From Zingiber officinale (Eukaryota > Streptophyta > Magnoliopsida > Zingiberales > Zingiberaceae): a DNA stretch of 64,000 nt. Shown piece after piece: positions 1-64,000 of the stretch. Each line of letters starts with the position of its first letter. Position 1 is the first letter of the stretch. Location of the stretch: contig NC_056000.1 of NCBI RefSeq assembly GCF_018446385.1, positions 75,030,688-75,094,687 of the forward strand. Reading direction: 5' to 3'. A model generated the notes under the pieces. The model was given only the letters and a program-made list of their open reading frames with translations. It searched no databases and was not told the origin of the DNA. A program made the position numbers and the translations under genes.

Positions 1-28
1 AAAACCTTAGAGGTCGATTGCACCAACA
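1..28 (-). mobile_element. end of an LTR cut by the window edge
   Basis: The first 28 bases end in CACCAACA, the terminus shared by many LTRs here. From base 30 the sequence matches the interior of another LTR family (compare 11591-11640), so an LTR insertion probably ends at 28. Most of it lies outside the window and the strand is inferred. Confidence 0.4.
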
Positions 29-88
29 ACATTGACTAGATCCTGGTCTCGAGGAGATAGGATCTAATTACTACTACTATCTTGCTAA

Positions 89-2823
89 TGTAGGATCGAT
101 GACGTGCTAGAGGGGGATGAATAGCACTCATGACTTTTTCACTAGTTTCAAAAAACATAGAATAATGTAGTAGAATAAAGAACAAGTAAAACAAAGCTAA
201 CACCTTTGGTTTTACTTGGTTCGGAGCATGTAACAACTCATACTCCAAGGCTCGCGATCGTTGATCGCTTTCGTTAGGCAATCTTCTATCAATTCATAAA
301 AGATTTATAGATATGCAAGTACAAGTATTAAAACTAAAGTATACTGACAACAGAGGATTAGTATTTGTTCAGTGATTGTCGGAGCAGCAGCTAAGTGTCG
401 TTGAATCATCTCGGAGCAGCGCACACATAAGATGATAGTTCTAAATGTGTTGTAATTGTTGTTCGAAGCCGCTGGTCGACCCTCCTTTTATAGCCGAGCC
501 AGACTTGATCCAGATCCACTATTGGGATCATTTTTTGACTAGAAGTTGATCGATCGATCGATCTAGGTGTTCGGTCGACTGAACCCTCTGAACCTGCCTA
601 GCTTCTCGTCCACATGCTTCTGCTCAGATAAGAGTCTTCATTCGATCGATTGATCTCGTCATTCGATCGACCAATCTCTAGCTCATCTGGTCTGATCAAC
701 TTGGCTTGACCACTTCGATGCCTATCCACTGTTCGGTTAACTGAACCCTAGGTTCGGTCGATCGATCCCTTGGTCAAATCCGATCAGCTTGCTGGAAATC
801 TGATACTTCTATTTGAGTGTTCGGTCGACCTATCTGGACATTCGGTCAAGGCCGAATCTAACCCTGCAAAAAGTGTTAGTCTCTTGCAAAATAGAGTTAG
901 ACAAATAGCAAATAAAGAAATATGAAAGAATAACTTTTAACAGCCTCCGGACTGTGCAGTTTTGACTTTTAGATTTTCTTCGAAAACCCTATGTTGAATC
1001 GACGCATACTGTTCCCTCAACGGGGAACACACCCTCACCTACTCCTCTCAGGAGAAGTTACCTATTGACAGACCGGTCCTCTAGACTAACTAGACTTTTG
1101 CTCAATACCCAAGACTTCAGGTCTTCATGCTGGACGCCCACTCTACGACCCATTCAGACTTTCGCATGGTCCGCGATCACCAGGATTTTCACCTAGAGTC
1201 CCTGACTCTAGGATTTCACCCAAAGCGCTCGATCTGCCAAGACTTTCCACCTAGGGTTACCATCCCCTAGAACCTAGGGTTACCTCCCCCTATGATTTTT
1301 CATAACCTAGGGTTACCACCCCTTAGGACCTAGGGTTACCTCTGTTGGTGCGGTTAGCACTAATGGTCTAACTCAGATTTTGATGAATGACAAAGTATGT
1401 TAAGTTAGTTTTGTTATTATCTAACACTTTTACTAAGTGTGCAGGAGAAATTCAGCTAGGTCGACGGGTCGACAGGATAGCTAGTAGCTACGTCGATGGA
1501 TTGATCGGATAGTTGGCACAAAGCCCAACTAGGTCGATGGGCCGATCGGATAGCTGGTATGAAGTCTAGCTAGGTCAACGGGCTGATTGGATAGTTGCAC
1601 AAAGTTCAGACTGGTCTACAGGCTGCCCGGATGTCTGGCAAACGACAAGTGAAGGTAAGTCACTAGAGGAGAGTGACTGTGAGGATGCGTCCCAATTGAG
1701 GGACAGTAGGCGTCGGTTCAGTTTAGGTCCATTTGAGATCCCTAAACTGAGACCTTGACTAGTTCATGGTCTTGGGAGGACAGAAACTAATTACTCTATT
1801 TATTATATTTGTGCTAACACTTGTCTTGCAAGGTATTTGGACTAACACATTTGTTGCAGGGTAAGAAAACAAGCAAGGGAGCAAAGCTGGCTTCGGGTGA
1901 ACGGTACCCAAGGGCACCCTCCATGGCTATGGAAGGCGCCTCGGTACTGTTCATGGAAGGCGCCCGTCGCGGATAAAATTTGACCGGTTCACAAATAAGG
2001 TGCAACAAAGTCAAGATAAATTTTATCCCATTGGAGGCGCCTTCCATGCTTATGGGAGGCACCCTCCAAGACTTTTTATAAGGCAGTCTCAAGGAGGCAT
2101 TGGAAGAACAATAAGATACAAGCTATTGTGCATATTTCGGCCTCCGACCGCTCCCGGTTATTGCTGTGACACTACTGCAAAGCTGTGTGTCTGATGACTA
2201 CTCCGAGGAGTTCCAATCACGCTCGACAGATAGACTTCAACACAAGTCGCTATCATTTATATCTTTGAAAGTGTTGGTAACATTTCTTTTTGTACTTAAT
2301 TACTACAAAAGGATAAGTGTAGGGTGTTGCACTTGGCCTAACTTTTCTTGTACTTGATTCTATCTTCTGGGGGTACAGAAGAGGTTTTTAGTGGATTGCC
2401 CATCAATAGGTCCGCAGGACCTGGGCCTTGGAGTAGGAGTCGCCGAAGGCTCTGAACTAAGTAAAAAATCGCTCATGTTTTTCTGGTGCTTTCTTATTTA
2501 CTTTCCGCCGTGTACTTGTTTAAACCCAAAAAGAAGCATTTTAAAAACCACGTGATTCAACCCCCCCCCCTCTCACATGCATCACGATCCAACAATCTCC
2601 CCCTAGGGTTTTCCATAACCTAGGGTTACCACCCCTAGGACCTAGGGTTACATCCCCTTAAGATTTTCCACCTGCCTAGTATCCATTAGGACTTTTGCCT
2701 AAGAATACTTAGAACTTTCTTGCAAGCTCAATCACACTTGTTAGATAACAAGACAACTTAACTTTGAACCCTTTCCCATTATCAATACATAGATTCAATC
2801 GTTTAGTGCTCTCTGCACCAATA
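89..2823 (-). mobile_element. solo LTR, minus orientation, with a second solo LTR inside
   Basis: Begins TGTAGGATCG and ends CACCAATA. The flanks are gctaa (84-88) and gctga (2824-2828), a 5-bp target duplication with one difference. Read on the minus strand it has GTCGAC/GATCGA-core palindromes (about 550-840) upstream of a TATA box at about 487-493. A perfect 9-bp hairpin with a 3-nt loop lies at 1192-1212. The second solo LTR (1343-2594) interrupts it. The same family recurs at 49852-53839 and 50963-52292. Confidence 0.65.
1343..2594 (+). mobile_element. solo LTR, plus orientation
   Basis: TGTTGGTGCGG at the start and GATCCAACA at the end, flanked by acctc (1338-1342) and atctc (2595-2599), a 5-bp target duplication with one difference. 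Hairpin-forming repeats with GGTCGAC-type loops lie at 1452-1640. Palindromes with a GGCGCC core (about 1933, 1957, 2036) precede a TATA-like tttttataag at about 2074. No internal region or primer site, so this is a recombined single LTR. Confidence 0.7.
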
Positions 2824-3590
2824 GCTGAATTATACTAACTTTGTTTTACAGGATAAACATATTTTTGTTACACAGGACTAACTCTTTTTTACAGGGAAGA
2901 AGGCTGAAAAGGGTATCTGGGCACCCGGAAGGGATTTGGGTGCCCGGACTAGCTCGCCGGGGTGGTGCCTGGCCAAGCACCCGGGCGGTATAGGCGCCCG
3001 GAGTTGGTCCAGACGCCCGGTCCACAAATTTCATTCAGAAGCTAAGTTGGAGTGTGACGACTGGTCAAATCCACGCTAATGGTCTAGGCGCCCAGAGGGA
3101 GTCCGGGCATATGGAAGTGGATAAACTTGACGGATCAAGTTTCGACAAGAGATCACCACGTTAACAATGGTCCAGTCGCCCGGAGGGGTTCCAGGCGCCC
3201 AGAATGGACCTATATAAAGACATTCAACCAGCAACATCAATATAACAATTGCTACAAGTTTTATTCTTACGCGTTGCTTTGAAATTTTTTTAACAATACC
3301 GAAAGACTGCTTTAAAGTTCAAATTTGCTTTCTGTTTGTTGGTAACATTTGTATTTTAGTTCTTGTACTAAATCTTTGTAACTCATTTTTGAACTGATAG
3401 TAATTGCCCAACGAAAGTACTTGACAAGTGTGAGCCTTGGAGTAGGAGTCATCAAAGGCTCTGAACCAAGTAAAAAATTGCTTGTTTTAGCATTTGAATT
3501 TTCATGTTTCCTTTCTGCTACGTATTCTCAATTTTTGAAAAAGCGATGGTTGCTATTCACCCATCCCTCTAGTGACTTTACGATCCAACA

Positions 3591-5404
3591 CAACAAACTA
3601 GATGGTTGCTAGACGCGAGGGCAGACTTGCTTATAACTTGACCAAATAATATAAGAGTCTAGGATAGGAGCGAGGGCAGAATTGCTTATAACTCGATCAA
3701 GAGGCATGGGAGTCCAGGATGTTGGAACCTTTGGCTGCCAGTTAGAGGGGGTGAATGACCCTGAAAATAAAAACGAACCTTCCTCGAACTTTTATAGCTT
3801 TAATAAATCTAACATTTACATAAAAAGTAAAAGACTAATTAAAGAAAGGAAGAGGCACAACAAAATTTACTTGGTTACAACCGGGGAGGTTGTTAATTCA
3901 AGGAAGATGAAAGCACACTAAACTCTCATTCAGGTGGAGAAACTTCTTTATAGCAATTAAAGACTCAGTTATAGACCAAGATTGAAAAGAAATGAATTAC
4001 AAGTGTTGTTCTGACCTTTTGGGACCAGGGCTGTATTTATAACTCTGGTTGGGGAGTGTGGAAGGGTTCCATGCCCCTAGGAGGGGATACAATTTTATCC
4101 TCGTCTCACTGGAACATGCCATGTCGCATTCCGGATAAAAGCTTGCTCCGGGCGCCCGGACTAAGTTAACATCATGTTAACTATTTGGTCTAGGTTCTTC
4201 CGCTCTGGCTTCGCTTGCTTGGATTCAGGTCTTTCGCTCAGGCTTCGACTCTGCTTGGGTGATCTTGACTATCCGGAATAGGGCTCACCCAAATCCAACT
4301 TTCGGCCTTCGAATAAACTTTCGCTCTGGCTTCTCGTCTCTCAGAAACGTTGCGCACTTCCTTCTCACTCGTCTGCGTACTCTTTCGCAGTACCTCGTAC
4401 CTTAGCTGCACTGAGCCTGTCGGCTCTCTCCCATGTTGTCATTCTCACTAGCTGCATTTTTCATTCGACTTCCTGTGCTCCTAAGTTCCTATACACTTAG
4501 ACACAGGGCTTAAATACCAACATGACCTAACTTTACTTGGTTGGTCATATTAAAACTACCATAGGGTACTTACACAGGACAAGAGCAAGGGAAGGCTCAC
4601 TTATAACCTGGTTGAGTGGCACAAGAATCTGGGGATATGCAAGGGTAGGCTTGTTTATAACTCGGTCGAGCAACATGAGAGTCTGAATCAGGCACAAGGG
4701 TAGGCTAGCTTATAACTTGGTCGAGTGACACGAGCGTCTAAGATAGGCGCGAGGGCAGACTCGCTTATAACTCTACCATATAGCTTAAGAGTCGGGGGCA
4801 TTGCCGCGAGAGCAAGCTCACTTATAACCCCACCTAATGGCTCAAGAGTCTTAGACATTGGTGCAAGAGCATGCTACTTATAACTCAGCTAAACAGCTCG
4901 AGTGTCTGGGACATTGCGCGAGAGTAAGCTTGCTTATAACCCGACCGAATGGTTGTGGAGTCTAGGACATTGGCACTAGAGCATGCTCACTTATAACTTG
5001 GTTAAATGGCTTGAGAGTCTAGAACATAGGCATGAGAGCATACTCCTTATAACTTGGTTGAACGACACAAGAGTTTGGGATAGGTGTGAGGGCAGACTTG
5101 CTTATAACTCAGTCGAATGGCTCGAGAGTGTGGGGCATTGGAGTGAGAGAAAGCTTGATTATAACCCGTATGAATGGCTCGAGAGTCTCAGACATTGGCT
5201 CGAGAACAAGCTCACTTATAACCTAACTAAATGGCTCGGGAGTCTAGGACATTGGTGCGAGAGTATGCTCGCTTATAACTCGGCCAAACTGCTTGAGAGT
5301 ATGAAATATATGCTCTAGGGCATGCTTGCTTATAATTAAGTTAAACGACATGAGAGTATGGGACAGGTGTGAGGGCAAACTCGCTTATAACTAGACCAAA
5401 CGAC
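3591..5404. repeat. 56-bp tandem repeat array, about 16 units
   Basis: The motif cttataac followed by 'tcggtcgaatggctcgagag'-like sequence recurs every 55-57 bases (about 4708, 4764, 4821, 4877, 4933, 4990, 5046, 5101, 5159, 5215, 5273, 5328, 5384), with two earlier units at 3620-3700 before an LTR insertion. Units have drifted but remain in register. The open frame at 4983-5318 is only the repeat read in one frame. The array lies on the 3' side of the minus-strand gypsy gag, as in Tat/Ogre elements that carry tandem repeats outside their coding region. Confidence 0.8.
3720..4574 (-). mobile_element. solo LTR of the gag-only (TR-GAG) family, minus orientation
   Basis: An 855-bp unit begins TGTTGGAACC and ends ACTTACA, with exact 5-bp target duplications cagga at 3715-3719 and 4575-4579. 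Read on the minus strand it resembles the LTRs of elements B and C: the 'cacttagacaca' region near its 5' end, a GGCGCC palindrome at about 4149 and a TATA box in 'gtatttataac' at about 4031. It is inserted in the 56-bp array. Confidence 0.8.
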
Positions 5405-5815
5405 ATGACATAGATGCCTTGGAGCCTGGAGACTTAGTGTATGACCTGGATGTCTTGGAGAGTTACAGGCACGATATATGACCCGAATGCCTTGGGGAAT
5501 TGGAGTAATAGTATATAATCTGAATGCCCCGAAGAGTTGGAGGTACGGTATATAACCTGAATGCCTTAGAGAACTAAAGACATGGTGTATGACCCGAATG
5601 CCCTAGAGAACTGTGGAGAATTGGTATATGACCGAAATGCCTTCGAAAGATGGAGATACGATGTATGACCTGAATGCTTTGGAGAACTAGAGGCACGGTG
5701 TTTGACCTGAATGCCTTAGAGAACTATAGGCACAGTATATGACCCGAATGCCTTGGAGAACTATAAAGAATTATAGGCACGGTGTATAACCTGAATGCCT
5801 TGGAGAACTGGACTT
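5405..5815. repeat. 37-bp tandem repeat array, about 10 units
   Basis: The motif 'cctgaatgccttggagaac' recurs every 37-39 bases (about 5485, 5522, 5559, 5596, 5635, 5672, 5709, 5745, 5794). It directly adjoins the 56-bp array but shares no obvious sequence with it. I see no coding potential. Confidence 0.75.
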
Positions 5816-6369
5816 TTTGCATTACAAAAAATAGAGATATTTCTTGAATTTTAAAATATAAAATCTAAATTTTAGACTTATCTGTTGAGCTGGCTTGAGT
5901 GGATAATCTCAAGATACAAGGTAGGGATGGATGAGCCACTTGATATGTCCAAGATGCCGCTTGGTATGACATAGATGTCGATTGGACTTGCCAGTCAGAT
6001 TTTAATTATCGATCGACTCTTACTTGAGGATGTAGATCAGACTTTACATGGAGATGTTGCTTGTATGTTTGCTCCGAGCGTCTGCTAGACCCTTCTGACT
6101 ATGTTCTTGAAGGAGATCGTTGAGAGGAGAGTGAGGATGATCCTTTATTCGCTCCTCCTAACTCAGTCGTACAACGGAGCCTCTTGGCATACTGATGACA
6201 TTCACTGGTAGCATGATGAGGAGATTGATGATAGTCACAGAAACTTCTACGCCTTTCAAGCGGTGACCGATCCACTTCTCACACTACTCTCTCTTTCTAG
6301 ATTGGTGAGAGATTCAGGAGAGGGTCTCTGGGGTGTACTAGAGATGCTGGTGGTTTCCGATCAGCTTGG

Positions 6370-7365
6370 CTGATCAGAGTTGAGATAGTCACCTCCTTTT
6401 TTCGGGCGACCTGGGCTTTTTCTATGTTAGTGTATTTGATCTCTTTTTCTAGCAGGTCATCAAAGTCTTTTGCAGGTTTTCTGACAAGGGCTCAGAAGAA
6501 CTCTCCTTCTAAAATGCCCTCGGAGAAGACACTTATTAGTATTTCGAAAGTGATAGATGGAACATCTAGTGCCACTTGGTTGAATCACTTGACTTATTCC
6601 CACAAGGACTCCTTGGCCCCTTACTTGAGCATGAACAGACTCAAGCTGGTCTTTTGATACTTCCTGTTGTTGGTAAAGTGGTGCAGGAAGGCTTTGCAAA
6701 AATTTTTGAAGCAGTGAATTGACTTAGCTGGGAGCAGGTTAAACCACCTTTGAACTGAGCCAGATAGAGTGGTAAGAAACACTCGGCATTTTACTTCATC
6801 CGTATACTGATGGAGGATGACTACATTTTTAAATTTGAGCAAATGATCCTCTGTGTCGTAGCTCCTCCGTATTCTCCGATCGTCAAGGGTCGGAAATGGC
6901 TTAGCAGTTTGTCCTACAAAATTTTTTAAGAGAACGACATGTTTATTCGCTTGGAAGAACCACTAGGAACCTGAGCATTTACCTTTCGCGGATCCTGAGC
7001 GGGTGCATCCCTAGAAGATGATCCTTGGGGGCTTTCCACTTGACCCACCTTGACAAAGGGCGTGTGAAACAATGCCCTGCGACACACGATCGGGAAGGCG
7101 GCACAGGTGGAAGGCTAACCGGTTGTGCAGGTGCCTGCATGAATCCAGCCGGGGGAGGAGGAATCGCTTGAAACCCCATTGGGTCTTCCTCTTGGGTCCC
7201 TTGCTCTGTGTGAGGGCCCATCATTGATGTAGCCAGGTCATGCAGTAGAAGACCTCCAACTGCGACCTATTGTTGTTGTACTAACTTCTGTGCTCAGGAA
7301 GTGATTAACAACTCTAAATCTTCTTGAGATATAGTAATCGTGGTAAGTCTTCCAGCCTCTTCCAT
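6370..7365 (-). pseudogene. Ty3-gypsy gag polyprotein, decayed
   Basis: Gag is the capsid/nucleocapsid precursor. From an ATG at 7365 the minus strand reads a poorly conserved N-terminal part (7365-6979, proline-rich), then the capsid core. The stretch with LHQYTDEVKCRVFLTTL and SVQRWFNLLPAKSIHCFKNF (6842-6621) is typical of plant retrotransposon gag domains (PF03732). The frame then shifts to EGEFF and PAKDFDDLLEKEIKYTN-like sequence down to about 6400. Several stops and at least one frameshift are present, so it is dead. Protease, RT and integrase are absent; downstream lie only spacer and the tandem arrays. A Tat/Retand/Ogre affiliation is suggested by the primer site but not proved. Confidence 0.7.
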
Positions 7366-7395
7366 CTCTGTGTTTTAGATTTAGGTGAAGTTCTC

Positions 7396-8640
7396 ACAGA
7401 TGACGCCAAATTTGATCATGTCTGAAAGAAGTGGAGATGACGTACTAGGCAGATGTTATCGTGGTAGCTTGGGTATTGACCGTGCAAAGACTCTAACCTG
7501 GAAGGAGATGATGCTAAATAATCATGGAGTTAGGAGCCGCGGACCTACACACATCATAGACAGAGCTAATGGGAACGTTAGAGCGAGAACTAGGGAGGGG
7601 TTCCCTGGCACAGGTACTCAGAGGCTCAAGTCAAAATAGTAGTTGAGCGAAATGGAGAAGAAGATGAATAATGTATGTGTTATGATGTTTGTATCTATGT
7701 AGCACACCTTGTCAATGGAGATGACCCTCTTTTTATATCATCTCTCATAACTTTTACAATAATGAGCCGATAAAAAATGTCTAGCGTCAGAGTATGTCGG
7801 GTGGTGTAAGATTGACGGTAGACTCCCCATGGTTAGAAGAAGGTTCTGTTGTATGTATATGTCAGAATAGGAGAATATTCTTTGATGATCAGCTATTATT
7901 CTCTGATAGGTTGTTACGATTATCTTGTAATGTTGTCTCCTAGAAGGAGTCCGACTGACTCTAGGGTCTACCGGATATATGCTAAGAACCCTATGGGGAG
8001 CTGGGCCCTGTAGATCTGACTGGTGCTGAGGCTAGGAGGATGTAAGCTGGGAGCCTTTCTTTTGGGTGGGGAGCTGAGCCCTGTAGATCCGACCGGTGCT
8101 GGGGTCAGGCAAATATAAGTTGGGAGCCTCACTTTTGAGTGGGGAGCCTAGTTTTGTAGATCCAATCAGCGCTAGGGCCGAATGATACTAGGAACCTTGC
8201 TTCTGAGTGGGGAGCTGAGCTCTATAGATTCGACCGGCGCTGGGGCCAGACAAACTTATACTAGGAACCTTGCTTCTGAGTAGGGAGGTGAGCTTCGTAG
8301 ATTCAACCGACATTGGGGTCGAGTGGACTTCTATTGGGAATTCAGCATCCGCTCGAAAATAATGTTGAGTCGAACCTTATGTCGAATATACCAGATTAGA
8401 TCAGGAGGACTCGATTCTGCTTCCTTGAGGACTCTGCCCTGAATGGAACCAAGAAGGTTTCCATCGTATAGGGGGAACTCGAGATCCGATCAAACAAAGG
8501 TATGATCGACTAAGTTATTCGACCGAGCTGCACACTATTACTAATTCATGGTGTTGACCCCTTCTTAACTTTGATCGTCACATTAACCGCCTTTCTTGAC
8601 TTCGAACCTACCTTTAGGGGTCTTACCTTATTCACCATAT
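7396..8640 (-). mobile_element. primer site and 5' LTR of the gypsy remnant
   Basis: Read on the minus strand, AAATTTGGCGTCATCTGTG (about 7412-7394) resembles the primer-binding site next to the 5' LTR of Tat-type gypsy elements, which is not tRNA-Met. The LTR would start (plus reading) at TGTCTGAAAG, 7419. A loose direct repeat ('gtggggagctgagccctgtagatccgaccgg') recurs about 4-5 times between 7995 and 8310. The far end near 8640 is a guess because no second LTR is present for comparison. Confidence 0.5.
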
Positions 8641-9700
8641 CACTTTAAATAAACTTATTATTATTAAAATAATAATAATAATAATAATAAAATGAAAAAA
8701 ACCATTTAATGTTTTCATAAACTTTATTTAATCAATGAAGAAAATCATTTCATTTGTTTTATCTTTCTATTACATTTAGATTGAGTTCAGAATACAAGAT
8801 TTCGGATACGATGAGCATTATGACACCGCCCTCTGCCAATAATATCTTAGAAGAAATTTCTACTTGAAAAGCTAATTTTGAAACAATAGAACAAATATAT
8901 GAGAAATAGAAGGTGAATTAATATGCTTTTCCCCAAATCTGTCATTACTAATAATATTTAATTGTTTTGTTCCACCTCATTATCATTATATTTTCTTTTC
9001 CATAATTTATAGGTAGGGAGTTTTTAGATTTTGGCAAAAATAGTAATTGTGGAAATTAATGGTGATTAGTACCATTTGTCACGTGTCAAATGTCCAAAAA
9101 AGATGGTTGAGGTGGTAAATTTATCATTGTACGAATTATTGTATTAATTTTCAGTAAATATGTAATTTGATTAATTTTAAATATAACAGGATTTCAAAAT
9201 AGGAGAAATGCCAAAGGAAATATAAGATTTGGTGGATCGAAAGGTTATATTCAAAGTTCAGGTGAAGCCAGGTCAAAGATTCGGATTCAATGGCTCTTAA
9301 TTATACTGTCATGAAACTTACATGCGATTCTAATATTATTGACACGTTCTGTGGATAAAATTTAGAAAGTCAGATACACTAAAATTATTATGCTTAGTAA
9401 ATAAATTGAACGGAGTACAAATAGATTATCTAATAGTTTATATAATGCATTTCCTTTGGCTAACATAGGAATTTGATATTTTATCCAAGTCGAAGAGTAC
9501 TGAACATGGAGAAATGAATGAGGTATTCGAAAAAATCATTTTGAAAATTTTATTTTATTCTTGAATTTTTCTTGAATTAATTCTTATAATTTTATGGTAG
9601 ATTTGTTCGTCCGAGGACGAGGTGACCACTCCTTTCAAAACAACCACCAGGGTTGTTGTGGAGATGACTTGATGAATGACTCTAATTTGAAGAGATCTTT
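8641..9700. other. AT-rich intergenic stretch
   Basis: Contains a (TAA)n microsatellite at about 8667-8691 and otherwise unique-looking AT-rich DNA. I recognise no gene, LTR terminus or RNA gene. The minus-strand open frame at 9555-9845 overlaps the start of the Helitron remnant on the other strand and is not supported. Confidence 0.5.
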
Positions 9701-10015
9701 GATTGATGAAATTAAAGTTGATAAGTAGAAGAGGTCGGGAGGTTCTTCCGAAGTTGTTGCATTGATCATCGGAGATTTTGATCAATCTTTGGGCGATAGA
9801 GATATTTTTAGTAAAAACACAGATAGGACAATTAAAATGCATCAATGAATTGAATGCTTTATATTTGGGTCTTCTAGATTCTTTACTTTTCCCATGTTGT
9901 GAGAAGATATCATTTTGTCTCCTTCTTACTCAGTGTTGGGGGATGAAAAAATATTAGTATGAGAGAATTTTTGCTTATCGACAACATGATAAGAATCATG
10001 GGTCATTTATAATTC

Positions 10016-10233
10016 GTCCCCTTAGATGGGTCTAGTGATTAGCACATGAAGTGTTGTTACCAATGAAGTCTGGGGTTCGAATCTCGATAAAGTCGAGGTA
10101 AATGTCTTCCTTATGTGCTAGTCACTATTCCAAAGACTAGTAGCCGTCCGTAATTTACCTCCTCCATGTTGGCCCTGGGACGGATTGGCGGAGGTGCTGG
10201 GGGCGAACGTATTCACCTTTTGCCACGAATGTA
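10016..10233 (+). mobile_element. tRNA-derived SINE
   Basis: A 218-bp unit starts gtccccttag and has a tRNA-like head: an A box around 'gggtctagtgattagc' (10027-10043) and a B box in 'ggggttcgaatctc'. The body shares 'gtaatttacctcctccatg' with the copy at 10965-11144. Imperfect 13-bp target duplications flank it: tcatttataattc (10003-10015) and tcattcataattc (10234-10246). The layout resembles plant Au-like SINEs. It interrupts the Helitron reading frame. Confidence 0.8.
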
Positions 10234-10964
10234 TCATTCATAATTCTACATTCTAGAAGATTTTTCCAACAATTTATTGTCATTGCATACACAATGATTA
10301 AATTTGTAAGGTTGACATATATCAAGATGCATCAAAAGGAACTCCTATGTGAAATGTACAAAGACTTTCATGATGCTCTTTTGCGTGGGGAAATGACTGC
10401 ATCTACTCAAGGAAAACTAATTATATTACCATCTTTTTTGTACCGGAGGGGATTGATAGACGATTCAAAACTATCAAGATGCTGTCTATATATAAATGAG
10501 TTGGATATCCATATTTATTTATAACTTTTACATATAACCCCAAATAATATGAAATTGTAAGATTTATCGAGTCTAGGAGTTTAAAGCTGGAAGATTGTCC
10601 TAATATTGTGTGTAAAATATTCAAAGTTAAGCTAGATGACTTGATCAAAGATATTTGTAAGAACAAAATTTTTGATAATCTTGAAGCACGTAATAATTTT
10701 AATTTTCGTGCATCAAATTATAAATATTTTTTTATCTTGATTTATACATGCCTAATTTTTTATAATAATTTCAAAAATTATTTAATAACTTTATTTCAAT
10801 AACATATATAGTGGAATTTTATAAACGAGGATTATCTTATGTGCACATTCTATTTTGTTTCTCCACAAATGACAAATTTCCAGGAACAGAGGCAATAAAT
10901 GATATTATTTCAACTGAAATTCCTGATGAGAAGGAGAATCCAGTTTATTATGCAGTTGTGCATG

Positions 10965-11144
10965 GTGGTAAAATGTGACTCCCAGAGCTAACACAGAGGA
11001 GGTAAATCATGGGTGACTATTAGTCTTTGAAATAGTGACTGGCGTATGAGGGAGATATTTATCTCGGCTATGCCGAGATTCAAACCCCATACCTCATAGT
11101 AGCAACACCTCATTCGCTAGCCATTAAATCGTCCCAGGGGACAA
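10965..11144 (-). mobile_element. tRNA-derived SINE, minus orientation
   Basis: The reverse complement has the same head and body as the SINE at 10016-10233 (a 'ggggtttgaatctcggc' B-box region, then 'aatagtcacccatgattta'). Imperfect 17-bp target duplications flank it (10948-10964 and 11145-11161, ttatgcagttgtgcatg and ttatgtaattgttcatg). Joining the flanks restores the Helitron reading ...VVHDFMIHGPCG, which confirms the insertion point. Confidence 0.8.
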
Positions 11145-11163
11145 TTATGTAATTGTTCATGAC

Positions 11164-12316
11164 TGTTGGTGCAAGTTGCACTAATAATCTGCTTTTGGTG
11201 TAGTGTGATGAATAGATTAAAGTGGTGTTTGTCTAACCTTTCTACCAAGTAGGAAGGAGTTGACTGGTCTAAAGGTCCTGACACCAGGATGAAATCCAGC
11301 TAGGTCTGTGAGACCCGATAGCTAGTGCGAAGTTCAGATAGGTCCGTGAGACCTAATATCTAGCGGTAAGTCAGGTTGGGTCTGCGAGACCTGACAACCG
11401 ACTGAAGTCTAGTTGGGTCTGCGGACCTTGCAATTGACAGAAAGACTTGATGGGTCAAAATCAAGTCAAGCGATTGCAATTGGTAAGTGGAGGTAAGCAA
11501 CTGGAGGAGGGATCCAGTGAGAACTCATTCCCCGTTGAGGGAATTGTAGGTTTCGGTCCAGCTTAGGTCCATTTGGGAAACTTAAGTTGAGGCCTTGACT
11601 AGATCCTGGTCTCGAGGAGACAGAATCTAATTACTACTATTGTTTTATTATGCTGTGTCAACTCTGTTTTGCAGGGTAAATATATTTTCTATCTGGACTA
11701 ACCTTTTTTGTAGGGAAGAAGCTGCTGAAGAAAAAGAGAGTTCGGGTGCTCGGACGCTCGGACCAGGCTAGCCCGGGCGAGTGTCGTTGGCACCCGGGTG
11801 GTCTGAGCGCCTGGAGTCAGTCTAGGCGCCCAGACCCAAAAATTCATCCAAAAAGCTTATGTGGAGCGTGTCGAGTGGTAGAGTCACATGATTTAGGCGT
11901 CCAAAGGGGTTCCAGGCGCCCGGAATGACCTTATATAAAGGCCTTCAACCAAGAGCTTCAATACAACAATTGCTACTACTTTCACTCTTGCTCTATGCTC
12001 CGAAAAAGCTCTTGCGACACTATGATGCTCCTCCGACAATCGACGATCAAGATTTTCTTACTTTCTCTGTCGTTGGCAGCATTGTTTGTTAATTCTTGTA
12101 CTTAACTTTTGTAATCATTTGAGTTATTAGTGGATTACCTAACGAAAGTACTCGACAAGTATGAGCCTTGGAGTAGGAGTCGTTGAAAGCTCTAAACCAA
12201 GTAAAACTTGGCTTTGTTAGTGTTGTCTTTTATTCTTCCGCTGTGTATTTCAATTTAATTCACTCTCGATTTTCAATGATGCTATTCACTCCCTCTAGTG
12301 TCTTTCCGGTCCTACA
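11164..12316 (+). mobile_element. solo LTR, plus orientation
   Basis: 1153 bp, TGTTGGTGCAAG to GGTCCTACA, with exact target duplications atgac at 11159-11163 and 12317-12321. Four hairpin units lie at 11296-11436. GGCGCC/GCCCGG palindromes (11740-11925) are followed by a TATA box (ttatataaag, 11931-11940) and a transcribed-type 3' part. It is the intact reference copy for the fragment at 29-3590. Confidence 0.88.
11740..11940 (+). promoter_or_regulatory. LTR promoter: palindrome cluster plus TATA box
   Basis: Several GC-rich palindromes (cores GCCCGGGC and GGCGCC, for example at 11771, 11826 and 11914) lie within 200 bp of ttatataaag at 11931. The same order, palindromes then TATA, recurs in other LTR families of this window. 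Transcription would start about 30 bp further on. No factor can be named from the sequence. Confidence 0.5.
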
Positions 12317-12988
12317 ATGACTTCATGATTCATGGTCCATGTGGTGAGGCAAGAAAGCATTCTCCATGTATGTTAAATGGTTGTTGCACAAAGTATTTTA
12401 CAAAAAACTTTGTTGACGTCACATCGATAGATGAGGATGGATACCCAATCTATAAGCGTAGAGATAATGGGTTAACTGTTCTTAAAAACAACATTAATTT
12501 GGACAACATATATGTTGTTCCCCATAATCGTTATTTATTGATTCGTTATGGTGCTCATATGAACGCTGAATGGTGTAACCAATCTCGAGCCATCAAGTAT
12601 TTGCTCAAGTATATAAATAAGGGACATGACCGTGTGACTACATCATTTTATCAGAGTTATAATAAAGAGAACTCGGACAAGCATGTTGACAAAGTTAATA
12701 TGTACTATGATTGCAGATATATTTCCTTATGTGAGGTTGCTTGGAGAATTTTTGGATTTGATATTCAATACAAAGATCCACTAGTTGAGCGATTGAGCTT
12801 TCATCTTCTGAATGAACAAAATATTGTATTTTCTAATTTGGATTAGTCGATAATGTTCTCAATCATCCTATTGTTAATCAAAACATATTTTTAGCTTGGT
12901 TTGAAGCCAATAAAAAATATCTTAAGGCAAGAGAATTAACTTATGCTCAATTTCTAATGAAATTTGTCTGGAAGATACACGTGAATGG

Positions 12989-13969
12989 TGTTGGGACCTT
13001 GATGCCGCTAGAAGGGGGTGAGTAATTTATTACTCAAATCGTCGCTTCCTATACTTGTTAGTATATAGTGGAAATACAAAATAAAACAAACAAATAGAAA
13101 GCTAAACTTAGGGGCAATGACCAAGACAATCAAACCTCTAACATGTTTATGTAACGTGGTTCGGAGATCACTTACTTCTATTCCATGGTTGTCCATAAGG
13201 TGGACGATTCCAATTTGTCGGTAGATAATTCCTAGGAGAACTTCCAACTAGCCTGTGTAGGTCCTTGTAGGTGAAGAAACCTCGCTACAACTCGTATAAG
13301 ACCACACTAGATCCCTTGAGCACTTGGATACTCTAATTAGGGTTAACCACCACTAATTTCATCAATCATGCCCAAGCACCAAGTTGTTTTCCTGCCACTA
13401 GTCGACCGGTACAACCACAAGTCGACTGGTCCTAAGTGAAATTCGACCGTTACAAGCCAACGGTTAGCTACCGGTTGACTGATGAAAATACCAGTCGATT
13501 GCTATAGTAATACTATAGTAATTCTACAGTAATGCCACAGTAACACTAGAATTTTATCCTGAGTACGGTCTCTCATGCACTCGTCCATGCCCGCACAACC
13601 TAGACCTAGCCTTCTAGCCTCCTCCATCAGTCTCGTGTCCCTCAGATGTCTCTCCATCCTTTACGCCGTGCCTTATGGAGCTTCCATCAACCTTATCATT
13701 GTGTCGGGTCTTCCTTTGTCAAGAGGCCGCACCTCCGGGACTTCATCCATTGCCAAGTCACACTTGGACTTACATTGTCAAGATTACATGCTTGGACTTA
13801 CACCGCCAAGACTCACCCTTGGACTTTCCTCCTTTGTCAAGATCACACTTGGACTCTCCTTGTTGTACCTGTATCCTACACACTCACAATGCATATCAAA
13901 TATAATAATAAATGTAACTTAAACATTTGCCCAAACATCAAAACCTAGGGCATCTAGATTGCTCTAACA
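12989..13969 (-). mobile_element. LTR of a minus-strand retroelement (F)
   Basis: Begins TGTTGGGACC and ends GCTCTAACA. The next bases (13970-13987) are the reverse complement of a polypurine tract (atctctccctttttgatg), so this is a 3' LTR of a minus-strand element. GTCGAC/ACCGGT palindromes lie at 13390-13500. Its left edge cuts the Helitron frame at 12988. No matching partner LTR is found: the right-hand LTR of the surrounding element (32845-37932) is a different family. Confidence 0.7.
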
Positions 13970-14690
13970 ATCTCTCCCTTTTTGATGTTTGGCAATCCGT
14001 TTAACTTAGGGAAACATAAATGCAATAACAATATAAATAAACATGCATATCTATTCATGTATAAGTCACGGAACCTAACCTTAGGCTCCCCCTTCACCTA
14101 AGCTCCTCCTTGAGCTAGGATTTTCCCTAAAGTTAAGCTTCTCCCCCTTTGCCAATAAGTGAGCAATTGCTCCCCCTTCACCTAAGCTTCCCCTTGAGTT
14201 AGATTTTCTTGCAAGGGTGTGTAGATTTCCCACTTAAACCCAATACTTCTCCTGCTTTGACATACATAAAAAAAAGCTCCAACAATATCTCAATTATGGG
14301 GCACTTTAGCCTCTAATGACCATAAACATCATGTATTAATCTCCCATAAGATTATATACATGTTCATCATCCTTTTGGTCATTTTCTATTGCTAAAACAC
14401 ATTTTCAGACTGTATCAGTCAACTGCCATTAATCCCAGTCGACTATCCTCTTTAAAATGAGCTCACAGAGACATTATATGCTCATAAATAGTATTATTAG
14501 TCGACTGGTACACTAAATTTTAGCCAAAAAAAAAATATTTTTGATCTATCTTCAGAAATACACAAGAAATTTCACAAACCTCCACAAATTCTTAAATTTT
14601 GTGAAAATGTTTGTTTTACCAATGTCTACTTGGGAAAAATATATACAAAAATATATTTATCACAGGTCCCAAGATTGACACAAAATCTAA
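13970..14690 (-). mobile_element. 3' internal region of element F
   Basis: A polypurine tract followed by noncoding sequence rich in 'ctcccccttcacctaagct' repeats (14085-14215). GTCGAC-type motifs (14405-14515) and AT-rich DNA follow. No protein domain is recognisable until about 14690, where copia RT sequence begins. Confidence 0.5.
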
Positions 14691-14805
14691 AACTAGCTAA
14701 ATGGTTTAATTCTTGTTTAAGACCATACAAGGCTTTCTTTAATTTAAAGACATGGTTGGGATGATCTAGGCTTTCAAACCCAAGTGGTTGACCTATATAG
14801 ACTAC
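14690..14805 (-). pseudogene. copia reverse transcriptase fragment, continuation of element D
   Basis: The minus strand from 14805 reads VYIGQPLGFESLDHPNHVFK and then KKALYGLKQE, the RT region just before the catalytic YVDD block of Ty1-copia polymerases. It joins directly to the RT start at 28847-29100 (ending [15 protein letters not shown]) once element C is removed. After KQELNHLA the similarity stops at about 14690, marking a deletion or recombination junction with F sequence. Confidence 0.75.
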
Positions 14806-15990
14806 TGTTAGGACACGTTGGTCGGCTAGAAGGGGGTTGAATAGTCCTGCACAAAATCAAATAAAACAAACCCTTCTCGGACTTAAAAGAACATTTGCAT
14901 AAATGATAAATAAAAGAAACTGAAAGACAGAGACTCAGAGAGTTTTACTTGGTTACAACCGGCGAGGTTGTTAAACCAAGGAAATGATGTCCACTAATTT
15001 TTCTTTCAGGCGGAGAAGCCTCTTTACAGCAATGAAAGTTTAGAAAGGAAGAAGCTAGACAAAACAGAAAAGCGCACAAGTGTTATATCAAGAATTGCTT
15101 GTTTTTCTTTAGCTTCTGGACCAAGGCTGTATTTATAGCCTTGGTCAAAGCACCTGTGTAACAACCACCCTTCTTACTTTACTACTCTCTAAGGGCGACC
15201 GTTACCTAACTATAACTTCCCTCCTAGTGGCACTGACTCTATAATTAGAGTCAGGTAGATTTTATCACAGTTCAGAGGAATTCCCACCGAAAAATTCGGC
15301 AGAGTCTCCCTTGTACCGGTGACCAAATCCACAATACATAAAAGATATACACAGCCACATGCGGCTGGATCACAATATTCTTCACAACCACGCATTAATA
15401 AATCATATTCTAATCAAAGCTAAACTAGCAATAAGAATTAAACTCAAAACTCTTAGAACAAAGCATAACAAGCTACAATGCACTTCGAACTCAAGCATAA
15501 ACTCATGATTTCATAATGGAAATAAGGAAAATGAACTAGACATAAACTCTAAATGAATAAGTCTTGCTAGTCCCCTCTGGATCCCTCCATAGTTCAGCCA
15601 CCACACACATCCATCATCACCACCACCCTATCGCCTCTCTTCATATCTTAGCTTTTCCTTTATCTGCAGTAGGAGGAAAGAAAACAAGATCTATAAGCGA
15701 AAACGCTTAGTAAGTACTAATCTATCTCACAAAACTCGAAATGCATAAATGAAATGCATAAGTGCTGAAACTGAAATAATAAAGCTATCTGCATGTGCTC
15801 ATGGTATACAGAAAATGAACAGAATACAAATCATACTTAGTATCAAGCAGGATAACAAGAAACTAACAATGTAAACTTAGAATCAAAGAAAACTAACCAT
15901 TCTTATTTATTCTAAGCTTGGAACTTATTTCATTTCTTGTATCTTTGTGTTAGAAATTAATCTTTTAATTTCTATCTTTTACTTTCTTCT

Positions 15991-16022
<32 letters not shown>

Positions 16023-16439
16023 TACTTCTTTACTTTTCTTTACTTTTCTTTACTTTGGGCCCAGGCTTAGTACCATCTCATGCGCGTTCCCTAATAGGTT
16101 GGGGTTGCGAGCCACCAATCCTAAAAGAGCAGACCTCGGTCTACCAGGGCCAAGACCTCGGAAATGGTCGCCTAGATTTGTTTAACGACAAGCTCTTGGA
16201 TGTCGGGTACTAGCCTCTTGCTTGACTTACTTTTTATCTTTCTTATTCTTTTATCTTCCTTATTATCTTTTATTAAAGATTGTGGGAGTCCTTTAAATAT
16301 ACTTAACAAGTATGGGTGTATAATCAACTAACCATGCTATATAATAGAATAAAACAAGTAACTTAAAGCTTACTGATCATGCTATAAGCTAAACTAAAGA
16401 AAGCAATTTAAAGCCTTTGAATCATACGGTGAAAACATG

Positions 16440-17060
16440 GCAAATGATGCTATTTTTGTGCTTCTAAACATGCTGTAAAATCAAGTATGAAATGATTCTA
16501 ATCATGCTGTAAAAACAAGTATAGAACGATACTTTAGGGCTGCTAACCCTGCTGTAAGTACATGGCAAGGATGACTACTCTAAGGCTTTTAAACATGCTG
16601 AAAAATAGAATAAAACATGCTACTTTAATCTTCTAAACATGCTATACAAAATAGGCAAAAACATACTACTTTAAACTTTCTAATCATGCTAGAAATAAAG
16701 CAAAAGGAAGCTAACTTTGGGCTTTCTAAGTATGCTGTAATAAACAGGTATAGGATGCTACTTTAGTGACTCCATTCATGCTGTAAAAATAGGCAAGGAA
16801 TGCTACTTTAGGGCTTCTAAATCTGCTATTAAAACATGACAAAGAATACTACTTTAAGGCCTTTAAACCTGCTATACAAAATAAGGTAACATGCTACTTT
16901 AAACTTCTTAAACATGCTATAAACGAAGCGTAAAGGAAACTAATTTCTTGGCCTTCTAAGTATGCTGTAAAGACAAGTATAGGATGCTACTTAGAAATTC
17001 TCATCATGCTGTAATGGAAGCAAAGGAATGCGACTCAGGTTTTATAAGCATGTTGTCCAA
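16440..17060. repeat. degenerate tandem repeat of about 46 bp inside the long solo LTR
   Basis: The motif 'aaacatgctgtaaaa' followed by 'aaggatgctactttaggg' recurs about 12 times (for example near 16469, 16505, 16598, 16781, 16970). Spacing varies from about 36 to 50 bases. No coding sense. Confidence 0.6.
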
Positions 17061-17879
17061 AATATTTACTCATCAAACTTAAGTATGTACAACATGACCC
17101 TAAAGCAAAGAGGTTCATGAACAACATACGCTCAAGAATAAATGCATACAATTCTAATTAGCACTAAACCATTCTACTTGCTCAATTAGCCTAGATGATA
17201 CTTGGAGTTCCCTATGCAGGTCACGGCATAAACCCAAACCTCATGTACAGGTCACGGCAGGTATCAAGGCTTCCTGTGCAGGTCTCAGCAGCACTCGGAT
17301 GGCACCAAAAATCCACCCACTTCAACCCCGCGAGCTCAAATCATGCTATACTTAGGCTTAAAACCGAAATCTACAAACCCTAATGTTAAAGGATGTTGTT
17401 CGGCTATGAACAGGGCACGGAAAGGAAACAAAACCGAGCTTACAATTCCACACGGCAAGCAAAATCCGAAAGCAACCATACAAAACGAAGCAACTCCTAC
17501 CACAGGTGAGAGTAGTACTTACCCTTGTTCTTAGAACTTACAACCGAGAAGGAGGAGGTCTAGGGTTCGAGCGAAGCTCCAAATCTCGGCCTCTTCTCTT
17601 GCCCGAGCGTTTGCCTTGCCGAGAGAAGCTTGGTTTGTGAAGAACCCTTGAAGAAGAACGCTCGCCAGCCGCCGGAATGCAACCCTAATTTCGGCTTCGC
17701 CTTCGCCCACGCAACGCCGCCGCTGCCGCACGCGAGAACCAGAGGAAGAAAAGATTTCGGGAGAAAAAGGAAGAATAAAATTAATCCCTTTTCCCTTAAC
17801 CTTTTATAGCTAGGTCTAATTTTGGATTCCCATTACACTATACCTTAAACTTATTTCTCCTCATACTTGGTTAACAAAG

Positions 17880-17955
17880 CGTGCGCAGCCCAGTTGGTTG
17901 GCTGTATTCGGTTAGGTCGGGTTCGGCCGGAGGTCTTGGGTTCGAGTCTCACCTT
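17880..17955 (+). other. tRNA-like A/B-box stretch in the long solo LTR
   Basis: 'cagcccagttggttggc' resembles a Pol III A box and 'gggttcgagtctcacc' a B box, about 50 bases apart. No good cloverleaf or anticodon stem is evident and there is no SINE body or target duplication, so I do not call a tRNA gene. Confidence 0.35.
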
Positions 17956-18550
17956 CAACGATTTTTTGTCAAAACTTCTTTCTTTTTGTAAACCTACTAA
18001 ACGACCTCCAAAAATTACGTAAAAATACTCTAAAAATTCCTAAAAATCTCTAGAATATTTTAAAAGCATTTCCAAATATTTTTATGGACTTTTAGAACTT
18101 GAAATGGGAAAAATTGGGTCGTTACAACCTGGAAGGGTTCCAGGTGCCTGGAGTAGGATAGAATTCTATCCCCGATGCAACGGTCAATATCCACGTCGGA
18201 TGTCGATAAAAATAGATTCTGGGCGCTCGAAATAGGTCTGGGCGCCCGAACCCTAAAAGTCAACAAGGTTCACTTTTCCGGTCTGGGCCCTCTACTCCGG
18301 TATTGCTCGCCTCGGTTTGGGTCTTCCGCTCTAGCTTCACTCACTTGGGTGATTTTGACCATCTAGAATAAGGCTCACTCGAACCCAACTTCCGGCCTTC
18401 TCGAGCAACCTTCCGCTCTAGCTTCTCGTCCCTTGGAAACGCCTCGCACCTCCTTCTCGTCCGCCCGCGTACTCTTCCTCAACACTTCGTGCCTCGGACA
18501 CACCGATCCTGTCGGCTCTCTCCCGTGTCGTCCTTCTTGCTAGCTGCGTC

Positions 18551-19639
18551 TGTTGGACCCCGTGGTGGTTTTGATGTGATCAACCAAGTTGGTTAGGTCC
18601 TGCGTTTTGTCTGATCCCTGTGTCTGAGTGTGCAGGAACATAGGAGCACAGGAAGTCGAGCGGAAGACGCAGCTGGCGAGAAGGACGACACAGGAAGGGA
18701 GCCGACGGGCTCGGTGCGTCCGAAGGACGAGAGAGCTGCGGAAGAGTACTCCGGTGGAGCGAGAAGAACGTGCACGACGTTCGAGGGACGAGAAGCAAGA
18801 CGGAAGACTGCTCGAGGAGAAGGCCGGGAACTGGGTTCGGGTGAGCCCTATTCCGGATTGCCGCAATCACCCAAGGAGCCGAACCTCAACTGGGAGTTGA
18901 CTTGTCAACGGTTCGGTCGACCGAACCTACTGATCGGTCGACCGAACCCTTCTTTAACCGAAGTCAGCCGTTGGTGACATGTCAGCATCACATCAGCCAG
19001 CGGTGAAGTGATCGGTCGACCGAACCTCATGATCGGTCGACCGAACCCAAGTTTATCCAGAGACCAAGTCGAGAAATTTGATCGGGCCAACTCAGCTGGA
19101 GACCGTTGGCCGATCGGTCGACCGAACAAAAGGATCGGTCGACCGAACCTAGCTCGATCCACAGAGACTACACCTGGACGGAAAGCTGGGTAGGTACAGC
19201 AAGTTCGGTCGACCGAACCTGGGGATCGGTCGACCGATCCCTCTCGAGTCAAAACCTGATCCCGAAGATCAGGTTATCCGATAAGCTCTAGAACCCCTAT
19301 ATAAAGGTGGGTCTCGGGCAGCTTTAACAAATAACGAATACGAACGAAATTCAACTCTTGTACTTTCTAGTTAAGTAATAGTTCTATGCTCTTCAAAGTG
19401 TAAAAGGCTTCTCCGCCTTCAGAGAAGGAGTTTCTCAGTGCACCTTTCATCGCCCTGGATTAACAACCCTCTTGGTTGTAACCAGGTTAAAATAGCTGAG
19501 TCTTTCTTTTCTGTTCATACTTTAGTTCTGTTTAATCTTGTAGCTATTGCATCTATTTGAGTTTAAATTGGTTGAGGAGGGTTTAGTTTTTACTTGCAGG
19601 CAATTCAACCCCCTCTTGCCGGTCCCCGCTGCACCAACA
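18551..19639 (+). repeat. 5' LTR of element A
   Basis: 1089 bp, TGTTGGACCC to CACCAACA. The U3 region holds a cluster of the perfect 18-bp palindrome GGTTCGGTCGACCGAACC and near copies (18910-18927, then about 18932, 19013, 19033, 19113, 19134, 19204, 19224). These precede the TATA box ctatataaag at 19298. The downstream part includes 'caaccctcttggttgtaacc', itself a short inverted repeat. Confidence 0.9.
18910..19307 (+). promoter_or_regulatory. element A promoter: GTCGAC palindrome cluster and TATA box
   Basis: About eight copies of a palindrome centred on GTCGAC, the best being 18 bp and perfect, are spaced over 330 bp. They end 50-60 bp before ctatataaag at 19298. Copies in the 3' LTR (22158-22495, TATA at 22543) show point changes that break the symmetry in several units. 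Binding sites or structure-forming DNA are both possible. Confidence 0.55.
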
Positions 19640-19704
19640 AGTGGTATCAGAGCCTGACAGCCTCAGAAGGACTAACCGTCGTCTGAAGCACTAAGATCAA
19701 GACA

Positions 19705-20964
19705 ATGGCCGGCACGAACATTCATTCCCCGAAGTTCGACGGAGATTTCGCTACATGGAAGCGAAAAATGGAGGTATTCTTTAAAACAGACTATGATATT
19801 TTAATTACTATGAAATATGGTTTTGCAACTCCTAAAGACAAAGAAGAAAACACGTGGAGCAAGAAGGAGCAAGCCGATTTCGTTGCCAACGGAAAAGCTG
19901 AATTCCACCTCCTCAGCATTCTGCCACCTCAGGAGGTAAGTCGGATCGGAAGCTACAACTCAGCGAAAGATTTCTGGGAGAAATTTTTGGAGCTTCACGA
20001 AGGTACCTTTGAAGCGAAGCTGGCGTGGCGCGACATCCTCCGGACACAACTAACAAACCTCCGGATGAACAATGGCGAAAAAGTAGCGCAACTCCAAACG
20101 AGAATCAAGGAGCTGATAACGCAACTAACGAACCTTGGAGAAGAAGTAACCAACCGGGATTCCATCCGATATGCGCTCAATGCCTTCCCAAGGAATTTAG
20201 AATGGGCGTCCTTAGTAGATGTTTACTACATCTCTAAGGACTTTGAGATAAGTAGTTTAGAAAACTTGTTTTCAACTTTCGAACTTCACGAGTCTCGACT
20301 TGTAGAAAAACCAGTAGAGAAGTCAAACCTCAACATTTCTCTACGAGCTGAAAAGGACGATCCCGACTCCGAAGCGTCAATCGATGAAAACGAAGCTGCG
20401 TTAATGGTAAGACGTTTTAATAAGTTTTTTAAATCGAGCAAATTTAGATCGCAGTCAAGTAAACGTCATAAAAAAGGAAGGACAGTCCGGTGCTACAATT
20501 GCAACGAAGAAGGGCACATCAAGGATGATTGCCCAAAATTGAAGAGAAAACAGAAAGATAAGAAAAGAAGCAAGAAGCCAGCTCGACCCAAGCACAAAAA
20601 TCTGAAGGCGACATGGGATGACTCTTCATCCTCCGAGTCAAAAGTCGAATAATTCTCAGGATTAGCTCTACTAGCTAACCATCAGCCAGAAGAAGAGTCA
20701 AGCTCAGAGATGAGCATCGATGAAGGGGGAGGAACATCAGAAGAGGAAAGCTGCAGTGAAGGGGGAGCCTCACCAAATCAGGTAAGTCAGGTACGCAATC
20801 TTACCCCTACTCAGTCCTTTCGCTTTATTAAAGCACTTTCTAAAGAGTTAGATAAATTTGAAAAGGAAAATGAAATTTTAAAATTAGAAAATGCAAAGTT
20901 AAAAAATGAAATTCAAGAACTGAAATCTGATGCATGTTTAAAAGTAAATATTTTTCCAAAATAA
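19705..20964 (+). pseudogene. gag of element A, one in-frame stop
   Basis: Structural Gag of a copia-like element. The ATG at 19705 lies 60 bp after the primer site. Residues 1-200 form the capsid-like region (FDGDFATWKRKMEVFFKTDY, LLSILPPQEVSRIGSY, FWEKFLELHEGT), matching the UBN2/gag family. A CCHC zinc knuckle, CYNCNEEGHIKDDC, is at about residues 264-277 and binds genomic RNA. Then come the conserved KNLKATWDDSSSSES stretch and, after a TAA at 20650-20652, a continuing frame with an acidic serine-rich segment and a leucine-rich coiled coil to 20964. Sister element C reads through at the same place (EVEAFSGL), so the stop is a mutation; a 315-residue Gag with the knuckle intact could still be made. 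Confidence 0.85.
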
Positions 20965-21790
20965 AAAATAAAGTGATATGGAGAATTAAACTGGTATGTT
21001 AAACATCATCAGGGTCAAATTAGGAAAATACCAAGAAACTATGTACCACCTAAATTCCTGATTAATTTAGTAGGAAGGAACCTCTATTGGGTTCCAAAAT
21101 ATGTGCTAAACTAATCTCTTAAAATTAAAAGCTTTATAGAGAGAAAATTAAACATTTTCTTTATGAAGGCTTTGTCTAAGGAAGTGGTTGTTGCTCCAAT
21201 AACCAAGAAGGCCTAGTGCCTCGCCACGACCTGGAAGCTGAAATATTGAAACAAAAATGTTTAATTAACTTTATGAAAAAACATTAAAAGTAGAATTAAA
21301 ATGCTTTGAAAGTGTACAAACATTTTTTTAATGTTTCTTTGGATTTTTAGAATTTTTTTTAACTTAAAAAAATATATTTTAACTTAGAAAATTCTCATAA
21401 CACTTGAATAATGCTTTGAAAAATTAATCAAATAATGTTTCTTTATTTAAAAAAAAATGCTTAGAAATTTCTTTTTTTTTAAAAAAAACATTTTTACTTA
21501 GAAATTCCTTTTGAAATTTCTAAAAAATTATTGTGCTTAGAAATTTTTTCTATCTTAAGAACTTGCTTCTCCGTTTTTGCTGTGATCAAAGGGGGAGAGA
21601 AAAGTACAAGTTTAGGGGGTTAGGAAATTAACAATTAAAATTTTAATATTTTTTTCTCTAAACTGTGTTACAATTTATTTATTGCAAATTTATGCTATAC
21701 TTGTTAGTTTAGTAATTTTCTTAAAATTACGTTTGTCTATTTTTAACCCTAACTTGAATTTGCGTTGATGCACATCAAAAAGGGGGAGAT
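20965..21790 (+). mobile_element. 3' noncoding internal region of element A
   Basis: Decayed coding-like sequence first (HQGQIRKIPRNYVPPKF and NLYWVPK in one frame, 21006-21105). A block at about 21150-21250 is conserved in elements B, C and the solo LTR at 25245. AT-rich DNA rich in 'cttagaaatt' follows, then the polypurine tract. No pol. Confidence 0.6.
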
Positions 21791-22885
21791 TGTTGGACCC
21801 CGTGGTAGTTTTGATGTGATCAACCAAGTTGGTTAGGTCCTGCGTTTTGTCTGATCCCTGTGTCTGAGTGTGCAGGAACTTAGGAGCACAGGAAGTCGAG
21901 CGGAAGACGCAGCTGGCGAGAAGGACGACACGGGAAGGGAGCCGACGGGCTCGGTGCGTCCGAAGGACGAGAGAGCTGTGAAAGAGTACTCCGGTGGAGC
22001 GAGAAGAATGTGGCGGCGTTCGAGGGACGAGAAGCCGGATGGAAGATTGCTCGAGGAGAAGGTCGGGAACTAGGTTCGGGTGAGCCCTATTCCGGATGAC
22101 CGCAATCACCCAAGGAGTCGAACCGGAGCAAATCAATTGGGAGTTGACTTGTCAATGGTTCGGTCAACCAAATCTATTGATCGATCGACCGAACCCTTCT
22201 TTAACCGAAGTCAGCCGTTGGTGACACGTCAGCATCACATCAGCCAGCGGTGAAGTGATCGGTCGACCGAACCTCATGATCCGTCGACCGAACCTAAGTT
22301 TATCCAGAGACCAAGTCAAGAAATTTGATCGGGCCAACTCAGTTGGAGACCGTTGGCCGATCGGTTGACCGAACAAAAGGATCGGTCGACCGAACCTAGC
22401 TCGATCCACAAAGACTGCACCTGGACGGAAAGCTAGACAGGTACAACAGGTTCGGTCGACCGAACTTGGGGATCAGTCGACCGATCCCTCTCGAGTCAAA
22501 ACCTGATCCCGAAGATCAGGTTATCCGATAAGCTCTAGAACCCCTATATAAAGGTGGGTCTCGGGCAGCTTTAACAAACAACGAATACGAATGAAATTCA
22601 ACGCTTGTACTTTCTAGTTAAGCAATAGTTCTGTGCTCTTCAAAGTGTAAAAGGTTTCTCCGCCTTCAGAGAAGGAGTTTCTTAGTGCACCTTTCATCGC
22701 CCTGGATTAACAACCCTCTTGGTTGTAACCAGGTTAAAATAACCGAGTCTTTCTTTTCTATTCATACTTTAGTTCTATTTAATCTTGTAGCTATTGCATC
22801 TATTTGAGTTTAAATTGGTTGAGGAGGGTTTAGTTTTTACTTGCAGGCAATTCACCCCCTCTTGCCGGTCCCCGCTACACCAACA
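21791..22885 (+). repeat. 3' LTR of element A
   Basis: 1095 bp, starting directly after the polypurine tract and ending CACCAACA. It has the same layout as the 5' LTR, with TATA box ctatataaag at 22543-22552. Several GTCGAC palindromes carry C-to-T or G-to-A changes (for example about 22158 and 22180), as expected for decay of methylated CpG sites. Confidence 0.9.
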
Positions 22886-24133
22886 GTGTCTTTTGCTCGA
22901 CTTCCTGTGCTCCTAAACTCCTACACACTTAGACACAAGGTTAAATATAATATGACCTAACTTAATTTGTTTGATCACATCAAAACAACCTTGGGGTACC
23001 AATAATCTCCTCCTTTTTGATGTGAGCAACCCAAGTTAAGCTAGGGTAAACAACTATAAATTTAGAACAATAAATTTTGCAATAAAGTGAAAAAAGTAAA
23101 GAAAAACTTTAAGCTACCTCCCCCTAGACTTAATTCTCCCTTCTACCCCTTTGATTATATAAAAAAATGGGGTAAAAAAAAAAAATCTGATGGTAACGTT
23201 TATAAAAACTCTGATTTTCAAATAATTTTGGAAAAGTTTATCAAGATTTGTGAAAATACTGAAAATAATTTTGATAGCACTAAAAATGGAATAGATTTTT
23301 TTAAAAAAATCTAAGTAAAAATTTTTGTGTAACAATAAATAATTTTCTCAGTTAAACAAAATTTTAAAAACTAATTTTTGTAAAAATTTTGGTAAAGTAA
23401 ATCTGATACTTAAAAAAACTTTAAGTAAAAAATTTCTAAGTAAAAAAAAATCTAAGGAAAAAAATTCTAAGTTATTTTAAAAAAATTGTGCAACATATAA
23501 AATATATTTTGGTAAAGCACAATTTTAAAAAAACTTTAAGTTTTAAAAAGAATGAGATTTTTTTTTAAATTAAATAGATTTGTATAGAAAAATTTAAGAA
23601 TTTTTCAAAAAAAATGAGTAACTATTCAAAACATTATCTAATTTAAATTTTAATGCTTTATCAGTTAGTCAATTAAATATTTTATTTCAATATTTAGCTT
23701 CTAGATTGTGGCGAGACACTAGGCTTTCTTGGTTATTGGAGCAACAATCACTTTCTAGACAAAGCTTCATAAGGAAATTAAATGTCTAATTTTCTCGCTG
23801 AAAGCGCTAAGTCTAATTAAAGTTCAAGTTAAACAAGACTTTGGAACCCAATATAGGTTCTAGCCAACTGGATTAATTAAATATTTTTTAGGAGCATATT
23901 TCTTTGAAAATTTTCTAATTTATCCTTTGTGATATTTAAAATACCAGTTCAAATTATATCTTCTAAAACTTGTACTATATATGCATGTATGATTTTTCAA
24001 GTTTTTTTATTTCTTTTTGTAAATTGTCATTTTCTAGTTTTAATATATCAAAATCTTCTAATGGACAAGATTTTGCTAGAATTACTTTTAATTCTTTAAT
24101 TTTTTTTTCTAATTTACAACAATTTTTGGATAA

Positions 24134-27100
24134 TTATTTTATGAATTTAAACATTCTATCGAGAGGAATAGATTGTATCTGACTTACCTTGTCGATCTCG
24201 TTGTCCATGGCTCCCCCTGAACTGTTGCTTTCTTCCGATGTAGCTCCCCCTTCATCGATGCTTTCGATGCTCATTTCGGAAGAGCTTTCTTCATATTCAT
24301 CTTGATGACTTGCCATCAACGTAAGTCCAGAGAAAGCCTCAACTTCTGATTTGGACGACGTTTCATCCCACGTCGTCTTTAAAGTCTTGTACTTGTTCGT
24401 TTGGATAGGCTTCTTTTCTTTGTCTTTATCCTTGTTCCTTAGCTTAGGGCAGTTGTCCTTAACGTGCCCTTCTTTATTGCAGTGGTAGCATTTGATTGTC
24501 CTTTTCTTTTTACCCTGCGGATGGTTAGTTTTTCTTGATTTAAATAATTTTTTAAAGCGCCTTACCATCATTACCATTTCTTCGTTGTCGAGAGAGGATT
24601 TTGACTCATGTTCGTCTCTCATTGCCTTGAAGGCGATGTTGTGCTTCGGCTCCTTCGTACCTTCACATCTCGATTCATGCACTTCAAAAGTTAAAAATAA
24701 TTCTTCTAAGGTAATAGACTCTAAGTCCTTAGAGATATAGAAAACATCTACTAGTGATGCCCATTTTGTATTTCTAGGGAAGACATTAAGAGCGCACCTT
24801 AGGAAATCTCGATTGCTTACCTTTTCTTCGAGATTCGAAAGTTTGGTGATGAGTTCCTTAATCTTTGAGTGAAGGTGCGCAATCGTTTCATCTTCTTCAA
24901 ATCGTAGGTTAGTGAGTTGGTTGCGAAGTAAGTCCCATCTCGCAAGCTTGGCTTCATACGTCCCTTCATGTAGCTCAAGGAACTTCTCCCAAAGTTCCTT
25001 TGATGAGTTGTATGTGTCGATCTGATTGACTTCTTGCGACGGAAGGATGCTCAGTAGATGAAATTCTGCTTTATCGTTTGCCACATAGTTGACCCGCTCC
25101 TTTTTCGTCCACTGGTATTCTTCTTTACTCTCGGGTGCTACAAAATCGAACTTCATTATTAAAAGTAATTCAAAGTCGATTTTAAAGAATACCTGCATTC
25201 ACTTTTTCCATCTAGTGAACTCCCCCTCGAACTTCGGTGGATATTGTTGGTTGCTACTCGGAAAGCCTAGAAGTTCCACTATACAAAAATTTTGTACAAA
25301 GGTCTGAACCTTTTCCTAGCTACCATGTGTTCTTTTAAATTAAATTTTGGATCGCCTGCGGAACTTAACACGTTTGATCCAAAACTTAATCTATTTGTTC
25401 TTTTAGGTTTTGACTTGGATCTCCTGCGGAACTTAACACGTTCAACCCAAATCACCTTAAGTTATTAATTCCATTAAATATTAATTTCCATAATTGGTTC
25501 CCAGTACTGACGTGGCGAGGCACATGACCTTCTTGGATATGGGAGCAACCACCACCGACTAGACAAAACCTTTTATGGAAAGATAATATTTAATTTCCTA
25601 AAATAACTTTAGGTTAACCAAAAAGAACAATCAAATCACAAGGAAAAGAAAAAAAAAACACTATATCGAAAACAAATTCGAAACTCTAGAATCGTATGCC
25701 TCTTGTATTTGGTATTATTTCCAAAAATAACTAGTATGATGCGGAAAGAAAAATTACTAGTTATACCTTTTAGAAAGACCTCTTGATCTTCTACCGTATT
25801 CCTCTTCTAACCTCGGACGTTGTGTGGGCAACTATCTTCCGAGATGAGAACCACCAAGCACCTTCTTCTTCCTTGCAAGTTTCGGCCATCAAAACTTCTC
25901 CTAGGATGAAGAGGTTCGGCCACCACCACCATGCTCCAAGGGATGCTAGAAAAGACGCTTCTTTTCTCTCCTTCTTCTCCTTCTTAGATCTGGCCACCAA
26001 AGCTATCTCCACCATGAGAAGGTTTCGGCCACACAAAGGAGAGGAGAGGAAAGAAAGGGCCGGCCACACCCAAGGAAGAAAAGAGGGAGAAAAATAATAG
26101 AGTCGTTCACCTTGAAGCCTCCTCTACCCCCTCTTTTATAATCCTTGGTCTTGGCAAATAAGGAAAATTTAATAAAAACTTCCGTAATTCTTTTGCCAAT
26201 GAAAAGGAAAATTTATTTAATTAAAACAATTTTTTCTTTTCAAATTTCAATGGCCGGCCACAACAATAAACTTCCAAGCAAATAAAATTTTAAACACCAA
26301 TTAAAACTTCCTTATTTGCTTCCGGAAATTTATAAAATTTCTCCAATAATTTTATCCCTTCATGATTGGTTTATAAAAAGAAAATTTAATAAATTAAAAT
26401 CTTTCTTTTAACATGTGGATAAAAAGAAAGTTATCTCTAAAAATTAAAATCTCTTTTAATCTACAAATAAGGAAAGATATCAAATCTTTTCTTAATCTTT
26501 TGTAGAAACTTATAAAAGAGAATATTTAATTTTAAACTCTCTTTTAAATCATGAACATGATTAAAAAGGAAAGTTTTCTTAAAATTTAAAATCCTCCTTT
26601 AAACAACAAATAAGGAAAGATTTCAAATTTTAAACTCTCTTTTAAACATGTAGATGATTTACAAATAAGGAAAGTTTTTACCAAAAATTAAAACCATCCT
26701 TTTAAACTACAAATAAGGAAAGAGATTAATCTCTTCTCTTAATCTTTTGTAGAAAGTTATAAAAGGAATTTTTTAATTTTTAAACTCTCTTTTAAAATCA
26801 TGATATCCACATAAGAAATAATTTTAATAAAAATCCTTTTTAATATTCTAGTGGTCGGCCACCTAAGCTTGGGACCCAAGCTTTGGCCGGCCACCTACAT
26901 GGCTCATCCACTTGATCTTGGTCGGCCCTAGCTTGGGTTCCAAGCTAGCTTGGCCGGCCCCATTGGATGGGTAAGAAGGTGGGTATGCGGTGGGTATAAA
27001 TCTCTATATACTAGAAGCTACGATAGGGACCGAGAGGAGAAATTGGTTTTGGTCTCCCGATGAAATTAAGCATCCCGTGTTCGCCCCGAACACACAACTT

Positions 27101-27942
27101 AATTTCATCAATAATAATTCATTCCACTAAAGAACTATTATTGAACTACCGCACCAATCCCAAATTACATTTTGGGCTCCTTCTTATTATGAGTGTGTTA
27201 GTCTCCCTGTGTTTAAGATAACAAATGTCCACTAATTAAGTAAGTTACTGACAACTCACTTAATTAATATCTAGCTCCAAGAGTAGTACCACTCAACTTC
27301 ATCGTCATGTCGGACTAAGTCCACCTGCAGGGTTTAACATGACAATCCTTATGAGCTCCTCTTGGGGACATTCTCAACCTAGTATCTCTAGGACACAGTT
27401 TCCTTCTATAATCAACAACACACACTATAAGTGATATCATTTCCCAACTTATCGGGCTTATTGATTTATCGAACTAAATCTCACCCATTGATAAATTAAA
27501 GAAATAAATATCAAATATATGTGCTTGTTATTATATTAGGATTAAGAGCACACACTTCCATAATAACTGAGGTCTTTGTTCCTTTATAAAGTCAGTATAA
27601 AAGGAACGACCTCAAATGGTCCTACTCAATACACTCTAAGTGTACTAGTGTAATTATATAGTTAAGAAAAATTAATACCTAATTACACTACGACCTTCCA
27701 ATGGTTTGTTCCTTTCCATCTTGGTCGTGAGCTACTGTTTATAATTTATAAGGAACCGATAACATGATCTTCTGTATGTGACACCACACACCATGTTATC
27801 TACAATATAAATTAATTGAGCAACCACATTTATCATAAATGTAGACATTTGACCAATGTGATTCTTATTTCTAGATAAATGTTTATACCAAAAGCTAGGC
27901 TTTTAGTATACACTCTAACAGATATATGCTCGGTTCGGCCAT
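24134..27942 (-). pseudogene. gag of element C, interrupted by an LTR and a stop
   Basis: The ATG is at 27942 (MAEPSIYPPKFEG across the insertion). The solo LTR 25245-27920 with its target duplication splits codon 8. A TGA at 25199-25201 replaces the Arg of the KRMEVFFK motif. From 25198 to 24134 the frame is open for 354 residues: capsid-like region (LLSILPSQEVNQI, LWEKFLELHEGTYEAKLA), zinc knuckle CYHCNKEGHVKDNC, TLKTTWDETSSKSEVE and a serine-rich acidic tail. The final coiled coil is cut by a stop near 24134. It resembles Gag of A more closely than that of D or G. Confidence 0.85.
25245..27920 (-). mobile_element. 2676-bp solo LTR (E), probably copia
   Basis: TGTTGGTTGC to ACTCTAACA with exact target duplications gatat at 25240-25244 and 27921-27925. 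On the minus strand it begins TGTTAGAGTGTATACTAAAA. It holds a TATA-like TTATAAAAGAGG (minus, about 26133), palindromic GGCCGGCC motifs (26273, 26882, 26952) and AT-rich imperfect repeats of 'acaaataaggaaag' (26150-26830). The 100-bp block shared with elements A, B and C is at about 25495-25600. The open frames at 25783-26097 are leader-like and not convincing. Orientation is my best guess. Confidence 0.75.
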
Positions 27943-28001
27943 TGATTCGGTGCTTCGATCGACGGTTAATCCTCCTGAAGTGTCCTGGCTATGATACCAC
28001 T

Positions 28002-28841
28002 TGTTAGGACCTGCTGGCCGGCTAGAAGAGAGGTTGAATATCCCTATACAAAATCAAACAAAACAAACCCTTCTCAGATTTAAAAGAATACTTGCATAAA
28101 TGATAAATAAAAGAAATTGAAAGACACAGACTCAGAGAGTTTTACTTGGTTACAACCAGGGAGATTGTTAATCCAAGGAAATGATGCATACAAATTTCTC
28201 CTTTGGGTAGAGAAGCCTCTTTACAACAATGAAAGCTCAAAAAGGAAGAAGCTAAACAAAACATAAAAGCTCACAAGTGTTGTATCAAGAATTTCTTATT
28301 TTTCGTTAGATTATGGACCAAGGCTGTATTTATAGCCTTGGTCGGGGCACCTGCAAGGGATCCAGACACCTGGAGTGGGATAGAATTCTATCCCTGACAC
28401 AACGGTCAACATCCACATCAGATGTGGATAAAAATAGGTTCCGGGAGCCCGGAATAGGTTCGGGCCCTCTACTTCGATGTTGCTCGCCTCGGTCTGAGTC
28501 TTCCGCTCCGGCTCCACTCACTTGGGTGATTTCGGCCATCCATAATAGGGATCACCCAAACGTAACTTTTGGCCTTCTCGAACAACCTTCAGTTCTGACT
28601 TCTCGTCCCTCGGAAATACCTCGCACCTCCTTCTCGTCCGCCCGCGTACTCTTCCGCAACACCTCGTCCCTCGGATGCACTGAGCTCGTCGGCTCTTTCC
28701 CGTGTCATCCTTCTTGCTAGCTACGTCTTTTGCTCGATTTCCCTTGCTCCTAAGCTCCTGCACACTTAGACACAAGGTTAAACATAACAAGTCCTAACTT
28801 AACTTGTTTGATCACATCAAAACAACCTTGGGGTACCAACA
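28002..28841 (-). repeat. right (5') LTR of element C
   Basis: 840 bp, TGTTAGGACC to GGTACCAACA, next to the primer site. The minus-strand TATA box is in 'gtatttatagcc' (about 28327-28338). A GC-rich palindrome cluster at 28340-28465 is upstream of it in the sense of transcription. It serves as the intact reference for the interrupted left LTR. Confidence 0.85.
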
Positions 28842-31800
28842 TAAACTTCTTCCTTTATTAGCCCATTTAAAAAGTCAGATTTAATATCCATTTGAGAAAT
28901 CTTAAATCCTTTATGGCTACATAGCTCAGTAGCATTCTAATAGACTCAAGTTTGGCTACTGAAACATATGTTTCATTATAGTTAAGTCACTCTACTTAAC
29001 TAAACCTTTTAGCTAATAGTCTAGCCTTATTTCTAATAATTTCTTGGTTGCCACTTAGGTTATTTCTGAATACTCATTTTATTTCTATTACCTTTTTATT
29101 ATCAAGTAGTAGTACTAAGTCTCAGACTTCATTTCTTTAAAATTGAGCCAGTTCTTCCTGCATTTCTATAATCCAGTCTAGGTCAAATAGGGATTCTTCT
29201 ATCATTTTGGGTTCAATTTTAGATATCAAGGATATTAGACTTAAGTTTCTGAAGAATGATCTAGTCTGAACTCTTAGGTCTGAGTCACCTATAATTTCTT
29301 CAATTGGGTGATCTGAGCTGACTCTTATTATTCTAGGCTCAATTTGTGTTTGTTCATTTTCTTGTGATTGATTTTGTTCTTCCTCGTATTTGCCTATTGA
29401 GTTTTCACTTGCTCCCCCTAGAATAGTTTTAGCTCTAACGAAGTTCATTGGTTGATATTGAGGTTGAGTTGAGTTAGATTCTTTAGCAATTTCGTCGAAT
29501 TTTATATTGGTTGTTTCCTCAATTCTTAGAGTAGTTTTATTATAAACTCTATATCCTCTACTGTTTAGGGAATATCCTATAAAAATTTCATTTTCTACTT
29601 TTGAGGTAAAATTTTCTAAGTATTTCCTTGTGTTTAATATGTAAACAGGACATTGAAATACCTTAAAGTATTTGATATTTGATAATTTATTATAGTAAAT
29701 TTCAAATAGGGTTTTATTGTGTTTTTTAATTTATTGTTATTTTATTTTGTATATAGCAGGTTGTACTAACAGCTTCTGTCCAGAAATATTTTGGTAATTT
29801 ATATTCATTAAGTATTATTCTAGTGGCTTCTCGGAGAGTTTTATTTTTTCTTTCCACTATTCCATTTTATTGGGGTGTGTTAAGACACGAGAATTCTTGA
29901 TAGTATCCATTTTCTAAGTAGAATTTAGTAAATCTGTGATTTTTAAACTCCCCATCGTTATCACACCTAATCCTTTTAATTTTTGAGTCTTTTTCATTTT
30001 TTAGTTTGCTTACAAAAATTACTAAATATTTCAAATATTTTATCTTTATATTTTAAGAATTTTACTCAGGTGAATCTTGAGTAATCATCAATTATTACTA
30101 GACAATATAAATTCTCATTAACAGATTTTACCCCATGCGAGTCAAATAAATCTAGGTGTAATAATTCAAGTGTTGAATTGGTTTAAATTTGATTAGTTGA
30201 TTTGTGGGTTGATTTGGTCTATTTTCCTTGTTGACAAACATTACAAATTATTGAGTCTAAGTTACGTAGTTTTAGTAGTTCTCTAACTAAGCCATTTAGT
30301 TTGGTGAGATTTTTAAAGTTAGTATGAGACATTCTCCTATGCCACAGCTAGATTTCCTCTTTTTGTGCCAAGCGACACTTAAGTGAGGAGCTAGCTAGGT
30401 TAATTGTATAAATATTATTATTTCTAAGTCCTTTTAATTTTATTGTGTGATCTTTCATATGTTTAATTAAGCATTCAGTGGATGTAAACCTAACCTTATA
30501 TTCTGAGTACACAATTGAATGACACTGTGTAAGTTAAATTTGAAAAATTCAATCAGGAGTACTTAATTAATAATGAAATTAGATTTTAATTCAATGTTAC
30601 TTATTTCAATTACCTTTAGTTTGTCATTGTTTCCAAAGACAACTATTCCAAGTTTTTTGAAGGTTAACTTTGTGAACATTGTTTGATCCCTGATCATGTG
30701 TCGGGAGTAACCACTGTCCAATATCTATTTAGATTCCTAAAAAAATTAGGAGAAACAAAATTTCAACTCAAGTGTGAACTTATTTTAACTTAATTATTTT
30801 TTATTTTAATTTAAATTTTATCCTTATTCATCTCACTCAGTCTAAGTTTTCATACAAAGAGATTCTATGGTTTTGTGAGATGAGTAGATTGAATTTCAGG
30901 ATTTGGTTTAACTTGTATTAGATTCAAGTTTAGCTTTAGGTTCAACAAATATGTATTCTTTGGATAAACTTGTAAGCTGTGGTGAGTCACCTGGACATCA
31001 TTAGAGTAACCACGCCTTTAAAATTTTCCAAATAGTCCTATCTACTGAAATTAATAACTAAACTTTGGTCTAACCAGCTAGGATTGCTAAGTGGTAGATT
31101 CAGTTAGTTCGACTAAACCAAATGCACTAGGTCAAGCCATATCTTTCTAGACATGCATAGACATAGTTTTCCTAATCTACTATCATCTAAAACTTCTCTA
31201 GCGCTATTTTTCAAATTAAACTTTTGTCCTTTTTAAATCTAATCATAATTAGCCTACTGGGTAAACTGTTGTTTTAGAGGTGTCAATTAATTTGGTGCCT
31301 CCCCCTAAATTGTTGAATTTGTGTTTAAGTTTCAAGTTTATGTCAATTATTTTTATAGTTATAATAAACTTGATTGTAATTTGAATTTGAATTTAATTTT
31401 TTTTCTATTTGAGTTTGAATTGTTTGACTTCATTTTACATTTAGGTTTGATTTATTTGATTTCATTTTATTCTTTAGTTTGGAAGGTTTATTTTGGTTTG
31501 GTTTTGAATTAATAGGTTTAGTTGGATTTGGTTTTAGATAATGAATTTCATTCTTAGGAATATAAAATTGATTGAGTCCTACTTGTGTGGTTAGACACGT
31601 TTTTAGAAGTAACTCAGGCTTTAGTTTGTTTCTTATTTTGGCTTATAAGTGATATAAATATTTTGTTTGTTGAGCTAGACTTGTATCCAAGTCCAGATTT
31701 ATTATACAAAGCTCTTTGGGTTTTAAAGATTAGGTCCAAATTTTGTGATTTAGTAGGGAAAGCTTCTAATAATCCTTTAAGTTTGTTAATTTCACTTTTT

Positions 31801-32844
31801 AATATTGTGTTTTCCTCCTCAAGTTTCATAACTTGATTTGGATTTATACTTTTAATTTATTCCTTGAGGTGTTGATTTTCCTCAGGGAGCATTTTAGTTT
31901 GTTTTTCATATTTAATTGATTTTTTATTCAAACATGCAATTATTCTAAAAAATTTGGAGGTTAAGATAGAAGATACCTCGTTCAAACCTTTAGAAATAGG
32001 TGCGGACTCGTGGTTTGATTAGTCTTCGAACTCATCGTCTTGTTCGATCTCGCTTTATGATTCCGGTCCGGATGCTATTAGCGCGAGGTAGTTGTGATGC
32101 TTTCGATCTTCGATGTCCAATTCTTCGGAGGATGCTTCATCCCAAGTCACCTTTTCTTCTTCCTGCATTTTGATATTAGGTGATTTATTCAGAAATGAAT
32201 TCTTTTAAGTTACCTTTGTATTACTTGTGCCTTCATGTAGTTCTATCAGTTTGTACCAAAGTTCTTTAGCATTCTCGAATGGGCTGACGCGGTTCAGTTC
32301 TTCCTTGGTAAGTCTGCATTGGATGGTGTTCATTACCTTTGAATCGATCTGGGTCTTTTTCTTATCTTCCTAAGTCCATCTTTCTAGGTCAATTAGTACT
32401 TTTGTTGCTTCGTCTACCGGCTCCCGGTATCCTTGCCGGATGGTGAACCATTGATCGATGATAGTCTTCATGTACACCTCCATTCGCTTCTTTCAGTACG
32501 GAAAATGGTCCCCGTTGAAGAGGGGAGGGCGAACAGTGATGTATCCCTCGTTTTAGGCCATTTAAGAAACCTTGCACACAAAGAAGAAGAGAAAAAAAGT
32601 CCCAAGACTAGGTCTTGGATTAGCAGTATGAGAGAAAATAAAGATATTAAGACTCGATTGGTGTTGCACCAATTCAGAGTAGTTTGCAATGGAAAAAATT
32701 TATCCAAAGAGGTAATTATACTAGTTTGGATTATATCGTAAAAACTCAAAAGCCGAAAGAGAAATGAAAAAAAAACTTAAAAGTCACTCCCTTGCCTGAT
32801 TGGTGGTTGCACTAATTTAGAGCGGTACTAGTTCTGATACCACT
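28842..32844 (-). pseudogene. copia gag-pol of element D, decayed
   Basis: Read from 32560 downward with many stops. Gag: FPYWKKRMEVYMKT (about 32505-32460), KELWYKLIELHEGTS, WDEASSEE and a coiled coil with LGYKSSSTNK (31730). Integrase: zinc-binding LWHRRMSHTNFKNLTKLNGL and SIICNVCQQGK (about 30355-30220), catalytic-core pieces LELLHLDLFDSHG, RIRCDNDGEFKNH, and NGIVERKNKTLREA followed by YFWTEAV (about 30170-29770). Linker to RT: VSSDHPIEEIIGD and DWIIEMQEELAQF (29448-29137). RT N-terminus: [27 protein letters not shown] and [15 protein letters not shown] to 28847, where element C interrupts. RT continues at 14805. No zinc knuckle was found. Clade is uncertain (Tork or SIRE-like). Confidence 0.8.
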
Positions 32845-33014
32845 TATAGGATCAGATAGATCCTAAAGGGGGGTGAATAGCGTTTGTCAAAAATCAATAG
32901 CAAATTAAATCGAAATATGCAATGGAAGAATAAAAGACAATGCTAACAAAACTAAGTTTTACTTGGTTCGGAGCCTTCAACGACTTTTACTCCAAGGCCC
33001 GCACTCGTCGAATG

Positions 33015-36000
33015 TGTTGGTCCCTTTGGAGGTCAGCAAGAGGAGAGGGGTGAATTGCCCTGAAAAAAATAAATCTAACTTTTCTCAGATTTTCAACTAA
33101 ATAACAAACACTTGTAATAAAAAAAACAGAGACTCATTAAAAGAAAATAGACACAAGGGATTTACTTGGTTTGCAATCAGAAAATTGCTAATCCAAGACG
33201 AATACGACGTACTATCTGATGATCTCCTTCGGGCGGAGTAGTCTCTTTACAACATTGACAGCACAGACAGAAAAGTAAAGCACAGAGAAACTGATTACAA
33301 GTGAAGTAAATAAACTGTGTAAATCAGTGCTATATTTATAGCACTGTTCGAGGCGCCCCGAAGGGTTCCGGGCGCCCTGGGGGGATAAAACTTTTTCCCC
33401 CAACGTTTAGATTGAGTCAAACCTCGATCTGGTCAAAATCCACTTCCGGACGCTCGAAATGGATCCGGGCGCCCGGACCACTTAAGTCAACCCAGTTGAC
33501 TTTTTGTGGTCTGGTTCAGCTCGTCTCGGTTCGGGTCTTCTGTTCTGGCTCCGCTAGCTTGGGTGATCTCGGCCATCCGGAATAGGGCTCACCCGAACCC
33601 AAGTTCCGGCCTTCTCCTCGAGCAGCATTCCTTCCCGGTTTCTCGTCCCTCGAACGTCGCGTACATTCTTCTCGTCCACTGGTGTACTCTTTCGCGGTCA
33701 CCTCGCCCCTTGGACGCACCGAGCCCATCGGCTCTCTCCTCGTGCCGTCCTTCTCGTTAGCCGCGTCTTTCGCTCGATTTCCTGTGTTCCTAAGCTCCTG
33801 CACACTTAGACACAAGGGTTAGATAAAACATGACCTAACTTAACTTGTTTGATCACATCAAAACTCTTTGGGGTACCAACAATCTCTCCCTTTTTGATGT
33901 GAGCAACCCAAGTTAAGATAGGGTAAACATATGCAATAAAAATAATTAATTTGTAAATAAGTCCAAAAGATTTTTCAATTTAAAGAATGTATACCTCCCC
34001 CTAGACTTAACATTCTTCTCCCCCTTTGATCACATAAAAATGGGGTTCCTTTGAATAAGTTTAAGGTAAATTCTAATTTAAAGAAACTATAAGTGTTAAA
34101 AAAATTTCATAAGAGAGAAAAAAAATAAAGCAAATTGCAATAAAAAAATTTTCTAACTTAAAAGAAATTTCGAAGTGTTTGACAAACATAATTTTTAAGT
34201 TTCAAATTAAAAAATTAAGTTTCAAACATAATTCAGAATTTAGAAGAAATTTTCATAAGTAAAAAAAATATTTTTGAATATGTTTTCTAGAACAAATTAA
34301 ATAACTCTTTTAAAGCATTAAGTGATTTAAATTAATGTTTTTTTAGTCAGTCAATTAAACTTTTCATTTCGATACTTGACTTCTAGGCAGTGACGAGGTA
34401 TTAGGCCTTCTTGGTTATTGGAGCAACAATCACTTTCTATACAAAGCCGCATAAAGAAATTACATGTTTAATTCTCTTGCTGAAAATGCTAAATCTAATT
34501 TTGATTTTTAAATTAAGCAAGTTTTTAGAACCCAATAGAGGTTCCTTCCTACAGGGTTAATCAAGTATTTTCTAGGTACATAGGCTTTTGCTATTTTTCT
34601 GATTTGACTTTGGTGAAACCTATAGTACCAGTTTAGTCCTCTATAATTTTTAAAACCAGATATTTGAACAGGTAGAGTTTTTCAATCTTTCTATTTCTTC
34701 TTTTAATTTTTCATTTTCAAGTTTAATCTTATCAAAATCCTTTAATAGACATGATTTTGCTAAAGTTCTTTTTATTTCTATGTTTTCATTTTTTAATTCA
34801 GTATTTTTACCTTTTAATTTGTACATAGGCTTAGCCATAGCCTTAATACCAAAATAAAGTTGATCAGGAGGTAAGAGACATACCTCACTTACCATATCAA
34901 ACTTGAAGTCTGACTCTCCCCCTGCTTCGCTGGATTCATCTGACGTCCCTCCCCCTTCATTGATGTTGGGTTCTGATGTACTTTGCCCTTCATAGCTTGC
35001 CATCAGTGTTATCCCGACATATTCTTGAATCTCGGACTCAGATGATGAACTATCGTCCCAAGTTGCTTTTAGATTCTTGTGCTTCTTGGGTATCTTGACT
35101 TTGTCCTTTTTTAGTTCTGGACATTTTTCTTTTAAGTGTCCTTCCTTTTCACAATGGTAGCAACACATCATTCTTCTATTTTTTGGATTATTTTTATTCT
35201 ACATTTTTTAAATTTATTAGATTTAAAAAACTTTTTAAAATTTCTTACCATATATACTTCCTGATCCTCTTCTGATTCTGACTCGGGTTCATCCTTCTTG
35301 GTTACGTTTAGTACGATCATCTGGCTTAATTCCATTGTTGTCCCTACACACCTGGTTTCATGTAATTCAAGAGTAGAGAACAATTCTTCTAAAGTACTTA
35401 CCTCCAGGTCTTTTGAAATATAGTAGGCGTCGACGATTGATGGAGTTCTAGGAAACGCATTGAGTGCGTAGCGTATGGTATCCCGGTTTGTTACCGTTTC
35501 ACCGAGGTTCTCGAGACCGGTAATTAATTCCTTTACCTTCGCGTGTAGATCGTCTACCTTCTCACCTTTTTCCAGACGGATGTTCGTCAGTCTGTTCTAG
35601 AGGATGTCTCTTCTTGCTAGCTTGGCTTCGGATGTTCCTTTGTGGAGCTCCAGGAACTTCTCCCAGAGTTCTTTGGCCGATGAGTAGCTTCCGATGCGGT
35701 TGACTTCTTGAGGCGGCAACACGCTCAGCAGGTGATATTCCGCACTGTTGTTCGCTACGGAATCATTCTGCTCCTTCTTTGTCCACTGGCTCTCTTCTTT
35801 TTCTTCTCCATTCTGATTCGTCAGAGCTACAAAGCCATACTTTATAATTAACCGAATTTCAAAATCAGTTTTCAGAAATACCTCCATACGACGCTTCCAG
35901 TGTGCGAAATCCCCCTCGAATTTTGGTGGAACAATGCTTGGTCCGACCATCTCGTTGCTTTGATCGACGGTTAGTCCTCCTAAAGCGCCTTGCTTTGATA

Positions 36001-36902
36001 CCACCTATTGGTCCCTTTGGAGGCCGACAAGAGGGGAGGGGTGAATTGCCCTGAAAAAAATAAATCTAACCTTTCTCGGATTTTCAACTAAATAACAAAC
36101 ACTTGTAATAAAAAAACAGAGACTCATTAAAAGAAAATAGACACAGGGGATTTACTTGGTTTGCAATCAGAAGATTGCTAATCCAAGATGAATACGACAC
36201 ACTATCTGATGATCTCCTTCGGGCAGAGTAGCCTCTTTACAACGTTGACAGCATAGACAGAAAAGTAAAGCGTAGAGAAACCGATTACAAGTGAAGTAAA
36301 TAAACTGTTCAAATTAGTGCTATATTTATAGCACTGTTCGGGGCGCCCCGAAGGGTTCCAGGCGCCCTGGGGGGATAAAACTTTATCCTCCAACGTTCAG
36401 ATCGAGTCAAACCTCGATCTGGTCAAAATCCACTTCCGGGTGCCCGGAATGGTTCCGGGCGTTCGGACGGTCCGGGTGCCCGGACCACTTAAGTCAACCC
36501 AGTTGACTTTTTATGGTCCGGTTCCACTGCTCCGGTTCAGCTCGTCTCGATCCGGGTCTTCTATTCCGGCTTCGCTAGCTTGGGTGATCTCGACCATCCG
36601 GAATAGGGTTCACCCGAACCCAAGTTCCGGCCTTCTCCTTAAACAGCCTTCCTTCTCGGTTTCTCGTCCCTTGAACGTCTCATACGTTCTTCTCGTCCAC
36701 CGGTGTACTCTTCCGCGGTCACCTCGTCCCTCGGACACACCGAGCCCGTCGGCTCTGTCCTCGTGCTGTCCTTCTCGTTAGTCGCGTCTTCCGCTCGATT
36801 TCCTGTGTTCCTAAGCTCCTGCACACTTAGACACAAGGGTTAGACAAAACAAGACCTAACTTAACTTGTTTGATCATATCAAAACTCTTTGGGGTTCCAA
36901 CA
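33015..36902 (-). mobile_element. complete gag-only LTR retrotransposon (element B, TR-GAG type)
   Basis: Left LTR 33015-33881, polypurine tract reverse complement (atctctccctttttgatg) at 33882, gag 34650-35950, primer site GTGGTATCAAAGC on the minus strand near 36004, and right LTR 36006-36902. Exact target duplications gaatg are at 33010-33014 and 36903-36907. Each LTR has a TATA box (minus, about 33329 and 36325) with GCCCGG/GGCGCC palindromes behind it (33348-33480, 36341-36485). The internal region is 2.1 kb without pol. Insertion is in the D LTR. Confidence 0.9.
34650..35950 (-). pseudogene. gag of element B, frameshifted
   Basis: The ATG at 35950 begins MVGPSIVPPKFEGDFAHWKR. The capsid-like region is open to a stop at 35597-35599 (RRDIL*). 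The same frame then continues RLTNIRLEKGEKVDDLHAK and AYYISKDLEVSTLEELF before a further frame change. The zinc knuckle CYHCEKEGHLKEKC, KHKNLKATWDDSSSSESE, an acidic glycine/serine segment and a leucine-rich coiled coil are open from 35171 to 34650. Domain order equals that of A and C. At least one stop and one frameshift make it nonfunctional. Confidence 0.85.
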
Positions 36903-37932
36903 GAATGTTTTCGTTGGACAATCCACTAATAGTTCGAATGATTACAAAGTTTAGTATAAGAACAAAAAATAATGTTACTGACAACAAAGAAAATAAGAAA
37001 GTCTTGATCATCGGTTGTTAGAGGAGCTTCACAGTGTTGTAGGAGCTTTTTCAGAGTACCGCGCAAGAGTGAAAGTTGTAGTAGTTGGTATTTTGATGCT
37101 CGTGGTCGAAGGCCTTCATATAGACCAATTCCGGACGCCTAGAACCCCTCTGGGTGCCTGGGCTACATGGCTCGGCCAGTCGATGCACTCAACCTCAGCT
37201 TTTGGATGAAATTTTGGGTTCGGGCGCCTATACCAACTATGGGCGCCTGGACCAACTCCGGGTGCCCAAACTGCCGAGGTACCCGCTGCACCCGCCCGAG
37301 CATGCTAGTTCGGGTGCTCGGACTAGCTCCGGGCGGCCGGACTCCTCTTTTTCCAGCCTTCTTCCTGGAAAAAAAAACTTAGTCCTAGGCAGCAAAAATA
37401 AGTATATCCTACAAAATAGAGTTAGCCCAATTCAATAAAATAGTAGTAATTAGACCCTGGCTCCCCGAGACTATGATTTAGTCAAGATTTCAGCTTAAAT
37501 TTCCCAAATAGACCTAAGCTGGGCCGACGCCTGCAGTTCCCTCAATGGGCAATGCGTCCTCACTTGATCTCTCCTCCAGTTACTTACCTTCACTTACCAC
37601 TTGCAGTCACTTGACTTGTCTCTGACCCACCAGGTATTCCTACCAGTTGTTAGGTTCACAGACTCAACTGAATTTCGACCGGTTGTCAGGTCCCGCGAAT
37701 CTAACCAGACTTCCCGCCAGATATTGGGCCCCCGCGGACCTATCTGGACTTTCCACCAGCTATCGGGTCCTACGGGCCTAGCTGGATTTCAGCCTGATGT
37801 TAGGTCCTTCAAACCAGTCAACTTCTGTACACTTAATAAAACAATTAGACCATAAAACATTTTAACTTTAAACTTCTTCCCTTGTCATTTATCAAAATCT
37901 GAATTAGATCATTAGTACAAATTACACCAACA

Positions 37933-38350
37933 GTTCATATGCCCGAATTTTTAAATGAAATTAGATGTTCTAGAATCTCAAATCATGAACTAAATTTGAA
38001 GATTAGAACCCCTGTTATATTGTTACGGAACATAGATTATTCTCTTGAATTGAACTAAATTAATCATCATGAGGCTTGGAAACCTTTCTGATCCAAGATT
38101 TCCTTTTAAGTCTCAACGAAGACAATTTTCATTGATTATTTCATATGTAATGACAATTAACAAAAGTCAAGGATAATCATTATCTCATCTTGGACTCTCT
38201 GTTTTTTTTAAAATAAAAATCCGCTTTTAATTATGGCCCATCGTTGTATCCAGAGTTACAAATCTTAAGAGCCTCAAAATATTAATATACAGGTAGACGG
38301 TAACCAAGAAAGCTCGACGACAAATGTTATATTTAAGAAAGTTTTTCATA
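37933..38350 (+). pseudogene. Helitron helicase, C-terminal end
   Basis: The plus strand reads MPEFLNEIRCSRISNHELNL, KIRTPVILLRNIDYSLELN, then after shifts DPRFPFKSQRRQFSLIISYV and MTINKSQGQSLSHLGLSVF. Decayed versions of the 'YVAVSRVT...LKILI' ending and VIFKKVF follow. These are the last motifs of Pif1-type Helitron helicases, including the MTINKSQGQ motif that precedes helicase motif VI. Same strand as the N-terminal part at 9700-12988, so it is very likely the other end of one Helitron. The Walker-bearing middle of the helicase is missing. Confidence 0.85.
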
Positions 38351-39127
38351 ATTTGTAATAACATTTTTTCGCATATTAAATGTATTAGTCACAGTCCAAT
38401 TAATTTGTTTTTACATTTAGATTGCATAGCTAAAAGATTCATATTATCTAATTTTTTTATCATATTTTATATGCAATATAATCCGTGCGATAGTGAAATA
38501 CTAGTAAACTTAATTTCAGTCCGATATCTTCTAGATAACTAAACTAAAATGGAATTAAAAATTAAGCTAAATTTTGAATCATCATTTCAATACTTGATTT
38601 ATTTTAGATTCCATTTAACTTAACACGATTAAATTATCAAATAAACTTTAACAATATAAATTTTGACACGCTTGACACTTACTAAGTGCATGATCCATTC
38701 TTAGAAGTTTAGGTCGATAAAGACATTTTCACCTTTAATGATTATGAAATGAAATGGTACGAATTTTCTTTGTCATATTATCTCAATAATATTAAATCCG
38801 AGTTCGGTAAGATGAACCAAACTAAAATCAAGTTGAAAATTAATCATCCATTCTTAGAAGTTTACGTGGATAAAAGACATTTTGACCTTTAATGATTATG
38901 AAATGAAATGGTACAAATTTTCTTTGTCATATTATCTCAATAACATTGCCACATTAAAGCCATCATCAATAATTGCACTTTGACACTATCAAACAAAATT
39001 AAATTTAATTGCAGCAAGTTTCACTTCCAAAATTTATCAAAAATTTACTAGTTGTGACTCCTTTGGCTCATGATATTACTTTAGAAAGAGACAAACCATG
39101 ATTAGAAGTAGAAATGTCTCTTTTCGT
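38351..39127. repeat. AT-rich spacer with a direct repeat of about 100 bp
   Basis: 38690-38791 and 38845-38943 are near copies ('ccattcttagaagttta' through 'tttctttgtcatattatctcaataa'), separated by 54 bp. The rest is AT-rich with no recognisable gene. Confidence 0.7.
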
Positions 39128-39240
39128 TCCTAGTGTCCCCGTCAATTTGTTCGAGGGCCAAGACGGAGAAGATAAATCACGGATGACTATTAACTTTTGG
39201 AATAATGACTAGCATATAAAAGAGACATAATGTCTCATTC
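39128..39240 (-). mobile_element. truncated SINE, 3' part
   Basis: On the minus strand it matches the body of the SINE at 10016-10233 ('tagtcatccgtgatttatcttctccg' region). The tRNA-like head is missing. It lies about 160 bp beyond the 3' end of the lipid-transfer protein gene. Confidence 0.6.
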
Positions 39241-39398
39241 AAATCATATATATAATGAATCACTGCAACAAATCTCATAACAATTCCATCAAAAGCGTAG
39301 AGAAGAAGACAAAGTCGATACAAACTTAACCATAAGCTTGACAAAATAAACATGTAAACAACAATCGACATCGCGGTAGTCGATAGAACTCTTTAGAG

Positions 39399-40051
39399 TT
39401 AGAGTTTGGTGAAGGAGATGCAAGCGGCGAGGAACATGATTGACAGCATCAAAATTGTAGGTGATCGAACATCGGCAGCATCTGAGGCTGTGGCCCGAGT
39501 AGCCGGAGTAGCGGTTGATCCACCCTCTACACCGTTAATGCCTGTCGTCGGCGGTGATATTGTCGAAGGAGTTTCCAATGCAGGATCAGCCGGGGCTTCC
39601 GGTGTCCCTCTAGTCGCCGGAGAAGAAGTCGGAGACTTTGCCCCATCTGCCATAACCATACAACAAATGAGTCTCCTGTTTCATAATTAAGCACACAACA
39701 TGTACAAGGAAAATGGTGACTAGAGCACTAACTGTCGCACTGGCTCACTGGTGGAGTTTGGACCTTGCAGGCACCAGGCATTGCCAATGCCCGGGTCCGG
39801 TCGACGGTGATACCGAACGAGGAGGCACCACCGTTGAGCACCGAGCATAGGCACGCCGGCTGGGACTTGACAATGCTGGCCAGCTGCGAGCAACAGGAAG
39901 AGGAAGGCGCGGAAGTGTTGCCGGTTATGTAATTGAGACAAGGCGCGAGGCTAATGATCGCGGAGGTGCACCCGGACGGTTGTGCATAAGCAATTCCCAT
40001 GAGCATGATCACGATGGAGACAAAGACGACAAGCCCTTGGTTGCGATCCAT
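39399..40051 (-). CDS. LTPG: GPI-anchored non-specific lipid-transfer protein
   Basis: Extracellular lipid carrier of the 8-cysteine (AAI/LTP) family, tethered to the plasma membrane and typically tied to export of cuticular or suberin lipids. Two exons: 40051-39733 and 39646-39399, with a GT-AG intron that restores ...SQCDNGAKSP; the product is 188 residues. Residues 1-23 are a signal peptide (hydrophobic GLVVFVSIVIMLMGIAYA). The eight cysteines follow in the family order C...C...CC...CLC...C...C (GCTSAI, APCLNYI, SSCCSQL, ACLCSVL, GACKV, SQCD). Exon 2 gives a Ser/Thr/Pro/Ala-rich linker and a hydrophobic C-terminus (ILMLSIMFLAACISF), the GPI-attachment signal. The open frame on the opposite strand is a shadow. 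Start chosen because it is the first ATG and opens the signal peptide. Confidence 0.92.
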
Positions 40052-40131
40052 GGCGCTCGAGCTGAAATGAGGAATGAGATTGGAGGAGTAGATCGATCGA
40101 TGAGGTAAGTGGTGCTGGTTCGAGCGGGGAA

Positions 40132-40141
40132 GTTTAAATAG
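40132..40141 (-). promoter_or_regulatory. TATA box of the LTPG gene
   Basis: CTATTTAAAC on the minus strand, 81 bp upstream of the ATG at 40051, which leaves room for a 5' leader of about 50 bases. Confidence 0.6.
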
Positions 40142-42151
40142 TTGAGCTTGGGTTCATGTTGGTGGCCAACTGCCTACCTAATTTGAACTTGCTGTTGCAG
40201 GAATTGGACCGGAAAGCAGGTCAACTGCCTGAACCGGTATGGATGGTTAGATTAGTTTAACGACTTAGATGCTTAAATTCAAATAGTCAAACGATTACAT
40301 CAAAGTTTAAGTTAACATGATTGAGTGAAACTAAATCTTACATCATGCTTATTTTAGAGGGTATTTTTTAAAAAAAATAATAATAAAAAAAAAAATAATA
40401 AAAAAAATAAAAAGTAATAAAAAATATAGTGACGTTATAAAATTAGTAAGGAGGAAAGCATTTGGTAATTATATTGTTAATTAGTGAGCGGAGGAGGGCA
40501 TCTGTCGGTGGCCGAATGCTTTCCAACTTCCACGTGCCGGTTGCAGCTATTTAAATGATGGGTTGGCTGGCACAGTCTTGGACGCCGGATCTTTGGAAGG
40601 CGGTCAAGCAATCAATCTCAAGTTGCTTGATTTATTAATTACAAAATTATATGTTTAAAGTCATGTTTTAAAATATATATAAATAAAATATTCATAAAAA
40701 AGAGGTTATTTATTTAATAGAATAAAATTTTTTAAATATACTCTCAATTTAATTTACTATTCTTAATTTAAGTTATAAATTTATATAAAAAGATATAAAT
40801 ACCTTAATAATTTGGAATAATTCTTTAGCTAGTTTTGGACTAAATTGATTAGTGACCTAGAGAGAAAGAAATATTTTGAAAATATTATACAGTAAAATAT
40901 CAAATTTTCTAAATTTAGTATATGGAGAAAAGTAAAAATTCTCAAATTATCTTGTTTAGTTAACGTTATCAATTTTTCATTTTTCATTTTTTAAAAAATA
41001 AAAAAAATATTATTTGATTGGTAATTTTTATATTTATTTTTTAAAAAGTATCATTTTATAGGAAAATAGAATGTCTAAAAAATAATTAAAAAAACACACA
41101 TTTTTTAAAAAATGAAAATAAAAGCCATTCCTCAAGAGAAGAGAATGCTTCCTCATCAAATTCTAAACCAGCACGAGAATTCTAGGAATAAGCAATGCAC
41201 AATCTCGCAGGAAGGTTGCAGGCGATCATGCATTCCAACGCGCAGGACAAGGACGCGCCGAGCTCACTCCCACTGGGCTGAAGGACGAAAATGGAACTGC
41301 CCGAGTCTTCCTGGTCCTAACGCAGTTACCCATGCAGATTAAACCGCTGAAACCAAAGCAAGGAGTTAACTTTATCTTTTTGTTCCTTTAACTGCTCCTC
41401 TCTTTTGCTCCTCCCATGGTAAGACTCCATGGAGAAGTGTGCGTCAAGCTGACCACGATGACTGGGGCATTGGCCAGCGAAGCGAGGCGAGGCGAATTTT
41501 TTTCCCCCTTCTCCTTTCTTCTCCTTTGTTAAGGCAGGTTTTGCGATTGTCGTTGTGATTATTTAATGCGTTGCGCTGTTTCGGTTTAGCCTTGGATTTG
41601 GGTCCAGAGACCGCAAGAAAAGGGGAGAGGGAGGGGAGGCTCGATGTCTGCACTTTATTCCTCCCTCAAATGGGATGCCTTGTGTGCTGTTGTATCCTGG
41701 GACGGAGGTTTAGAACTTGAAGACCTGAAAGAGACAGTCCTCCCTTCCCTGCTGCCCTCTTCTCCGCTCGTCTCCTTGTTCCTCCATCTCTCGCCTTGCT
41801 AGCTACCTGCATTCCTTTAGCTCCCCGCAAAATCGGATTTTGAGCACTTCTGCGGCCGCTTTTCTTCAAAACCAAGGTTCTGGATCCCAAACCTCTTGAA
41901 GAAGGGTCAAAATCCTTTTTTTTTCTTCTTCTTCTTCTCTCTTTCTTTGCTTTTGATCTGGGCAGCCGACTGTGTTGTTGATCTGCTGCTTTCAACCGGT
42001 GCAGAAAGCTCATGAATAATGTAGTCTCCTTATTCTAAGTTTCTGCATTATTTGGTCCTCTTTCTCCTTAGAAGATAGCGTATCTTGGTGCTACTTCTCC
42101 ATAAACTTCTTCAGATTGCTAAATCCTTGGGAAGGTTTGAGTGCTGCAACG
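40142..42151. other. intergenic region, and leader of the 5-phosphatase gene
   Basis: 40360-41110 is very AT-rich (A-rich run at 40370-40430) with no gene seen. From about 41390 the base composition changes. CT-rich tracts (41505-41530, 41918-41945) and 'gatctgggcag' at 41959-41967 look like 5' leader and a possible leader intron acceptor of the gene starting at 42152. The short open frames at 41112-41342, 41444-41653 and 41666-42013 show no recognisable domain. Confidence 0.45.
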
Positions 42152-45151
42152 ATGAGAGATGAAAGTTCCAAGAAGAGCAAGGTGTAGAAAGAGAAGCATT
42201 CGATTTCTGTTTCAAGTTTTTCCTTGCTCATTCTCTAGATTGCTGATTCAGTCAATCTTTCATTTTGTCCTATGTTTGGGAGCAGCTGTCATGGTCCAAG
42301 GCTGTCAAAAACTGGTTCAACATCAAAATCAAAGGTCAGGAGAGCCATGCTGATGATATGGTTGGCAAGGGTATGCCTGATTTATTCTTCTTATTATAAA
42401 TGTGCTGTTTCTTTTTATCTACATTTTTCCTTTTAGAGTATTTTGCAAAGTAAAACTCTAGTCCTCAAGGTTGATTTAATGTTTCTATAAAGCTAGTAAC
42501 ATTCAAGATGTTTATAGGTTTTGAACTGATTTACTTCTTCCTACAAGAACATTGGACAAATTGCGAGTCTAGCAACTTTTGAAGATGATGGATGAAATGT
42601 CATTGAATCATAGCTTTTCTTATGCTTGTTCTTACTTTAAGAATATCCATTGTCTTGTTAGGTAGTAGACAATCGAGAGCCAACTTCTCGGAGAGGGAGG
42701 CATGCACATGCAAGAAAAGTAGAACAGGTAATAGTATTGTGCCATTGGTTATAGGGTTTGGACCACAACTAAGTAGAGCGTGCCCCTTTATGGGTTTTAT
42801 TTGTCTTTTTTTTTTTTCAAATTCCAATCATTCTCAACAATTATCTGTTTGTCATTTCAGATAAATCATTGCAAAAGGACGTAGATCAAGTTCAGCGAGG
42901 AAGGTTTGATCTTCATCCAGCTCAAATAACAGACATTCAGGATTACAAGTAAATCTATTCTACTCACTCTTCTGTTCCAAGAAATGTGGTAATTGATCTG
43001 AATTGCCGATGTTTTTGTTCTTTAGGATCTTTGTTGCGACTTGGAATGTGGGTGGAAGGCCTCCGCCAAAGAACTTAAATCTCTTGGATTGGATACATGC
43101 CTCTTCTCCTGCAGACATATATGTTTTAGGGTTAGTATTTTGACAGTTCTATTAGTCATTCATATCGAAATTGTAGCACCAAACAACTGAGATATGATTA
43201 ACTCACACTAATCGGCTACATATAAATTTTTTTCAGGTTTCAAGAGATTGTTCCACTTAATGCTGGAAATGTTCTCGGTACAGAAGACAATGTTCCAGCT
43301 AAGAAGTGGTCGTGGCTTATTAGGAAGACCTTGAACAGCCCTGACACATGTGGCTCAGACAGTTACCATACACCATCTCCTGTTCCAATTCCTATCTCAG
43401 AATTAAATGCTGATTTTGAAAGATCGTCACTGAAGAAGAAGAATTCATCATTTCTCCACCGCCGTTCCTTTCATTCTCTGAGTCGTAGTTTAAGAATGGA
43501 GGGGAATACCATGCTTTCTCACCCCATGCTGGATCGCAGGTTCAGTGTTTGTGAAAGAGTTAGCTTTGGAAGCAGACCAAGTGATTTTGATCCTAGTTTA
43601 AGAGGCGAAGGTCCTGAAGGATCATCTGATGATGAGACCATTGACGAGGAGTCACCTACCTCAATCTTTTTCTCACCATTTTATGCTTATGGAGGTCCTT
43701 CATATTCCAACAAAAGGGAAAGGTTATCTGCAAATTCTAGGTAGTCACATTACCTTCAAATAGCCCTTAGCCGTGTCTATTTTAACATAATTTTTGCTCG
43801 AACGATGTTGATCTATACTGGGAGATATTGTCAGGTACTGTTTGGTTGCGAACAAGCAAATGGTTGGAATATTTCTTACAATTTGGGTTCGCAGTGATAT
43901 TAGAGAGGATGTGAGAAACTTGAAGGTTTCATGTGTTGGGCGGGGATTAATGGGCTATCTGGGAAACAAGGTACACGACATGTTTCTTGATTACTTCTAG
44001 ATTATGATTGCACCTATTATGGCATGTTTCTCGATATCATCGTTCTGGTTTACCTTTGTTGAAAAATCACAACTGAACAGAAAATGTGTTTTCTTTTCTT
44101 ACAGGGTTCTATCTCAATAAGTATGTCACTGCATCAAACAACCTTCTGCTTTATCTGTAGTCACTTAACTTCAGGGCAGAAGGAGGGAGACGAGTTACGC
44201 AGAAATTCCGACGTCATGGAAATTCTAAGGAAGACTCGATTTCCCAAGGTCCAGAAAGGTGATAATGAAAAATCTCCTGAAACAATTCTTGATCATGAGT
44301 AAGTCCCTTCCCACAAGCATTTTCTCAGATTCTTTCCATGTTCAAAAACTATGAGAGGCTTCAATGTACCTACTCCCTTTCCTTCTCTTCAGTCGCATAG
44401 TATGGCTTGGGGATCTGAATTACCGAATTGCTCTTTCTTATCGGTCTGTGAAGACTCTGGTTGAGATGCGTAATTGGAGAGCATTATTGGAAAAAGATCA
44501 GGTAATTTACCAAATTGCTCTTTTAATGAAGTTGTGATTCCTTTTGTTGGTGTCATTTCCCAGTAATGAAAGATTAGTATCATATCTTCACGTGCTATCT
44601 TGAACAGCTTAGGATAGAACAACGATGTGGTCGCGTATTCAAGGGATGGAAAGAAGGAAGTATATATTTTCCTCCAACATATAAATATTCAAACAACTCA
44701 GATCGATATGCAGGAGATGACATGAATCCTAAAGAGAAGCGACGGACACCTGCATGGTAAAATTGACTAACGTTTATGATGAAAGTTACTGAGATCACAA
44801 TCAACTATTGAACTCACTGACTGGATGTTTCTGTGAAGGTGCGATCGCATATTATGGCTAGGAGGAGGTCTTAATCAGTTGTCTTATGTCCGAGGAGAAT
44901 CCAGGTTCTCTGACCATCGGCCTGTTTTCAGCATTTTCACGGCAGAGGTTGAAACAATCAATTACAGTCGATCCAAGGACGCAGGTTATTGTAGTTCACG
45001 TGTAGAGGTGGAAGAACTCTTACCATACTCACATGGTTATGCGGGACTGAACTACAACTTAGGTGAATTTCTATACTCCAAATACTGCATTTCGAATGTT
45101 GCTCTCGGTTGGGCTGCCTCTTTAACTATTCTTTTCTTCTTCATGCTGTAG
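42152..45151 (+). CDS. CVP2: type I inositol polyphosphate 5-phosphatase, CVP2/CVL1 group
   Basis: Removes the 5-phosphate from inositol phosphates and phosphoinositides; Arabidopsis CVP2 and CVL1 act in vein patterning. Exons: 42152-42181, 42286-42370, 42662-42727, 42861-42948, 43026-43130, 43237-43740, 43835-43970, 44105-44298, 44393-44501, 44608-44756, 44839-45151. All have GT-AG borders and matching phases and total 1779 nt, 592 residues plus stop. Key parts: N-terminal [15 protein letters not shown], typical of CVP2/CVL1; [29 protein letters not shown]; a serine-rich insert (exon 6, YHTPSPVP); [20 protein letters not shown]; catalytic [19 protein letters not shown]; and SDHRPV. All catalytic motifs are intact. 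The last exon either reads to 45149-45151 or is spliced at 45061 to an acceptor near 45150, ending NLDVQYH. Either tail differs from the short SFF-type end known in Arabidopsis. Confidence 0.93.
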
Positions 45152-46765
45152 ATGTTCAGTATCACTAGGCATTCATATTATACCATTTTGTGAAGCAGAA
45201 AGCAGTTCTTTTGATCAAGCAGATCGGTATTACTTTAACCAAACCATGTTTCACATTTTCTGCTAGCTAGAAAACTAATATATCAACTTCAACTTATTAT
45301 CAAGGCTAAAAAGAGCATATACTTCTATTCTGATTTGCATCGAATGTGCCAAGAACCTTGAATGTCTATTTATTCTTGCAGGAAAAGAACATCCTGATTT
45401 CAATGCCTACATGATCCTAGTGAAGGATTAGGAGATTCTGAAAAAAAAAAATCCATTCACTGATGTCTATTGACCAGTTTTGTTTCTCATAACATAAGCA
45501 TTCAGACAAGCCAGCTTGACAGTTCTCACATGAAGAGTACTCCTGAAATAAAGTGCAACATCTCTTTTGGCTCCATCACCAATCTGAAGCTGCTGAAGTA
45601 GATGCTTTTCTAACCTGATTCCACTTTACATTTTGCAGTTATGAAAATGAGTGCAGATAAATATTATTTTTAGAGCGAGTAGTAAAGAAGATCACAGACA
45701 AATAATGATGTGCATAGTTCTTTTCTGTTTCCAAAGAAATGGTTGAGCTCTGTTTTCATACTCATTACACTGGTGATAAAGAATGAAACTATTGTCTGTT
45801 CAGTAAGCATGGTGTTTATTTTTGCTGCCAAAGCTTATGCCATTCATTGCCTGTGATGGGTCAGAGACTAGTGCCTTTTATGCTCTTTATGTGAGAGGAA
45901 TCATTCAGAGAAAGGAAATGCTCCATGGCTTGGCAGGAAGAGTAGGAACATGTATCCTTGGGATTAAAAACCATTGTCAGAGAGATCAAAGGCTATCAAT
46001 TTAGATAGCAGGTGTTGCTATAATATAATTTCTAATGAAATATATCTAACTATTTATTATTATGAATGGAAAGAAAATTATCGTACAAGAGTTATTGTAA
46101 CTAGACTGTAATACATTTATGTTATGAATACAAATTTATTGGGTTGCATACCGTACAACTCCAAATAGAACATGCACTCTCAGACCTAAACTACTTCAAC
46201 ATGTAGTTTAGACCAGATTTTTCTTTTGTTGCTAGCATATGGGTCAAGTGCATAAGGACTTTGAATAGTCCACATGGAGCTCATGAAGCTTATTGACTTG
46301 GTGGGATTTATTTACGTTTTGTTCAATGGTTAGAAACCTAGAATAAGTGGCGGAGCTTTGGAGGAGCTCAAAGGATTTTAGAGCATGAAATATTAAGTGG
46401 TGGATTCACAAGCATAGAGGATTAGGTGACAGGGAGCAAGCTCGGAGAATTTAGTGCATTTAATAGTTCAACAACATCGAGCATTGGTCGATGTCATACT
46501 TTCAAGTCAATTATTTTCGATGCTTCTTCATTAGACTTTGTCAATGCATAAGGGTGCAACTTACTAATCATAGAAGATTCAAATTTAAAGCATAAAATGA
46601 CAACACATAATCCATTTTATCAAAGGAAAAAGTATTGACAATCCTTCCAACATACTGATCATAGAAGATCCAAATTTAGAAGCATAAAATGAAAATGAAT
46701 CCAGGTCAACGCTTATTTATTACATATATAGAAACCATAAAGCAGTCGGTTGCATGGGCAGACAG
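45152..46765. other. 3' region of the 5-phosphatase gene and spacer
   Basis: Acceptor-like sequences (ctgtag at 45146-45151, ttgcag near 45380) suggest the 3' untranslated region contains introns. From about 46030 the DNA is AT-rich without recognisable genes. A 25-bp direct repeat (catagaagatccaaatttaaagcataaaatga-like) occurs at about 46568-46600 and 46664-46695, close to the thioredoxin gene end. Confidence 0.45.
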
Positions 46766-48421
46766 TTAACTTGATGCGTGCAGTTCGACCTTCTTTGGCA
46801 ATTCATCTTTGTGAGCACCGACAAGTTTGTCGAGTAGGTTTCCTTCCTTGATGAAAATGAAAGTCGGCATTGCTTCTACTCCCCATTCTTCAGAAACAGT
46901 CTGTTGTTTGGGGAACAATTCGAAACTGTATGACTAAAATGCAACTTAGAAATAAAAATGCCAAGTTTTATATGGGTAAATGTTGCTACCTTCAGCTCGT
47001 CGACATCCACCTTTAGGAAAAGTGCATCGGTGAACTTTTTAGCTAATTCAGCAAAGATGGGGGCCATAATCCGGCATGGTCCACACCATGAAGCAGTAAA
47101 ATCAACCACCACCTACAATCCATCTACACATTAGAGCTAATACAAGTGTGCAGTAGTATTATACAACTCGACTCGTACTCACTTTTAAAAAGAAGTTAAC
47201 AGAATTGATATAGCTGAAGAAACAAACCAGTGAAATGAGAAGATGAACAGAAACAAACTAGTAATGCCTCCAAACGAAAGTAGTGTAGTTCTTAAATAAT
47301 ACAAGCAATGTACCACTCAATTGTTTAAGAAAGAAAAATTGCGAGAATTGGAACAAAACTGAAAATCACGAGATTACTCCCTTCACTCTCTCTATTAGAT
47401 AAACTACGTGTTTACAAATCTAATCTAAGCACCTAAATGATTTGCATTTAGGCAAATGATCTTGAAGATAGAACCAATTCTGGCCAAATTATCTCGTTAG
47501 CTGGCTTCATAAAGATAAGCTGGAACAATAATTTCAAATAACAATTCCATCCTTTTTTCCATCCCTTTTTTTCCTTCTCAAATGTCCATCTATCCCCCAA
47601 GTCTTTGCTACTAGATGGACACGGGGAAAGAAAATATTTTGCTTCTAATAAGCAACAATTTACAATAAATCCAAGTTCTACAAGTAGCAACAGTAGAAAA
47701 ACATCCCCTTATGCGATGTTAGTAACACGGGCACATTTTCACAATCGAGCACGCTACTACCATTAAAGTTCTATCTCAGACTAATTTACAAGTATCCCAT
47801 TGTATTAGTTCGCTCTCTTAGATCTTCCTCTGGTATCAGCCTGCCACAAATATGAAAACTATATATGTTCAACTGTTCCCCTCAATACCCCCCTAATAAG
47901 ACATTATCAATAACTCATAACTTGTGCGCATAGCCAATCAACTAATTCATTTGAGATCATCAGCGCAACGAGGACACTAGATATACCATTTTGTGGGGAG
48001 CAACACTCCTGTCGCCAGATTTCTCCCTGTGATAAAGCGTCTGGAAAATACGTAAGGCCTTTGAACCAACCTAAGGCCTTGGATCTATGGATACAGAATC
48101 CCTAATGTGTTCAAAAAAATGGTACCTTTCTAACAGATGATCAATAATAAGGTCCATACGAAAATCGATCACGGAAGGTAATAACGTATAGCAAACAGGA
48201 GATACAAAAGGAACCAACTCTAGCTTGGGGCAGATTCAAAATGCATTACAGCACAGATCGTAACAAGCTAACCAAACCCACGAAGATGCAAAACAGTAAA
48301 GGGGGAAAAGAGATAGGGTGATTTGGAAATGTACAAGCTTCTTCGAGTCCTTCGAGATCTGAATCTGCCGATTCCATTCCTCGACTGTGTGGCACGCGAT
48401 CACGACTCCCTCTCCGGCCAT
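46766..48421 (-). CDS. TRXH: thioredoxin h
   Basis: Small cytosolic disulfide reductase, reduced by NADPH-thioredoxin reductase and acting on many target proteins. Three exons on the minus strand: 48421-48335, 47112-46990 and 46900-46766, all GT-AG, giving 114 residues. Exon 1 encodes [20 protein letters not shown], exon 2 begins [20 protein letters not shown] with the WCGPC redox site at about residues 37-41 and ends KVDVDELK, and exon 3 has [13 protein letters not shown] with the conserved cis-proline, ending HASS. There is no transit peptide, which fits the h class. The first intron is long (about 1.22 kb). The chosen ATG opens the family-typical N-terminus; the upstream in-frame extension has no ATG. 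Confidence 0.95.
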
Positions 48422-48496
48422 CTGATTACTGCTCTCTGTCACAAAGAACAATTAGGGCTTGCAACGAGGACACGGGAAAGGGAATTAGACGTCGAT

Positions 48497-48510
48497 GCTA
48501 TTTATAGAGG
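48497..48510 (-). promoter_or_regulatory. TATA box of the thioredoxin h gene
   Basis: CTATAAATAGC on the minus strand, about 80 bp upstream of the ATG at 48421. Confidence 0.65.
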
Positions 48511-49560
48511 TGAACGGTTGATTACATTACAAACGCGCCCCCGTCATCTCCAGTGAGATGACGCGAGCGCATCCGCAATATCTCGAAGAATTGTTTCCAT
48601 CAATATATTTACCTTAGAAAATCCTATTATATTTTATATTTTATTTTAAAATTTATAAAAATGCATATTTTAAAATTGTGTTGTTTAAGTTTGTATGACT
48701 AGCTAAGGTAAACGGGGACTAAGATTCATTAATCTGTTAAAATGATGATTTTAGTTTGACTTATTTTTTAAAAAAATTGATTTGCTTAGATGTCATTGAA
48801 GTTTCAATTCAAACTTATTTAATTATTTTATTTATTTTTTAAAAAATTTATTTGGTTGTTTAATATATTTATTTATAAGTTTGATGAAAATTTTATTAAT
48901 AAAACAATTCATAAGTTTATGAAAACTGTACGATACATCTCAATCAAACTAAAGGATGTACCACATGATCTAATTACCATCATCTATAAGACTAGAATAC
49001 AAAACAGAATGCAACTGAAGATAGAGTTATTCTTGGGCTAGGGTGGAGTCTAGCTCTACCTAACTTTTGATTTTATTAAAAGTTAAGAAGGAGATGGCAT
49101 GCTGAGAAGGGCTACCGGTGAAAAAAACTGAGAAGGAGAAGAAGATAAGAAAGGGAAAAACAAAACTAAAGAGGCGTGTCGGATGGAGTTACTGGCACGT
49201 GGAAGAGGGCCGAGGGCGCTGGAAGAGGGTCGACGCTGGGAGGTGGGCTGCTGCGCGTATGTGGAAGAGAGGAGTAATGAGAGAGTTTTTTTTTAAAAAT
49301 ATCCTAATTTATTTAAACGATTGCATCAGTTTAATTCGTCACTTGGTTCAATCATAATTTAATTAAATCAAATTCAAATCAATTTTGATTTGAACTAATA
49401 TAATCTTTATCACAATATCTACCCACCTATTGAATTTAGTTATAATCCAATTCAATTTTAATTCAACGTCATCCAATTCAATTTTAATTCAACGCCGTCA
49501 CTTTATATTCAATGAGTTAGTTTACTTGTTCTTTATTTTTTTAATTAATACTTAACAACA
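48511..49560. other. intergenic region upstream of the thioredoxin gene
   Basis: AT-rich DNA with a G-rich purine stretch at 49085-49290 (open frame 49118-49357, lysine/arginine-rich, no known domain). A 26-bp direct repeat ('catccaattcaattttaattcaacg') lies at about 49448-49495. No gene recognised. Confidence 0.45.
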
Positions 49561-50443
49561 GTTGTACTACTTCCGAAAAAAAATATTTGATGCACTTGAT
49601 TGTTATGACTTATATATCCATAACATATGAGAATAAGAATATGATGATACTAATAATATATGTAGCTCTTCTAATGAATTACATACTTTTTTCTTAAAAG
49701 ATTGTTCATATGTATATTATGTACATTGTTTCGCTTATCGACTTAAACTAGCATTAACGGCAACGGTTGAAAAGATGTATCCATTTGGTTATTCATCTCA
49801 AAATTTAATTCCATTTGTAATATCATTAACGCATCTCCTAAATGTCATATTTGTAGGATTGAATGGGGGATTTCATGTTCTTTTTTTGAAAAACAAAGTA
49901 AACACAACACAATAATAAGAAAGAAAACTAAGCAATCTAAAACCAAGTCGACACTTTTAATTTTACTTGGTTCGGAACATGTGAAGGCTCCTACTCCAAG
50001 GCCTACACTCGTTGAGTGTTTACTTTGGACAATTCACTATCAATTCGAAGAATTACAAAAACAAGTGCAATTACAATTGAGTAGATTAAGTGCAATAAAT
50101 GGAAAACTATACCGACGACTTAGAGGGTTAGAGATGTGAGCTTTCGATCGTCGAAATAACGTTACGGCTTGTCTTTGGAGTAGCGCACAGGAGCAAAAGA
50201 TGTTCGAATTTGTTGTCTCGAAGTGTTGGTTGAGATTTCCTTTTATAGACGAGTTTGACTGATCCAGATCCACTAATCTTGGGATCAGTGTTTGACTCGA
50301 TGTTGATCGGTCAATCGATCTCCTTGATCGATCGACTGATCCTTCCTAAATTAGCCCGACTTCCCATCCAGATGCTACTGCTTCAGATGAGTCTTCATTC
50401 GGTCGACCGATCCCGTCATTCGATCGACCGATCCCGCTGTTCA

Positions 50444-50857
50444 ATTGACCGATCCGTCGATGATTCTCGTCTTTTCTGGTCCGATCAATCTGGCCCGATC
50501 AAGTCATTGCTTGTCCACCGTTCGTTCAACTGAACCTGACGTTCGGTCGACAGATCCCTTAGTAGAGGCTGCCTATGAGCTTGATCTGATCACTGGGGTT
50601 CGGTCGACTGATACCAACATTCGGTCGTCCGATCAAGTAAAAATTGACCGATCCATTGATGATTCTCGTCTTTTCTGGTCCGATCAATCTGGTCCGATCA
50701 ATCTGGCCCGATCAAGTCATTGCTTGTCCACCGTTCGTTCAACTGAACCTGACGTTCGGTCGACAGATCCCTTAGTCGAGGCTGCCTATGAGCTTGATCT
50801 GATCACTGGGGTTCGGTCGACTGATACCAACATTCGGTCGACCGATCAAGTAAAAAT
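50444..50857. repeat. tandem duplication of about 200 bp in LTR U3
   Basis: 50444-50642 and 50643-50857 are near-identical copies ('gatgattctcgtcttttctg' through 'ccgatcaagtaaaaat'). The second has an extra copy of 'tggtccgatcaatc'. Each carries several GTCGAC-type palindromes, so the duplication doubles the palindrome count upstream of the TATA box. Confidence 0.85.
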
Positions 50858-50962
50858 CCTAACTTGCAAAATGTTAGTCTTCCTGCAAAATAGAATTAGA
50901 ATAATAGGCAAATAATATATAAAAATTAACTTTTGCTAGTCTCCGGACTGTTCGATTCTGAC

Positions 50963-52292
50963 TATAGGATCGAGATGCGCTAGATGGGAGGTGAATAACG
51001 CAAGTGACTTTTTCACATTTTCGGAAAGCACAAAATAAAACGCAGTGGAGAAAGGAAGATAGCGGAAGTAAAACAATCGATGACCAATATTGGTTTTACT
51101 TGGTTCGAAGTCTGTGACGACTCCTACTCCAATGCCCGCGATTGTTGATAGTTTTTGTTGGGCAATCACTATAAGATCGAAAATTTTTATAGAAATTGAG
51201 TACAAAAATGAGTACAACAGATTTATAATTGAAAGTTACACCGACAACTTTAAGGATCTAGAGAGTTGTGCTTTCCATTGTCGAAGTCGCGTCACTCGGT
51301 CGTCGGAGTCACGTTGCAGAGTTATGGGATCATTTTTATAGCAACGCGAAGGAGAGTAATCGCGAAGAATGAGTGCATCTAGCCCTCTGGTCGAGCACTC
51401 CTTTAATGGACTGCTGAAGGCGCCTTCAACCCCCTTGAGGGTGCCTCCAGCTCAGATGTCTATCCCCAAATCCACGGTACCGATAAGTTTCTCTTTCTAC
51501 GAACTTCATATGTTCGAAGGTGCTTTCAAGCTCATGGAAGGCATCTTCCATCCGGTATCCAAGGCGCCTTTCGATGCTTTGAAGGAGCCTTCGCACCTCT
51601 CATCGCGAGCCTTCGGGCAAGCCACCTGAGGAGCCTCCAACCACCCCGGAGGCGCCTTAAACATTGTTCATCCGAGCTTAAAATGTGCTTTTTCACTCCC
51701 TACAAGATACGTTAGTTTAAAATACCAAACATACCCTATAAAATAAAGTTAGAACAATAAAATATGAATAATAGAATTTCTTAACAATCTCTGAATTGTC
51801 CCGTTCCGACTTTCAGATTCTTTGAAAACCTTAGATCGAACCAACGCCTACTGTTCCCTCAACAGGGAACGCATCCTCACCTACTCATGTCAGCAGAAAT
51901 TACCTTTTGCTAGATTGGTCTTCTAGACCGTTTGGACTTTTCCTCAGCGTCCGAGACGTCAGAACTTCATGTTAACGTTCGATCCTGACCCGTCCAATCT
52001 TCCACCTGATGTTTGCGATCCCCAAGATTTTCACCTAATGTCCTCGACACTAGGATTTCGCTCAACGTCCTCGACCCGCCAAGGCTTTGCCCAGCCCCGG
52101 ACTAGGACTTTAATGCCTAACCGCAGCTAAGACTTTCTACCTGCTTAGAATCCACTAGAACTTTTACCTAAGACAACTTAGGACTTTCCTGCAAACTTAG
52201 TTCAACTTATTAGATCACAAGATAACTTAACTTTGAACCCTTTGTCATAATCAAAACTTAGGTTCGATCGTCTGGTGCTTTCTACACCAACA
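50963..52292 (-). mobile_element. solo LTR, minus orientation
   Basis: 1330 bp, TATAGGATCG (terminal TG mutated to TA) to CTACACCAACA, with exact target duplications ctgac at 50958-50962 and 52293-52297. On the minus strand a TATA box lies at about 51329-51335, with AAGGCGCCTT-type palindromes at 51417-51656. Related to the LTR it sits in. Confidence 0.82.
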
Positions 52293-52685
52293 CTGACTTT
52301 GAGTTTCACTAAAATTCTAGGTCGAACCAACGTCTACTGTTTTCTCTTCGGGGAACACATCCTCACCTATTCCTTTCAGAAGAGTTTACCTTTTACTAGA
52401 CCAGTCCTCTAGACGGACTGGACTTTGCTGAGCGTTTGCAACTTCAAGATTTCATGCTGGATGCCCGCTCTATGACCCATCCAGTCTTCCACCTAGTGTT
52501 CATGACCCCCAAGATTTTACATAGAGTCCTCGACTCTAGGATTTAGCCCAAAGTAATTGACCTACCACGACTTCGCCCAGTTCTTCAGACCAGGACTTCG
52601 TTTTCTAACCGTAGCTAGGACTTTCCACTTACCTAATCGCAGCTAGGACTTTCCTTTACCTAAGATCACTTAGGACTTTCCTGTG

Positions 52686-53734
52686 TGTTGGAGCAATCCC
52701 AATGGTCCGTGGGACCATGTGTTTTGGTGTTTGGGCAAAGAGTTTAAATTAGGTTCACCCTTCTATTTGATATGTGTACTTGAGTTGTGCAGGACTGCAG
52801 GATACACATGAGACTTAGGTTGACGGCTTCGGGTTCGGTGAAGGATGACATTGGGGACGAGCTGTGGGCTTGTATGCATCCGAGGGACCGTGGACAAGGC
52901 AGCAAGGATAAGGGCCAAGGGAAGCGACTTCAAGGCATACGCGAAAGATGACATTGGGGACGAGCCGCGGGCTTGTATGCATCAGAGGGACGAGAGCCAA
53001 AGAGGAAGTAGGCTTGAAGGTAAAAGGTTAAGACTGCGAAGTAATTGCAAATGAGTCGTAAGGGTGAGGGTCCGAGTGCTGTGAGAGAATGTACTCGGTA
53101 CCAGTCAACTGCATGTTTCATCACTCGACTGGCGCAGTCGACTGGTGCAATCAATTGGGAGCGAACAAAATGCTTCTGTTCGCTCAACCAGTGTGGAGCA
53201 GTCGATTGCTAGTTTTAGCAGTCGACTGGTATCGAGCCGTTGGGATGTAACGGCCGAATTTCCACAGAGGGCAGTTGACTGCATGTTTTGGCAGTCGACT
53301 GGTAGGAGGGTTTCCAACCCGTGGCCTATATAACCAAGCCTTGGGAGCTTGATTATAGTTGACGAAATAGAGGTGGTTAATCTCTATTAGTAGTCTACCT
53401 GTGCCCTACCTTGTAAAGAGTCCTTGGTGAGAGTTGTAGTGAGGTTTCTCCACCCACAAAGAGCTACGTGAGCTAGCCGGAGGTCTTCCAGGGAATAATC
53501 CACCGACGGATAGGGATCACCCACCTCAAGGACACACCGTGGAGTAGGAGCTTTATCTCCAAACCACGTAAATGGTCGTGTAGCTTGGTTTGCATTCTTT
53601 CTTGTCTTTAGTTTAATTTCCTTTAGCTTGTTTGTTTTGTATATTCCGCTGCGCATACTAACAAGTGTAGGAAGATCAATCGATTTGGGGGCGCCGTCTA
53701 TCCAAACCCCCTTCAAGCTGGTTGATCCCCAACA
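52686..53734 (+). mobile_element. solo LTR, plus orientation
   Basis: 1049 bp, TGTTGGAGCAATCCC to GATCCCCAACA, with exact target duplications ctgtg at 52681-52685 and 53735-53739. It contains CAGTCGACTGG palindromes (53130-53310) and a TATA box ctatataacc at 53325-53334. Two copies of 'gatgacattggggacgagc' (52843, 52948) form a direct repeat. Short open frames inside have no recognisable domain. Confidence 0.88.
53130..53334 (+). promoter_or_regulatory. LTR promoter: CAGTCGACTGG cluster and TATA box
   Basis: CAGTCGACTGG, CAGTCGATTG and relatives occur about seven times in 200 bp, the last about 25 bp before ctatataacc at 53325. Same layout as element A but with different flanks around the GTCGAC core. 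Confidence 0.5.
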
Positions 53735-54400
53735 CTGTGCACTCAATCACACTTGTTAAACAATAAGATGATTTAACTTTAAACCCCTTTACCATTATCA
53801 AAACACAGGTTCAATCATCTAGTGCTTCCTGCACCAACAATACTGAGTTGCATTATACTTAAAAAATTAAAGTTGTGTATATGGTAGCTAGTGAACATGA
53901 TACTGGTAGATGATGTAATCAAATTAAAAAATTTTTACAGCCTGGAAAAACTCGTTGGAGTAAATAATTTTGACTCAATCTATAACATGATTGATATGTA
54001 TAATTCTATGATTACCGTGTTAGAAAATATGATAGATAATAGGTATTTTAACTCAATCCATGGTGAAGCTAGTGGTTTGTTGATTGCGATAAAGTCTTTT
54101 GATTTCATATTCATATTACACTTGATGCAAAAAAGATAATGGGGATAACAAATATGCTTTGTCAAGCATTGTAAGAGAAATCTCTAGATATTTTAAATGC
54201 AATAAACTATTTTTCAACTATTAAAACTTTGTTTCATACTTTGAAAGAATAAGGATTTGTTCTTCTACTTAGTTATACGAAAGAAGTTTGTGCCAAGTAT
54301 GACATTGAGATACCTCACATAGAAGCTCCTTATAAATTTGTAATAGGTTATTCTTGTCAACAAAATGACTCAATCATAGTTAAGCACTATTATAACCTAT

Positions 54401-55060
54401 AGTTGTGTTTTGATGTGTTGTCAAACAAGATCAAATGAGGTCCTTATTGTGTTTTGATCTACATGTCTAAGTGTGCAGAGACTTAGGAAAACATATAGGT
54501 ACTTGATGGCTAAGGAGCATCAGAAATGATAGAAGATCTAGGCAAGTGAGAAGGATGACATGAGAAAGGAGCAGACAGACATGATGCATCCGAGATACAA
54601 GAAGCTGTATAAGAGTACTCTGGTGGAGCATAAAGGATACACGGGATGCATCAGAGGGATAAGAAACCGGGAGGAAGACTGCTCAAGGAGATTCACGGAA
54701 TTAAGTTGGGGGGAGCTCAATTCCGAGTGACTAGTCAATCATCCAGGCGACTCGAGAAGAAGATGGTCAAGTTTAGAAGTTGACCATTCTAAGTGTCCGG
54801 ATCACTTTCAGGAGCCCGAATGCTCTTGCCACATTAGCAATAGCTATTGCCAAAATAGATAAGGATGACGTCCACATCAATAAGCCTCTAGGCCATTGGA
54901 GAGCCTCTGGTCGATCGGAAAGGGGTTGAGTCATCTAGAGCCATTGTTGAAGCAAATAAAGGCTGAGGAGATGTCATCACAACAGTTAGATTTAAATGAA
55001 GACGATAAATAGAATTGAAGCTCGAAGAACAAGATACAACGCACTTTCGAATATCTTTGT
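54401..55060 (+). mobile_element. decayed LTR of the TR-GAG family, plus orientation
   Basis: 'gttttgatgtgttgtcaaacaag' (54411) and 'catgtctaagtgtgcagagacttagg' (54463-54489) align with the start of the LTRs of A, B and C read in the sense direction. The 'gagaaggatgaca...gcatccgag' region and a 'aagaaaccgggaggaagactgctcaaggag' match follow. Boundaries are not clear and it is strongly diverged. Confidence 0.5.
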
Positions 55061-55818
55061 TTCACTTTTGATCCGGTGATGATAGGGGGGCCCACCAAAG
55101 GTGGGTCAAAATAAGGAAGATCGGCTAACATGGAAGATAAAATTTAGCGGGGTATCCTAGTCTACCGAGCGGACCATGTAGTGCTGAGCGGACCAGGTAT
55201 TGTTGAACGAGCTAGCTATGGGCGAGCGGATGGTGATAGCTACGTGAATAAGTGAGTCGGACTCTGCCCTGGCTGGATAAAATGACCCTCTGATAATGAA
55301 GAGAAATAAGCAACAGCTGATCTCGCCGACCGGGCTTTGCATCCGGTCTGAGCAGGATAACCACGAACAGTTAGGCAGCAAGGAAAGTGACAAAGTCAAC
55401 AGGTCCTGAGAACACCGCCGAGCGGAGGCAGCCCAGCCAAGCAGACCCCGAGCGGTTGTGCATGACCCCATCTAGTATCTTGCCATATCCTTTTGGGAGT
55501 TAGTGTCGTTGATAGCAAGGCATGCCCAGCAGGCAATCGTACGTTAGAAGCTTTCAGGCTGTCATGTCGGAGGATTGCATGGCTGCTTAAGGTATGGTGT
55601 CAGGGACAATTTTTGACTAGTCTATTCCTAGGGCACCTAGAAAGATATGACTACACCTTGAGATGCATGCACAAGCACCATGTTATAAAAGGGGGTTCTT
55701 AGCTATAGAGAAAGATATGCGCAACTTTGTCTTCTATATCTACTTGCTGTAGTTCCCATTTCTTGAGATCACTAGACAATGACTTGAGCGTCGGAGGGCT
55801 AACGTCGGGAATCCCTTC
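55061..55818 (+). mobile_element. fragment of another LTR, probably gypsy
   Basis: Repeated 'gagcgga' motifs (55175-55460) are followed by a TATA-like gttataaaaggggg (55681-55694) and a pyrimidine-rich leader ('gcaactttgtcttctatatc'). This looks like a U3-R region on the plus strand. Its right end is cut by element G at 55819. No coding domain. Confidence 0.4.
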
Positions 55819-56836
55819 TGTAGGACCGTTAGATTCGATAGAGGGGGGGGGGTGAATATCGATTCGAAAATCTCGAGTTAAAACACAGCGGAAATGTAAG
55901 GAAGTAAAGAGATGAACACTGTTGATTTTTACTTCGTTCGGAGCCTGTGACGACTCCTACTCGAAGGCTCGTACTCCTTGAGTACTTTCGTTGGGCAATT
56001 CACTAGCAATTCGGATAATTACAATTTACGTACAAATATTGCTAATGAAAGGAAGGAAAACAAAGCTAACCGACAAACAATAAATTAAGAAGGAGAGCCG
56101 GAGTGAGTCATCGGAGCTTTGTGAGCGTCGTTGGAGCGCAGAGCAGCAGAGTGATTGGATTCAGAGTTCTCAGAAGACTGATGTTTTGAAGCTCCTGCCT
56201 GGGGCTTCTTTTATATGCTGCTCCGGGCGCCTGGATCCCTTCCGGGCGCCTGGAATGTGACGTAACACTCCCAACCAGCATTCTCCAAGTGTCAACGTCG
56301 TCCTGGGGATAAAACTTGCCTCCGGGCGCCCGGACCTCCGGGCGCCCGGACCCCTCTTCTCCAGAAAGTGTATATCCTGCAAAAAAGAATGTTAGCACAG
56401 TTTATATCGCATAAGAAGTATGACTTAGATTCCGCTTTCCGAGACCGGAATCTAGTCACGATCTCGACTTAGATATCCGAAATGGATCTAAGCCGGATCG
56501 ACGCCTAATGTCCCCTTCCCGGGAACGCGTCCTCACAGTCACTCCCCTCCAGTGACTTACCTCACTTACCTGCCAGACGTCCGGTCAGCCCGTCGACCCG
56601 TCTGGACTTCTCGCCAAGCGTCCGGTCAGCCCGTCGACCCGCTTGGACTTCTCGCCAGCTATCCGGTCAGCCCGTCGACCTAGCTGGACTTCTCGCCAAG
56701 CGTCCGGTCAGCCCGTCGACCTAGCTGGACTTTTCCTGCACACTTGATCAAAGTGTCAGACAACAACACAACTAACTTAACCTATTTGTCATTCATCAAA
56801 ACCTGGGTTAGACCGTTAGTGCTACCCGCACCAACA
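55819..56836 (-). repeat. left (3') LTR of element G
   Basis: 1018 bp, TGTAGGACCG to GCACCAACA. On the minus strand four 41-bp hairpin units (56728-56573) come first. Palindromes with GGCGCC cores (56350-56222) and a TATA box in 'catataaaag' (about 56207-56216) follow. The open frames at 56108-56398 are the LTR read in a chance frame. Confidence 0.9.
56573..56728 (-). repeat. hairpin array: four 41-bp units with covarying arms
   Basis: Each unit is a 7-nt arm, the constant 19-nt TCCGGTCAGCCCGTCGACC, a 7-nt second arm and the 8-nt spacer acttctcg. Arms are CCAGACG/CGTCTGG (56573, 56599), CCAAGCG/CGCTTGG (56614, 56640) and CCAGCTA/TAGCTGG (56655, 56681). All are perfectly complementary within the unit although they differ between units. 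Unit 4 pairs a CCAAGCG left arm with a TAGCTGG right arm and is mismatched. The 'loop' can itself pair GGTC with GACC. Confidence 0.85.
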
Positions 56837-58422
56837 ATCTCCCCCTTTTTGATGGAATGACAACCTGGTTAAGTTAGTGAAAGCATATGTACGAAACAAC
56901 ATGCATTTGTGTGGTTTTAAAGTTAGTTTGTGTTTTCAAATTGGTTTAGCTAACTTAACCACCTAACCCTTCTCCCCCTTTGGCATTCATAAAAAAGTAA
57001 GCAGGGGTAAACAAGCATAGTGTAGAGTAATAAAAAGTTTGGTTAAAAAAATTCAAAGATATTGATAAAATTAACAGCAAAAAAGATAGTCAAGTTGACT
57101 TGGGGGAGTTTAAGCTTTTGAAAATTCGTTTAAAGCATTTAGCTTTTAGCTTTTAGAAAGCTAGTTAAGTTTTGATTTTCAAACACAAGTTTTCAAAAAC
57201 CAGAATTCCAAAACTAAGTTTGAAAAATTTATTTTTCAACACTAAGTTTGTAAACGATTTAATTTAAAACTTAAGTTTTGACAGTGATTTAAGTTTGAAA
57301 AAATCTAACTTTCATAATTTTTAACACTTGAGTTTTTGCAAATCAAATTTCAGTTTGTAAACATTGATTTTGAACTTTACTTTTAGTTTTCAAAGGAGTT
57401 TGGTAGAACTAATTTTGATAAAGTAAAAATAATTAAATCTAATTTTCAAAAATCAAAATTTTAAAGTTCAAAAGTACTATTTTCAAAACCATGGTTTAAA
57501 ATACTTGAAAAGTTGAGTTTTCAAAGACTAAGTAAAAAGGATAAAAAGTTTATGATTTAAAACAAAGAATTTTCACAATTTTAAGCAAGTTGATATTGAA
57601 AATTGATTTTCAAAAGTAAGGAAAGTGATTTTGAGAACCTTAGTTTGTAAACTTAAGTTTTGAAAAATCTAATTTCCACAATTTTCAAAACTAAGTTAAA
57701 TCTAATTTTCAGAATCAATTTTCAATAAAAAGTAAAACCCAATTCTTAAAAACAACTTAGTTTTATAAGAGTTAGTTTTCAAAAGTAGGTTTAAGAAATT
57801 TTTAGGAGAACATTTTTCAAACAAGATTTAAAATATTTTATATAAAGGAAAATTTTTAATTAATTCCTCCCCCTGAACCTGACATCACTTTAACCAGCTG
57901 TCTAACCAATTAGGTACTAACTAACTATCAGAAGATAGTAGCTTTCACTTGGTTAGTCAGATTAAGTTAATTACAACCAGTCAGTGTTTGACTTGACTGA
58001 TGAACTTTAATCTGATTAATATCTGAATTGTATTTAACGTCCAAACTTATGTTGATGCACTGAAATTAGCATCTTAAGTCCGGACAGTTGGCCTATGCAT
58101 CTCACCCCTTTCTATGTTTGTCAAACACAAGCAAGGTAACCCTAGGGTGTTGGTGAGATGCTAAAAAACTAGTCCTATGGGTACATGCTTTCTAAGGATG
58201 TAAACCTAGTCTAAGGCAAAAAACTGTTTTTGAAAGTCTAAAAATGGAAATTTTGAAAACAAACAAGTTTAGCCTATAAGTTGATAAAATTATTTTTGAT
58301 TTTTTTTTGAAATTTCCTAGTCTATTGAGATAGAACATATTCAATGTAAGTTTGAAATGTCACTAGATAAATCCAAAATATTTTACAAATAGTGTAGCTA
58401 CAGAAGTAGGTCATCACTAAAG
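56837..58422 (-). mobile_element. 3' noncoding region of element G
   Basis: Starts with the polypurine tract. 57050-57850 is a low-complexity field of 'ttttcaaa/aagtttg' words. 57870-58220 is more complex and holds inverted-looking 'ctaactaactatcagaagatagtag' but no protein domain. No open frame of note. Confidence 0.6.
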
Positions 58423-59650
58423 CTACTGCGATGATGAAGGGGGTGGTCCAGATCCCAAGGATCGAAGAAGTGCCATCATCTCAGTGTGGCGGGTGTCCCC
58501 GGCAGCTCGTAACTCGGCAACCTCTCGCCGTATGTCCCGATGAAAATCGGAGTTCTCCTGCTGGAGACTCGCCATGGCTCTCTCTAGTCCGGTCATACGG
58601 TCGGCTAGAGTGCGGGGAGCGTGTCGTGGTGCTCGAGCTGGGGGTGGTGGTGGAGCCGGTGCGGCTTCCTCCGGAAATAGTGCGAGCATGAACTCGTCTA
58701 TCTGTGCGTCGATGGTGCTGTGCCCCCTCCGCCAAGTCATAGTCCCGTCATCTCTATCTACACGGATGCCGGCTAGGAAAAGTTCCGAGAGGATATAACA
58801 TCGAACTCGGCCATATGGGCAACGTCTCCTCTAGTGACATCAATGTGCACGAGGACATGGATGTCAGAATGTGACCAAATGGCATATGGACTCGACTGTC
58901 AGTCACGTATCCGGCTGCGTAAATGATGGTCGAGAAGATATGTAGGCTAATGTCAATTTCTAACCTATGAATCAGGGCATAAAGTAGGAATGAATGGAAT
59001 GGGCGCATCACAGCGATGTCCCGAGTGGTCAGTGGTAAAATGCAAAGAACTACAACCCTATAAAGAGCGTAGTCCTGGACGCTAAGTTCTACTGACCTAA
59101 ACTGTGTCACAGTGGGATCTCTCTCTCCCCCAAAAAAATACGAATACATCGTATCGAGAGTAATATGTGAGTAGGGATCGTCGAACGGTAGATCCCTCGG
59201 AGGATAGCACAAAAAGGAGCAAGTAGAAGGACGCAACTCTAAAAACTCTCGGATAGTCGTAGGGGAAAATACGATATCAGTACTTGTAGCCCTAGTGGTA
59301 TAGGTGAAGTCGTCTACTTTTACTAGGTTATTGCAAAATTCTGCACATAGACTTATGTTTATTGGACTGGTACATTCTACAAGGTTCCTTAAATTGTAGT
59401 GACCTATAACCTCTAAGGCAGAGGGACATGACCTTAGGAAGAACGCTCTATCTATACAGGTAGTCCTAATGGCCTTATAGATGGTGGACTCAAACTTAAT
59501 CCTAAGTTCGTCTGTGGGAAACCTAGGGTCTGTACTAGCATTGGAGGGTCCAGCACCAGTATTTGTTCGTTTCCTACTATATATAAAAAAATTTAGAAGA
59601 CAACAAAAAAATATTTTAGAGAGGGGAAGAATATTTTACCGAGGAGCCAT
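58423..59650 (-). pseudogene. extra gene of element G: plant transposon-protein-like, with one intron
   Basis: Same strand as gag. The ATG at 59650 starts MAPR. A 63- or 66-bp AT-rich intron (about 59639-59577, GT to TAGTAG) separates the 11-nt first exon from a long second exon. That exon reads GAGPSNAS, CIDRAFFLRSCPSALEVI, VFSPTTIREFLELRPST, HSFLLYALIHRLEIDISLH and VHMPFGHILTS. I see similarity in style to the 'putative plant transposon protein' domain (PF20167), from memory of that family. After two frameshifts near 58850 and 58780 the end is FLAGIRVDRDDGTMTW, a proline/alanine-rich stretch and a coiled coil (LERAMASLQQENSDF, REVAELRAAGDTRH) to a stop at 58423. Position before the 3' LTR is that of the env-like gene in SIRE elements, but no membrane segment is obvious. 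Confidence 0.6.
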
Positions 59651-59784
59651 CGAAAAATATAGATTTGACGACCTCGGTTGAATCGCAACAGCGTCTTTAA
59701 TTTAGAGTACTTTCGCACCGAGGTTCAAAGTGAACCTTGGCAAAAGTGAGAATGAGTGGGGCAAAGGTTGGGGCGCCTGCTGCC

Positions 59785-59860
59785 CTTATTTATAGGGGAC
59801 TCCGGCGCCCGGACCCTTCCGGCGCCCGGGGTTGATTTAGGGCGGGGCGCCCGGAACCCC
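59785..59860 (-). promoter_or_regulatory. internal promoter of the extra gene in element G
   Basis: On the minus strand, three GGCGCCCGG-type palindromes (59856-59803: centred at about 59848, 59823 and 59806) precede CTATAAATAAGG (59795-59784). This lies about 135 bp upstream of the ATG at 59650. The arrangement copies the LTR promoters of this genome but sits inside the element. Confidence 0.55.
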
Positions 59861-59879
59861 TTCCTTTTTTTTTTGAGAT

Positions 59880-60655
59880 TTGAAATTGATTTAAGTTTTA
59901 AAAATTTTAAGTTAAAGTTTTGAAAATAATTTTTAAGTTTAAAATTGAAATTTTTAAAATTTTGCAAATAATTTAAAACAAATTTTTAAAAATAATTTTT
60001 AAGTTTAACATCAAATTTTTAAGAATAATTTTTAAGTTAAAATTTTGAAAGTAATTTTTAAGTTTAAAAGCAAATTTTTAAGTGAAAATTTTGAAAATAA
60101 TTTTTAAGTTTAAAAAGAAATTTTGAAAATAATTTTTAAGTTTAAAAACAAATTTTTAAGTTAAAATTTTGAAAGTAATTTTTAAGTTTAAAAACAAATT
60201 TTTAAGTTAAAATTTTGAAAGTAATTTTTAAGTTTAAAAACAAATTTTTAAGTTAAAATTTTGAAAGTAATTTTTAAGTTTAAAAACAAATTTTTAAGTT
60301 AAAATTTTGAAAATAATTTTTAAGTTTAAAAACAAATTTTTAAGTTAAAATTTTGAAAGTAATTTAAGTTTTATTCATCTCACCCGATTTATATTATCAA
60401 TCAAGGAATCCTATGATTTTGTGAGATGAAATTAGTTAGATTACAGAGTTTTGTTTTAACTTGTGTTAGATTCAGACTTAGCTTTGGTTTCCACAAATAG
60501 GCATTCTTCGGATAAAATTTTAAGTTTAAAAACAAATTTTTAAGTTAAAATTTTGAAAATTATTTTTAAGTTTAAAAACAAATTTTTAAGTTAAAATTTT
60601 GAAAATAATTTTTAAGTTTAAAAACAAGTTTTTAAGTTAAAATTTTGAAATTAAT
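59880..60655. repeat. 46-bp AT-rich satellite with an embedded 145-bp duplication
   Basis: The unit 'tttttaagttaaaattttgaaa' + 'gtaatttttaagtttaaaaac' recurs every 46 bases (clear at 60144, 60190, 60236) from about 59900 to 60365, and again 60517-60655. Between and after lie two near-identical copies of a complex segment (about 60363-60515 and 60652-60805, from 'aatttaagttttattcatctc' to 'cattcttcggataaa'). Confidence 0.85.
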
Positions 60656-60799
60656 TTAAGTTTTATTCATCTCACCCGATTTATATTATCAATCAAGGAA
60701 TCCTATGATTTTGTGAGATGAAATTAGTTAGATTACAGAGTTTTGTTTTAACTTGTGTTAGATTCAGACTTAGCTTTGGTTTCCACAAATAGGCATTCT

Positions 60800-61540
60800 T
60801 CGGATAAACTTCTAAGCTTGGTGAGTCACAAGGACATCATTAGAAGTAACCAACCTTTCGAGGTTTTCCGAATAGTCCTATCCACGAAACTTAGTACTAA
60901 ATCTTGGTCTAACTGGTTAGGATTCGTTTAAGGGTAGCTTCGGTCAGTTCCACTTGGCCAAATGCACCAGATCGAAACCATATCTTTCTAGACATGCGAT
61001 GCCCAAGCTTCCCTAACGTACTATCATCCAAAAACTTCACCAGTACCATGAGTCAAGTTAAACTTGGTCTCTCTTTAACTAATCCTAATTACCCTGCCGG
61101 GTTAGTTTGTTTTGGGTTACCCTATCGGGTAGGTTAGTTTTGGAGGTGCCAGCTATTCTGGAGCCTAATTATTGGCCATTAATTTAGATTTTGGGTTTGT
61201 GTCGATTCTTTTTATAGTTATAATCAACTTGGTGATAATCTAAATTTTGTTGAGTTTTGAATTTTGATTTTAATTTATATTTTAGTTTTTGATCTGATTT
61301 ATTCAAGTTTATATAATGTATTTTATCTTTAGGTATATAGAATTGATTAAGTCCTACTTGCGTGGTTAAGCACGCTTTCGGGACCCAAGCTTGTTTGGTT
61401 GCTTTGTGTTGGGTTAATAATGATTTAAAGGTTTTGTTTGAGTTTGACTTATATCCAAGTCCGGTTTTATTATAGCATGCCTTTTGGTTATTTAGAATTA
61501 AATCTAAATTTTTAGATCTTGTTGTGAATTTTTCCAACAA
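60800..61540 (-). pseudogene. gag-to-protease linker of element G
   Basis: From 61540 the minus strand reads MLEKFTTRSKNLDLILNNQK, GLGYKSNSNKTFKSLL, QAWVPKACLTTQVGLNQFYI and PKDK, then loses its frame. The same segment, including the noncoding part to 60800, is present in element D (31829-30790), where it leads into integrase. In G it leads into the satellite instead. Confidence 0.6.
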
Positions 61541-61545
61541 TTCTT

Positions 61546-62827
61546 TTAACTTATTAATTTCATTTTTAATGATAAATTCTCCTCCTCAAGTGTTCGATCT
61601 TGAGTTGGATTCGAATTTTTTAATTGTTCCTTGAGGTTTTGATTTTCCTCAAGAAGAGATTTACTTTCATTTTCCAATTTAACTAATTTTTTATTTAAAC
61701 ACGAGATAATTCTAAAGAATTTACGATTTAAGTTTAGGTATACCTCTTCGGAACCTTCGGAAACGAGTGCGGACTCGTGGCTCGATTCGGGTTCGGACCC
61801 ATCTTCCGATTCCTCTGATTCGTCTTCCGTTTCAGCTTCGTGAGCCATCAGCGCGAGGTGACTTTGGTGCTTTTGCCTTTCTCCCTCCGATTCGTCTGAG
61901 GAGGAATCGTCCCATGTTGCTTTGAGGGCTTTCTTCTTTGTTGACTTTGGTTTGTCAAGTTTCAATCTTGGGCATTCATTCTTGTAGTGCCCTTTTTGTT
62001 ACATCCGAAACATGTGACATTTCTTGAGTCGGCTGGTGAACTGATCTTCTGAAGCTTTTCTTTTTCCTGGTGAATATTTTCCTTACCAGGTTCACCAGTG
62101 TTCTTCGTCTTAGAGTCTTGATCGGAATCTTCTTCGATTCGGGTTTGTTCTTCTTTTCTTTAGAGGAACCTGCAAATAAAGCTACACCTTTCTCGACCCC
62201 GGCGTTAGTTTGCTCATGAAGTTCTAATTCACGTAAGAGTTCATCCAATTTTAATTTAGATAAATTTTTGAAATTTTGTAGGCATCTACAATTGATGCCC
62301 ACAAATTATTTCATGGAAAAGCATTTAACGCATACCTTATTAAGTCTCGGTTCTCCATTTGGTGGCCTATCGCGTGGAGACCGTTGAGGATATCTTTGAT
62401 CCTCGCGTGAGCTGACTTGCCGTTTCTCCTTCCCGCATTTTTATATTAAAATTTTATTTAACAAGAAATCTCTTTTTGTTACCTTCGCATCGCTTGTTCC
62501 TTCGTGCAGCTCGATCAGTTTATCCCAAAGCTCCTTAGCGTTTTGATGCGGTCCGACTCGGTTCAGTTCTTCTCGTGTTAGTCCGCAGTGTAGAGTATTG
62601 ATGGCTTTGTTTTCAATTGATGCCTTTTTCTTTATATCATTTGTCCAGTCTTCAGGGTCTAGTATGTTCCCGGAGTTGTCTACTGGAATTTTGTAAGCCA
62701 TTGTGACGCTCATCCATTGGTCGTAGTCTGTCTTCATGTAGACCTCCATTCTCCTCTTCCAGTACGAAAAATCATCCCCGTTGAATAGAGGAGGACGTAC
62801 TGTGCTGAAGCCTTCTTGTTGAGACAT
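61546..62827 (-). pseudogene. gag of element G, frameshifted
   Basis: ATG at 62827 (MSQQEGFSTVRPPLFNGDDF). Capsid-like part: YWKRRMEVYMKTDYDQWM, LTREELNRVGPHQNAKELWD and KLIELHEGTSDAKV down to 62441. After breaks, KLDELLRELELHEQTNAGVE (62260). A CCHC knuckle CFGCNKKG...HYKNEC is broken by a one-base indel at about 61990. From 61965, KALKATWDDSSSDESEGE, an acidic segment and a coiled coil (LNKKLVKLENESKSLLEENQ) run to 61546. It is the closest relative of the Gag of D. Confidence 0.85.
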
Positions 62828-63068
62828 CTTATCCTGCACACACTAAATTAACTGGAAAAAGAAAATCCCAAGACTTCGTCTTGGATTAGCAGTTCGGGAA
62901 AAAATAGAAGCTCTAAGTTGGTGTTGTACCAATTTAGATTTTAAATGCAACGAAAAAAAATCTTACAAAAAGATAATAATATCAGTTTGGAATTAAAAAA
63001 AAATTATTTCACCCCCTGTCTGATTGGTGGTTGCACCAAATCAGAGCGGTACCTGCTCTGATACCACT

Positions 63069-64000
63069 TGTAGGACCGTTAGATTCGATAGAGGGGGGGT
63101 GAATATCGATTCGAAAATCTCGAGTTAAAACGCAGCGGAAATGTAAGGAAGTAAAGAGATGAACACTGTTGATTTTTACTTCGTTCGGAGCCTGTGACGA
63201 CTCCTACTCGAAGGCCCGTACTCCTTGAGTACTTTCGTTGGACAATTCACTAGCAATTCGGATAATTACAATTTACGTACAAATATTGCTAATGAAAGGA
63301 AGGAAAACAAAGCTAACCGACAAACAATAAATTAAGAAGGAGAGCCGGAGTGAGTCGTCGGAGCTTTGTGAGCGTCGTTGGAGCGCAGAGCAGCAGAGTG
63401 ATTGGATTCAGAGTTCTCAGAAGACTGATATCTTGAAGCTCCTGCCTGGGGCTTTGGAATGTGACGTAACACTCCCAACCAGCATTCTCCAAGTGTCAAC
63501 GTCGTCCTGGGGATAAAACTTGCCTCCGGGCGCCCGGATCCCCTCCGGGCGCCCGGACCCCTCTTCTCCAGAAAGTCCTTCTCCTGCAAGAAAAGGTTAG
63601 TCCGAGGCAAATGTACCCTGCAGCAAAGAATGTTAGCACAGTTTTATCGATAAGCAAAGTATGACTTAGATTCCGTCTTTCCGAGACCGGAATCTAGTCA
63701 CGATCTCGACTTAGATATCCGAAATGGATCTAAGCCGGATCGACGCCTAATGTCCCCTTCCCGGGAACGCGTCCTCACAGTCACTCCCCTCCAGTGACTT
63801 ACCTCACTTACCTGCCAGACGTCCGGTCAGCCCGTCGACCCGTCTGGACTTCTCGCCAAGCGTCCGGTCAGCCCGTCGACCCGCTTGGACTTCTCGCCAG
63901 CTATCTGGTCAGCCCGTCGACCTAGCTGGACTTCTCGCCAAGCGTCCGGTCAGCCCGTCGACCTAGCTGGACTTTTCCTGCACACTTGATCAAAGTGTCA
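63069..64000 (-). repeat. right (5') LTR of element G, truncated by the window end
   Basis: Near-identical to 55819-56836. It lacks about 43-50 bp corresponding to about 56208-56255, which in the other LTR hold the TATA box and two GGCGCC palindromes. It also has an extra 'ccttctcctgcaagaaaagg' region near 63576. The hairpin array is present at 63823-63977. Confidence 0.9.

Follow-up and report, generated by a model that had tools for sequence, protein, structure and literature searches.

In the literature consulted, palindromic repeats in Sirevirus LTRs are regarded as likely promoter boxes and small-RNA hotspots. In the available portion of PMC2829016, the RM boxes are described as near-constant palindromic repeated motifs of Sirevirus LTRs, present as near-identical copies with mostly a CGG-CCG core; they start 200–400 bp after the junction between the polypurine tract (PPT) and the LTR, close to the TATA box, which follows shortly after. 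In maize Sirevirus LTRs, a palindrome-rich, hairpin-forming region with strong predicted structure is a small-RNA hotspot, according to the portions of PMC5311732 and PMC10760457 that were available. These published palindromic motifs (PMC2829016, PMC5311732, PMC10760457) contradict one statement of the first-pass annotation of the DNA described here, namely that no named plant LTR feature resembles the array of hairpins that it had noticed. Sire and other LTRs are described in PMC3601003 as well, and the accessible part of that paper makes no mention of such an array; among open-licence papers, we found none on co-varying arms in Sirevirus LTRs.

The array belongs to element G of the window (the whole stretch of 64,000 nucleotides that was analysed). 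The first-pass annotation was correct as to the array of this element and is corrected here as to its orientation, which is that of the minus strand. By its PPT, attachment site, primer binding site (PBS), PPT-flanking inverted repeat and gag sequence, element G carries the marks of a Sirevirus (Ty1/copia); the first four of these agree with the definitions for Sireviruses in PMC2829016. The PPT, AGGGGGAG, is located at 56846 on the minus strand and is followed by AT and the TG of the LTR start. The PBS motif TATCAGAGC adjoins the 5' LTR at 63065, also on the minus strand, and the same motif is present at 19643 on the plus strand, beside an LTR of a different type (X). The inverted repeat consists of TTGTCATTCCATCAAAA before the PPT and TTTTGATGAATGACAA inside the LTR (found by eye, with a one-base gap). 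Element G has 6 ORFs of at least 90 aa, of which 5 were searched in Pfam; the 1 match was to a copia-type gag (PF14223), and no pol ORF was recognised. Because only the gag ORF matched a family among the 5 searched, element G looks non-autonomous. Besides its LTRs, PBS, PPT and gag piece, the element contains, in the stretch 56835–63068, long A/T-rich tandem repeats at 59901–60816. Searches of the window with Rfam families at the gathering score, and of viral and genome contig collections with the LTR start, gave 0 matches each. Coordinates are collected in Table 1.

Table 1. Positions in the window of element G, its hairpin units and the related arrays
Feature	Positions	Strand	Remarks
3' LTR of element G	55819..56836	-	start TGTTGG at 56836; lower end approximate
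TATA-box-like sequence	56209..56217	-	~620 nt from LTR start; by eye
RM-type palindromes TCCGGGCGCCCGGA	56319..56352	-	separate from array, closer to TATA box
Unit, arms CCAGACG/CGTCTGG, 19-nt middle	56573..56605	-	exact; last unit in element sense
Unit, arms CCAAGCG/CGCTTGG	56614..56646	-	exact
Unit, arms CCAGCTA/TAGCTGG	56655..56687	-	exact
Mosaic unit, arms CCAAGCG + TAGCTGG	56696..56728	-	first unit in element sense
PPT AGGGGGAG-AT/TG, Sirevirus-type	56835..56846	-	at 3' LTR junction; motif as in PMC2829016
Copia-type gag piece	62441..62839	-	PF14223, E 2.6e-07, interior of element G
PBS GGTATCAGAGC, Sirevirus-type	63055..63065	-	motif as in PMC2829016
Second copy of four-unit array	63815..63970	-	5' LTR of G, truncated by window end
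LTR A array (LTR at 1343)	1452..1640	+	relative of G, 73% identical over 450 bp
LTR B array (LTR at 11164)	11296..11436	+	relative of D, 78% identical over 435 bp
LTR D array, units CCAGCTA, CCAGATA, CTGGTTA/CAACCGG, TCAGTTG/CAACTGG (sense strand)	37643..37785	-	
K-type array, other arms, AAAGTCC-like linkers	51830..52200	-	limits approximate, by eye

The array at 56573–56728 consists of four 33-nt units of 7 + 19 + 7 nt each, with a period of 41 and with one constant 19-nt middle, TCCGGTCAGCCCGTCGACC, common to all four. Three of these units have differing and perfectly matching 7-nt arms, exactly as first noted. The mismatch noted in the arms of the fourth unit is also real: its arms are those of two unit types, as though an exchange between units had taken place inside the constant middle. 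Units with mixed arms are present, rarely, in other genomic copies as well; a comparison of exchange in the middle with exchange in the linker was indecisive. The second copy of the array, in the 5' LTR, repeats all four units with a single change, which is in a middle.

The first-pass annotation had described arrays in four LTR families of the window. The arrays are there, but the four families are LTRs related to one another (A with G and B with D at the identities given in Table 1). The arms named for LTR D are present (CCAGATA/TATCTGG, and CCAGCTA/TAGCTGG at 37756–37785), and so are those named for LTRs A and B, with some mismatches. A fifth LTR type, K (52292), has its LTR start and A-rich linkers in common with the others and different hairpins; pairing of its own arms looks alike by eye only, and a regular-expression search for K hairpins matched only part of the rows. 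LTR A (1343–2594) is apparently inserted in a K-type LTR, parts of which are found on the minus strand at 2821–2659 and 1246–888. LTRs of type X form pairs at 18551–22888 (94.4% identical) and 33017–36902 (89.5% identical), and their U3 also contains hairpins with paired changes, for example GGACG..CGTCC and GGATG..CATCC. Palindromes of the TCGGTCGACCGA type, which resemble the Vitis RM in the portion of PMC2829016 that was available, are located at 18913–19237, 22157–22484, 50399–50431 and 50813–50845. A small potential hairpin, TTGGTGC-N5-GCACTAA and variants, was found by eye at the LTR start (1343–1365, 11164–11186, 37910–37932, 52270–52292, 53817–53839 and 56814–56836); its pairs are kept across LTR types, partly as wobbles.

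Pairing of the arms exceeds what chance would give, both in the window and in the genome. For the window we used 17 hand-listed units of LTRs A, B, D and G, with the arms next to the core taken by alignment, a set that excluded B and D hairpins of other geometry and all of K. In these units 106 of 119 positions pair, compared with 91.8 (sd 3.0) when 3' arms were swapped; 1 of 100,000 shuffles reached the observed pairing, or 200 of 100,000 when arms were swapped within families only. Genomic LTR copies were found by exact patterns, the commonest of which, 30 nt spanning the PPT and LTR start, has 4,469 exact copies in the genome; a variant has 324 copies and the K variant 354. A set of 91 LTR ends (87 with units) yielded 394 units, in which 2553 of 2758 positions pair, compared with 2116 after arm swapping (sd 17, max 2178, 2000 shuffles). 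When all 200 LTR ends of the A/G types (189 with units) were taken, the arms of 884 units paired with their own partners at 5716 of 6188 positions and, after swapping, at 4757 (sd 26, max 4843, 500 shuffles). The proposed co-variation of arms thus persists genome-wide.

Other properties of the A/G units bear on the same point. For 426 distinct units (of 611), in-register pairing amounts to 89.1% of positions, versus 21–38% when the arms are slid by 1–3 nt, and mutual information is 0.22–0.85 bits at arm pairs 4–7 and 0.01–0.09 at pairs 1–3; the outer CCA...TGG is nearly constant. Pair 5 is found as C-G, A-T or G-C in A/G units, and as T-A in the fourth B/D unit. The dominant arm pairs of the 394-unit set (CCAGCTA 76, CCAAGCG 74, CCAGACG 48 and CCAGACA 40, of 394) are all perfectly Watson-Crick, without wobble. 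The arm-swap, register and mutual-information tests ruled out chance and simple duplication of one palindrome. With regard to location, 133 of 141 unit-bearing LTR ends have the array between a median start at 108 nt (97–330) and a median end at 306 nt, counted from the LTR start.

LTRs of the B/D family have four units each, with four different, matching arms. In 173 units from 45 rows, 1067 of 1211 positions pair, versus 934 (sd 9.5, max 970, 2000 shuffles) with arms swapped within the LTR. In L111 and L123 the U3 carries a different array, in which 6-nt arms enclose 8-nt middles of the TGTNNNAT form; own arms pair at 40 of 48 positions versus 32.8 swapped (13 of 20,000 shuffles) in one of them and at 37 of 48 versus 31.0 (85 of 20,000) in the other, and these LTRs are near relatives and hence not independent cases. 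On the whole, the observation of the array is confirmed as real and strengthened.

At a given array position, both arms vary from lineage to lineage and still match each other. Written as unit types, the commonest array is a b c b d (12 of 142 LTRs, the window G among them), and other lineages have a b f b d or e b e b. Where the arms differ, the second arm nearly always changes likewise at pair 6 of unit 1, at pairs 4, 5 and 7 of unit 3 and at pairs 4 and 7 of unit 5; at pair 6 of unit 5 it follows no more often than not, and at pair 7 of unit 1 it is mostly unchanged. In some A-like copies a T/T mismatch persists at the innermost pair. In a tree built from sequence outside the array, f-bearing arrays adjoin one another; a hairpin downstream reads GA/TC in 9 of 17 of these and GG/TC in 56 of 76 c-bearing arrays. 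A second tree, again with the array left out, was built from 65 five-unit LTRs, of which 28 have c, 13 have f and 24 have neither. On this tree unit 3 requires 2 changes between c and f; a constraint that unites the f rows in a single clade was not rejected (p 0.37), although this is no proof of such a clade. For the position-wise comparison of second arms given above, the second tree offers 1–3 row pairs per position on independent supported paths, too few for significance in a single test.

Inside single copies, we counted 10 concordant double changes versus 7.6 expected for independent arms (P 0.23), based on 536 assigned units of 615, with 79 left out; B/D arms, compared with forms chosen by eye, show 128 C to T and 122 G to A changes. 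Because the arms mutate independently inside single copies, pairing is apparently not kept after insertion, and co-variation is therefore a property of the lineages that multiplied. The first-pass view that arms changing together reflect maintained pairing thus holds between lineages, but not inside copies.

We used wobble counts to compare RNA with DNA, between which the first-pass annotation had left the choice open (U3 RNA or cruciform DNA). A stem in sense-strand RNA tolerates G.U better than A.C, whereas DNA treats both alike. Interior pairs (3–6) were separated from outer pairs for reasons of context symmetry, a choice made when part of the counts was already known; the second sample was drawn later. 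Interior pairs of A/G units show 85 G.U versus 43 A.C on the sense strand (p 0.0003; first sample 55:32, second 30:11) and so favor RNA, whereas outer pairs (78 versus 95) do not, nor does the B/D family (interior 31 versus 34, outer 75 versus 64). For A/G units with a single difference, the interior count is 56 versus 22 (40:13 in the first sample; 16:9 in the second, p 0.23, not significant). Distinct 53-mers give an interior count of 84 versus 43, and resampling of LTRs gives an interior G.U share of 0.58–0.74; for distinct arm pairs the excess is weak, at 36 versus 27 (p 0.31). When each combination of type, pair and state is counted once, the numbers are 13 and 13; because the excess vanishes in this way, amplification of a few lineages could have produced it. 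The flanking LTR sequence has no strand bias (C to T 5.5 and 5.4%, G to A 4.8 and 5.3%). Whole-genome patterns for type b point in the same direction as the interior counts, with 12,897 (C/T, which adds G.U) versus 12,640 (G/A, which adds A.C), each total including the same master.

A hairpin of 8 pairs downstream of the array is found as GGCTTAGA/TCTAAGTC (70), GACTTAGA/TCTAAGTC (16), AGCTTAGG/CCTAAGCT (5) and rarer forms. Its pair 2 is G.U in 82, A-T in 30, G-C in 7 and A.C in 4 of 123 cases, the search pattern permitting only these four states. This pattern may have the look of stepwise change through G.U, perhaps in few events. Strand-neutral folds gave 3 G.U versus 3 A.C cells in X, and likewise in K, whereas in B/D they contained no four-pair helix. 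Local folding, compared with shuffles, showed no consistent preference for sense over antisense, global folding showed no clear one either, and in global folds the arms partly pair across units. An RNAalifold count on X LTRs (G.U 55 versus 15 cells) was set aside, as the structure choice favors G.U and the strand-neutral fold gave 3 versus 3. We also discounted inner-stem G.U counts, which have unequal CpG context, and a count for eight one-step intermediates (G.U 48 versus A.C 15), which was taken from a hand-picked list. In the aggregate, the wobble evidence leans to RNA without proving it.

Selection for RNA folding of the array is the reading that we prefer, at a probability of roughly 0.4, as judged from sequence comparison. 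On this view, the distal U3 of Sirevirus-type (Ty1/copia) LTRs would hold hairpin modules set in a row. In the genomic RNA of LTR elements, U3 is present at the 3' end only, and for this reason there would typically be 3–7 stem-loops per genomic RNA, ~100–310 nt downstream of the PPT, joined by short purine-rich linkers. Selection in active lineages would keep each unit foldable as sense-strand RNA, and the array would offer a repeated scaffold of RNA, whose most plausible partner, as a guess, is the Gag or the reverse-transcription complex of the element; the unit-specific arms would also prevent neighbouring units from pairing with each other. More tentative is the extended proposal that the distal U3 is a modular selected RNA element with mutually non-pairing arms, re-evolved in several lineages and needed for replication or packaging.

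A rival reading is at the level of DNA: the units, upstream of the promoter, would be cis-regulatory boxes of dyad symmetry or DNA prone to form cruciforms, recognised by a dimeric factor or acting through DNA shape. In the available part of PMC2829016, the published Sirevirus LTR palindromes are indeed read as cis-regulatory, and in A/G units the near-constant outer CCA...TGG could represent half-sites; moreover, the commonest A/G arm pairs are purely Watson-Crick, and folding is about equal on either strand. Yet the inner arms vary in sequence and keep their complementarity, a combination that a protein reading the sequence would not require, and the interior G.U excess lies on the sense strand, so that we regard a DNA-level role as rather unlikely. 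Perfect stems could also persist without selection, if in reverse transcription or replication a nascent strand switches to the opposite arm and a change in one arm is thereby copied into the other, a process described for RNA stems in the accessible text of PMC8794818. Such templating would suit the commonest arms, which lack wobble, and unit types b and c, which differ at four neighbouring pairs, including C-G versus G-C. It is nevertheless an unlikely source of the array: concordant double changes are not in excess in the sampled copies, which argues against ongoing correction there, and families whose units have other sequences carry their arrays at a similar position in the LTR.

It is quite improbable that the hairpins matter mainly as substrates of the host, that is, as a source of miRNA-like small RNAs in silencing, even though results on maize Sirevirus palindromes cited in PMC5311732 and PMC10760457, as far as these papers were available, point that way. 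A role of this kind would explain a consequence of the hairpins, not why element lineages keep the pairing. Also, the usual substrates of Dicer-like enzymes are longer than the array stems, which have 7 bp plus a short inner stem.

Where arms change and pairing nonetheless persists, reading of the sequence can be told apart from folding, and with thousands of copies in a single genome the RNA-versus-DNA question becomes testable. If folding in RNA is decisive, plant copia elements would possess a cis-acting RNA feature of which we have found no description, and the array stems could be what host silencing exploits.

Of the described systems, the inverted repeat flanking the PPT in Pseudoviridae (PMC2829016, available portion) has a predicted stem at the 3' LTR junction that is also present here; however, it is one repeat spanning the junction and not an array inside U3. 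The template-switch hairpins in the accessible part of PMC8794818 are alike in having perfect stems with paired changes, but they are defined by mutational origin and are not an element family. The maize Sirevirus hotspot, as described in the available text, shares with the present arrays the hairpin-forming clusters of LTR palindromes and a high sequence variability, whereas its cited motif, CACCGGACNNNGTCCGGTG, is one repeated palindrome, and the same text presents no analysis of co-variation. The RM boxes are similar in being palindromic and repeated, in their upstream place in the LTR and in belonging to Sirevirus elements with the same PPT and PBS. They differ in sequence, since near-identical copies with a CGG-CCG core are not what the array consists of, and in place, since the array lies at a median of 108–306 nt, not at 200–400 bp with a TATA box soon after, the TATA-like sequence of G being ~620 nt from the LTR start. 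RM-type boxes (56319–56352, TCCGGGCGCCCGGA) and the array are both present in element G. As judged from the available description in PMC2829016, the variable-arm array is distinct from the constant-sequence RM boxes: its arms differ between neighbours, enclose a middle of 16–19 nt and lie nearer to the LTR start.
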